Made by a program: the position numbers and the translations under genes. A DNA stretch of 36,991 bases from Planctomycetota bacterium. GTDB lineage: Bacteria > Planctomycetota > UBA1135 > GCA-002748355. Below, in pieces: positions 1 to 36,991 of this stretch; the first letter of the stretch is position 1, and each line of letters begins with the position of its first letter. The notes under the pieces were generated by a model. It was not told the DNA's origin. It saw only the letters and a program-made list of their open reading frames with translations, and searched no databases. The DNA is taken from contig JAGQQW010000023.1 in NCBI GenBank assembly GCA_020426005.1, forward strand, positions 1 through 36,991, read 5' to 3'.

Positions 1-430
1 GGACGAGGCAAAGGCTGCAGACGAACCGTGCTCCGCGAGCCCGCGCTGGTATGCCGGTCAGCTCTCGTAGGAGCTTGTCGATGCGGTCTCGATCGGTGGC
101 ATCGTCGCCGGCGTAACGCGCCGAGTGAACGCCGGGCGCGCCGTTCAGCGCGTCGACGCAGAGTCCGGAGTCGTCGGCGAGCACGAGGTCGTGCTCATCC
201 ACGCCCACTGCGCGACAGTAGGTCGCAGTCTCGCAAGCCTTCTTGCGCGCGTTGCCGGCGAAGGTCGGTTGGTCCTCGACCACCTCGAAGCGAGACTTCC
301 CGGGCGCGCGTGCATCGAGTTCGCCGATCGTGCGGACGTGGAACGACGCGCCGAGGATGCGCGCGAGTTCGGCGCCTTTCTTGGCGTTCCGCGTTGCGAG
401 CCACAATGTGCGTGGTTCGGTTCGGTCCAC
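1..430 (-). CDS. rdgB: RdgB/HAM1 non-canonical purine NTP pyrophosphatase, 3' end off the window
   Basis: The minus-strand frame encodes the first ~143 residues of a HAM1/RdgB protein, which hydrolyses dITP, XTP and dITP-like nucleotides to the monophosphate and keeps them out of DNA and RNA. Visible family motifs are the N-terminal substrate loop LATRNAKK, the FAGNARKKA segment and the signature LADDSGLCVDALNGAPGVHS followed by ARYAG. The gene runs off the left edge, so the C-terminal third is missing. I chose the GTG at 428-430, 10 nt after the rph stop, because it puts the TRNAKK motif about 11 residues from the N-terminus as is usual; an in-frame TTG eight codons later is an alternative. 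It is probably co-transcribed with rph, a common pairing. Confidence 0.9.
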   Translation of the reverse strand, partial: MDRTEPRTLWLATRNAKKGAELARILGASFHVRTIGELDARAPGKSRFEVVEDQPTFAGNARKKACETATYCRAVGVDEHDLVLADDSGLCVDALNGAPGVHSARYAGDDATDRDRIDKLLRELTGIPARARGARFVCSLCLV

Positions 431-440
431 GGATGTCGAT

Positions 441-1163
441 TCAGCCTTCGATCGTACGTCGCTGGATCTCGAAGAGATCGCGGCAACCTTGGACCGCGAG
501 GTCGAGGAGCGCGTCGTGTTCGGATCGTGAAAGTGGCCGCTTCTCGGCGCTGACCTGCACTTCGACGAGTTCGCCGCTCTCGAGCATCACGACGTTCATG
601 TCCGCCTCTGCTCGGCTGTCCTCGGAGTAGTCGAGGTCGAGCAGCGGTTCTCCACCGACGAGTCCGACGCTGACGGCAGCGAGGCGATCCCGGAGAGGCC
701 AAGTGTCGAGTCGACCGTCGTCGTGCATCTTGGACAAGAGGTCGTGCAGTGCGACCCAAGCCCCGGTCATAGCGGCAGTGCGCGTGCCGCCGTCGGCGCG
801 CAACACGTCACAATCGATCCAGATCGAGCACTCGGGAAGTCGTTTGACGTGCACCGCCATGCGGAGGGAGCGTCCGATCAAACGTTGGATCTCGACGGAC
901 CTGCCGTCGGTTCGTCCATTGCGCCCGTCCCGTGACTTGCGACCGTTCGTCGCTGCGGGGTGCATCGCGTATTCCGCCGTCAGCCATCCATGACCGCTTC
1001 CCTGCAGCCAAGCCGGGATGGACTCGGAGAGTGTGGCCGTGCAGAGCACGGTCGTCTCCCCGAAGTGCGTCAAGACGGCGCCAGGGGCCTTCGAAGGGAA
1101 GTTCCGCTCGAGCCTGCAAGGACGCAGGTCGTTCGGTGCTCGGTCGTACGAACGTTGGGGCAA
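441..1163 (-). CDS. rph: Ribonuclease PH
   Basis: RNase PH is a phosphorolytic 3'-5' exoribonuclease that trims tRNA 3' ends using inorganic phosphate. The protein contains the expected RSYDRAPNDLRP start, HFGETTVLCTATL, the GWLTAEYAMHP segment, RDGRNGRTDGRSVEIQRLIG with the phosphate-binding arginines, DCDVLRADGGTRTAA and the LDLDYSEDSRAEADMNVV segment near the C-terminus. With the start chosen here it is 240 residues, the normal family length. The start is a TTG at 1161-1163: a GGAG lies 7 nt upstream and the protein then begins MPQRSYDRAP, matching relatives. The frame stays open further upstream, but that extension is Arg/Pro-rich and unlike the family. It sits 10 nt upstream of rdgB. Confidence 0.95.
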   Translation of the reverse strand: MPQRSYDRAPNDLRPCRLERNFPSKAPGAVLTHFGETTVLCTATLSESIPAWLQGSGHGWLTAEYAMHPAATNGRKSRDGRNGRTDGRSVEIQRLIGRSLRMAVHVKRLPECSIWIDCDVLRADGGTRTAAMTGAWVALHDLLSKMHDDGRLDTWPLRDRLAAVSVGLVGGEPLLDLDYSEDSRAEADMNVVMLESGELVEVQVSAEKRPLSRSEHDALLDLAVQGCRDLFEIQRRTIEG

Positions 1164-1366
1164 TGCACGTCTCCGGGGCGGTGTGGGGGCGACCGACGGG
1201 CTCGCGGTGCGGGCCGAAGAATCGAGGCGGAAAGTGTAGCAGCGCGTCGAGAAAGTCGGGCATGCGCGGAGTGCGTGATTTCGCCATCCGTCTCGGAGCC
1301 GAGCCGTCCCGGAGCACGTGGGCACCTGTTATTCTCGGGCTCCCCCGCCGGTTCCGAACGCAGACA

Positions 1367-3133
1367 ATGAAACACTTCTTCGTCCTTCCATTTGCACTCG
1401 TCGCTCTGGCCATGACCGGCCGAGCCCAACGCGATGACATCACGTCGTCGCTCCAGCGATGGAGTCGCGACTTCGTCGCCGGTCGCATCGAGCTCGACAA
1501 GCCCGGTGTGGCGGACCGCAAGCCGTACCTCGCGCCATCGCTCCGTAACGAAGTTCGTCGCAAGGAGTACTACACGCGCATCGAAGAGGCCGAAGGCCTC
1601 ATGGACGTCGTGCTGAAGCGCGCCAAGAAGGAGGATCTCGACTTGCTCCTCTCCGCCATCGAAGACAGCTTGGCGAAGAAGGGCGGTCGGCCGTGGGAGG
1701 TCCGGGGTGAGATCACGAGGTTGCGAATCGTCGCCCTCGCGGCGCTCGGTGATCCGAAGTACGGAGCGAGCGTGCAGGACGCGGTCGTGGCCCGTCTCGA
1801 AGGCGGGATCGACGAGTCGAAGCCCTCGGGTGGAGGCGAGCCCGTACTCACGTGCAAGAAGGCGGACTTCGCTGCCGCACTGATCCCGGTCCTCGAGCGA
1901 TACACACATCCGGCTGTGCGCGGCTTGTTGGAGCGCTTCATGAAGATCGACGATGGCGGGATCCGGGTCGCCGCTGCGTCGGGGCTCGCAGCGACCGGAC
2001 ACGGGCCATCCGTCGTCGAAGTCGCCAAGGCACTCACGGGCTCGAAGTTTCCCGACGACATCGGAGCCCTCGCATCCGCGATGCGAAAACTCGTGCGCGC
2101 GGAGAAGGTGAAGCCCGAAGACAAGGATCTCAAGTTCGCCCTCAACGTCGTTCTCGAGCGACTCCACTCACTCGAAGATTGGCGATCGCGGCTCGCACTC
2201 GTTCCGCTCACGCGAGAGATTCGGTCGAGAGGAAGTATCTCCGTTCTGCTCGACCTCTTGGAAGAAGGCAACCAGGCCCTCGCGAAGAAGTCCAAGAAGT
2301 CGCCGTTCTCGGGAACCCTGCTCAAGGCTGTCCACGAAGCACTCGCCGATCTGACCGGCTTCTACGCCGACATCCGTGAGCCCGAAAAGTGGCGATCCTG
2401 GTGGGACGGCGTCAAGGACACGTTCGTGCTCGCACCTGCCAAGGCGTTGCTCGAAGCCCAGAAGGGCTCGACGGTCGCGAGCGAGTTCTTCGGAATCCCT
2501 GTGACGGGGAACAACGTCTACTTCGTCGTCGACATCAGTGGGTCGATGGCGTGGCAGTTCGACACGACGACCGTCACCGCCAACGAGGGCAAGCCGCTCA
2601 AGGAAGGCAGTCGGATGGACCGCGCCAAGGAGGAGTTGCTCAAGGCCGTCGACAAGTTGGCGCCGGACTCGCGCTTCAACGTCTGCGTGTTCTCCGACCA
2701 CGTCAAGGAGTGGAAGAACACGCTCGTCGAGGCGAACCCCAAGAACAAGAAGATGCTGGGCGTCTACGTCGAGCGCCTGAATCCCGGTGGGGGCACGATG
2801 CTCTACGACGGGCTCGACAAGGCGCTCAAGGTGAAGTTCGAAGCGAAGAAGGACGATGCCTACGAGTCCTACGTGGATGAGATCTTCCTCCTCAGCGACG
2901 GATCACCGACCCTCGGATCCATCACCAATACCGAGGAGATCCTTCGCATCGTTCGTGAGTGGAATCAGGGCGCGCAGGTGCGCATCCACGCGATCTTCAT
3001 CGGCAACGAAGCGGTCGATCGTGCCAACAGTCGCGGTCGACCGACGAAGCTCCCGGGCAACATGGGCGCCGAGGAGTTCATGAAGAAGCTCGCCGAGCAG
3101 AACAACGGTCGCTTCGTCATTCCGCAGAAGTAG
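1367..3133 (+). CDS. Exported HEAT-repeat / von Willebrand factor A domain protein
   Basis: This is a 588-residue protein starting at ATG 1367, with an N-terminal signal peptide (MKHFFVLPFALVALAMTGRA). Residues about 100-350 are alpha-helical and repeat-like, resembling HEAT/adaptin-type repeats. The C-terminal ~200 residues form a VWA domain: the metal-ion site DISGSM is near residue 389, followed by GGGTML and LLSDGSP. VWA domains bind protein ligands through a divalent metal, so a periplasmic or surface binding role is likely. Secreted HEAT+VWA proteins are frequent in Planctomycetota. The frame is open upstream of the ATG, but that part overlaps rph on the other strand and does not look like an export signal. 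The gene is convergent with the fliT-like gene, 32 nt away. The exact function is unknown. Confidence 0.85.
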   Translation: MKHFFVLPFALVALAMTGRAQRDDITSSLQRWSRDFVAGRIELDKPGVADRKPYLAPSLRNEVRRKEYYTRIEEAEGLMDVVLKRAKKEDLDLLLSAIEDSLAKKGGRPWEVRGEITRLRIVALAALGDPKYGASVQDAVVARLEGGIDESKPSGGGEPVLTCKKADFAAALIPVLERYTHPAVRGLLERFMKIDDGGIRVAAASGLAATGHGPSVVEVAKALTGSKFPDDIGALASAMRKLVRAEKVKPEDKDLKFALNVVLERLHSLEDWRSRLALVPLTREIRSRGSISVLLDLLEEGNQALAKKSKKSPFSGTLLKAVHEALADLTGFYADIREPEKWRSWWDGVKDTFVLAPAKALLEAQKGSTVASEFFGIPVTGNNVYFVVDISGSMAWQFDTTTVTANEGKPLKEGSRMDRAKEELLKAVDKLAPDSRFNVCVFSDHVKEWKNTLVEANPKNKKMLGVYVERLNPGGGTMLYDGLDKALKVKFEAKKDDAYESYVDEIFLLSDGSPTLGSITNTEEILRIVREWNQGAQVRIHAIFIGNEAVDRANSRGRPTKLPGNMGAEEFMKKLAEQNNGRFVIPQK

Positions 3134-3165
3134 TCGCGACGCTGCTTTGCGCCCGCCTCGGACGC

Positions 3166-3549
3166 TCAGGCGTCGCCGCTGACGTGCATACCGGTCTGCA
3201 TCGGCGCCGAGTAGCTCGCGAGCGTCTTGCGCCGCACCCGCAGGTCGTTTCGGATCGACTCGATGCGATCGAGTTCGCCGGAGAGCAGCGTGTGGAGCGT
3301 CGTGCCGAGTTCGATCAGCGATGCAGGCAACGACTCGCCGGTCGCGCGCGCGAGTTCGCAGTAGGCCGACAGCGGCTCCTCGGCGGCGCGAACCGCCTCG
3401 AGGATGCAGTGTCCGTCGTCGAGCGGATCGAGCGTCGCATCCGCGCTCTCGATCTCACCGATCAGGGCGAGCGCATGCTGCCAATGCCCCTCGATCTCGG
3501 CGAGTAGCCGGGCTGTCGTGCCCCTGCCCTCAGACTGCGACGATGGCAT
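3166..3549 (-). CDS. FliT-like flagellar protein (putative export chaperone)
   Basis: A 127-residue, mostly helical protein whose ATG (3547-3549) overlaps the last 20 nt of fliS in another frame. It lacks strong sequence motifs that I can recognise; the identification rests on its size, its helical and charged character, and its position directly after fliS. In many flagellated bacteria fliD, fliS and fliT form one operon, and FliT escorts the cap protein FliD to the export apparatus. Alternatives are another small flagellar regulatory or chaperone protein. The frame stays open upstream to 3801 inside fliS, but that part is a shadow of fliS. It is the last gene of the filament operon and converges on the VWA gene. 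Confidence 0.6.
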   Translation of the reverse strand: MPSSQSEGRGTTARLLAEIEGHWQHALALIGEIESADATLDPLDDGHCILEAVRAAEEPLSAYCELARATGESLPASLIELGTTLHTLLSGELDRIESIRNDLRVRRKTLASYSAPMQTGMHVSGDA

Positions 3550-3910
3550 CCCAGCCTTCTTTGAGCGTGCGCATGACCCGGATCGGTGCTTCGATCGCTT
3601 CGGGTTTGCGTTCGACGTTGGTCGTGAAGATCCCGTCCAGGCAATAGTCGTAGAGTCGGTCCAAGTTGCTCGCGATGTCCCCGCCGCGCTCGGTGTCGAG
3701 GCTGCTCCGGAGTTCGCCGATGATCGCCATCGCTTTCCCGAGTGCGATCCCGACCTCCGCCGACTGTCGCGATGTCCCGCTCTGAAGCGCTGCGTGAGCA
3801 CGCGACAGCTGCCCGATGGCGCCGTCGTAGAGCATGACGATCAGTTTTTCGGGGCTCGCGTTGAGGACCTGGTTGCGGCGATAGGTTTCCGCTGCGTTCG
3901 CGTACTGCAT
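3530..3910 (-). CDS. fliS: Flagellar export chaperone FliS
   Basis: FliS binds the disordered C-terminus of newly made flagellin in the cytoplasm, prevents its polymerisation and delivers it to the export gate. The 126-residue protein has the usual length and the typical pattern: N-terminal YRRNQVLNASPEKLIVMLYDGAI, then a helical bundle with LGKAMAIIGELRSSLD and LDRLYDYCLDGIF. It lies 66 nt downstream of fliD and overlaps the fliT-like gene by 20 nt. With three flagellins in the cluster, one FliS must serve all of them unless others lie elsewhere. Confidence 0.95.
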   Translation of the reverse strand: MQYANAAETYRRNQVLNASPEKLIVMLYDGAIGQLSRAHAALQSGTSRQSAEVGIALGKAMAIIGELRSSLDTERGGDIASNLDRLYDYCLDGIFTTNVERKPEAIEAPIRVMRTLKEGWDAIVAV

Positions 3911-3946
3911 GACTCTTCGTGTTTGTTGGGGAATCTGGTGGGGGGG

Positions 3947-3975
3947 AGCGTCAGGAAAGCTGTGTTCGAGACGCT
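3947..3975 (-). repeat. Inverted repeat directly after fliD
   Basis: AGCGTC and GACGCT arms (6 bp) separated by 17 nt lie right after the fliD stop and before fliS. There is no T-run on the minus strand after the stem, so it is more likely an RNA stem in the fliD-fliS spacer than a true terminator. It could be chance. Confidence 0.25.
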
Positions 3976-3976
3976 T

Positions 3977-5401
3977 TCAGTTGCGGTAGCCGATGTTCGC
4001 GATCGATCCGAGTTGTGCCTGGAGGCGGCCCATCGTGATTTCGAGGTTCGCGTACTTCTGGGTGAGTGCGACCTCGTACGCGCTGAGTTTCTCCTCCGCG
4101 CGATCGATCTGCCGATTGATGTCCGAGACGTTCCGGTCGATGCCCTTCGTGCTCGCGGCAAGGAGGCCGTCGATCGAATCCGTCCAGGAGTCGATCTGGT
4201 CGTAGATCGCAACGGCGATCCCGGCATCCTCGTTGGCGAACATGTTGCGCACCGCGTTCGGATCGTCGATGACGGCTTCTTCGAACTTGCCTTGATTGAA
4301 GGACAGTTTGCCGTCGCGGTCCGATTCGATGCCGATCTGTACGAACAACGAGTAGGCATCGTTGCCGCTAATCGACTGGCCCACCATGGAGCGCAGCGTG
4401 CTGCGAATGGTCCTCAACGACGATTCGCCGAACAGCGGATTCGCTTTGACCTCTTCGTCCTTCGAGTTCGAGCTCGACGACGAGCCGCCGCTGATCAGCT
4501 TCTGCTGATTGGAGATGAAGTCGACGACTTCGTTGTACGCATCGACGAATGCCTTGACCTTCTCACCGGTCTGCTCGGCATTCGGCGTGATCGTGATCGT
4601 GGTCTTTTCGCCGGCTTGTGCGTCATGTGCGGCCGCGAGGTCGATCGTCACGCCCTCGATCAAGTCGGAGATCGAGTTGTTCGACCGCTCGACGGGCACA
4701 CCGTTGAACGTGAGCTTGGCCTGCTCGGCCTTGATCGAGTCGTCTGCCGTGAGTTCGCTGGCGAGCGCAATCAGATCGTTGTTGGCAGCGTCGGTCGAGA
4801 CGGTGAAGTCGTTGTCGGTGCCGGGCTCGGTCGCCGTCAGAACGAGCTTGTACGGCGTCGCGCCTATACCCGTGTTGACGACGCTCGCCTGGATCCCGAT
4901 CTCTCTCGCGTTGATCGCGGCGGCGATGTTGTCGAGTGAGCTCGGTTCCGCCTGGCTGTCGGGAATATTGATGAACTCGGATGGACGAGAGTCGCTGAAG
5001 TCGAAGCGCAACAGCCCCGCGCCATGCCTCGTCGTGTCCGAGTCCGCGCTTCCGAGAGTCGTCCGCGTGCGGGCTTGCGCGAGTTGCTCGATGACGATGT
5101 CGTGCTTGCCGGCAGTCGCCGTACTCGATGCACTGACCGTCAAGTGCTTGTCGTCGTCACTCGTCTTCGCATTGAAGTCGAGGAACGTGCTCGTCAGCCG
5201 CAGATCTTTGGTCGCGCCGTGGAGCTTTTCGAGCAGGCCGTCGAGGTCGCCGTAGAGGCTCTTCTTGGCCTCGAAGGTCTTCTTCTTGGCCTCGAGGAGG
5301 CCGATCGGACGTCGTTCGACCGCCAGAAGCGCCGAAATGATCGACTGTGTGTCGAGCCCGCTCGCCAGTCCGCCGAACGAGATGCCGCTGATACTGCTCA
5401 T
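3977..5401 (-). CDS. fliD: Flagellar filament cap protein FliD (hook-associated protein 2)
   Basis: FliD forms the cap at the distal end of the filament and helps flagellin subunits fold and insert. The 474-residue protein starts SSISGISFGGLASGLDTQSI, the classic FliD N-terminus, and has the paired heptad regions at both ends that build the coiled-coil D0/D1 core; the C-terminal half contains YNEVVDFISNQQKLISGG and a final amphipathic helix region. The length is typical. ATG 5401 is preceded by GAGGA at a 6-nt spacing. A GCCGATAG octamer resembling a sigma28 -10 element lies 33 nt upstream on the same strand (see separate entry). It is followed by fliS. Confidence 0.95.
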   Translation of the reverse strand: MSSISGISFGGLASGLDTQSIISALLAVERRPIGLLEAKKKTFEAKKSLYGDLDGLLEKLHGATKDLRLTSTFLDFNAKTSDDDKHLTVSASSTATAGKHDIVIEQLAQARTRTTLGSADSDTTRHGAGLLRFDFSDSRPSEFINIPDSQAEPSSLDNIAAAINAREIGIQASVVNTGIGATPYKLVLTATEPGTDNDFTVSTDAANNDLIALASELTADDSIKAEQAKLTFNGVPVERSNNSISDLIEGVTIDLAAAHDAQAGEKTTITITPNAEQTGEKVKAFVDAYNEVVDFISNQQKLISGGSSSSSNSKDEEVKANPLFGESSLRTIRSTLRSMVGQSISGNDAYSLFVQIGIESDRDGKLSFNQGKFEEAVIDDPNAVRNMFANEDAGIAVAIYDQIDSWTDSIDGLLAASTKGIDRNVSDINRQIDRAEEKLSAYEVALTQKYANLEITMGRLQAQLGSIANIGYRN

Positions 5402-5434
5402 GGCACGTCCTCGCTGAATACTCCTTCGAGTGAT

Positions 5435-5442
5435 CTATCGGC
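5435..5442 (-). promoter_or_regulatory. Candidate sigma28-type -10 element upstream of fliD
   Basis: The minus strand reads GCCGATAG, 7 of 8 matches to the flagellar sigma28 -10 consensus GCCGATAA, ending 33 nt before the fliD ATG. At the expected distance upstream no convincing TAAA -35 box is visible. The same octamer occurs upstream of fliL. fliD is a classical sigma28 target, which supports the idea, but the missing -35 leaves it weak. Confidence 0.3.
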
Positions 5443-5533
5443 GGTGCGCAACGCCGATCTGGATCCCAATAACGGAAAATCGCCACATCCGATGCCCTCC
5501 GTGGCGCCAAGCCGCGGCGCGTTCGGACAGGGC

Positions 5534-5591
5534 GTACATGCGAGAAGGCACCGCCCCACGTCGTGAGCCGGTGCGCTTCGCTCGCGCGTAC
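5534..5591 (-). terminator. Long stem-loop downstream of flagellin 1
   Basis: A nested hairpin begins 13 nt after the flagellin 1 stop. Pairs: GTAC 5534-5537 with 5588-5591; GCGAG 5540-5544 with CTCGC 5581-5585; AAG 5545-5547 with CTT 5576-5578; GCACCG 5548-5553 with CGGTGC 5569-5574; loop 5554-5568. That is about 18 pairs with small bulges. No T-run follows on the minus strand, so it is not a classical intrinsic terminator; it may stop transcription with Rho or protect the mRNA 3' end. Confidence 0.4.
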
Positions 5592-5603
5592 TCGAGATCG
5601 GGA

Positions 5604-6428
5604 TCAGCCGATCAGGACGAGTGCGCTCTGCGACGACAAGTTCGACTGCGCGAGAATCGACGTCGCGGCCTGCTGCAGGATCGAGTTGCGCGTCAGGTTG
5701 GCCGTCTCGACAGCGACGTCGACGTCTCGGATACGGCTTTCCGCGGCCGACAGGTTTTCGACCTGCACACCGAGGTTACTGATGGCCGATGAGAGTCGGT
5801 TCTGGATGGCTCCGAAGCTACCTCGCTGCGATGTCACGCTGTCGATCGCGCTGTCGATCGCCGTGATCGCCGCGCTGGCGCCCGTGCCCGTGAGCGACAG
5901 CGAGCTGATCCCGAGGCTCGTGCCGAGCGCAGGCGACAGACTGACACCGATCGTGTCGACGCCCGTCGTCGTGCCGAACCCGACTTGCAGGCTCAGCTCG
6001 CTCGCGCTCGCATCGAGCAGGTTGATTCCGTTGAACTCGACCGACTTCGCGATTCGATTGACTTCGTTCGAGAGCTTCTGGAACTCTTCGTTGAGCGTCG
6101 TCTTGTCCTTGGTGCTGACGGTGCCGTTGCTGGCCTGAACCGCGAGCTCGCGCATGCGAACCAGGATCGCCGACGATTCTCCGAGCGCGCCTTCCGCAGT
6201 CTGCACGAGCGAGATGCCGTCGTTGGCATTGCGCTTGGCCTGCTCGAGCGAACGGATCTGCGAACGCAGTCGTTCACTGATCGCGAGACCCGCTGCGTCG
6301 TCGGACGCTTGCGTGATACGGAGACCCGTCGAGAGACGGCGGAAGTTCGTACTCATCTTCTCGGTGACAGCAGACAGGTTGCGCTGCGCGTTGAGAGAAG
6401 AGATGTTCGTGTTGATTCTGAGGCCCAC
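5604..6428 (-). CDS. fliC: Flagellin 1
   Basis: The structural protein of the filament, exported through the flagellar type III apparatus. It is 274 residues, a short flagellin with D0/D1 domains and almost no variable D2/D3 domain. The N-terminus has INTNISSLNAQRNL and STGLRI followed by SDDAAGLAISERLRSQIR; the C-terminus has SRIRDVDVAVETANLTRN and ILQQAATSILAQ, both the conserved polymerisation helices. It begins with GTG at 6426-6428, while flagellins 2 and 3 begin with ATG. It is more divergent from flagellins 2 and 3 than those are from each other. The gap to flagellin 2 is 325 nt, so it probably has its own promoter or at least its own 5' leader. Confidence 0.95.
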   Translation of the reverse strand: MGLRINTNISSLNAQRNLSAVTEKMSTNFRRLSTGLRITQASDDAAGLAISERLRSQIRSLEQAKRNANDGISLVQTAEGALGESSAILVRMRELAVQASNGTVSTKDKTTLNEEFQKLSNEVNRIAKSVEFNGINLLDASASELSLQVGFGTTTGVDTIGVSLSPALGTSLGISSLSLTGTGASAAITAIDSAIDSVTSQRGSFGAIQNRLSSAISNLGVQVENLSAAESRIRDVDVAVETANLTRNSILQQAATSILAQSNLSSQSALVLIG

Positions 6429-6567
6429 TGCTGCTCAGTCCCCCTGACCTGATTGCACGGTTGCGTCGCTCGACGTTCGTCGACTCGACCAGTGTGTGAT
6501 TCTTCGTCAGAACGGCGACGCGCTTGAGCAAGGTCGTCGCAAAAAACCGCGATACGGAGCGCGGAGT

Positions 6568-6587
6568 GTGGCAAGGATCGTTGCCAC
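6568..6587. promoter_or_regulatory. 20-bp inverted repeat upstream of flagellin 1 (possible operator)
   Basis: GTGGCAA at 6568-6574 and TTGCCAC at 6581-6587 are perfect 7-bp arms around a 6-nt spacer, typical in size of a dimeric regulator site. It lies 140 nt upstream of the flagellin 1 start. It looks at first like a sigma54 -24/-12 promoter, but GG and GC are 11 rather than 10 nt apart on both strands. Confidence 0.35.
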
Positions 6588-6633
6588 GGGGTCGACGAGG
6601 CGTCGGTGATTTCGCGCAGGCTATGTACGAAGA

Positions 6634-6685
6634 AACCGAGTCCCTCTGGTTGTCGCCATGACGGCGGTTCCAGAAGAACTCGGTT
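6634..6685 (-). terminator. Stem-loop terminator candidate downstream of flagellin 2
   Basis: A long hairpin begins 68 nt after the flagellin 2 stop: AACCGAGT 6634-6641 pairs with ACTCGGTT 6678-6685, TCTGG 6645-6649 with CCAGA 6670-6674, and CGCC 6654-6657 with GGCG 6663-6666, closing a 5-nt loop. On the minus strand the stem is followed by a T-rich stretch (TTTCTT including the last stem bases), fitting an imperfect intrinsic terminator. It separates flagellin 2 from flagellin 1. Confidence 0.55.
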
Positions 6686-6753
6686 CTACTTGCCTCGGGA
6701 TTCCGTTTCGGCGGAGGCTCGTGCCGCCACCGAGTTCGACGAGGTTCCGTGGA

Positions 6754-7578
6754 TCAGCCGAGGAGCGAGAGAGCGCTCTGCGGAGCGACGTTCGCCTGGG
6801 CAAGGATCGAAGTCGCGGCCTGCTGCAAGATCGAGTTGCGCGTGAGCTGCGCGGTTTCGTCGGCGACGTCGACGTCGCGGATGCGACTTTCGGCTGCCGA
6901 GAGGTTCTCGATCTGGACGCCGAGGTTGTTGATCGTCGAGCTCAGACGGTTCTGGACCGCACCGAACGATCCACGCTGGCTCGAAACCAAGTCGATCGCG
7001 GAGTCGATGGCCGTGATGGCCGCGGCCGCGTTCGTGCCCGTGATCGACAGACCACTGAGGCCGAGGCTCGTGGAGAGTGCAGGAGTCAAGCTGACGCCGA
7101 CGGTATCGACGCCGGAGGTCGTGCCGAAGCCGACTTGGAACGTCGTCTCGGATGCGCTTCCGTCGAGCAGCTTGACGCTGTTGAACTCCGTCGACTTCGC
7201 GATGCGTTCGATTTCACTTCGAAGTTGGGTGAACTCTTCGTTGAGCGTCGTCTTGTCCTTCGAGCTGACCGTGCCGTTGCTCGCTTGAATCGCGAGTTCG
7301 CGCATGCGGATCAAGATCGAGTTGGATTCGTTGAGCGCGCCTTCGGCGGTCTGCACGAGGCTGATACCGTCGTTCGCGTTGCGCTTGCTCTGCGAGAGCG
7401 AACGAACTTGCGAGCGAAGGCGCTCGGAGATCGCGAGGCCTGCAGCGTCGTCGGCGGCAGTGGTGATACGAAGACCGGTCGACAGGCGGCGATAGTTTGT
7501 GCCGAGTCGGCCAGTGACACTTTCAAGATTTCGTTGCGCGTTGATGGACGCGACGTTCGTGTTTACGCGAAGTCCCAT
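6754..7578 (-). CDS. fliC: Flagellin 2
   Basis: Second tandem flagellin, 274 residues from ATG 7578, preceded by GAGGGA close to the start. An upstream in-frame start at 7623 would add 15 residues not seen in the paralogs, so I reject it. It has the same conserved ends as flagellin 1: N-terminal VNTNVASINAQRNLESVTGR, STGLRITTAADDAAGLAI, and C-terminal SRIRDVDVADETAQLTRN with ILQQAATSILAQANVAPQSA. It is very close to flagellin 3 over its full length, with most differences in the central part (about residues 160-220), which indicates a recent duplication. It probably forms part of a multi-flagellin filament. Confidence 0.95.
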   Translation of the reverse strand: MGLRVNTNVASINAQRNLESVTGRLGTNYRRLSTGLRITTAADDAAGLAISERLRSQVRSLSQSKRNANDGISLVQTAEGALNESNSILIRMRELAIQASNGTVSSKDKTTLNEEFTQLRSEIERIAKSTEFNSVKLLDGSASETTFQVGFGTTSGVDTVGVSLTPALSTSLGLSGLSITGTNAAAAITAIDSAIDLVSSQRGSFGAVQNRLSSTINNLGVQIENLSAAESRIRDVDVADETAQLTRNSILQQAATSILAQANVAPQSALSLLG

Positions 7579-7766
7579 GAATCCCTCGTCAAGTGGGTGC
7601 CGGTGTGGCTTGTTCGAGTGCATTCACGGAAGCAGCGCGCGCGACTTTCTTCGAAGATGTCGTATTCGAGCGGCAAGCGACGAGGCGTGTCGCGAAACGA
7701 GCGCCCATATCGAATCCGCCGCGTCACGCGTTCTGTTTTTGCCGCGACGTAGAAGCGTCCAAGACC

Positions 7767-7792
7767 GCAACACATGGGGAGATGTGTGTTGC
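7767..7792. repeat. 8-bp inverted repeat between flagellins 3 and 2
   Basis: GCAACACA (7767-7774) and TGTGTTGC (7785-7792) form a perfect stem with a 10-nt loop. No T-run follows on the minus strand. It lies 190 nt upstream of flagellin 2 and could be an operator or a second 3' stem for flagellin 3. Confidence 0.35.
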
Positions 7793-7818
7793 TCTTCGCA
7801 ACTGGCCCGTACGTGCAG

Positions 7819-7850
7819 GAATCGATCGACGCGTGCGCGACGATCGATTC
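7819..7850 (-). terminator. Perfect stem-loop downstream of flagellin 3
   Basis: GAATCGATCG (7819-7828) pairs perfectly with CGATCGATTC (7841-7850); after one A-A mismatch three more pairs (7830-7832 with 7837-7839) close a GTGC tetraloop. It starts 66 nt after the flagellin 3 stop, almost the same distance as the flagellin 2 stem-loop. No T-run follows, so Rho-type termination or 3' mRNA protection is as likely as intrinsic termination. Confidence 0.45.
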
Positions 7851-7916
7851 GACGATGGATCGATTTCGAACCGTTGGAGACGGGAACGACTCGGTCGATC
7901 GACCCGTGCGCCTCGG

Positions 7917-8741
7917 TTACTGCAGCAGCGAGAGCGCGCTCTGAGGCGCGACGTTCGCTTGGGCGAGGATCGACGTTGCCGCCTGCTGCAAGATCGAGTT
8001 CCTCGTCAATGCAGACGTTTCTTCTGCCACGTCGACGTCGCGGATGCGACTCTCGGCTGCGGACAGGTTTTCGATCTGGACGCCGAGGTTGTTGATCGTC
8101 GAGCTGAGCCGGTTCTGGACCGCGCCGAACGAACCGCGTTGACTCGAGATCTTGTCGATCGCGAGATCGATTGCCGCCATGGCAGCCGATGCGTTCGTGC
8201 CCGTGATCGAGAGACTATCGAGTCCGAGGCTCGTTGCGAGTGCCGGAGTCAAGCTGACACCGACCGTGTCGACACCGGTCGTCGTGCCGAAGCCGACCTG
8301 GAACGAGCTCTCGGACGCACTGCCGTCGAGGAGCTTGACGCTGTTGAACTCCGTCGACTTCGCAATGCGGTCGATTTCGTTTCGCAGCTGCGTGAACTCC
8401 TCGTTGAGCGTCGTCTTGTCCTTCGCGCTGACCGTGCCGTTGCTCGCCTGGACAGCGAGTTCGCGCATGCGGATCAAGATCGAGTTGGACTCGTTGAGCG
8501 CACCTTCGGCGGTTTGCACGAGGCTGATGCCGTCATTCGCGTTCCGCTTGCTCTGCGTGAGCGAGCGAACCTGCGAACGCAAGCGTTCGGAGATCGCGAG
8601 GCCCGCGGCGTCGTCTGCGGCAGTCGTGATGCGAAGGCCCGTCGACAGTCGACGGTAGCTCGTGCTGAGTCGAGTCGTCACCGACTCGAGGTTTCGCTGC
8701 GCATTGATCGCAGCGATGTTGGTGTTGACTCTCAGGCCCAT
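7917..8741 (-). CDS. fliC: Flagellin 3
   Basis: Third tandem flagellin and the promoter-proximal one, 274 residues from ATG 8741 with a strong AGGAG 7 nt upstream. N-terminal VNTNIAAINAQRNLESVTTR and STGLRITTAADDAAGLAI and C-terminal SRIRDVDVAEETSALTRN mark the D0 helices. It is nearly colinear with flagellin 2; it ends in LLQ where the other two end in LIG/LLG. It is divergent from the NtrC-type regulator at 9249 and has a long 5' gap with an inverted repeat, so it is the likely entry point for the filament genes. Confidence 0.95.
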   Translation of the reverse strand: MGLRVNTNIAAINAQRNLESVTTRLSTSYRRLSTGLRITTAADDAAGLAISERLRSQVRSLTQSKRNANDGISLVQTAEGALNESNSILIRMRELAVQASNGTVSAKDKTTLNEEFTQLRNEIDRIAKSTEFNSVKLLDGSASESSFQVGFGTTTGVDTVGVSLTPALATSLGLDSLSITGTNASAAMAAIDLAIDKISSQRGSFGAVQNRLSSTINNLGVQIENLSAAESRIRDVDVAEETSALTRNSILQQAATSILAQANVAPQSALSLLQ

Positions 8742-8786
8742 GGTCGTCTCCTAGGGGGTCTGGGGCTCGACGAGAGAGTCCTTCGA

Positions 8787-8814
8787 CGTGTGGAATCCGA
8801 ACGTGGTCCACACG
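8787..8814. repeat. 8-bp inverted repeat in the flagellin 3 leader
   Basis: CGTGTGGA (8787-8794) and TCCACACG (8807-8814) are perfect arms around 12 nt. The element lies 46-73 nt upstream of the flagellin 3 ATG, so it would be either an operator near the promoter or a stem in the 5' untranslated region. Confidence 0.4.
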
Positions 8815-9062
8815 ACAGGCTCGTGATGCCAGTCATGACCGCGAGAGGCTCGAAGCGGACGAGGACCGAGGAAGACTGCATCCGAGCCCGACGTGAGTCG
8901 ATCACGTCGTGGCCAGGTCGTTGCTTCGGGGGGTTGGTCTCTCGTTGCTCGTAGCCCATGCCTCGGCCTACTGCTCGCGAGGAAGGGGAAACTCTCTACC
9001 GACGGGGGGGTCGGGTCACCGGGTCGCCAGTGACTCGGGCGATATCGGATTGCGATTCGTTG

Positions 9063-9088
9063 TGACTCAAGGCGAGTCATGATTTTTT
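9063..9088 (+). terminator. Short stem with T-run
   Basis: TGACTC (9063-9068) and GAGTCA (9074-9079) with a 5-nt loop are followed by TGA and six T. The form fits a weak intrinsic terminator on the plus strand, yet no plus-strand gene lies upstream, so it could end antisense transcription or be an attenuator in the leader of the regulator gene. Confidence 0.3.
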
Positions 9089-9248
9089 GTGAAGGGCAGC
9101 ACCTGAACCGCATGTTCGAGTCGTTCCAGACGCTGCAACGTCGATCTGCTCAAGTTCGCGACACCGATTGCCGAACACGTCCATGTCAGCGGGACGAACG
9201 TCCCACCACACATCCCCCCTCCGGACGTGCAATCCCCCTGGAGCAGTC

Positions 9249-10709
9249 ATGGCAGTCGACGCACCGAGCGCTTCCGTTCTCAATACTCCGGTGACCCGAA
9301 ACAGCATGCCACGCATTCTCGTCGTGGATGATGAAGTCGGCATCCGCGAAGGACTTCAAGCGCTGCTCGCGCAGACCGGAGCATGGGTCGAGACCGCATC
9401 GAACTTGCTCGAGGCGTATCGCAGACAAGAACATCATCCGTTCGATCTCGTCTTTCTCGATCTGCGGCTGTCTGGTGAAGATGGCCTCTCTGGGCTCGAC
9501 CGCCTTCGTAGTGGCCCGACGCCTCCCGAAGTCGTGTTGCTGACCGGCCATGGAACGATCCAAGACGCGGTCGAAGCGATGCGAAAGGGAGCATGCGATG
9601 TCATCGAGAAGCCCTTCGAACCCGCGCATCTCCTTGCTGTCACCGAGCGCTGCCTAGAGACACGTCGGCTGCGAGTCCGCGTATCGCGTCTGCAAGGGCG
9701 TGTTCGTGAACTCACGTCGACCGAGCTCGTCGGACAGAGTAGCGAGATTCGCGAATTGCTCGACCGAGTGGGACAAGTCGCGAAGGCACCCGACACGACG
9801 ATCTTGATTCAAGGTGAGAGCGGCACGGGCAAGGAACTCGTTGCTCGCTGTATTCACGAGCGATCGAGTCGTGCAGACGGTCCCTTCGTGGCGGTCAATT
9901 GTGCGGCGCTCACCGAGAGTCTCCTCGAGGCGGAGTTGTTCGGCTACGAAGCCGGCGCATTCACCGGTGCCTCACGCGAAGGTAAGGACGGTCTCTTCGC
10001 AGCGGCGGACAATGGGACGTTGCTCCTCGACGAGATCGGCGAAATGCCGCTCAACCTCCAGGTGAAGCTGCTGCGCGTGCTCCAAGAGAAGAGCTATCGA
10101 CGGGTCGGTGGCGTCAAGGATCGTCCGGCTCGGGCGCGCATCGTTGCGGCGACCAACCGCAAGCTGAGCGAAGAAGTCGCCGCAGGTCGGTTCCGCGAGG
10201 ACCTCTACTATCGACTTCACGTCATCACACTCGAGGTACCTCCTCTGCGTGATCGTGTTGATGATGTGCCGTTGTTGGCGCACAACTTCCTCGACCTCTT
10301 CGGACGCCAGATGGGCAAGTCGCTGACTGGATTCAGCGAAGATGCGATGGAAACGCTTTGCGAGCACACGTGGCCCGGCAACGTGCGCGAGCTACGCAAC
10401 GCGATCGAGCATGCAGCCATCCTCTGCCCCGGTGGCCTGATCGAAGAAGCGTATCTTCCTCGTTGGGATGGCGGGTTGCCTGGTGGGACGGACATGATTC
10501 CACGCGATTCGTTCGCGGTGCCCGATGGTGAGCGATCCCTACGGGCGATCGAGAAACGACTCGTCGACCTCGTGCTCGAAGAGACCAACTGGAACATCAG
10601 TCGCGCTGCGAGCGTTCTCGGGATCAATCGAACGACGCTCTACAACAAGATCAAGCTGCACGATCTGGGTTCGCGCCGAGCGCACGGGCGCGCGCGAGTT
10701 CCGGTCTAG
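9249..10709 (+). CDS. Sigma54-dependent NtrC-family response regulator (first of two)
   Basis: A 486-residue activator with the full NtrC layout: receiver domain (residues 20-130; acidic pair D27-D28, phospho-acceptor D71, K121), AAA+ domain with Walker A GESGTGKE at 189-196, the sigma54-contact loop GAFTGA at 236-241 and Walker B LLLDEIGE near 258, and a Fis-type helix-turn-helix at about 447-473 (ISRAASVLGINRTTLYNKIK). It should hydrolyse ATP to open sigma54-RNA polymerase promoters once phosphorylated. ATG 9249 has GGAG 5 nt upstream; MPRILVV at 9306 is an alternative start. It is followed by a soluble histidine kinase, its likely partner, and is probably a flagellar regulator like FlrC/FlgR by position. 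Confidence 0.92.
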   Translation: MAVDAPSASVLNTPVTRNSMPRILVVDDEVGIREGLQALLAQTGAWVETASNLLEAYRRQEHHPFDLVFLDLRLSGEDGLSGLDRLRSGPTPPEVVLLTGHGTIQDAVEAMRKGACDVIEKPFEPAHLLAVTERCLETRRLRVRVSRLQGRVRELTSTELVGQSSEIRELLDRVGQVAKAPDTTILIQGESGTGKELVARCIHERSSRADGPFVAVNCAALTESLLEAELFGYEAGAFTGASREGKDGLFAAADNGTLLLDEIGEMPLNLQVKLLRVLQEKSYRRVGGVKDRPARARIVAATNRKLSEEVAAGRFREDLYYRLHVITLEVPPLRDRVDDVPLLAHNFLDLFGRQMGKSLTGFSEDAMETLCEHTWPGNVRELRNAIEHAAILCPGGLIEEAYLPRWDGGLPGGTDMIPRDSFAVPDGERSLRAIEKRLVDLVLEETNWNISRAASVLGINRTTLYNKIKLHDLGSRRAHGRARVPV

Positions 10710-10769
10710 GCGGCAGAACGCCGTCTCGTAGTTCCGCATTCCACAACTTCATGACAGGCAGTTCGCGTC

Positions 10770-11474
10770 ATGACCGCAGTCGCAGAAGTTTCAGCGATCC
10801 CCCGTAGTTCGAAGCCGGCGACGAAGCGCGCACGAGAAAGCGTCGCTCCGTCCGAGTTCGCGAGCCTGGCAGGCATGCTGGGCCATGAGCTCAAGAACCC
10901 GCTGGCATCCGCGATCACCAATATCGCTGTCGCAGCCGAGTTCTGCGAAGCGGACGATCCTCGTCGCGCGTTCATCGACCGTGCTTCGATCGATTTGGAG
11001 CGTGTGCGGATCTTGCTCGGTTCTTGCCTCGACCTGGCACGCTCCGAGACCGTTCGTCCGCAAGACGTCGAGGTCCGTGAATTCGTCGACCGGTTCGTCG
11101 ATTCCGATGTTTCCGTCGATGTCGATCCCACCTGCGTTCGATTCGCACCGATCGATGCACATCTGGTCCAGCGCGCGATCGAGAACGTGATCGAGAACGC
11201 GCGGCGCGAAGCGACCTCGATCCATGTTCGAGTCGAGTCGACGCGCAGCCATGTGTTGTTCGCGATCGAGGACGATGGTCCCGGAATCGACGCGTCGCGT
11301 CGCGAAGCGATCTTCGAGCCCTTCCAGAGTGGGCGCAACGGTACGGGTCTCGGGCTGTTCTTCGTGCGGCGGGTCTGCAACGCGCACGGAGGCGCAGTTC
11401 GTGTCACATCCGCGACGCCTTGTGGTGCACGTTTCGAACTCGCATTTCCACTCGAACCGTCGTCTCGAGCATGA
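10770..11474 (+). CDS. Soluble histidine kinase without a sensor domain
   Basis: A 234-residue kinase comprising only the DHp helix pair and the HATPase domain. The phospho-acceptor is H39 in LGHELKNPLAS; the ATPase carries an N box (IENVIENARREA), a G1 box (EDDGPGID), an F box (IFEPF) and a G2 box (GTGLGLFFVRR). There is no PAS domain, receiver or membrane segment, so it must get its signal from a protein partner, as NtrB-type or FlgS-type cytoplasmic kinases do. It starts 60 nt after the NtrC-type gene, and the next gene begins 15 nt after its stop. Likely partners are the NtrC-type activator before it and the receiver protein after it. Confidence 0.9.
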   Translation: MTAVAEVSAIPRSSKPATKRARESVAPSEFASLAGMLGHELKNPLASAITNIAVAAEFCEADDPRRAFIDRASIDLERVRILLGSCLDLARSETVRPQDVEVREFVDRFVDSDVSVDVDPTCVRFAPIDAHLVQRAIENVIENARREATSIHVRVESTRSHVLFAIEDDGPGIDASRREAIFEPFQSGRNGTGLGLFFVRRVCNAHGGAVRVTSATPCGARFELAFPLEPSSRA

Positions 11475-11489
11475 ATGGAGAGGCATCCG

Positions 11490-12194
11490 ATGTTCGGAAT
11501 CGACGTGATGTTGGTCGACGACGAGGACGGAATTCGAACGGCCTTGGCGGAGTTCCTGCGTCTGCACGGGTACCGCGTCGTCGATGTCGGCAGTGTCCGT
11601 GATGCGATCGAGTCCCTTTCGATCACGCGCCCTCGGCTGTTGATTTGCGACGAGCGACTCGGTGATGCATCGGGTACGGCGGTCATCGCGGACTACTCGA
11701 GCAAGCCGGACGCTGGTCGAGCAGCTCTGAGCACCGCGAATGAACGCCCTGACGTGACACGCTTCTTGGAGGCGCATCCAGAGGTCGATCGACTTCCGAA
11801 GCCGCTCGCCCCGAAGGCCCTGCTCGCATGGGTCGAGCAGGAAATGAACGTGAGTGGCTGCGATGCGAAGGACGGTGCCTTTCGACAGGAATCACTCGAA
11901 GCGGTCATCGATGACGAGGCATTGCGTCGACGTGTAGAGACCACTCTCGAATGGTTGTCTCCGTCCGAAGTCTGCGCGCTCGAAGTCGAGGAGAGTTGGA
12001 TTCGTATCGAGGTCGAATCGCACCACGCGGACACACTCGATCGAGCGTCCCGGAGCTTGCCTCGAGGATGTGATATCTGGCCACTCGAACGCGATGGCAG
12101 ATTCGCACTTCGCGTTCACAAGGTCGAACAGCCAGAGCGAACGACTTCGAGGTCGATGTTCTGGGCAGCTCCACTTCGAGAGGCCGTGCCGTGA
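11490..12194 (+). CDS. Response regulator with unrecognised C-terminal region
   Basis: A 234-residue protein. Residues 1-120 are a receiver domain: acidic pair D10-D11 in MLVDDED, probable phospho-acceptor D54 in LLICDERLGD, and K104 in LPKPL. Residues 125-234 match no output domain I recognise: there is no DNA-binding helix-turn-helix or AAA+ module, and the stretch is acidic and moderately hydrophobic. I chose ATG 11490 because GGAGAGG lies 6 nt upstream; ATG 11475, which touches the kinase stop, would add five residues. Its GTGA overlap with the next gene couples it to the TPR membrane protein, so the output may be protein contact with that module. This is inference. Confidence 0.85.
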   Translation: MFGIDVMLVDDEDGIRTALAEFLRLHGYRVVDVGSVRDAIESLSITRPRLLICDERLGDASGTAVIADYSSKPDAGRAALSTANERPDVTRFLEAHPEVDRLPKPLAPKALLAWVEQEMNVSGCDAKDGAFRQESLEAVIDDEALRRRVETTLEWLSPSEVCALEVEESWIRIEVESHHADTLDRASRSLPRGCDIWPLERDGRFALRVHKVEQPERTTSRSMFWAAPLREAVP

Positions 12195-12922
12195 GCAAAC
12201 CGAAGCGCAAGCGCGAATGGCGCAGCCTGGATTCGGCCGTAGCGGCCGTGCTCGTCGCCAATGTGTTGTTGCTCGCGGCGATTGTCGCGTGGCCCGGAGA
12301 TGCACCGCAACCAGGCACGTCCACGCAGGATCCATCGAGTGTGAGTGGCGATGGCGCTGCCGGAACCGCGGGCACGAATGGGCCTGCTGGACCCGGTGGA
12401 GTCGACGGTACTCGCGTACCGCTGTTGCCTAGGAACGAGCTGTGGCAGCGATCCCAGAAAGAAGCGGCAGCTGGACGGCTGCAAGCGGCAATCAGTTCCT
12501 TGCAACTCTTGTTGCGCGAAGAACCACGAATGGGAGAAGTCCCACGTCGCGCGGTGTGGTTGCAACTTTCGTATCTCGCAGGCATCGCAGGACGTGACGA
12601 GGACGCCGCGCGTTGGTTGCGACTGTCGAAAGCGAGTCTCGAAGGCGGTTTGGTCCCTGAAGAACTTCTGCGTCTCGCACGCGAAGCCGCGAACGCGAGG
12701 GACTGGAGTGAGTCTCGGCGCTACGCAGCGCGCTTCCTCTTGCAAAAGCGCCAGCTCGCGGGTGACTCCGAGGCGATGGTCGCCGAGGCGTACATGATGC
12801 TCGCCGATGGCTACCGGGACCAAGCGGAAGTTCCGTCCTCCGACACGGCGATCACCGCTCCAATCGATGCCTCCGGGTCGTCGGAACGCAGCGAATCGAC
12901 CCCGAGTGAGGGTAAGCGATGA
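12191..12922 (+). CDS. Single-pass membrane protein with Gly-X-Y linker and helical-repeat domain
   Basis: 243 residues from a GTG that overlaps the previous stop by 4 nt (GTGA). A basic N-terminus (residues 2-11) precedes one hydrophobic segment (15-35), so it is likely an inner-membrane anchor with the rest in the periplasm. Residues 53-73 have glycine at every third position (55, 58, 61, 64, 67, 70, 73), a short collagen-like Gly-X-Y run. Residues 85-215 are helical and TPR-like, with segments such as AGRLQAAISSLQLLL and DWSESRRYAARFLL. The tail is Ser/Glu-rich. I do not recognise the family. It is the first of three linked helical-repeat genes inside the flagellar regulatory operon. Confidence 0.75.
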   Translation: MSKPKRKREWRSLDSAVAAVLVANVLLLAAIVAWPGDAPQPGTSTQDPSSVSGDGAAGTAGTNGPAGPGGVDGTRVPLLPRNELWQRSQKEAAAGRLQAAISSLQLLLREEPRMGEVPRRAVWLQLSYLAGIAGRDEDAARWLRLSKASLEGGLVPEELLRLAREAANARDWSESRRYAARFLLQKRQLAGDSEAMVAEAYMMLADGYRDQAEVPSSDTAITAPIDASGSSERSESTPSEGKR

Positions 12923-14580
12923 CCATGGCGCGACGTTGCGTACGCATCGTGGTTGGATGCCTTGTAGCGGCTTTCATTGCCGTGCTGCCGGTGCATGCAC
13001 GCGCGCCAATCGCGATCCAGGATCGTCCACTCTTCGAAGTGGTCGAGACACTCGGCACCTTGCGATACGTGGCAGCCAATCGTTCCGCGGTGTCGGCATC
13101 CACGGCATTGCGAACGCTCGAGGCGATGGAGGTCTTCGTGCTGCGGTACGAGGATCCCGAGCTCGTGAATCTACTCGAGCGCAATACGATGACGTTGTCG
13201 TTCGATCGTATGGAAGCTGTCGCAGTCGCCGAGCTTTGCGCAGTCGCATCCGGACTCGACTTGATCACGGAGCGACAGCCGCCGGTCGATGGCAACCCTG
13301 GCAACCTCATCGCGACGGTCGTTCGTGCTCCGGTGCCGGACACGGATGCCGGGCGGGAGCGACTGCTCGACTGGGGATTGCGTTGGTATCGAAACCTACT
13401 CGAGAACGAGCTGTCGAGCGCGCGCATCAACGCCGACACGGAAGCGAAGATTCGGATCGATTCGGCATTGCTCGACATGGCTCGCGGCAATTGGTCAGCT
13501 GCCGCAGGTGGTTTTCGCTGGCTCGCGGATTCCAATCCATCGCATCCGTGGGTTCCCGAGGCTCTGTTGCGAGAAGCGCAATGTCGCCTTTCTGCTGGCG
13601 AAGCGAGCGATGCTGCCCAGCGCGCAGCTCGTGTGATGAAGCTCTATCGAGATGACCCAGTCGGTGCGAAGGCTGCGACCGTCTATGCGCGCGCGGCACT
13701 GGATCAGCATCGGCACGAACTCGAAGCCGGTCGTTTCATCGCAGCATCCACGCTCCTGGATTCGTTGGTCATCGAGATCGAGCTCTTCCTTCCGAGTTTT
13801 CGAGATCGCGCCGAGTATCCCGAGGTCTTGCTACTGCTAGGCGAAGCGCAACGTCGACGTGGCAAGCCGGACTTGGTGCTCGATGCACTCGCACGCCTCG
13901 AGTCCGTCGCCGATCCGATTCTGCTACCGCAGCAACAATGGGCTTCGACGACGTTCTTGCGCGGATGCGCCGGAATCATGCTCGGCAACCTCGATCGAGG
14001 GCGCGAGCGCTTGTGGCAATTCTTGCGAATCGCTCCGAATGATGGCCGGGCAGGAGTCGCGTGGTTGACGATCGCGCAGGCCGAACTGAGTATCGATCCA
14101 CTCGAAGCGATGTTCGCGGCGCGGAAAGCCGCAGAGAAGACGGCGTTCTTGACCGCCGCGGAGCGCGGCCAGGCGCTGACGATCGAGGCGAAAGCGGCGC
14201 TTCTACTCGGAGATACGCAAGGCGCGGTCGAACGTCTCGAGCGCGTGATTCGTGATCGAGGACCACGCAACGTACCGGATCTCGCCGTCGAGGTCGGCAG
14301 AGCCTTCATGGCACACGGATCGTTGGAGCGGGCCAAGTCGATCGTCCTTCCTCTGCAGGACGAACTCGGGATCCACGCCGATCATGCGAGGGTGATCATC
14401 CTCGAGTCCGAGATGCGGCAGGGTCAGCCGGGTGCCGTCGTTCGCCTTGCACCACGCTTTGCCGCACGAACTACGGATTCGGCTTCGCAGATCGAAATCT
14501 CGACATTGGTCGGTGACGCGTATCGGGCGCTCGGAATGAAGTCGGAAGCAGCACGTGCTTACGACGGGAGGATTCGATGA
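12919..14580 (+). CDS. Exported TPR-like repeat protein
   Basis: 553 residues; the ATG overlaps the preceding stop by 4 nt (ATGA). A signal peptide (MTMARRCVRIVVGCLVAAFI, continuing to AVLPVHARA) suggests export to the periplasm. Residues 170-550 consist of helix pairs typical of tetratricopeptide repeats, for example GNWSAAAGGFRWLADSNP, DAAQRAARVMKLYRDDP and LGMKSEAARAYD; such scaffolds bind proteins. The N-terminal 30-165 region is a separate, non-repeat domain. No catalytic motif is visible. It is coupled to its neighbours on both sides by ATGA overlaps, so the three proteins are probably made in fixed proportion and act together. Confidence 0.75.
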   Translation: MTMARRCVRIVVGCLVAAFIAVLPVHARAPIAIQDRPLFEVVETLGTLRYVAANRSAVSASTALRTLEAMEVFVLRYEDPELVNLLERNTMTLSFDRMEAVAVAELCAVASGLDLITERQPPVDGNPGNLIATVVRAPVPDTDAGRERLLDWGLRWYRNLLENELSSARINADTEAKIRIDSALLDMARGNWSAAAGGFRWLADSNPSHPWVPEALLREAQCRLSAGEASDAAQRAARVMKLYRDDPVGAKAATVYARAALDQHRHELEAGRFIAASTLLDSLVIEIELFLPSFRDRAEYPEVLLLLGEAQRRRGKPDLVLDALARLESVADPILLPQQQWASTTFLRGCAGIMLGNLDRGRERLWQFLRIAPNDGRAGVAWLTIAQAELSIDPLEAMFAARKAAEKTAFLTAAERGQALTIEAKAALLLGDTQGAVERLERVIRDRGPRNVPDLAVEVGRAFMAHGSLERAKSIVLPLQDELGIHADHARVIILESEMRQGQPGAVVRLAPRFAARTTDSASQIEISTLVGDAYRALGMKSEAARAYDGRIR

Positions 14581-15587
14581 TCGGATCCCGCGATCGCCAT
14601 GTCGCAGCGATTGCCGCGCTCGTCTGCATCGCCGCGTGCTCGCGAACTGCGTCGTCGCAGTCGTTCGAGTTGCGAGAGTCGATCGAAGGCAAGCTCCAGC
14701 GACTTCGTGGTGAACTCAAACAACTGCAGCACAAGCACGAAGTCGTATCGCAGCGGTGGCTCGATCTGATACGGCGTCGCGTCTCGCACGACTTGTTGGT
14801 TCCATTCAACGAGGACGATCTACTCGCTGGGATTCCGGCGGGCGATCCACTGCAACGCGAGTCACTCGAAGCACAGTTGGTCGAAGCCACCGAAACGACA
14901 CGCGCGCTTCGCGAAGCGTTGCAAGCCATGCGCCTCGATCTCGGTCGTGCCGTCGCAACCTATGAGTCGACGACGACAACGCCCATCGACGCGACGCAAT
15001 ACGCGCCCTCTCCCGCTGGTGCGACGAGCATCGATACGGACACGACGAGTCGCCCTGCGATGGATAGCACGGCCGAATCGATCGTTCCCGAGGACATCAG
15101 TCGCTTCTTCAGGGTTCCACGCGTCGCGAAGTCCGAGCAGGCTGAGATGTTCCACGGTCCACTTCCGTTCGCGTTCGACGAAGTTGCGAGTTCGCTGCCG
15201 AGCGATGCGAACGTCATCGTCATTGCGCCGTCGAATCGTGTGCTGCGTCGAGTCCAGAGCCTTCTCGATGCAGGCCTCACGCGCCGCGCACTCGAAGTGA
15301 TTCACGCTGCGGCGCCGGACGAAGCGACGCGCCCTCTTTCGCTACGTTTCTTGGAAGCCAAGGTCCTCGAGGCACGAGGTGCGAGCGACGAGGCAGCCGT
15401 CATCTACGACGCGTTGATCGAGCGTGACCAGGAACAGGTGGATAGCTCGGACGATGCGACGAGTGGCGACTCGGCAACGAAGGACGGTCCATGGGCGCGA
15501 GCGAGTCGAACGGCTCGTGATTCCCTGCGCTTCGAAAAACGCGTGACCGTCGATTCGCTGCCCAAGACCGATGGGATCAAGTGGTGA
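14577..15587 (+). CDS. Putative lipoprotein with coiled coil and helical repeats
   Basis: 336 residues; the ATG overlaps the preceding stop by 4 nt. The N-terminus resembles a lipoprotein signal, hydrophobic segment then IAAC with Cys21 as the candidate lipidated residue, so it may be anchored in a membrane facing the periplasm. Residues about 30-65 (ELRESIEGKLQRLRGELKQL) form a coiled coil, followed by a Thr/Ser-rich linker (150-175) and a TPR-like pair near 235-290 (LDAGLTRRALEVIHAAAPDE). I do not recognise the family. It ends 4 nt before the PAS histidine kinase gene and closes the three-gene helical-repeat block. Confidence 0.72.
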   Translation: MIGSRDRHVAAIAALVCIAACSRTASSQSFELRESIEGKLQRLRGELKQLQHKHEVVSQRWLDLIRRRVSHDLLVPFNEDDLLAGIPAGDPLQRESLEAQLVEATETTRALREALQAMRLDLGRAVATYESTTTTPIDATQYAPSPAGATSIDTDTTSRPAMDSTAESIVPEDISRFFRVPRVAKSEQAEMFHGPLPFAFDEVASSLPSDANVIVIAPSNRVLRRVQSLLDAGLTRRALEVIHAAAPDEATRPLSLRFLEAKVLEARGASDEAAVIYDALIERDQEQVDSSDDATSGDSATKDGPWARASRTARDSLRFEKRVTVDSLPKTDGIKW

Positions 15588-15591
15588 TCGC

Positions 15592-16701
15592 ATGAGCGGG
15601 CTTCGAGAAGTTGCTGACGCGCCATGGACCGAACTCCTTTCGCGCTACGAAACAACGGCGACCAGACTCGAAAGTGCGTATGCCGAACTGCGGTCTCATG
15701 CCGTTCGAATCGAGGGAGAACTCGCCGACAAGAACCGCCTCCTCGCCGCGAGTGTCGAGGAGATGGACCGCGTCCTCGAGGCGCTGCCACTCGCAGTGTT
15801 CCGGCAACGTGGCAACGCAATCTCTCCGATCAATGCTGCAGCCCGTGTCGTGCTGGAGACGCACGGACGCGTGCCTGCATTGCAGGGTGATCCAGAGTCG
15901 GTCGTCACCGAGATCGGAGTCGACGGCAAGTCTCGGTGCTTCGAGAGGCGAGTCGTCACGACGGAAGACGGAGCCTTGCTGTTCTTGGAAGACCGAACGC
16001 GTCAGATCGCGATGGAGGCCGAGTTGCGGCGCCTCGAGCGCCTTGGCGGCCTCGCCGAACTCGCGCTCGGCATCGCGCACGAGATTCGGAATCCGCTCAA
16101 CGGACTGGGAGGCTTCGCAAGCCTGCTCCAGCGAACGCCAGATTCGCCGCGTGCCTCCGAATGGGCCGGCAAGATCGCCGAGGGATCACGACGCGTCGAA
16201 TCGATCGTGCGCAGCCTGTTGGACTTCGCACGACCGGAGCGCGCCTCCGAGACCGTCGTGCTGCCGGTGGCCGAGTGGTTCGATGTCGCAGCGCGTGAGC
16301 TGCCGGTCGAAATCGACGAAGGGGCGGGCCGCGTCCGCGTGGTCGGATCTCGGGGACCTCTCGAACAAGTCTTGTCCAACCTGACTCGAAACAGCAAAGA
16401 GGCCGGCGCCACTCGCTGCAAGGTTCGCATGCTCGTGCATGCATCCGAGTCGGTGACCATTCGCATCAGCGATGACGGTCCGGGCATAGACACGACAGTT
16501 GCGGAGCGCATCTTCGACCCGTTCGTCGGGACGAAAGAGAGTGGCTCCGGACTCGGCCTCGCTTTCGCCGCGCGGGCGATCGAGCGCATGGGGGGCGTTC
16601 TGCGCCTCGCTTCGGAACTAGACGACGAGGACCTTCACGGTGCAGGGTTCGAACTGACCCTTCGCACGGCGCCAGGCGATCGCATCGAGAGCGACGCATG
16701 A
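15592..16701 (+). CDS. PAS-domain histidine kinase (FlrB/FleS-like)
   Basis: 369 residues with no membrane segment: an N-terminal coiled coil (about 20-60), a degenerate PAS-like region (about 58-140, EMDRVLEALPLAVFRQRGN), then DHp with H163 in LGIAHEIRNPLNGLGGF, and the HATPase domain with N box (LSNLTRNSKEAG), G1 (SDDGPGID), F box (IFDPF) and G2 (GSGLGLAFAARAIE). This layout matches FlrB/FleS, the cytoplasmic kinases that phosphorylate the NtrC-type class III flagellar activator. The start at ATG 15592 is 4 nt after the previous stop; ATG 15571 is a weaker option. It overlaps the next regulator by 4 nt, which strongly implies they are cognate. Confidence 0.92.
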   Translation: MSGLREVADAPWTELLSRYETTATRLESAYAELRSHAVRIEGELADKNRLLAASVEEMDRVLEALPLAVFRQRGNAISPINAAARVVLETHGRVPALQGDPESVVTEIGVDGKSRCFERRVVTTEDGALLFLEDRTRQIAMEAELRRLERLGGLAELALGIAHEIRNPLNGLGGFASLLQRTPDSPRASEWAGKIAEGSRRVESIVRSLLDFARPERASETVVLPVAEWFDVAARELPVEIDEGAGRVRVVGSRGPLEQVLSNLTRNSKEAGATRCKVRMLVHASESVTIRISDDGPGIDTTVAERIFDPFVGTKESGSGLGLAFAARAIERMGGVLRLASELDDEDLHGAGFELTLRTAPGDRIESDA

Positions 16702-18074
16702 CGGCATTCCGCGTCCTCCTTGCCGATGATGATGGATTGTCGCGCGACTTCCTTCGCGAGGCACTCGAAGCTGCCGGTTGCCAGGTGACCGCCGTGGACG
16801 ATGGGCATGCCGCGATCCGCAAGCTCGCGAATGGTGGTGAGTTCGACGTCGTCGTCAGTGATCTCCGGATGCCGCGCAAGAGCGGCTTCGATGTATTGGA
16901 AGTGGCTTCGAGCCACGACCTCGCGTTCGTGCTGATCACTGCGTACGGCAGCGCCGATGTCGCCGTCGATGCACTCCGGAAGGGTGCGGACGACGTGTTG
17001 TTCAAGCCCGTCGATCTCGAGCAGCTGGAGACAGCTCTCGCGAGGCTCGAAAAGCGGGGACGGCTCGTCGCGGAGAACGCATACCACCGAGAGTCTGCAC
17101 TGGCCTCGAATGCACTCGTGCACAGTCCTGCGCTCCTCGACGTGTTTCGGGTCGTGGATCGCGTCGCCGCGAGCCCGACGACCGTGCTCGTCACCGGTGA
17201 AAGTGGTACGGGAAAAGAAGTCGTTGCGACCGAGTTGCATCGTCGTAGTCCACGCTCGTCAGGTCCCTTCATCCGTGTCAACTGTGCTGCTCTTCCCGAG
17301 AGTCTGATCGAGAGTGAGCTCTTCGGTCACGAGGTAGGAGCGTTCACCGGTGCTGCGAGTCGCAAGCTCGGTCGCTTCGAACTCGCTCATGGGGGAACTC
17401 TCCTGCTCGACGAGATCGGCGAGCTGCCGGCGGGGTTGCAGGCCAAGCTGCTGCGCATCTTGGAGACGTCGACGTTCTCGAGGGTCGGCGGGGTCGAATC
17501 GATCGAAGTCGACGTGCGCGTGATCGCGTCGACGAATGCCGACCTCGAAGCGATGGTGGCCGCCGGGACGTTCCGTGCCGACCTCTACTACAGGTTGCAC
17601 ATCGTGCCGATCGAGGTGCCTCCGCTGCGCGAACGTCGCGAGGACATCCTGCCGTTGGCCGAGCTATTCCTCGCCGAGGAGAGTCGTCGACATGGCGTGC
17701 CGCATCCAGAACTCGAACCCGAGGCTCGGTCCCTGCTCTACCACTATGCGTGGCCGGGCAACGTGCGGGAACTCCGCAACCTGATGCAGCGTGCCTTCCT
17801 GTTGTGCGAAGGAGGGCGGATCACACATCAGCGTCTCGCGACGTGGCTCGATGACGGTCCGCGGACTACCTCGACGAACAACGTGGACGAAGCACGTGCG
17901 ACTGGAGCCTTCCCCGAAAGCTGGGTCGGCACGTCCCTGCGTGAAGTCGAAGATGCGTTCATTCTCGCGACACTCGAGTCCGTCGACGGGAAGCGATCCG
18001 AAGCCGCCCGGCTGCTCGGCGTTGCACCGCGCACGCTCTACAACCGCCTACGCTCGATCGACGTAGAGAGTTGA
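16698..18074 (+). CDS. Sigma54-dependent NtrC-family response regulator (second; FlrC/FleR-like)
   Basis: 458 residues with receiver (acidic residues D10-D12, phospho-acceptor D55 in VVVSDLRMPRKSGFD, K103), AAA+ domain with GESGTGKE at 167-174, GAFTGA at 214-219 and LLLDEIGELP, and a C-terminal Fis-type helix-turn-helix (SEAARLLGVAPRTLYNRLR). All residues needed for sigma54 activation are present. It overlaps the kinase gene by 4 nt and lies just upstream of flgB, the position of FlrC/FleR in other bacteria, so it is likely to switch on basal-body or filament genes at sigma54 promoters. Which promoters those are could not be settled from this window. Confidence 0.93.
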   Translation: MTAFRVLLADDDGLSRDFLREALEAAGCQVTAVDDGHAAIRKLANGGEFDVVVSDLRMPRKSGFDVLEVASSHDLAFVLITAYGSADVAVDALRKGADDVLFKPVDLEQLETALARLEKRGRLVAENAYHRESALASNALVHSPALLDVFRVVDRVAASPTTVLVTGESGTGKEVVATELHRRSPRSSGPFIRVNCAALPESLIESELFGHEVGAFTGAASRKLGRFELAHGGTLLLDEIGELPAGLQAKLLRILETSTFSRVGGVESIEVDVRVIASTNADLEAMVAAGTFRADLYYRLHIVPIEVPPLRERREDILPLAELFLAEESRRHGVPHPELEPEARSLLYHYAWPGNVRELRNLMQRAFLLCEGGRITHQRLATWLDDGPRTTSTNNVDEARATGAFPESWVGTSLREVEDAFILATLESVDGKRSEAARLLGVAPRTLYNRLRSIDVES

Positions 18075-18178
18075 ATCGCGCTCAAGAGCGGCGCTGACTC
18101 GCGTCGATGAAGAACCTGCGGTGTCATCGGGATCTTCGCCCGAACGCCGCCGGTTCCAAGGAGTACAGGAGTAGGCAC

Positions 18179-18532
18179 GTGATCGACTTCGACCGGAGCT
18201 TCGGCTTCTACGAGACGGTGCTGCGTGGCATCACAGCCAGACAGCAGGTCACATCGCTCAACATCGCCAACCAGAGCGTTCCCGGGTATCGCACTCGCGA
18301 GGTCCGCTTCGAAGAGGTCCTCCAGCAAGCGCTCGACACGGGCACCGATCCCGAATCGGTCGAGTTCGAACCGACCGTCGTCGGCACGTTGCCGCTCAAA
18401 GCGAACGGCAACGACGTGGACCTGGAGCGTGAGTGGATGCAGATGGAGGCCAACAAACTCCAGCACGACATCTTTGCGCGCGCGACCGGTTCGTCGCTTC
18501 GCGGAATCATGACCGCGATTCGGAGTCGATGA
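18179..18532 (+). CDS. flgB: Flagellar basal-body rod protein FlgB
   Basis: FlgB is a proximal rod subunit assembled in the periplasm on the MS ring. The 117-residue protein has FYETVLRGITARQQVTSLNI followed by ANQSVPGYRTREVRFEEVL, the flagellar rod N-terminal signature, and the C-terminal helix region. I chose GTG 18179, preceded by GGAG at 7 nt, which gives the usual short N-terminus; the ATG at 18107 would add 24 atypical residues. It starts 104 nt after the second NtrC-type gene and heads the flgBC-fliEFGHIJ series. Confidence 0.93.
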   Translation: MIDFDRSFGFYETVLRGITARQQVTSLNIANQSVPGYRTREVRFEEVLQQALDTGTDPESVEFEPTVVGTLPLKANGNDVDLEREWMQMEANKLQHDIFARATGSSLRGIMTAIRSR

Positions 18533-18954
18533 CGATGAGTGACGTCTTTTCGGGCTTCTCGGCTTCGATTTCGGCAATGGCTGCCGAGCGGAAGCGCATG
18601 CAGGTCATCTCGTCGAACATCTCGAACGCGGGCACGGTCGACGAGAGTGGCCCGTATGTGCGCAAGTCGGTGATCTTCGAAGAAGTGTTCGACGAGGCAC
18701 AGCGTTCGAACATCGCGTCCGGTGTTCGCGTCAAAGATGTCTACGAGGACAGGGTGAGCGAGCATCCGATCATCCACAATCCTGGACACATCGCCGCCGA
18801 CAAAGAGGGGTTCGTCAAGCTCCCCAACGTCAACATCGTCCAGGAACTCGTCGACATGATGATCGCGCGACGTTCCTACGGTGCCAACGTCGCTGCCTTC
18901 CAAACGTGGCGCAGCATGTTGCGTGACGCCATCAGCAACATCGGGACGCGGTGA
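18529..18954 (+). CDS. flgC: Flagellar basal-body rod protein FlgC
   Basis: FlgC is a second proximal rod subunit. The 141-residue protein carries MAAERKRMQVISSNISNAGT, the rod-family N-terminal signature, and the C-terminal motif VNIVQELVDMMIARRSYGAN shared by rod and hook proteins. The ATG at 18529 overlaps the flgB stop (ATGA). A second in-frame ATG at 18535 has better spacing (9 nt) from the GGAG at 18522, so the true start may be two codons later. The length is typical. Confidence 0.95.
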   Translation: MTMSDVFSGFSASISAMAAERKRMQVISSNISNAGTVDESGPYVRKSVIFEEVFDEAQRSNIASGVRVKDVYEDRVSEHPIIHNPGHIAADKEGFVKLPNVNIVQELVDMMIARRSYGANVAAFQTWRSMLRDAISNIGTR

Positions 18955-18959
18955 TCACC

Positions 18960-19301
18960 ATGAGCCTGATTCGCGATGACGGTATCGGTTCTGCATTCGG
19001 TTCGTTCGGCGGCCGGATCCAGGAAACGCGTTTGCCAGGTGATGGCGCACGCAAGCCGCTGTCCGTCGACGACACGGAGAAGGCGTCGTTCGGTGATCTC
19101 CTCAGCGATGGAATCCAGTCCGTCGCTGCTCATCAAGATCAGGTACGAATCGAACTCGAGAAGTTCGCAACCGGGAAGAGCGATGGCGTCCAAGACGTGA
19201 TGCTCGCCATGGGCAAGTCCGAAGTCGCGTTCGCGCTGATGCTCGAAGTGCGCAACAGGCTCGTCGATGCGTGGCGCGAGATCACGCGCATTCAGGCCTG
19301 A
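18960..19301 (+). CDS. fliE: Flagellar hook-basal body complex protein FliE
   Basis: FliE joins the MS ring to the rod. The protein (113 residues from ATG 18960) ends in the family's conserved helix, VMLAMGKSEVAFALMLEVRN followed by RLVDAWREITRIQA, which marks FliE clearly. The N-terminal part is variable, as usual. A GTG at 18951, overlapping the flgC stop by 4 nt, is an alternative start that adds three residues. It lies between flgC and fliF in the common flgB-flgC-fliE-fliF order. Confidence 0.92.
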   Translation: MSLIRDDGIGSAFGSFGGRIQETRLPGDGARKPLSVDDTEKASFGDLLSDGIQSVAAHQDQVRIELEKFATGKSDGVQDVMLAMGKSEVAFALMLEVRNRLVDAWREITRIQA

Positions 19302-19329
19302 TCGACACTTCGTTTCCGTCTGACGACCA

Positions 19330-20862
19330 ATGCCGACCTTCCTTTCCGAGATCCTGACGCAGCTCCGCAACATCTGGGCTCAGCTCAGTGGCGGTCAGCG
19401 ATTGATGACAGCTGCGGTCCTGTCGGGCGTCTTGCTCGGAATGATCGGATTGATCTTCTTCGCGACGCGGCCGGATTATCGCGCGATCGGCAACGATCTC
19501 GACGGGGAAGACAAGCGGATGGCGGTCGCTGCCTTCGAGGAGGCGAGGATCGATTTCCGCATCGAGAACACGGTCTTGATGGTCAACGGCAGTCAATACA
19601 GCGAAGCCGAGAAAGCGCTGACCGCCAAAGGGCTGCGCGGTACCGACTCGTCCACGCGAGAGGACAGCACCTCGAGCTTCACGCAGGACCGCGATCATCG
19701 GAGCTACACGCTTCAGCTCAGCAAGATCCGGCGCGTCGAGGCGCAGATCCGCAAGTTGGGCGGTGTGCGAAGCGTGTTGGTCAACGTCTACGAGCCGAAC
19801 GGCCCCAACATCCTGCGAAAGCAGGAGCCGCGTCGCGCGAGCGTGATGCTCGACCTCGCGCGCAGCTCGTCGTTCCAGGGGGTCGCGAGTGCGGCTCGAG
19901 GAATCGTCGCGAGCAGCCTCGGGATCTCGCCTGACGAAGTCCAGGTCACGGACAGTGAGCATCAGGTGCTGAATGGCGCTTCCGGTTCTGGTGGCACGGG
20001 GTTCTCGCCGCTCATCGATCTGCAGAACCAGACGTCGGCGATGCTCACGATGCGCGTCCGGTCGATCCTCGAGCGTATGTGGCCGGGCAAGACACTCGTC
20101 AGCGTCAACGCGACGTATGACAACAAAGTCGTCGAGAGCCACAAGAAGATCGTCTCGACCGACAAGGTCGTGCTCAAGGAGAAGAGCTACAAGACCAAGG
20201 ACTCGACCGGGTCGGCCGCGAGCGGCGACCCGAATGGCGTCGGTGCAACGTCCAACACCTCTGCCGCCGGCAACGGAGCCGAGAAGAACTCGTCGATCAC
20301 GCAGACCGACCGCGACTACCAGCCGATCATCGGCGAGGAAAGCCTGCGCGTTCTCGCACCGGACATCGAGCAGTTGTCGGTCTCGTTGATGATCGATGAG
20401 TCGCTCGCCAGCATGAAGCAGGACATCGAGAATCAGGTCAAGAACGCGATTGGATGGAAGCAGGGTCGTGACTCCGAGGTCACGGCGACGGCCACGAAGT
20501 TCGAAGAATTCACGGACCTCCCCGAGCCGAACGGCACCGTAGCGCTGATCAAGGAGTGGGCGCCGCTCGCTGGTCAGATTCTCTCCGTGCTCTTCGTGCT
20601 GTTCTTCCTCAAGGGCTTGCTCAAGCGCAACAAGGCGACGGGCGCAGGGGCGGCTGGTACGGCCCGTGCGGCTGCTGCCGGCGGGACGGCGGCGCGCTCG
20701 GGCTCGGGAGGGGCTGTGGATGGCGGCGCCGCCGGCGAAGGCGAAGACTCAGTCAAGCAGACGATGAAGCTGCGCAAGGAGATCGAGAAGGTCGTAGCCG
20801 ACGATCCCGCCAGTGTGAGCCGGATGCTCGAGTCGTGGCTCTCCAACAAGGAGCCAGCGTGA
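19330..20862 (+). CDS. fliF: Flagellar MS-ring protein FliF
   Basis: FliF forms the MS ring in the inner membrane, the base for rod assembly and for the FliG rotor. The 510-residue protein has a first transmembrane segment (about 25-46), the ring-building motif region YSEAEKALTAKGLRGTDSST and LSKIRRVEAQIRKLGGVRSV, the periplasmic domain with SSLGISPDEVQVTD, a second transmembrane segment (about 416-434), and a cytoplasmic tail ending in a FliG-binding helix (IEKVVADDPASVSRMLESWL). Before that helix is an Ala/Gly-rich linker (about 440-475). It starts 28 nt after fliE with only a weak ribosome site. Confidence 0.95.
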   Translation: MPTFLSEILTQLRNIWAQLSGGQRLMTAAVLSGVLLGMIGLIFFATRPDYRAIGNDLDGEDKRMAVAAFEEARIDFRIENTVLMVNGSQYSEAEKALTAKGLRGTDSSTREDSTSSFTQDRDHRSYTLQLSKIRRVEAQIRKLGGVRSVLVNVYEPNGPNILRKQEPRRASVMLDLARSSSFQGVASAARGIVASSLGISPDEVQVTDSEHQVLNGASGSGGTGFSPLIDLQNQTSAMLTMRVRSILERMWPGKTLVSVNATYDNKVVESHKKIVSTDKVVLKEKSYKTKDSTGSAASGDPNGVGATSNTSAAGNGAEKNSSITQTDRDYQPIIGEESLRVLAPDIEQLSVSLMIDESLASMKQDIENQVKNAIGWKQGRDSEVTATATKFEEFTDLPEPNGTVALIKEWAPLAGQILSVLFVLFFLKGLLKRNKATGAGAAGTARAAAAGGTAARSGSGGAVDGGAAGEGEDSVKQTMKLRKEIEKVVADDPASVSRMLESWLSNKEPA

Positions 20863-20884
20863 TGAACAGTGCAAGGAGACGCAC

Positions 20885-21886
20885 GTGCTGAACGACGCAC
20901 ACAAGATCGCTGCTCTCCTACTCGCGATCGATCAGGATCTCGCCGCGGACGTTCTGCGTCACATGGGCGAGGACCAGCTCGACATGGTCACACGCGCGAT
21001 GAAGGAACTCGAAGAGATCGCCGTCGACGAGACGGATCTCCATTCGATCTTCACCGAAGCACGCGGTCGTCTGCGCAGTGCCGGGCTCGCGTTGGGCGAC
21101 GTCGGAAGCGTCATCGCTGGCGTGTTGCGCAAAGCGTTCGGCAAGGACCGTGGCAACGAGATGATCAAGGAGGTCGAGAAGCACACGCTCGCGACGCGTC
21201 CGTTCTCGGTCTTCGAACAGATTCCGTCCGAGGACTTGGCGGTCCTGCTGCAGGACGAGCATCCTCAGATCACTTCCGTGTTCCTCGCGAACCTCGCGAC
21301 CGAGAAGTCGGGAGAAGTCATTGCCGCGTTCGACGAGAGCGTGCGCGCCGATATCGTTCACCGGATCGCGACGCTCGGACGTTCGTCCCCCGAAGTCGTG
21401 CAGCGCGTCGTCGACGTGCTGCGGACGAAAGTGCGCGGTCTGGGATTGTCGACGAGCCGCTCCGAGCCGAAGGCTTGGATCAAGAAGGCTGCCGGGATCT
21501 TGATTCAGAGCGGCGGCGAGAAGGAAATGCTCGCGACGATCTCCGAGAAGGACGAGAGCATCGCGACGCAGATTCGCGAAGAGATGTTCACGTTCGACGA
21601 CATCGGAAGCCTCGACAAGAAGTCGATGCAGAAGATCCTCGGCTCGATCGACACCGGCGTGCTCGCAATCTCGCTCAAGGCCTGCTCGACGGAGACGGAG
21701 ACGAACATCTTCGAAAACCTGAGCAAGCGTGCCCGCGAGATGGTCGTCGACGAACGCGATGCTCTCGGCCCCACGGCGCTCAGCGACGTCGTGGCTGCAC
21801 AGAAGACGATTCTCGCGCAAGTCCGGGACTTGATCGAGTCGGGTGAGGTTCGTGCCGTCGGTGGTGCGGCCGAGGAGCTCGTATGA
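20885..21886 (+). CDS. fliG: Flagellar motor switch protein FliG
   Basis: FliG is the rotor protein that receives torque from the MotA stator. The 333-residue protein shows the N-terminal domain that binds FliF (HKIAALLLAIDQDLAADVLR), the middle armadillo domain with the EHPQ signature (LLQDEHPQITSVFLANLATE), and the C-terminal torque domain (FTFDDIGSLDKKSMQKILGS). The C-terminal charged helix is intact (ISLKACSTETETNIFENLSK). The start is GTG 20885 with AAGGAG 6 nt upstream. Its stop overlaps fliH by 4 nt. Confidence 0.96.
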   Translation: MLNDAHKIAALLLAIDQDLAADVLRHMGEDQLDMVTRAMKELEEIAVDETDLHSIFTEARGRLRSAGLALGDVGSVIAGVLRKAFGKDRGNEMIKEVEKHTLATRPFSVFEQIPSEDLAVLLQDEHPQITSVFLANLATEKSGEVIAAFDESVRADIVHRIATLGRSSPEVVQRVVDVLRTKVRGLGLSTSRSEPKAWIKKAAGILIQSGGEKEMLATISEKDESIATQIREEMFTFDDIGSLDKKSMQKILGSIDTGVLAISLKACSTETETNIFENLSKRAREMVVDERDALGPTALSDVVAAQKTILAQVRDLIESGEVRAVGGAAEELV

Positions 21887-22470
21887 CTCGTGCGACGATC
21901 GTCCTCGACCGGAAGCTCGTTGCGGTGCGAGCGCGCAAATCCATGGAAGCGCGAGCGAACCCGTCGCAAGCCGGTGACTGCGATCTCACGCGCCTGGATC
22001 CGCGTCGCGATCTCCGAAACCGAATCGAAGAAGAGCGCCTGCAGCGGCGTGCGCTCGCGGATTCGATCCGAGCTGCACTCGCCTCCGTCGACGTCGGCGA
22101 TCGACTCGACGCCATGCGCGACTGGATTCTCGATTTGGCTTTCGGCCTCGCGAGTCAAGTTCTCGAGCGTGAGATCGATCGCGGTGCCTACGAGCTCTCG
22201 GGTGCGTTGCGGTCGTGTTTCGACGCCGCAGTCGAGACGGCGAAGATCTTGCGAGTTCTCGTGCACGCGGACGATGTCGATGCCGCGCGCTCCGTCGTCG
22301 AAACAGCGAGTGCCGAGAATGGAATTCGAGAAGCCCCACGTGTCGAGCCCGATTCTCGCGTCACGCGCGGCACGTGCATCGTCGTGACCGATGCAGGGCG
22401 CTTCCGTCACGACCCGCGTGCGATGCTCGAAGATGCAATCGTGCGCATGGGACAGGCGGTGCGCGCATGA
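21883..22470 (+). CDS. fliH: FliH-like flagellar assembly protein (FliI regulator)
   Basis: FliH binds and holds back the export ATPase FliI and links it to the C-ring. The 195-residue protein is placed by context between fliG and fliI with ATGA overlaps on both sides, and its features agree: a charged coiled-coil part (RRDLRNRIEEERLQRRALAD) followed by a FliH/V-ATPase E-type C-terminal domain (LDLAFGLASQVLEREIDRGA; RGTCIVVTDAGRFRHDPRAM). The sequence is divergent, as FliH often is. The N-terminal 40 residues are unusual, with little similarity to the C-ring-binding motif that I can recognise. Confidence 0.85.
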   Translation: MTRATIVLDRKLVAVRARKSMEARANPSQAGDCDLTRLDPRRDLRNRIEEERLQRRALADSIRAALASVDVGDRLDAMRDWILDLAFGLASQVLEREIDRGAYELSGALRSCFDAAVETAKILRVLVHADDVDAARSVVETASAENGIREAPRVEPDSRVTRGTCIVVTDAGRFRHDPRAMLEDAIVRMGQAVRA

Positions 22471-23795
22471 CGCTTCCCGACGTAGGGAGCTTGCTGCAGG
22501 CCGCCTCGGTCTCCACGACCAAGGCAAGCTACGAGCGCGTTGGCTTCGTCCGTTCGGTCGAAGGTTTGCTCATGCGTGTCGTTGGGATCCAGGCCGCTAT
22601 GGGGTCCTTGTGCACGATTACATCGGCGCGCGGTGTGCGCCATGCGGAAGTGCTCGGGTTCGACGGTGGGGAACACCTCCTGTTGCCGATCGCTGGCCTC
22701 GAGGGAGTTGCACCCGGTGATGCGGTCCACGTGGTCGCGGATCACATCGAGGTACCGGTAGGTCCGGCGTGCCTCGGTCGTGTGGTCGACGGTCTCGGCG
22801 AGCCGATCGATGGCCTCGGGCCGATCCTCGCGCCGAAGCGCCGAATCGACGCGGCTCCGCCGATGGCGCTCGAACGACCGGTCATCGATCAAGCGTTGGA
22901 GACTTCCGTCCCTGCGATCGATGGGTTCTTGACACTCGGAAGAGGTCAACGCGTCGGAATCTTCGCGGGAAGTGGTGTCGGAAAGTCGACTCTTCTGGGC
23001 ACGATCGCGCGCACGTCGGACATCGACGTCAACGTCATCGCGCTCATCGGTGAACGCGGCCGAGAAGTGCAGGAGTTCCTGATCGACGTTCTCGGTCAGG
23101 ACGGCTTGGCTCGCTCGGTAGTCGTCGTCGCGACCAGCGATACGCCTGCGCTCGTTCGCGTGAAAGCCGTCATGACCGCTCTAACGATCGCGGAGAGCTT
23201 TCGTGATGCGGGGCGCGACGTGCTCTTGACCATGGACTCGGTCACGCGATTCGCGAGTGCACAACGTGAGATCGGTCTCGCGATCGGAGAGCCACCGACT
23301 CTACGTGGCTATCCACCTAGCTTCTTCGCTTCCTTGCCGCGCATCGTCGAGCGCCTCGGGGCGACGACATCGGGAAGCATCACTGGACTCCTGACCGTGC
23401 TCGTCGAGGGAGACGACCTCAACGAGCCCGTCGCGGACACGCTACGCGGACTTCTCGATGGGCACGTCGTGCTCGACCGCGCACTCGCCAAGCGCGGGCT
23501 CTATCCGGCGATCGACGTACTCGCGTCGGTGAGCCGTTTGATGCCGAGACTCGTCGGACCGGAGGATCTCGAGGTCGCGCGGATCTTGCGTTCGTGCCTC
23601 GCGATACTCGAGGAGACGCGCGAACTCAGGCAAGTCGGCGCTTACCAACCCGGATCCGATCCACTGCTCGATCGGGCAGTCGCAATCCGCGGTCATCTCG
23701 AGTCGCTGTTGCACGGGGGTGGCGAGACCGTGCCCATGCAAGCCGTGCGTGCCCGGATGAAATCTCTCGTCAATGACATCGGAGGTCTCCAATGA
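22467..23795 (+). CDS. fliI: Flagellum-specific export ATPase FliI
   Basis: FliI is the F1-beta-like ATPase of the flagellar type III export apparatus. The 442-residue protein contains Walker A AGSGVGKST at 167-175, the catalytic GERGREV (194-200), Walker B (VLLTMD, D256), DSVTRFASAQREIGLAIGEP and the C-terminal region with LVNDIGG. ATG 22467 overlaps the fliH stop by 4 nt and gives the family's usual N-terminus; the longer frame upstream is a shadow over fliH. Confidence 0.96.
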   Translation: MTLPDVGSLLQAASVSTTKASYERVGFVRSVEGLLMRVVGIQAAMGSLCTITSARGVRHAEVLGFDGGEHLLLPIAGLEGVAPGDAVHVVADHIEVPVGPACLGRVVDGLGEPIDGLGPILAPKRRIDAAPPMALERPVIDQALETSVPAIDGFLTLGRGQRVGIFAGSGVGKSTLLGTIARTSDIDVNVIALIGERGREVQEFLIDVLGQDGLARSVVVVATSDTPALVRVKAVMTALTIAESFRDAGRDVLLTMDSVTRFASAQREIGLAIGEPPTLRGYPPSFFASLPRIVERLGATTSGSITGLLTVLVEGDDLNEPVADTLRGLLDGHVVLDRALAKRGLYPAIDVLASVSRLMPRLVGPEDLEVARILRSCLAILEETRELRQVGAYQPGSDPLLDRAVAIRGHLESLLHGGGETVPMQAVRARMKSLVNDIGGLQ

Positions 23796-24238
23796 GACGC
23801 TACCGGTTCGAACTCGAATCCGTTCTGCGACTAGCGCGCCTCGAATACAAACAAGCGCTCGCTGCCGCCGGTCAGTGGATCGAGCGACTCGATATGTTGC
23901 GACAGCGCGGCGAACTGATGCGAAGAATCGTACTCGGAGAAGCCGACAACGCGGAGAAGTCGCGCGCCCCGGGACTCTACGAGGCATATCGAGTCACGCT
24001 GCTCGACTCGATGCGCCAGAACGACCTCGAAGTCAGCCAAGCGGAGGCTCGACTACGAGAATGCCGGCGAGTCCTGGATGCGAAGCGGTCACGGCGCGAC
24101 GCGCTAGAGAAGCTCGATGAGCGCCGCCATGCAGCGTGGAGGGTCGAGTTCGAAAAACACGAGCAACGTGAACTCGAAGAACTCGCATCGCTCAGATCGA
24201 CTTCCGCACGTAGCTCAATTGGGAGGGCCGACAGATGA
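23792..24238 (+). CDS. fliJ: Flagellar export protein FliJ
   Basis: FliJ is a small coiled-coil protein that sits in the centre of the FliI hexamer like the F1 gamma subunit. The 148-residue protein starts MRRYRFELESVLRLARLEYK, the family's hallmark start (F..L..VL..R), and continues as one long charged coiled coil. It follows fliI with an ATGA overlap and overlaps the MotE-like gene by 4 nt, both supporting the call. Confidence 0.9.
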   Translation: MRRYRFELESVLRLARLEYKQALAAAGQWIERLDMLRQRGELMRRIVLGEADNAEKSRAPGLYEAYRVTLLDSMRQNDLEVSQAEARLRECRRVLDAKRSRRDALEKLDERRHAAWRVEFEKHEQRELEELASLRSTSARSSIGRADR

Positions 24239-25056
24239 GTGGAGTCGTACAAGGGATCCTGATCGCGACCGCGGGCCTCGTCGTCTTTGCAGCGTCCGTG
24301 CTGGGAATGTTGGCGGTCTCGGGGCGTCTCAACGCCGAAGGCGTCAAAGACGTTCCTGTCCTCAATCAGATCCTCAAAGAAGAGGAACCGACTGGCAAGG
24401 AGGCGAACGGAGCCGGACAGAAGGTCGGTGGGACTGCCGGGAAGGGCGATGGTGTCGCAACGGAGGCCGGCTTCCGGAAGCCGCAAGACGGCACCTCGAA
24501 GGCTGATGCCGATGGACAAGGCAAAACGCGGCTCGACCCTCGTGGGATGAATGCAGCGCGACGCAAGATGTTCGAGTTCGAGAGCTTTGGCGCACCGACG
24601 TCTGCGAAAGAACTCGAACGGCTCCAGCAGAAGTTGTCCGAAACCGTCCGCACCAACGAGCTCCAGACCGCAGCCCTGAGTAAGTCACAACTCGAACTCG
24701 AGATTCGAGAGCAGGATCTCAACTATCGCCGCGAGTCGATCCAGAAGCTGATGGACGAAGTCGAGCGACGGATCGAGACCCTGCGATCGATGCGTGAGCA
24801 GTTCGAGCGAGACGTGACCGTGCTCACTCGTGAAGAGGCGCGCAACGTCAAGCGTCAAGCCGAACAGCTCGGTGCCATGGAGCCGCCGAAGGCGGCCGAA
24901 CTCCTGCTCGAGCTCGGTCTCGACAAAGAGGATTTGGCCGTGAAGCTCCTCGTGTCGATGGATGTGGAGCAGGCATCCGGCATCCTCGCGATGGTCGATG
25001 CCAAGCGCGGTGCGAGGTTGATCGAGCGCGCGACACGTGTTCTGCGTCGCGACTGA
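24235..25056 (+). CDS. MotE-like protein (MgtE-N-type helical domain, membrane anchored)
   Basis: 273 residues: one N-terminal membrane segment (5-29), a Gly/Lys-rich linker (50-100), a long coiled coil (about 121-197), and a C-terminal helical domain (198-273, EEARNVKRQAEQLGAMEPPK, then AAELLLELGLDKEDLAVKLL) of the kind shared by the MgtE N-terminal domain and FliG. Proteins of this form are annotated as MotE, a chaperone of the stator, or as flagellar stator-associated proteins, and commonly lie after fliJ. The ATG overlaps fliJ by 4 nt. It ends 144 nt before motA. Identity as true MotE is not proven. Confidence 0.75.
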   Translation: MSGVVQGILIATAGLVVFAASVLGMLAVSGRLNAEGVKDVPVLNQILKEEEPTGKEANGAGQKVGGTAGKGDGVATEAGFRKPQDGTSKADADGQGKTRLDPRGMNAARRKMFEFESFGAPTSAKELERLQQKLSETVRTNELQTAALSKSQLELEIREQDLNYRRESIQKLMDEVERRIETLRSMREQFERDVTVLTREEARNVKRQAEQLGAMEPPKAAELLLELGLDKEDLAVKLLVSMDVEQASGILAMVDAKRGARLIERATRVLRRD

Positions 25057-25200
25057 AAAGGTCTCCACGAATCCGTTGCTTCGGTAGAGCCGCTCGTGTC
25101 GATGTGTTGCATCACACAACAGTAGGAGCAGCGATCCGGTCGATTCTCCGACAGGCGTGTACGTCATTCGCGCCTGATTCGAACAGGGGGAGTTCACGCG

Positions 25201-25971
25201 ATGGATATTGCATCGCTGATCGGAGTGTTGCTCGGATGGGTGCTCGTGATCGTCGCGATCATCATGGGCGGCCCGCTCGGCATCTTCATCGACGTGCCGT
25301 CGATCATGATCGTTTTCGGCGGCACGATCGCGGCGAGCTTGATGTGCTTCAAGCTACAGTCGGTGCTGGGCGTGATCGGGATCTGCAAGAAGGTCCTGCT
25401 CTATCCCTTGCCGACGCCGACCGAAGAGATCGAGCGCATCGTCGGGTACTCGAACCTCGCGCGCCGTGAGGGACTTCTCGCGCTCGAGGAGAAGATCGAC
25501 GAGGTCTCGGACGACTTCACGCGAAAGGCGCTGCGACTGATCATCGACGGGTTTCCCGGACCGACCGTCAGGGAGATCCTCGAGATCGACATCGAGAACC
25601 TGATGGCGCGCCACAGTGAAGGCAAGAAGCTCCTCGACAACATGGGCGCGATGGCGCCTGCGTTCGGAATGATCGGGACGCTGATCGGACTCGTGCAGAT
25701 GCTGCAGAACATGTCCGACCCTGCCGGTATCGGTAAGGGCATGGCGGTCGCGCTCTTGACGACGTTCTACGGCGCCGTCAGTGCGAACCTGATCTACATC
25801 CCGTTCGCGACGAAGCTCGGCAATCGTTCGAAAGAAGAGGTCGAACTCCGCTCGCTGATCCTCGAAGGCGTGCTCGCGATCCAAGCGGGCGACAAGCCCG
25901 CTCTCGTCAAGGAGAAGCTCAAGAGCTTCATCTCGCCCAAGTCGCGGGAGCTCGTCGACAGCTCGAAGTGA
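25201..25971 (+). CDS. motA: Flagellar motor stator protein MotA (PomA/MotP type)
   Basis: MotA forms a pentamer around a MotB dimer in the inner membrane and turns the rotor using an ion flow. The 256-residue protein begins MDIASLIGVLLGWVLVIVAI and continues GGPLGIFIDVPS...IVFGGTIAASL, which resembles the sodium-type PomA/MotP subgroup more than E. coli MotA. Later segments MGAMAPAFGMIGTLIGLVQM and GMAVALLTTFYGAVSANLIY are the conserved third and fourth transmembrane helices. Ion type is inferred. A 144-nt gap precedes it and I see no clear promoter there; an in-frame start with a GGGGGAG ribosome site lies just before the ATG. Confidence 0.95.
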   Translation: MDIASLIGVLLGWVLVIVAIIMGGPLGIFIDVPSIMIVFGGTIAASLMCFKLQSVLGVIGICKKVLLYPLPTPTEEIERIVGYSNLARREGLLALEEKIDEVSDDFTRKALRLIIDGFPGPTVREILEIDIENLMARHSEGKKLLDNMGAMAPAFGMIGTLIGLVQMLQNMSDPAGIGKGMAVALLTTFYGAVSANLIYIPFATKLGNRSKEEVELRSLILEGVLAIQAGDKPALVKEKLKSFISPKSRELVDSSK

Positions 25972-26008
25972 TCGAGAGTTCGAGGTATCTGCGCAGGAGT
26001 GACGCGCC

Positions 26009-26749
26009 ATGGGGAAGAAGAAAGCAGTCGAAGAGGCACCGGAGGGCGCACCCGAGTGGATCGTCACCTTCTCCGACCTCGTCTCGCTGCTCGTCACGCT
26101 CTTCATCATGCTGCTCGCGTTCTCTTCGCAAGAGACGCATGACCTCAGTCGTGCAATGAACATCATGCGAGGGAGTTTCGGTGTGTTGCGCGACGAGATG
26201 CGGGACGCGCCGGAGTTGATCAAGCAGCAGCATCTCCAAGATCACGTCGAGAACGGAGCGAAGAGCTTCGATCCCGAAGAATCGAAGAAGCTCGAAGCCA
26301 TGCTGCGGAAGCTCGATGGGTTGGTTCTCGATGGAGATTCGGTCGATCGAGGCATCCGCATCCTGCCGGAGTCCGTTACGGGATTTGCTCCCGGAGAGGA
26401 GCTCCCTTCGCCACAACTCGCGGCCGAACTGCGGCGATTGGGTGAGGCGTTGCGCAAGCACAAGAAGCGGCGCTTCACGATCGAGGGCTATGCCGACGAG
26501 CGGAGCGATCGGCACAGCGCCTACGGCGACGACTACATCGCGCTGTCGCTCGCACGCGCGCGACGTGCTGCGCGCATTCTCGGGCTCGAAGGTCTTCCGC
26601 TCGAGCAGATCGAGGTCGTTGCCCGCGGCATCGCGTCACCGCGTGGCGAAGGGTGGACCGACGAGGGGCAGGCGAAGAACCGTCGCATCGAGATCGTCAT
26701 CGAGCCTCAGAAGTTCGATTCCTCGCAAGGCAATGGACAGAACAAGTAG
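26009..26749 (+). CDS. motB: MotB-type stator protein with OmpA-like domain (first copy)
   Basis: MotB anchors the stator to peptidoglycan and holds the ion-binding aspartate. In this 246-residue protein the single membrane helix is VTFSDLVSLLVTLFIMLLAF with the essential Asp in the FSD motif (residue 23), followed by a plug/linker region and a C-terminal OmpA/MotB domain: FTIEGYADERSDRHSAYGDD, LSLARARRAARIL, and NRRIEIVIEP. ATG 26009 has AGGAG 9 nt upstream. It is followed 9 nt later by a second MotB-type gene. Confidence 0.92.
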   Translation: MGKKKAVEEAPEGAPEWIVTFSDLVSLLVTLFIMLLAFSSQETHDLSRAMNIMRGSFGVLRDEMRDAPELIKQQHLQDHVENGAKSFDPEESKKLEAMLRKLDGLVLDGDSVDRGIRILPESVTGFAPGEELPSPQLAAELRRLGEALRKHKKRRFTIEGYADERSDRHSAYGDDYIALSLARARRAARILGLEGLPLEQIEVVARGIASPRGEGWTDEGQAKNRRIEIVIEPQKFDSSQGNGQNK

Positions 26750-26758
26750 CGAGGTCTC

Positions 26759-27424
26759 ATGGTCAAACCGCCAGAAGAACAGAAAGCCGGCGTCCCGGCC
26801 TACATGGCCACGTTCGCGGACCTCATGACGTTGTTGCTCGTGTTCTTCATCTTGCTCAACGTGTATGCGCGCGAGAAGCAATACGGTTTGCTGACGGCAG
26901 CGTCCGGTAGCTTCGCGATGGCCTTCGTCGATACCCTCGGTCTCGGCGGTGTGCTGTCGGGTTCGAAGACGATCGAAGAGCGCGCCGCCGCGGAACACCG
27001 CTACCAGCACCACGACAAGGAGGGGCCTCGGGATCGCAGTCGACGCGGTGACGAGATCGAGCTGAACAACTCGAAAGCCGAGCGACTCGAGGCGATGGAG
27101 GAGTCGACGATCGAAGCGCCGTTCGTGTTCGCGCACGGATCCAGCTCGATCCCGCAGGAGGGGCTCCAGTGGCTCGAACAGATCGCCAGGGATCTCTCCC
27201 GCGGCCGGTTCTCGGTCGTCGTGGAGGCTCGCGCTGCGTTTCTCGAGTCCATGACGCCGATGGAGCTCGCCTGCGTTCGCGGGAGCGCACTCCTCGATTG
27301 GCTGCGCAAGGTCGGCGTTCGTGCTGACCTCGAAATCCGCGCCAAGGTCGTTCGAGCCAAGGAGAGAGGAACCGATGGCCCGGTCCATCGAGGGGTTGCG
27401 ATTCGCATCATCCGACGGGCCTGA
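26759..27424 (+). CDS. MotB-type stator protein with degenerate C-terminal domain (second copy)
   Basis: 221 residues. The N-terminus PAYMATFADLMTLLLVFFIL resembles PomB and contains the FAD aspartate (residue 21), the ion-binding position. After a linker rich in charged residues, the C-terminal part (about 125-221) has the general order of an OmpA domain (HGSSSIPQEGLQWLEQIARD; RGSALLDWLRKVGV; VHRGVAIRIIRRA) but lacks the peptidoglycan-binding GxTD and NRRVEI signatures seen in the first copy. It may form a mixed stator with the upstream MotB and the single MotA, or an alternative stator with no firm wall anchor. It begins 9 nt after the first copy. Confidence 0.82.
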   Translation: MVKPPEEQKAGVPAYMATFADLMTLLLVFFILLNVYAREKQYGLLTAASGSFAMAFVDTLGLGGVLSGSKTIEERAAAEHRYQHHDKEGPRDRSRRGDEIELNNSKAERLEAMEESTIEAPFVFAHGSSSIPQEGLQWLEQIARDLSRGRFSVVVEARAAFLESMTPMELACVRGSALLDWLRKVGVRADLEIRAKVVRAKERGTDGPVHRGVAIRIIRRA

Positions 27425-27427
27425 AAT

Positions 27428-27435
27428 GCCGATAG
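27428..27435 (+). promoter_or_regulatory. Candidate sigma28-type -10 element upstream of fliL
   Basis: GCCGATAG matches the sigma28 -10 consensus at 7 of 8 positions and ends 42 nt before the fliL ATG, just after the second motB stop. No clear -35 is visible. It is the same octamer as the one upstream of fliD. Confidence 0.25.
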
Positions 27436-27477
27436 GACCAATGGATCGGCCACATAGCGAAGGAGTGTGGGAGTAGC

Positions 27478-27969
27478 ATGGCTGGCAAAGAGGAAGCCGC
27501 AGCAGCGGAAGAACCCAAGAAGAAGAGCAAGCTCGTTCCGATCCTGATCGGCGTCGTTCTCGTGGTCGGAGGCGCGGTCGCTACGGTTGCGATGACCTCG
27601 CCACCCAAGGACCAAACCGAGGAGAAGGTCGACCTCAACAAGCTCGAGGCGACGCGGTACGACAAACAGCTCGACTGGTCGTTCAACCTCAAGGGCGGAA
27701 GTAGCCAGGGGATGGGCAGACTCAAGGTGTCGTTCGACTACAAGGCAGAGGACCCACTCCAGGCTGCCGCGAAGATCGAGAAGGGCTGGGACAAGGCGCG
27801 CAGTGACGTGCGCTTCCTGCTGTTCTCGAAGCGACGAGAAGACTTCAACCAAGCTTCCGGCTACGAACAGTTGCAGCTCGAAGTCGCCCGTCTGCTGGAG
27901 AAAGCGTTCTTTCCGGACAGCGACGGAATCGTATCCGACGTGTACTTCCTCGAGTTCATCGTCAGTTAG
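27478..27969 (+). CDS. fliL: FliL-like flagellar basal-body associated protein
   Basis: FliL is a single-pass inner-membrane protein around the stator that supports motor torque. The 163-residue protein has a Lys/Glu-rich cytoplasmic N-terminus (1-18), one membrane helix (19-39, LVPILIGVVLVVGGAVATVA) and a periplasmic domain ending in LEKAFFPDSDGIVSDVYFLE plus FIVS, the typical FliL C-terminal pattern of ...V..VYF..FVVQ. Placement directly before fliM and after the stator genes matches the fliL-fliM-fliN order of many bacteria. The ATG has a GGGAG site 5 nt upstream. Confidence 0.88.
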   Translation: MAGKEEAAAAEEPKKKSKLVPILIGVVLVVGGAVATVAMTSPPKDQTEEKVDLNKLEATRYDKQLDWSFNLKGGSSQGMGRLKVSFDYKAEDPLQAAAKIEKGWDKARSDVRFLLFSKRREDFNQASGYEQLQLEVARLLEKAFFPDSDGIVSDVYFLEFIVS

Positions 27970-28003
27970 GACCACGCGCCCAGCGCCGAATCCGAGTTCA
28001 AGC

Positions 28004-29005
28004 GTGAACCACGAAGTCCTCAGTAACGCGGAAATCGATGCGCTCCTCGAGCTGTTCTCGGCCGAGGGCGTACCGGAGGAGCTGATCGAAGACAGTCGAT
28101 CGCTCGGTGGCCTCCACGGTGGAGCGATCACCGACATCGACCTGCTCAAGCCCAACCGCCTCTCGCGTGATCAGATCTCGATCGTCGATCGAATCCAGGA
28201 GATGGTCGCGGGCAAGCTCGGTGCTTTGCTCGTCGATCGCCTGCGCGTAGAGGCTTCGTGCGACTGTGTCGCCGTAGAGCAGATGCGCTACTCCAACTGG
28301 ATGCAGCAGGTCGAGCGCAACGCTTCCGTCTACATCGTCGAGATCCCGCCAGTGTCGATGCCGGCGATCGTGACGGTTTCGACCGATCTGCTACTCGGCA
28401 TCGTGGACCGCGTCCTCGGTGGCACAGGTGAGCGCCGCGTCGACTCGGAGGGCAAGCGACGCGAGTTGTCGGATGCCGAGTACGCCGTTGCCGACGCGAT
28501 CATGCTGCCCCTGCTCGACTATCTTGCCGAGGGCATCTCGGAGATCGTCGAAGTGCAGCCACGTGTCTCCGCACGCTACGCGAACATCACGTTGACGCAG
28601 ACGATTCCGTTCCAGGAGGTCGTCCTGGCGTCGCACTTCCAGTTCTCGGGCAGTCCGCTGCTCGGGGACCTACGGATCGTGCTCGCCTACACCGGGCTCG
28701 AGCCCTACTTGGATAGCCTCGCGACGAGCCGCTTCGTCTCCAAGTCGGGGCAGATCGGCGCGTTCCGCGATCGTGTTCTCGAACACGTGCGCCGTGTCGA
28801 TCTCGAACTCGGGGTCGAACTCGGCCATGGCGAGCTGCGGCTCGCAGAGCTCATGGAGCTCGCGGTTGGCGACATCGTTCCGATCTGCACGAAGATCGGC
28901 GGACTCGTCGACGTGCCGGTCGAAGGTCGCACGAAATTCCGCGGCGTCGTCGGCTCGCGTGGTCCCCGCTACGCGGTTCGTATCGAAGACGTCGTTCACG
29001 ACTAG
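28004..29005 (+). CDS. fliM: Flagellar motor switch protein FliM
   Basis: FliM is the C-ring switch protein that binds phosphorylated CheY. Beginning at GTG 28004 the 333-residue protein has the N-terminal CheY-binding-type motif VLSNAEIDALL, followed by the middle CheC-like domain (YSNWMQQVERNASVYIVEIP; TDLLLGIVDRVLGG) and the C-terminal SpoA domain (ELRLAELMELAVGDIVPICT; VEGRTKFRGVVGSRGPRYAV). The GTG start gives the usual short segment before the EIDALL motif; the longer frame upstream overlaps fliL and is rejected. The ribosome site is weak. It lies 34 nt after fliL and 30 nt before fliN. Confidence 0.95.
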   Translation: MNHEVLSNAEIDALLELFSAEGVPEELIEDSRSLGGLHGGAITDIDLLKPNRLSRDQISIVDRIQEMVAGKLGALLVDRLRVEASCDCVAVEQMRYSNWMQQVERNASVYIVEIPPVSMPAIVTVSTDLLLGIVDRVLGGTGERRVDSEGKRRELSDAEYAVADAIMLPLLDYLAEGISEIVEVQPRVSARYANITLTQTIPFQEVVLASHFQFSGSPLLGDLRIVLAYTGLEPYLDSLATSRFVSKSGQIGAFRDRVLEHVRRVDLELGVELGHGELRLAELMELAVGDIVPICTKIGGLVDVPVEGRTKFRGVVGSRGPRYAVRIEDVVHD

Positions 29006-29035
29006 CAGCAAGAACCTCTCCCAAGGGTCCCCGAC

Positions 29036-29410
29036 ATGGCTGGCACAGAAACCCAAGAGACGACCGAAACCACAGTGAGCGATCCGGAGATCGTCGCGCG
29101 TCGCGTGGGCTTTCCCGAACTCGGTCCGAGCGGCGATCCGACCGATCGCCAGAACCTGGACCTCCTACTCGACGTCCAGATTCCAGTGACGGTCGAAGTC
29201 GGTCGAGCCCGTCTCGCGCTCGACGAGATCCTCGATCTAGGACCGGGCAGTGTCGTGAGCCTCGACAAGAAGGCTGCCGAGCCGCTCGACCTGCGAGTGA
29301 ACGGCAAGCTCGTCGCGCGTGGCGAGGTCGTGATGGTCGATGATTGCTACGGACTTCGAATCACGCAGATCGTCGACCAGAAGCACCGCATCGACTCCTT
29401 GCGGAGTTGA
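29036..29410 (+). CDS. fliN: Flagellar motor switch protein FliN
   Basis: FliN is the lower C-ring component. The 124-residue protein has a disordered Thr/Glu-rich N-terminus and a C-terminal SpoA domain with LDVQIPVTVEVGRARLALDE, ILDLGPGSVVSLDKKAAEPL, VNGKLVARGEVVMVDDCYGL and RITQI, the hallmark order of FliN. It lies 30 nt after fliM. It is the last plus-strand flagellar gene in the window and converges on the PTS-like gene 24 nt away. Confidence 0.96.
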   Translation: MAGTETQETTETTVSDPEIVARRVGFPELGPSGDPTDRQNLDLLLDVQIPVTVEVGRARLALDEILDLGPGSVVSLDKKAAEPLDLRVNGKLVARGEVVMVDDCYGLRITQIVDQKHRIDSLRS

Positions 29411-29434
29411 CCGGCGCCCCTCGCGGACACGGCA

Positions 29435-30133
29435 TCAGGGCGTGATCGACGCGATCGCGGTGAGGCGAGCTTCGATCGCCTCGTTCGGTCCGCGCTCGAG
29501 CAGGAGTTCGCGCAAGGCGGGGTCGTGGCACGCGATCGCGATTCGTCGCAACAGGTGCAGGTGCGAGCGGATGCCCGGGCTCGCGAGTACGAAGAGCGTG
29601 TCGACCGGTTTGCCATCGACCGCGTGCCAGTCGACGGGGTTCTCGAGGAAGACGAGTGCGACGTACGCTTCGTCGACGTGAAGCACCAGCGGTGCGCGGA
29701 CGTGGGGGATGGCGATCCCTTCTCCCATCCCTGTCGAATCGAGGTCTTCGCGTGCGAGCAGGACCTGGTGGAAGAAGTCACGGTCGATTTCCGCGGGCAG
29801 CTGCATCGCGTTCGCTGCCTGCTCCAGCGCGGTGTCGACCGACGTGCCACCGACGTCGCGATGAATGCCACCGCGCTGGATTGCCTCGAGGAGGGTCGGG
29901 AGCGGCCGGTTCTCGTCCTCTTGCGTCGGCATCTCGGCGGCCAAGCGCATGCTGTGCCCGTCTGCCCATTCGAGGATCGCGCGACGAGAGAACACGAGTT
30001 CGTCGCCTTCGAGCCCGTGGGGCATCGAGAACGTCTGTGCCCAGCGACGCAGCGTCCGGTCCGAGACCTGGAGCAGGTGCGCGGCCGCCTGGAGGCTCAG
30101 GCGGTCCGAGGGCTCTGCGTCCGGCGCGGTCAT
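29435..30133 (-). CDS. Helix-turn-helix / PTS EIIA(Ntr)-like fusion protein
   Basis: 232 residues with two parts. Residues 10-55 form a MerR/excisionase-type helix-turn-helix (LSLQAAAHLLQVSDRTLRRW). Residues 78-232 are an EIIA domain of the fructose/nitrogen type: GEGIAIPHVRAPLV holds the phospho-acceptor histidine H144, and the later order FLENPVDWHAVDGKPVDTLF, RSHLHLLRRIAIAC matches that family. EIIA(Ntr) proteins regulate other proteins according to phosphorylation state. ATG 30133 lies 14 nt after the membrane-protein gene, so it is likely the last gene of the rtcBA transcription unit. No PTS transport genes are seen. Confidence 0.82.
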   Translation of the reverse strand: MTAPDAEPSDRLSLQAAAHLLQVSDRTLRRWAQTFSMPHGLEGDELVFSRRAILEWADGHSMRLAAEMPTQEDENRPLPTLLEAIQRGGIHRDVGGTSVDTALEQAANAMQLPAEIDRDFFHQVLLAREDLDSTGMGEGIAIPHVRAPLVLHVDEAYVALVFLENPVDWHAVDGKPVDTLFVLASPGIRSHLHLLRRIAIACHDPALRELLLERGPNEAIEARLTAIASITP

Positions 30134-30147
30134 GCGCGGAGCATCCC

Positions 30148-30729
30148 TCACCGACCGGGTGGTGGCAAGCTTTGGGGTGAAGATCGATCGACGCGTCCCT
30201 TGACCTTGATGTGCACGGCGACGAGGACGATGCCGAGAAGCGCTCCCGCGTAGCCGAAGTTGTGGATCGAACCGACCGTTGCGAAGGCTTCGAGGTCCTG
30301 CACGCCTGCGTAGGTTCGCCATCCGCCCCAGAGTCGCTCGACGTCCTGGGCGCGCATGCGCGCGTAGGCGAACCCACAACCACCGCCTGCCATCGCAACC
30401 ATGAGAACCGCGAGAAGTCGGCGAACGACACGGCCGAGAGGCCAGCTCGACGCTCCGTCTTGGAAGGCGTGACGAAACGCCATCCGGCAAACTGCGTAGG
30501 CGGCGATCGCTCCGGCCCACCACGTCGCGAGGAAGCCGATCCAGGACGCGGCGAGTCGAGGCTCGAGGCCGATCTCTGCCCAAGCGAACTGCTCGAACTT
30601 GAACTTGGTGAAGTACTCGGGCGAGATCGACCACGACACTTGGTCGTGGATGGCGCCGTACGCACCGCCGAGCAGCGTTCCGACGAGGATGTTGCGAGCG
30701 AACCACGCGAAGGGAACGCGACGCGTCAT
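30148..30729 (-). CDS. Small integral membrane protein of unknown function
   Basis: 193 residues. Four probable membrane segments: about 9-25 (FARNILVGTLLGGAYGAIHD), 60-82 (SWIGFLATWWAGAIAAYAVC), 102-122 (RLLAVLMVAMAGGGCGFAYA) and 158-176 (NFGYAGALLGIVLVAVHIKV). The first loop has YGAIHDQVSWSISPEYFTKF, a combination I associate with a conserved bacterial membrane family of unknown function. The ATG (30727-30729) overlaps the rtcA stop by 4 nt, so its translation is coupled to rtcA. It may be an operon passenger, or be linked to the RNA-repair function; the sequence does not decide. Confidence 0.75.
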   Translation of the reverse strand: MTRRVPFAWFARNILVGTLLGGAYGAIHDQVSWSISPEYFTKFKFEQFAWAEIGLEPRLAASWIGFLATWWAGAIAAYAVCRMAFRHAFQDGASSWPLGRVVRRLLAVLMVAMAGGGCGFAYARMRAQDVERLWGGWRTYAGVQDLEAFATVGSIHNFGYAGALLGIVLVAVHIKVKGRVDRSSPQSLPPPGR

Positions 30730-31772
30730 TTCGGTGTGCCGCCGAACCGAACGACCGCGTTGCGCCCTTCCTGCTGCACCTCGATCGGGACATCGAGGAA
30801 CTTCTCGAGGATGGTGAGGTTCGTCAGCGAGTGTCGGCTGAGGGGCAGCGTGCGGAAGCTCCCGCTGCCAGCCATCGCGAACGGGATCATCAACTGGTCC
30901 GCCAGGTGCACGCCGACGGGTACGTCCGCCTTGAGCCAGTTGCGCGCATCGCGCACGGCGCCCGCGGCGACGACTTCGGCACTGCGTCGCACCTCGCCGA
31001 AACCGGTGAACACTTCGTGCGAACCGGCAGCGTCCTCGAACTCGATCGTGAGGATGTTCCCGGGCCCGATGCTGTCCTGGACCTGCATCGCGATGAGCTC
31101 GCTGCGATCGAACCCGAGCCTGTCGGCCACGACGTCGAGTTCACGTCGAGCGATCGACGGCTCGAGTTGAGCGACCTTGGCAATCGCTCGGCGCTTGACG
31201 ATCTTGTCGCGTCGGTCGATGTCGATCCCGGAGAGTGGGCTCGGTTCGCCGACGTCGACGACGAAGCGACCGCCACCCGCCGGATAGAAGCCGTGCTTCT
31301 CGAGCCGCGCCTCGATCGGAGCGCCCATGCGACGCAAGATGGGCAAGAACGCCTTCTCGATCGACGAGAACGGTGGCGCCCATGGGTTGTGCGTACCGCC
31401 TTCGAAGATCACGCGCGAACGTCCCGCGACGAGGAGCGGTGGCAAGATCGCTTGGAATACGAGCGTGGCGCTACCGGCACTGCCGACGGCGAAGTGATAG
31501 TCACCCGGCGTCGGAGTGCCGGGTTCGAACACGAGGAACTTCGAGCCGAGCTCGTCACCGTGGACCGTGGCATTCGTCAGGGTCTTGGCCGCGTGAACCG
31601 CGGTCAGGTGCTGACGCAGGAGCCCCGGCTTCCGCCGCCGCGCGCGGATCTTCTCGATCTCGAACGGCTTGCCCGTGATCGCGGAAAGCCCGAGCGCGCT
31701 GCGCAGGATCTGCCCGCCGCCTTCGCCGAAGCTGCCGTCGATCCGAATGCGGGTGTGCGTGCCGTCTTCCAT
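30726..31772 (-). CDS. rtcA: RNA 3'-terminal phosphate cyclase RtcA
   Basis: RtcA converts RNA 3'-phosphate ends to 2',3'-cyclic phosphates with ATP through an RtcA-AMP intermediate, which makes ends that RtcB or other enzymes can process. The 348-residue protein starts with IDGSFGEGGGQILRSALGLS, the family signature, and has NPWAPPFSSIEKAFLP and the nucleotidylation histidine H289 in VHLADQLMIPFAMAGSG. The length is typical. It starts one nt after the rtcB stop and overlaps the downstream membrane-protein gene by 4 nt. Confidence 0.95.
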   Translation of the reverse strand: MEDGTHTRIRIDGSFGEGGGQILRSALGLSAITGKPFEIEKIRARRRKPGLLRQHLTAVHAAKTLTNATVHGDELGSKFLVFEPGTPTPGDYHFAVGSAGSATLVFQAILPPLLVAGRSRVIFEGGTHNPWAPPFSSIEKAFLPILRRMGAPIEARLEKHGFYPAGGGRFVVDVGEPSPLSGIDIDRRDKIVKRRAIAKVAQLEPSIARRELDVVADRLGFDRSELIAMQVQDSIGPGNILTIEFEDAAGSHEVFTGFGEVRRSAEVVAAGAVRDARNWLKADVPVGVHLADQLMIPFAMAGSGSFRTLPLSRHSLTNLTILEKFLDVPIEVQQEGRNAVVRFGGTPK

Positions 31773-31773
31773 T

Positions 31774-32991
31774 TCAACCTTTGACGCAGACGACCTGTCG
31801 TAACGTGTGCACGATCTCGACGAGATCCTGCTGCGCTTCCATGACCTTGTCGATCGGCTTGTAGGCCCCCGGCGTCTCGTCGAGGACCCCTTGATCCTTG
31901 CGGCATTCGACGTGCGCGGTCGCGAGGGCGTGGTCTTCGAGAGTGAAGACCTTCTTCGCCTGGCTCCGCGACATCACGCGTCCGGCACCGTGGCTGCAGC
32001 TCTCGAAGCTCTCGGCGTTGCCGAGTCCTCGCACGATGAACGACTGCGCGCCCATCGACCCGGGGATGATCCCGAGCTGGCCGGCACGCGCGCTGACCGC
32101 GCCCTTTCGAGTCACGAAGACCTCTTCACCGTAGTGCGTCTCCTTGTTGACGTAGTTGTGGTGACAGTTGACCGCCTGCTCGTCGACCGTGAACTGCGGG
32201 AGACCGCAGGTTCGAAGTGCCGCGAGCGTCTGTTGCATCATGAGTTCCCGGTTCTGGCGTGCGTATTCCTGAGCCCAGCTGACCGCGAAGACGTAGTCGT
32301 CGAAGTAGCGAGTCCCTTCTTGGAAGTAGCTGAGGTTGGTGTCCGGAAGGTTCTTGACGTGGACCTTCATGTCCTTCTTCGCGAGCTCGATGAAGTACGA
32401 ACCGATTCGGTTCCCCACGCCACGGCTTCCCGAGTGCAGCATGACCCAGACGCGCTGGTCGTCATCGATGCAGACCTCGAGGAAGTGGTTCCCGCCGCCG
32501 AGCGTTCCGAGCTGACCCGACGTGCGACCGCGATCGAGCCTGGGGTGGTCGATGCAGATGCGCTTGTAGTCCGCTTCCATCGCTGCCCACGCCTTGCCGT
32601 TGTCGTCGGGAACGTCATTCCACGAGCCCTTGTCGCCGCGTCCACCGCCGTTGGTCCGACCGTGTGGCACGGCCGCCTCGATCGCCGAGCGAACGTGGCC
32701 GAGGTCGTCGGGCAACTGCGAAGCGGTCAAGCTCGTGCGGACGGCCATCATCCCGCAGCCGATGTCGACACCGACGGCTGCCGGGATGACGGCGGCCTTC
32801 GTCGGAATGACGCTGCCGACCGTAGCGCCGATTCCCCAGTGGACGTCGGGCATGGCCGCGACCCACTTGTGGATGATCGGGAGCGAGGCGACGTTCTTCA
32901 GTTGGCGCAGGGCGCTGTCGTCGATCGCGACCCCGCGAACCCACGCCTTGATCGGGACGCCGTCGGTTTGGTACTGGAGGTATCGAGTCAT
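31774..32991 (-). CDS. rtcB: RNA-splicing ligase RtcB
   Basis: RtcB joins RNA ends bearing 2',3'-cyclic or 3'-phosphate to 5'-OH ends, using GTP and manganese, to repair or splice RNA. The 405-residue protein has all the metal-site motifs: GVDIGCGM (C79), GTLGGGNHFLEV (H168), HSGSRGVGNRI (H186), NCHHNY (H277/278) and SCSHGAGRVMSR with the guanylylated histidine H334. ATG 32991 gives an N-terminus that lines up well with E. coli RtcB (YLQYQTDGVPIKAWVRGV); a TTG four codons upstream is less likely. A near-consensus sigma54 element sits only 13 nt upstream (see separate entry). Confidence 0.96.
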   Translation of the reverse strand: MTRYLQYQTDGVPIKAWVRGVAIDDSALRQLKNVASLPIIHKWVAAMPDVHWGIGATVGSVIPTKAAVIPAAVGVDIGCGMMAVRTSLTASQLPDDLGHVRSAIEAAVPHGRTNGGGRGDKGSWNDVPDDNGKAWAAMEADYKRICIDHPRLDRGRTSGQLGTLGGGNHFLEVCIDDDQRVWVMLHSGSRGVGNRIGSYFIELAKKDMKVHVKNLPDTNLSYFQEGTRYFDDYVFAVSWAQEYARQNRELMMQQTLAALRTCGLPQFTVDEQAVNCHHNYVNKETHYGEEVFVTRKGAVSARAGQLGIIPGSMGAQSFIVRGLGNAESFESCSHGAGRVMSRSQAKKVFTLEDHALATAHVECRKDQGVLDETPGAYKPIDKVMEAQQDLVEIVHTLRQVVCVKG

Positions 32992-33003
32992 GGTGGGCTT
33001 CAA

Positions 33004-33019
33004 AGCGACCGGCGTGCCA
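33004..33019 (-). promoter_or_regulatory. Near-consensus sigma54 (-24/-12) element upstream of rtcB
   Basis: The minus strand reads TGGCACGCCGGTCGCT, matching the sigma54 consensus TGGCAC-N5-TTGCT with one difference (C for the second T of the -12 box) and the correct 10-nt spacing between the -24 GG and -12 GC. E. coli rtcBA is sigma54-dependent (RtcR), so the context is right. Against it: transcription would begin about 2 nt before the rtcB ATG, giving a nearly leaderless mRNA. Confidence 0.5.
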
Positions 33020-33062
33020 CTCGGGTGGAATTCGGCTGGATCCGTCCCAAGCTCTTGATATT

Positions 33063-33101
33063 AAAAAGGTTGCAGATCTCGGTGAATCGCTGCCGTGAAC
33101 C
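33063..33101 (-). terminator. Candidate terminator between the Ser/Thr kinase and rtcB
   Basis: On the minus strand an arm GGTT-cacg-GCAG (33101-33090) pairs with CTGCAACC (33075-33068) across a 14-nt loop with a 4-nt bulge, followed directly by five T. It lies 134 nt after the kinase stop and upstream of the sigma54 element, the right place to end the kinase transcript. Confidence 0.45.
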
Positions 33102-33119
33102 AAGTAGTCGCTGGATCGG

Positions 33120-33138
33120 ATCTCCTGAGATAGGAGAT
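33120..33138. promoter_or_regulatory. Perfect dyad about 100 bp upstream of the rtcB promoter element
   Basis: ATCTCCT (33120-33126) and AGGAGAT (33132-33138) are perfect 7-bp arms around a 5-nt spacer. The distance to the sigma54 element (about 100-115 bp upstream of the -24) suits an enhancer-binding site for a sigma54 activator, but it could also be an RNA stem at the 3' end of the kinase mRNA. Confidence 0.35.
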
Positions 33139-33234
33139 TATCGCAGAGGCTAGTGTTCCCCGTCAGGAGAGGAGTTCGTTGCATTTGTCGGGGCGGATCG
33201 ACACCCCTCGCTGCGTTGCACTCCCTCGCCAGAT

Positions 33235-36231
33235 CTAGCGTCGTTTCGGATCCGGCGTAGGAATCGCAGCCGACGATGCCAACGCCTTCGCCAAGGATTC
33301 ACGGGCGGCGCGCCACGAAGCGCTGCCGACCGAAACGCCTGCCTCGAGGGTCTGTGACCAGCGTTCGTAGGCGGCTCGGCGTTGGTCACGCGTGAGACGG
33401 CTGGCCTCCACGGCCTCGACCGCGGTGTTCAGCCGCTGAGCCAACGCCTCGAAATCGGCCGTCTCTTCGAGCAGCACATCGAGCGGAAAGCCGCCCCACT
33501 CGATCGCCTGTGTCGCGAGCATTCCGAAGTACTCGTTCTCGTCGCTTGGATGTTCGACCAAGCGCTGGGCCATCGTGAGGGCTTCGTCGACATAGCCGCT
33601 GTGGTACGCGGACGCGAACCGGGCGAGCCGGGCCATGTCCTGAACGTCGAGTGCCGCGGGTTCGCCGGATGCCGCACTGCGGAGCACGGTCACGGCGCGC
33701 TCGAATGCGATTCCGGTGGCGCTACCGAGGGGGACCGATGGTTCGTCGTCGTCCGGTGCTCCGGATAGGTGACGGTTGAGGACCCGATAGGCGATCAGGA
33801 ACGCGTAGTAGGAGAGCGCTTCCGGTGTGCGGTATTCACGGCATGCGCGCTCGAGGAGGTTCCATGCCTCCCGTCGGCTACCGAGCGCGCGAGCACATCG
33901 GGCGCGCACGACGAGTGCTTCGGCAACCACGATGCGGATGTTGGCCTTGTGCGCGTCGGAGTAGAGGTCGCGTGCCCTACGATCGAGCTCTTCGATCTCT
34001 GTTTCGAACTGCTCGAGTTCTTCGCCGACGAGGGGTTCGGCTTCTTCGCAGTACGGCGTGCGCAGCCAATCGACCTGCAACAAGAAGCTACGCAGAGCGA
34101 GGTCGCGCATCTGGCGCTTCTGAACCTTGTCGATGCCTTCCGTCAACAGCGTTCTCGCGCGCTCCAGGTCTCCGCTTCTCCTTGCCGTATCGGCGCCGAA
34201 GATCCAATAGGCATGGCTCTTGTCGAGGAGCGGCCTGGCGGATTCCCATACCTGCCAAAACTCCTTCTCGTGACCGAGGTCGCGAGCGATCTGGAGTCGC
34301 GATCCTGCAAGGAATGCTCGGAGGTGATCCGGTGCGTCGGGGCCCACGAGTTCGCGTGCTTCGGCGAGAAGTCTGCGAGCGTCCTCGTAGCCGAGCGTGG
34401 CGGCGAGCCGTGCCCTTGTGCAGAGCGCGAACGGCCGCATCAGCTTCGATCCTAGGAGTGGACCGAGTTCGAGGAATGCTGCACGTTCTTCGGAGAGTTC
34501 TTCGAGAATTGCCGCACGGGCGAACTGCACTGCAAGGCCTTCGGGGCCCGTCGTGGATGCGCCGCGAAGTTCGGAATCGGCCAGCTGCAACGGCTGGTCG
34601 TTGAGTCGGAGCTGGAGCACGACGAAGAGGCGATCGGTTGCACCGCCGTCCGTGGGGCATGCTGCGAGACGGGACGCCACGTCGGCTCCACTCTCGATTG
34701 CGTCCCGGACGCATGCGGTTCGTGGATAACGAGCCGAGAGGTCGACATCGAGATCGATGATCTTGGTCGTGTGTTCTAGGGCTTCCCATGCGGCCACCGC
34801 GATGCGGGCGCGAGGGTCACGCAAGTGACGGAGCTGTTGAACGAGTGGCGTTGTCACGCTCGGATTCGCGTGCACGACCGAATGCTGGAGTGCGAGAGTG
34901 AGCACGCGCAAATTCGCTTCGTCGCGCAGCCGCGTCGTGAGTTCTCGAGGCGCTGCGTCCTCGCTTCTCGCATTGAGCTGCTCGAGTCGTGTCGTCGCGT
35001 CCGTGAGATCTGGACCCGCCAACCCGGCTTCGATCTGAGCGATTTCGAAGTTTCGGCGATCGGCTTCGCGCATCCGCGAATGCACGAGGATGATACTCAT
35101 CGTGATCAAGAGGCCAGCAACTGCGGTTATCGTCAACGACAGCGCGGGGCGACGGCGAGCACGCCTCCAGATCCGACCCACGACGCCGACGGGCTTGGAC
35201 TCGATCGGTTCGCCGCGCAGGAATCGCTCGAGCTCATCCGCCATCGCACCTGCGCTGACGAATCGATCCGTCGGCGACTTCTGGAGGGCGCGGAGGACGA
35301 TGGTCTCCAGGTCGCTGTGAATCGAGGGTAGCGAGAGGCGCTTGGGTTCGTCGTATAGGACCTCTCGCAACAACCGAATCTGGTTGTCGTTCCAGAACGG
35401 TGGATTGCCGTTGAGTGTTTCGTAGAGCGTGGCGCCGAGGCCGTAGACATCGACACGCGGATCGAACGTCGGCGCGCGCTCGCGCAGCATCTCGGGCGCC
35501 ATGTACGCCAACGTGCCGGGAGCAGCGTGCCCTTGGGTCAACTGTGTCGTTCTTGTCGCGAGTCTCGCGAGTCCGAAATCGACGACGTAGGGCGTGTCGG
35601 ATGCCAGGAGCACGTTGGCGGGCTTCATGTCGCGATGAAGGACGCCGACCTCGTGCGCGGCTTGGAGTGCTCGGGCGATTGCGAGGCCGATCTTGGCCGT
35701 GCGGATCGGATCGAGCGGAAGCGCCTGCTGATCGAGTGGCAGGCCGCGCACGAGCTTCATCGCGATGAAGGTGCGCTCGCCGTCCTGCCCGGTCGCGTAC
35801 ACCGGAACGATGTTTTCGTGCTCGAGAGCCGCGGTGATGAGCGCTTCGCGCTGCATGCGCGTGCGCCCCGCGGCGGAATCCGAAAGGTCTTCGCGCAGGA
35901 TCTTGAGCGCGACTTCGCGATTCAACGAGAGTTGGCGGGCACGGTAGACCTTGCCCATTCCTCCGCTGCCGATCTCTTCGAGAATCTCGAAGTCCCCGAC
36001 ACGGCGATTCTCGATGCCGCGCGGCTGGTTTCCACCGCCGTCGATGTCGTCGCCGAGGAGGTCGTCCTTCGAATGCGCCGATCCGAGGACTTCGCGCTCA
36101 CGGGCGACGACCCGAGAGACGCGTGCGCGCAGGTGGGGAGCGTGGGCGCACAGGGCTTCGATGTCCGGCTCGCGTCCCTCGAGGAGTTCGGAGAAACACT
36201 CCTCGAGGATGCGGGCAACCTCGCTCTCCAT
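33235..36231 (-). CDS. Transmembrane Hanks-type Ser/Thr protein kinase with helical-repeat C-terminus
   Basis: 998 residues. The kinase domain (79-340) is complete: glycine loop IGSGGMGKVY (88-97), VALK (K110), E129, HRDMKPANVLL (D201), DFGLA (D218), activation segment and APE (MAPEML), then DVYGLGATLYETLNGNPPFW. A basic stretch RRARRRP precedes one membrane helix (363-384, ALSLTITAVAGLLITMSIIL). The remaining ~600 residues, probably outside the cytoplasm, are helix-rich and TPR-like. The N-terminal 50 residues (ILEECFSELLEGREPDIEAL) resemble those of planctomycete kinases. The ATG is 7 nt after the stop of the small upstream gene, implying co-transcription. Substrate and signal are unknown. 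Confidence 0.95.
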   Translation of the reverse strand: MESEVARILEECFSELLEGREPDIEALCAHAPHLRARVSRVVAREREVLGSAHSKDDLLGDDIDGGGNQPRGIENRRVGDFEILEEIGSGGMGKVYRARQLSLNREVALKILREDLSDSAAGRTRMQREALITAALEHENIVPVYATGQDGERTFIAMKLVRGLPLDQQALPLDPIRTAKIGLAIARALQAAHEVGVLHRDMKPANVLLASDTPYVVDFGLARLATRTTQLTQGHAAPGTLAYMAPEMLRERAPTFDPRVDVYGLGATLYETLNGNPPFWNDNQIRLLREVLYDEPKRLSLPSIHSDLETIVLRALQKSPTDRFVSAGAMADELERFLRGEPIESKPVGVVGRIWRRARRRPALSLTITAVAGLLITMSIILVHSRMREADRRNFEIAQIEAGLAGPDLTDATTRLEQLNARSEDAAPRELTTRLRDEANLRVLTLALQHSVVHANPSVTTPLVQQLRHLRDPRARIAVAAWEALEHTTKIIDLDVDLSARYPRTACVRDAIESGADVASRLAACPTDGGATDRLFVVLQLRLNDQPLQLADSELRGASTTGPEGLAVQFARAAILEELSEERAAFLELGPLLGSKLMRPFALCTRARLAATLGYEDARRLLAEARELVGPDAPDHLRAFLAGSRLQIARDLGHEKEFWQVWESARPLLDKSHAYWIFGADTARRSGDLERARTLLTEGIDKVQKRQMRDLALRSFLLQVDWLRTPYCEEAEPLVGEELEQFETEIEELDRRARDLYSDAHKANIRIVVAEALVVRARCARALGSRREAWNLLERACREYRTPEALSYYAFLIAYRVLNRHLSGAPDDDEPSVPLGSATGIAFERAVTVLRSAASGEPAALDVQDMARLARFASAYHSGYVDEALTMAQRLVEHPSDENEYFGMLATQAIEWGGFPLDVLLEETADFEALAQRLNTAVEAVEASRLTRDQRRAAYERWSQTLEAGVSVGSASWRAARESLAKALASSAAIPTPDPKRR

Positions 36232-36238
36232 CGAGGGA

Positions 36239-36616
36239 TCAGTCCTTGATCGGCGCCTTGTTTTCGATCGGGTAGGTCACGATGCCGCCCGGGCCGCCCC
36301 AGTTGTAGTAGGGAGTCAGCGGCTCGTTCTTGGGATCGAGGATGTATCCGAGGGGAAGTAGTGTGTGCTCGGACAGATCGGAGACGATGGTCGATGGAAT
36401 CGCGAAGGTAGGAAAGGTCGATCCATAAGACCCTGGAAGCTGATCGAGGATCAAGAACGGTGCGCACGGCCCCTTGGTGCAGGCCCACACGAGGCGAGCC
36501 GATGTCGTCGCATCTTTCATCGGGACAGTCATGATCGTCCCGGCTTCGGCGACGTGGATCGCCGAGAAGAGAGCCGTCGGGAACCACGTCGGAACCCCTT
36601 GGGCCAGAAACTTCAC
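36239..36616 (-). CDS. Hypothetical protein, 5' end uncertain or cut by the AT-rich junction
   Basis: The frame encodes at least 125 residues from GTG 36616 to the stop 7 nt before the kinase ATG. It contains VWACTKGPCAPFLILDQLPG and a Pro/Gly-rich end (TPYYNWGGPGGIVTYPIEN). I recognise no domain; there is no signal peptide in this part. The frame stays open upstream to 36712, with a basic Lys/Ile stretch near 36658-36690, but contains no ATG, and the base composition changes sharply there. The true start was probably lost at the junction with the AT-rich tail. The close spacing suggests an operon with the kinase. Confidence 0.6.
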   Translation of the reverse strand: MKFLAQGVPTWFPTALFSAIHVAEAGTIMTVPMKDATTSARLVWACTKGPCAPFLILDQLPGSYGSTFPTFAIPSTIVSDLSEHTLLPLGYILDPKNEPLTPYYNWGGPGGIVTYPIENKAPIKD

Positions 36617-36689
36617 CGGGTCGTCGATGGACTTGAGGCTGCGGCGCCGAATCCGGAACGGGATCTTGATCTTGATCTTCTTCTTCCCC

Positions 36690-36991
36690 TCAAATATTTC
36701 AATATTCTCAATTTAATTTAACAAAAATTACTATGTGAATTTTCATGTGAGTTTGATTTTTTATTCCTGGATTTTCTTGATTTAGATTTAGGACCTTTTC
36801 ATTTTTTTTTTGGTTTAAGAATTTTAAATTCGAACTTTTTTCTTCTTCAAAAAAATGAGCTATATTTGGTATATTAGCGAAAAAAACTTCATCGAAAATT
36901 CTTTTATTTTTTCTGCATATTTCGCAATTTACTATAAGTTTTAAACAATCTAAGCAATTTTGAGTTTCTTCCTCTTCTTTATGTGATGAAT
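36690..36991. other. AT-rich tail with foreign composition (probable chimeric join or horizontally acquired end)
   Basis: From about 36690 the base composition switches abruptly from GC-rich to strongly AT-rich (homopolymer runs such as nine or ten T, many TTT/AAA). The switch falls in a low-complexity stretch of repeated ATCTTG/TTC units, the sort of place where assemblies misjoin. All codons in the open frame here favour A/T at every position, unlike the rest of the window. Confidence 0.75.
36708..36991 (-). CDS. Partial low-GC coding frame with two CxxC motifs, 5' end off the window
   Basis: Minus-strand frame, codons starting at 36989, open for 93 codons and ending in TGA at 36708-36710. 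In DNA this AT-rich an open run this long is very unlikely by chance, so it is probably the 3' end of a real gene. The peptide is Lys/Asn/Glu/Ile-rich and contains CLDCLKLIVNCEICRKNK, i.e. C-x2-C-x6-C-x2-C, a possible zinc-binding knuckle. It ends with IHIVIFVKLN. Codons are ATA, TTA, AAA and AAT-heavy. I recognise no family. It probably belongs to another, low-GC organism. Confidence 0.5.
   Translation of the reverse strand, partial: SSHKEEEETQNCLDCLKLIVNCEICRKNKRIFDEVFFANIPNIAHFFEEEKSSNLKFLNQKKNEKVLNLNQENPGIKNQTHMKIHIVIFVKLN

What the first reader, a model, noticed from the sequence alone, without database searches (positions are those of the whole stretch)
12191..15587. Three linked, exported helical-repeat proteins embedded between two two-component systems in a flagellar operon
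A membrane-anchored protein, a secreted TPR-like protein and a putative lipoprotein are joined by 4-nt overlaps and lie between a kinase/response-regulator pair and a second kinase/NtrC pair, directly upstream of flgB. None resembles known flagellar parts. All are predicted to leave the cytoplasm, so they could form an envelope complex that senses or supports flagellar assembly (for example a periplasmic scaffold or ring) and reports to the regulators. Seen: overlaps, signals, repeats. Inferred: joint function and flagellar role.
Basis: partly seen in the sequence, partly recalled or inferred. Interest (0 to 1): 0.7.

Follow-up and report, generated by a model that had tools for sequence, protein, structure and literature searches.

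The report
Planctomycete flagellar motor scaffold trio
Three neighbouring genes in a Planctomycetota bacterium occur, in its relatives, almost only where flagellar genes occur too, and their repeat-rich proteins, predicted to be exported, likely form a membrane-tied scaffold around the flagellar motor, which would give a first handle on how these motors are built.

Summary
The trio is real: T1 (12191-12922), T2 (12919-14580) and T3 (14577-15587), joined by 4-nt overlaps between two two-component systems. In 154 genomes of the window's order, T2 and the rotor gene fliG occur together in 98; T2 alone in 5, fliG alone in 5, neither in 46. Of 103 genomes with T2, 102 have T3, in 100 directly behind T2. 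In families f7/f8 (plus G002), wherever T2 and fliG share a contig they lie 6.8-9.1 kb apart (51 of 51); in family f6 the trio sits apart from fliG. Outside the order, T1 and T2 are fused into one protein in families f24 and f22. All three match TPR proteins as family profiles. T1 has one predicted membrane helix, T2 a small secretin-N0/STN-like domain plus a TPR superhelix, T3 a coiled coil plus TPRs. T3 is not a conserved lipoprotein (lipobox-like strings in 3 of 35). Best reading: an inner-membrane-anchored periplasmic motor scaffold that works like Campylobacter PflA/PflB, without proof of homology. Reporting to the kinases is possible but untested.

The parts
12191..12922 (+). T1, 243 aa: short N-tail, one predicted TM helix, linker, TPR-like C-domain
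12233..12289 (+). predicted TM helix of T1 (residues 15-33)
   Evidence: hydropathy; charge +4 before and -2 after it, so the TPR part is predicted to be periplasmic
12919..14580 (+). T2, 553 aa: hydrophobic N-terminus, STN/secretin-N0-like domain, TPR superhelix
13027..13326 (+). STN-like alpha/beta domain of T2 (about residues 37-136)
   Evidence: AF2 secondary structure; Pfam STN in 5 of 16 f7/f8 homologues at E<=1, best 2.6e-5; full-length profile match to those homologues
13345..14562 (+). TPR superhelix of T2 (residues 143-548)
14577..15587 (+). T3, 336 aa: hydrophobic N-terminus, coiled-coil hairpin, flexible linker, short TPR domain
14661..14972 (+). two long helices of T3 (residues 29-70 and 91-132), predicted with low confidence
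   Evidence: mean pLDDT 57
15234..15545 (+). C-terminal TPR-like domain of T3 (residues 220-323; block pLDDT about 76-91 over 221-290)
9306..10709 (+). ntrC0: receiver + sigma-54 activation domain + Fis-type HTH; kept upstream of the trio
10770..11474 (+). HK1: histidine kinase, no predicted TM
11475..12194 (+). RR1: receiver domain with no recognised output domain
15571..16701 (+). HK2: histidine kinase, no predicted TM
16698..18074 (+). NtrC2: receiver + sigma-54 activation domain + HTH
18179..21886 (+). flgB (probable GTG start 18179), flgC, fliE, fliF, fliG, following the trio and the second kinase/NtrC pair
   Evidence: flgB start from the sequence and from relatives' matches
24235..25056 (+). 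candidate FlgY/MotE/FlbB (E-ring) protein behind fliJ: TM, coiled coil, MgtE_N-like end

Best explanation
T1, T2 and T3 are three linked TPR-type proteins, predicted to be exported or membrane-anchored, that likely form an inner-membrane-anchored scaffold in the periplasm around the planctomycete flagellar motor. T1 would be the anchor: one TM helix, TPR part outside. T2 would be the spoke: a TPR superhelix with a small STN/secretin-N0-like domain at its N-terminus, held by T1 (in other families T1 and T2 are one polypeptide). T3 would dimerise through its coiled coil and cap or cross-link the spokes. The scaffold would place the MotA/MotB stators at the rotor, probably together with the FlgY-like protein at 24235-25056, and is encoded with the early regulators so that it can be made before the rod. 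Shown: gene order, conservation, co-occurrence with fliG, T1-T2 fusions, TPR character. Predicted: export, membrane topology, STN-like fold. Inferred: complex formation, position at the motor, stator role.
For: Co-occurrence with fliG in the order: 98 both, 5 T2 only, 5 fliG only, 46 neither of 154; the T2-only genomes are 71-84% complete; of the fliG-only genomes three are 76-78% complete and two (G008, G009, families f2 and f3) are 89 and 93%. Family f1: 7 of 8 have both, G004 has neither. T3 in 102 of 103 genomes with T2, directly behind it in 100. T2 and fliG on one contig in f7/f8 plus G002: 51 of 51 within 6.8-9.1 kb. Phylum sample: of 28 genomes with T2 at E<=1e-20, 27 have fliG; the exception G370 is a 1071-aa frame matching only the TPR part. 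T1-T2 fusions: L062 (T1 1.6e-12, T2 4.9e-43) and L094 (T1 1.8e-8, T2 2.5e-34), weaker in L065 and L090. Profile-profile matches keep T1, T2 and T3 distinct across families (3.6e-6, 8.5e-26, 8.2e-16; best cross match 1.3e-4). TPR matches for all three; T2 model pLDDT 86.5. 29 of 30 T1 proteins have a predicted TM and none of HK1, RR1, HK2, NtrC2, ntrC0 has one. Known precedent: PflA spokes and PflB rim are TPR proteins that scaffold stators (PMC12222027, passages).
Against: No localisation, interaction or motility data. T3 model is weak (pLDDT 57). T1 was not folded. PflA structure 9hmf appears only at rank 42 with TM 0.26, no better than unrelated TPR proteins. In family f6 the trio is not near flgB-fliG (28 of 28 not within 12 kb). 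T2 is not universal in the phylum: 14 of 27 assessable sampled fliG loci lack it, and 6 of the 12 hits are long TM-anchored TPR proteins without the STN region.
Confidence: 0.62

Rival explanations
1. The trio is an assembly sensor: T2 and T3 read the state of the basal body in the periplasm and T1 carries the signal through the membrane to the soluble kinases HK1 and/or HK2, gating sigma-54-dependent flagellar genes.
For: Tight, conserved placement between two TCSs; only T1 crosses the membrane while both kinases lack TM helices; T1 of families f7/f8 carries a cytoplasmic (D/E)DLF(D/E/N)(F/L) motif in 12 of 12 (sequences, by eye; 11 of 12 by the script, which skipped the one protein without a called TM). 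Flagellar TCSs that depend on MS ring and rotor are known (PMC7064773, abstract and outline).
Against: L031 keeps the trio without HK1/RR1/HK2/NtrC2 nearby; HK2 and NtrC2 are present without a detected T2 in L098, L100, L101, L102 and L105; the window's own T1 has only a 14-residue cytoplasmic tail without the motif; known flagellar kinases of this type sense cytoplasmic MS-ring/rotor parts.
Confidence: 0.15
2. The trio is a periplasmic assembly helper: a chaperone or cell-wall-side factor that lets rod, P-ring or stators pass or fold, and is not part of the finished motor.
For: TPR proteins and coiled-coil/TPR proteins such as CpoB/YbgF serve this way; T2 matches YbgF and BamD models weakly, far below cut-off.
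Against: One polypeptide joining anchor and superhelix, and the constant three-gene set, fit a stoichiometric part better. No enzyme or peptidoglycan-binding domain was found.
Confidence: 0.15
3. The trio only rides along with flagellar regulators and serves another envelope function.
For: In f6 it is not next to flgB-fliG; five incomplete genomes have T2 but no fliG found.
Against: Near-perfect presence/absence match with fliG.
Confidence: 0.04

Closest known systems
PflA/PflB of Campylobacter and Helicobacter (proximal disk spokes and rim)
   Same: PflA: exported, small beta-containing N-domain plus long TPR superhelix; PflB: TM segment plus TPRs; both in the periplasm, bound to each other, scaffolding stators (PMC12222027 and PMC11870540, passages). 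T2 and T1 have the same general layout.
   Different: T2's N-domain is predicted alpha/beta STN-like, not an AMIN beta-sandwich; T1 is short (243 aa against about 820 for PflB); a third protein T3; T1-T2 fusions in other planctomycetes; no sequence homology shown.
MotK/MotC of alphaproteobacteria and FlcB of Borrelia
   Same: TPR proteins of the periplasmic motor scaffold (PMC13023049 and PMC8609358, passages); MotK has a small N-terminal AMIN domain before its TPRs.
   Different: No sequence relation shown; gene context differs; STN-like instead of AMIN.
TPR proteins near flagellar clusters (survey in PMC11870540)
   Same: That survey counts TPR proteins within five genes of flagellar clusters as possible PflA homologues in about 52% of flagellated species (section 10 read). 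T2 fits that description.
   Different: The survey looked with Pfam TPR_1 (PF00515), which does not match the window's T2 at E<=1; its main text has no word beginning 'planctomyc'. Its supplementary tables were not seen.
CpoB/YbgF (Tol-Pal)
   Same: Coiled coil followed by TPRs, like T3.
   Different: T3 has no NCBIfam match to it, has a long linker, and sits in a flagellar cluster.
FlgS/FlgR, FlrB/FlrC, FleS/FleR
   Same: Soluble kinase plus sigma-54 activator next to flagellar genes, like HK2/NtrC2.
   Different: Here the kinase gene follows a periplasmic trio; dependence on MS ring or rotor not testable here.

Membership tests
PflA | exported protein | tested here: met
   hydrophobic N-terminus of T2, hydropathy only
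PflA | long TPR superhelix | tested here: met
PflA | N-terminal beta-sandwich (AMIN) | tested here: not met
   model gives b-b-a-b-a-b-a-b-b; Pfam STN, not AMIN, in 5 of 16 homologues
PflA | fold match to solved PflA/PflB | tested here: inconclusive
   9hmf chain K at rank 42, TM 0.26; not shown among the 50 VIA rows
PflA | forms radial spokes, binds PflB and FlgY | not testable with these tools
   needs cryo-ET and binding assays
PflB | TM segment plus TPRs | tested here: met
   T1; TPR part short
[quoted passage not shown]
   T1 was not folded
STN / secretin N0 domain | Pfam PF07660 match | tested here: inconclusive
   window T2 none; 5 of 16 f7/f8 homologues at E<=1, best 2.6e-5; fused L094, L062 and L090 none
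TPR proteins (T1, T2, T3) | match of the family profile to TPR structures | tested here: met
   T1 1e-13, T2 2.6e-53, T3 2.5e-48 against a designed TPR protein
lipoprotein (T3) | conserved lipobox cysteine | tested here: not met
   lipobox-like in 3 of 35
CpoB/YbgF (T3) | NCBIfam model match | tested here: not met
   no such match for T3 at E<=0.1
FlgSR/FlrBC-type flagellar TCS (HK2/NtrC2) | kinase without TM plus sigma-54 activator beside flagellar genes | tested here: met
FlgSR/FlrBC-type flagellar TCS (HK2/NtrC2) | activity depends on MS ring and rotor | not testable with these tools
   needs genetics
FlgY/MotE/FlbB (24235-25056) | MgtE_N-like end | tested here: inconclusive
   no Pfam match in the window protein; homologue in L088 27.8 bits against a cut-off of 25.9, homologue in L094 20.1

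The most novel reading that the evidence does not exclude
Planctomycetota motors carry their own envelope scaffold, a T1-T2-T3 spoke with a secretin-derived STN domain, whose membrane anchor T1 also reports scaffold completion to the soluble kinases through a cytoplasmic DLF-type tail: a motor part and an assembly checkpoint in one, from which the window's genus has lost the tail.
Probability: 0.12. Interest if true: 0.8.

Novelty: new variant of a known kind. Interest (0 to 1): 0.55.

Why it matters
Motor diversity is known mostly from Proteobacteria, Campylobacterota and Spirochaetota; main texts and passages seen here on complex motors (PMC11870540, PMC12222027, PMC13023049) have no word beginning 'planctomyc'. 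If right, Planctomycetota add a TPR motor scaffold with a different N-domain and with anchor and spoke fused in some families, a direct test of whether spoke-type scaffolds are ancient or were invented repeatedly. It also names three gene targets and one E-ring candidate that a single deletion and cryo-ET study could check.

Tried and rejected
Lipoprotein reading of T3: rejected (3 of 35). Sigma-54 promoter before flgB or ntrC0: none with the GG/GC core and up to 3 mismatches; the looser pattern is no commoner than chance in the window (12 against 9.94 expected). G019 hit (L041): a short TPR match with no window gene around it, dropped. The first-pass order search with A1 listed weak TPR hits in many genomes; I did not count those and repeated the search with A4 at E<=1e-20. 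Early HMMs missed the trio in L057 (G033) and L058 (G081); A4 found T2 there later. L051 and L054 are short contigs. L037 was left out of the T1 alignment, and L035 and L037 out of A4 and A5. T2 start codons were chosen by me, often the one that overlaps the T1 stop, so the overlap counts (T1/T2 17 of 19, T2/T3 17 of 19 in f1/f6; T1/T2 9 of 12 in f7/f8 with 3 more by 1 nt) lean towards overlaps. L078 looked like a fusion but its T2 starts at its own N-terminus. Sampling of fliG loci: every fourth of the listed places (about 150 by my count, 38 taken); 7 not fetched (six too near a contig start, one with T2 already known on another contig), 4 cut short, 27 assessable: 12 with T2 (6 of them long TM-anchored TPR proteins without the STN region), 1 with T3 at a contig end (counted as neither), 14 without. 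An earlier choice of 17 further loci was not random and is not used for rates. Fisher's p ignores phylogeny and is not used. Paper searches listed no paper on a planctomycete flagellar scaffold; preprint servers and supplements were not searchable.

Full report
What is there. Between the flagellin gene (7917-8741, minus strand) and flgB the plus strand carries ntrC0, HK1, RR1, T1, T2, T3, HK2 and NtrC2, nearly all overlapping or abutting. The regulators are clear by Pfam: HK1 and HK2 are HisKA/HATPase kinases, RR1 is a receiver with no recognised output domain, ntrC0 and NtrC2 are receiver/sigma-54 activators. FlgB, FlgC, FliE, FliF, FliG, FliH, FliI, FliJ, MotA, two MotB-like proteins and FliL follow (flgB only weakly by Pfam but by clear matches to relatives).

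What the three proteins are. T1 has one predicted TM helix and a TPR-like C-domain; T2 a hydrophobic N-terminus, a small domain and TPRs; T3 a hydrophobic N-terminus, two long helices, a linker and a short TPR domain. Taken alone the window's T1 and T3 have no Pfam match. As family profiles all three match designed TPR proteins (T1 1e-13, T2 2.6e-53, T3 2.5e-48). The AlphaFold2 model of T2 (7 sequences in the alignment) has mean pLDDT 86.5 and shows an alpha/beta domain at residues 39-136 and a TPR superhelix at 143-548. Its closest solved matches are generic TPR superhelices; the N-domain was not tested by those searches. In families f7/f8 5 of 16 T2 homologues match Pfam STN, best 2.6e-5, and the profile of f1/f6 T2 aligns with theirs over nearly the whole length. 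The T3 model is poor overall (pLDDT 57), with a better C-terminal TPR part. T3 is not a conserved lipoprotein (3 of 35).

Conservation and link to flagella. In the first relatives search 20 of 61 genomes matched; apart from the own genome and one short TPR match (G019), 18 relatives have a full-length T2, all in families f1 and f6. In 17 of 18 the trio lies between HK1/receiver and HK2/NtrC2; L031 keeps ntrC0 and the trio only. Families f7 and f8 carry distant homologues in the same place, before HK2, NtrC2 and flgB-fliG; profile-profile comparison confirms each of T1, T2, T3 against its own counterpart (3.6e-6, 8.5e-26, 8.2e-16). Across 154 genomes of the order, T2 (E<=1e-20) and FliG (over Pfam's cut-off) give 98 both, 5 T2 only (completeness 71-84%), 5 FliG only (G008 89%, G009 93%, G065 78%, G077 77%, G109 76%), 46 neither. 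T3 (E<=1e-8) is found in 102 of the 103 genomes with T2 and lies directly behind it in 100; in the two f7 genomes its matched part starts about 600 nt behind; G033 has none. G070 has a T3-profile match without T2. T2 and fliG share a contig in 51 of the 64 f7/f8 (plus G002) genomes having both, always 6.8-9.1 kb apart. In f6, 28 of 28 have them apart: 27 on other contigs and G020 40 kb away on the same contig; there a phosphoesterase gene follows NtrC2 in the two loci checked (L028, L033). The 33 rows of A4 come from these same genomes, so detection of T2 is partly by construction; its match with FliG is not.

Beyond the order. In 294 genomes of the phylum (at least 80% complete, apart from the own genome), 28 have a T2 match at E<=1e-20 and 27 of these have FliG. 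In a systematic sample of fliG loci 12 of 27 assessable ones have a T2-profile match upstream; six of the 12 are 800-1100-aa TM-anchored TPR proteins in which only TPR positions match, so they may be analogues rather than T2. Families checked without a nearby T2 include f12, f16, f28, f37, f62, f67 and f78, one or two loci each; family f30 has one locus without (L079) and three with the long form (L080, L103, L104). T1 and T2 are one polypeptide in L062 (family f24) and L094 (family f22), with weaker evidence in L065 (f24) and L090 (f74). This is the strongest hint that T1 and T2 act as one unit.

The name Planctomycetota rests: a T3 homologue is deposited as a hypothetical protein of a Planctomycetota bacterium on a 20,900-base contig, the length of the G103 contig (L043) in the same order.

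How it likely works. HK1, HK2, RR1 and both NtrC proteins have no predicted TM, so T1 is the only membrane-spanning member of the group. The best fit is a scaffold: T1 in the inner membrane, T2 as a TPR spoke held by T1, T3 dimerising and bracing. In Campylobacter PflA (small N-domain plus TPR superhelix) wraps its N-domain around TPR protein PflB and the pair scaffolds the stators (PMC12222027, passages); the inner scaffold there assembles before the rod (PMC11870540, passages). The window also encodes a candidate for the E-ring protein FlgY behind fliJ (24235-25056): its homologue in L088 passes the MgtE_N cut-off (27.8 against 25.9 bits), the one in L094 does not, and the window protein itself has no match. 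FlgY genes are said to lie mostly beside fliJ or fliK (PMC13023049, passages). Complex formation and the stator role are inferred.

Regulatory reading. T1 proteins of f7/f8 carry a (D/E)DLF(D/E/N)(F/L) motif in their cytoplasmic tail (12 of 12 by eye; 11 of 12 by script). A link to the kinases is therefore conceivable. Against it: L031 has the trio without them, several loci have HK2 and NtrC2 without a detected T2, and the window's own T1 has only a 14-residue tail. Known flagellar TCSs depend on the secretion system, MS ring and rotor (PMC7064773, abstract and outline).

Verdict. Observation confirmed; flagellar role strongly supported by co-occurrence; scaffold mechanism likely but inferred; novelty: a new variant of the known kind 'periplasmic TPR scaffold of flagellar motors'.

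Noticed in passing
window 24235-25056: Candidate FlgY/MotE/FlbB E-ring protein behind fliJ: TM, coiled coil, MgtE_N-like end; homologues in L088 and L094 lie next to motA.
   Followed up: partly
window 26009-26749 and 26759-27424: Two MotB-like genes in a row, the second with the MotB plug but no OmpA domain match; a similar pair in L088 and L094.
   Followed up: no
L042-L061, T1 genes: Conserved acidic DLF-type motif in the cytoplasmic tail of T1 in families f7/f8; family f6 shows an L..LM pattern instead (by eye); the window's genus lacks the tail.
   Followed up: partly
G048:C44:24905-26377: A second full-length T2 paralogue (E 3.1e-88) on the other side of fliG from the first.
   Followed up: no
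window 11475-12194: RR1 has a receiver and about 115 further residues with no recognised output domain; its counterparts in relatives are longer (about 290 aa by ORF length).
   Followed up: no
L080, L103, L104, L106 (other families): Long TM-anchored TPR proteins with an acidic cytoplasmic tail before NtrC or HK2 genes, possibly a T1-type replacement of the trio.
   Followed up: partly
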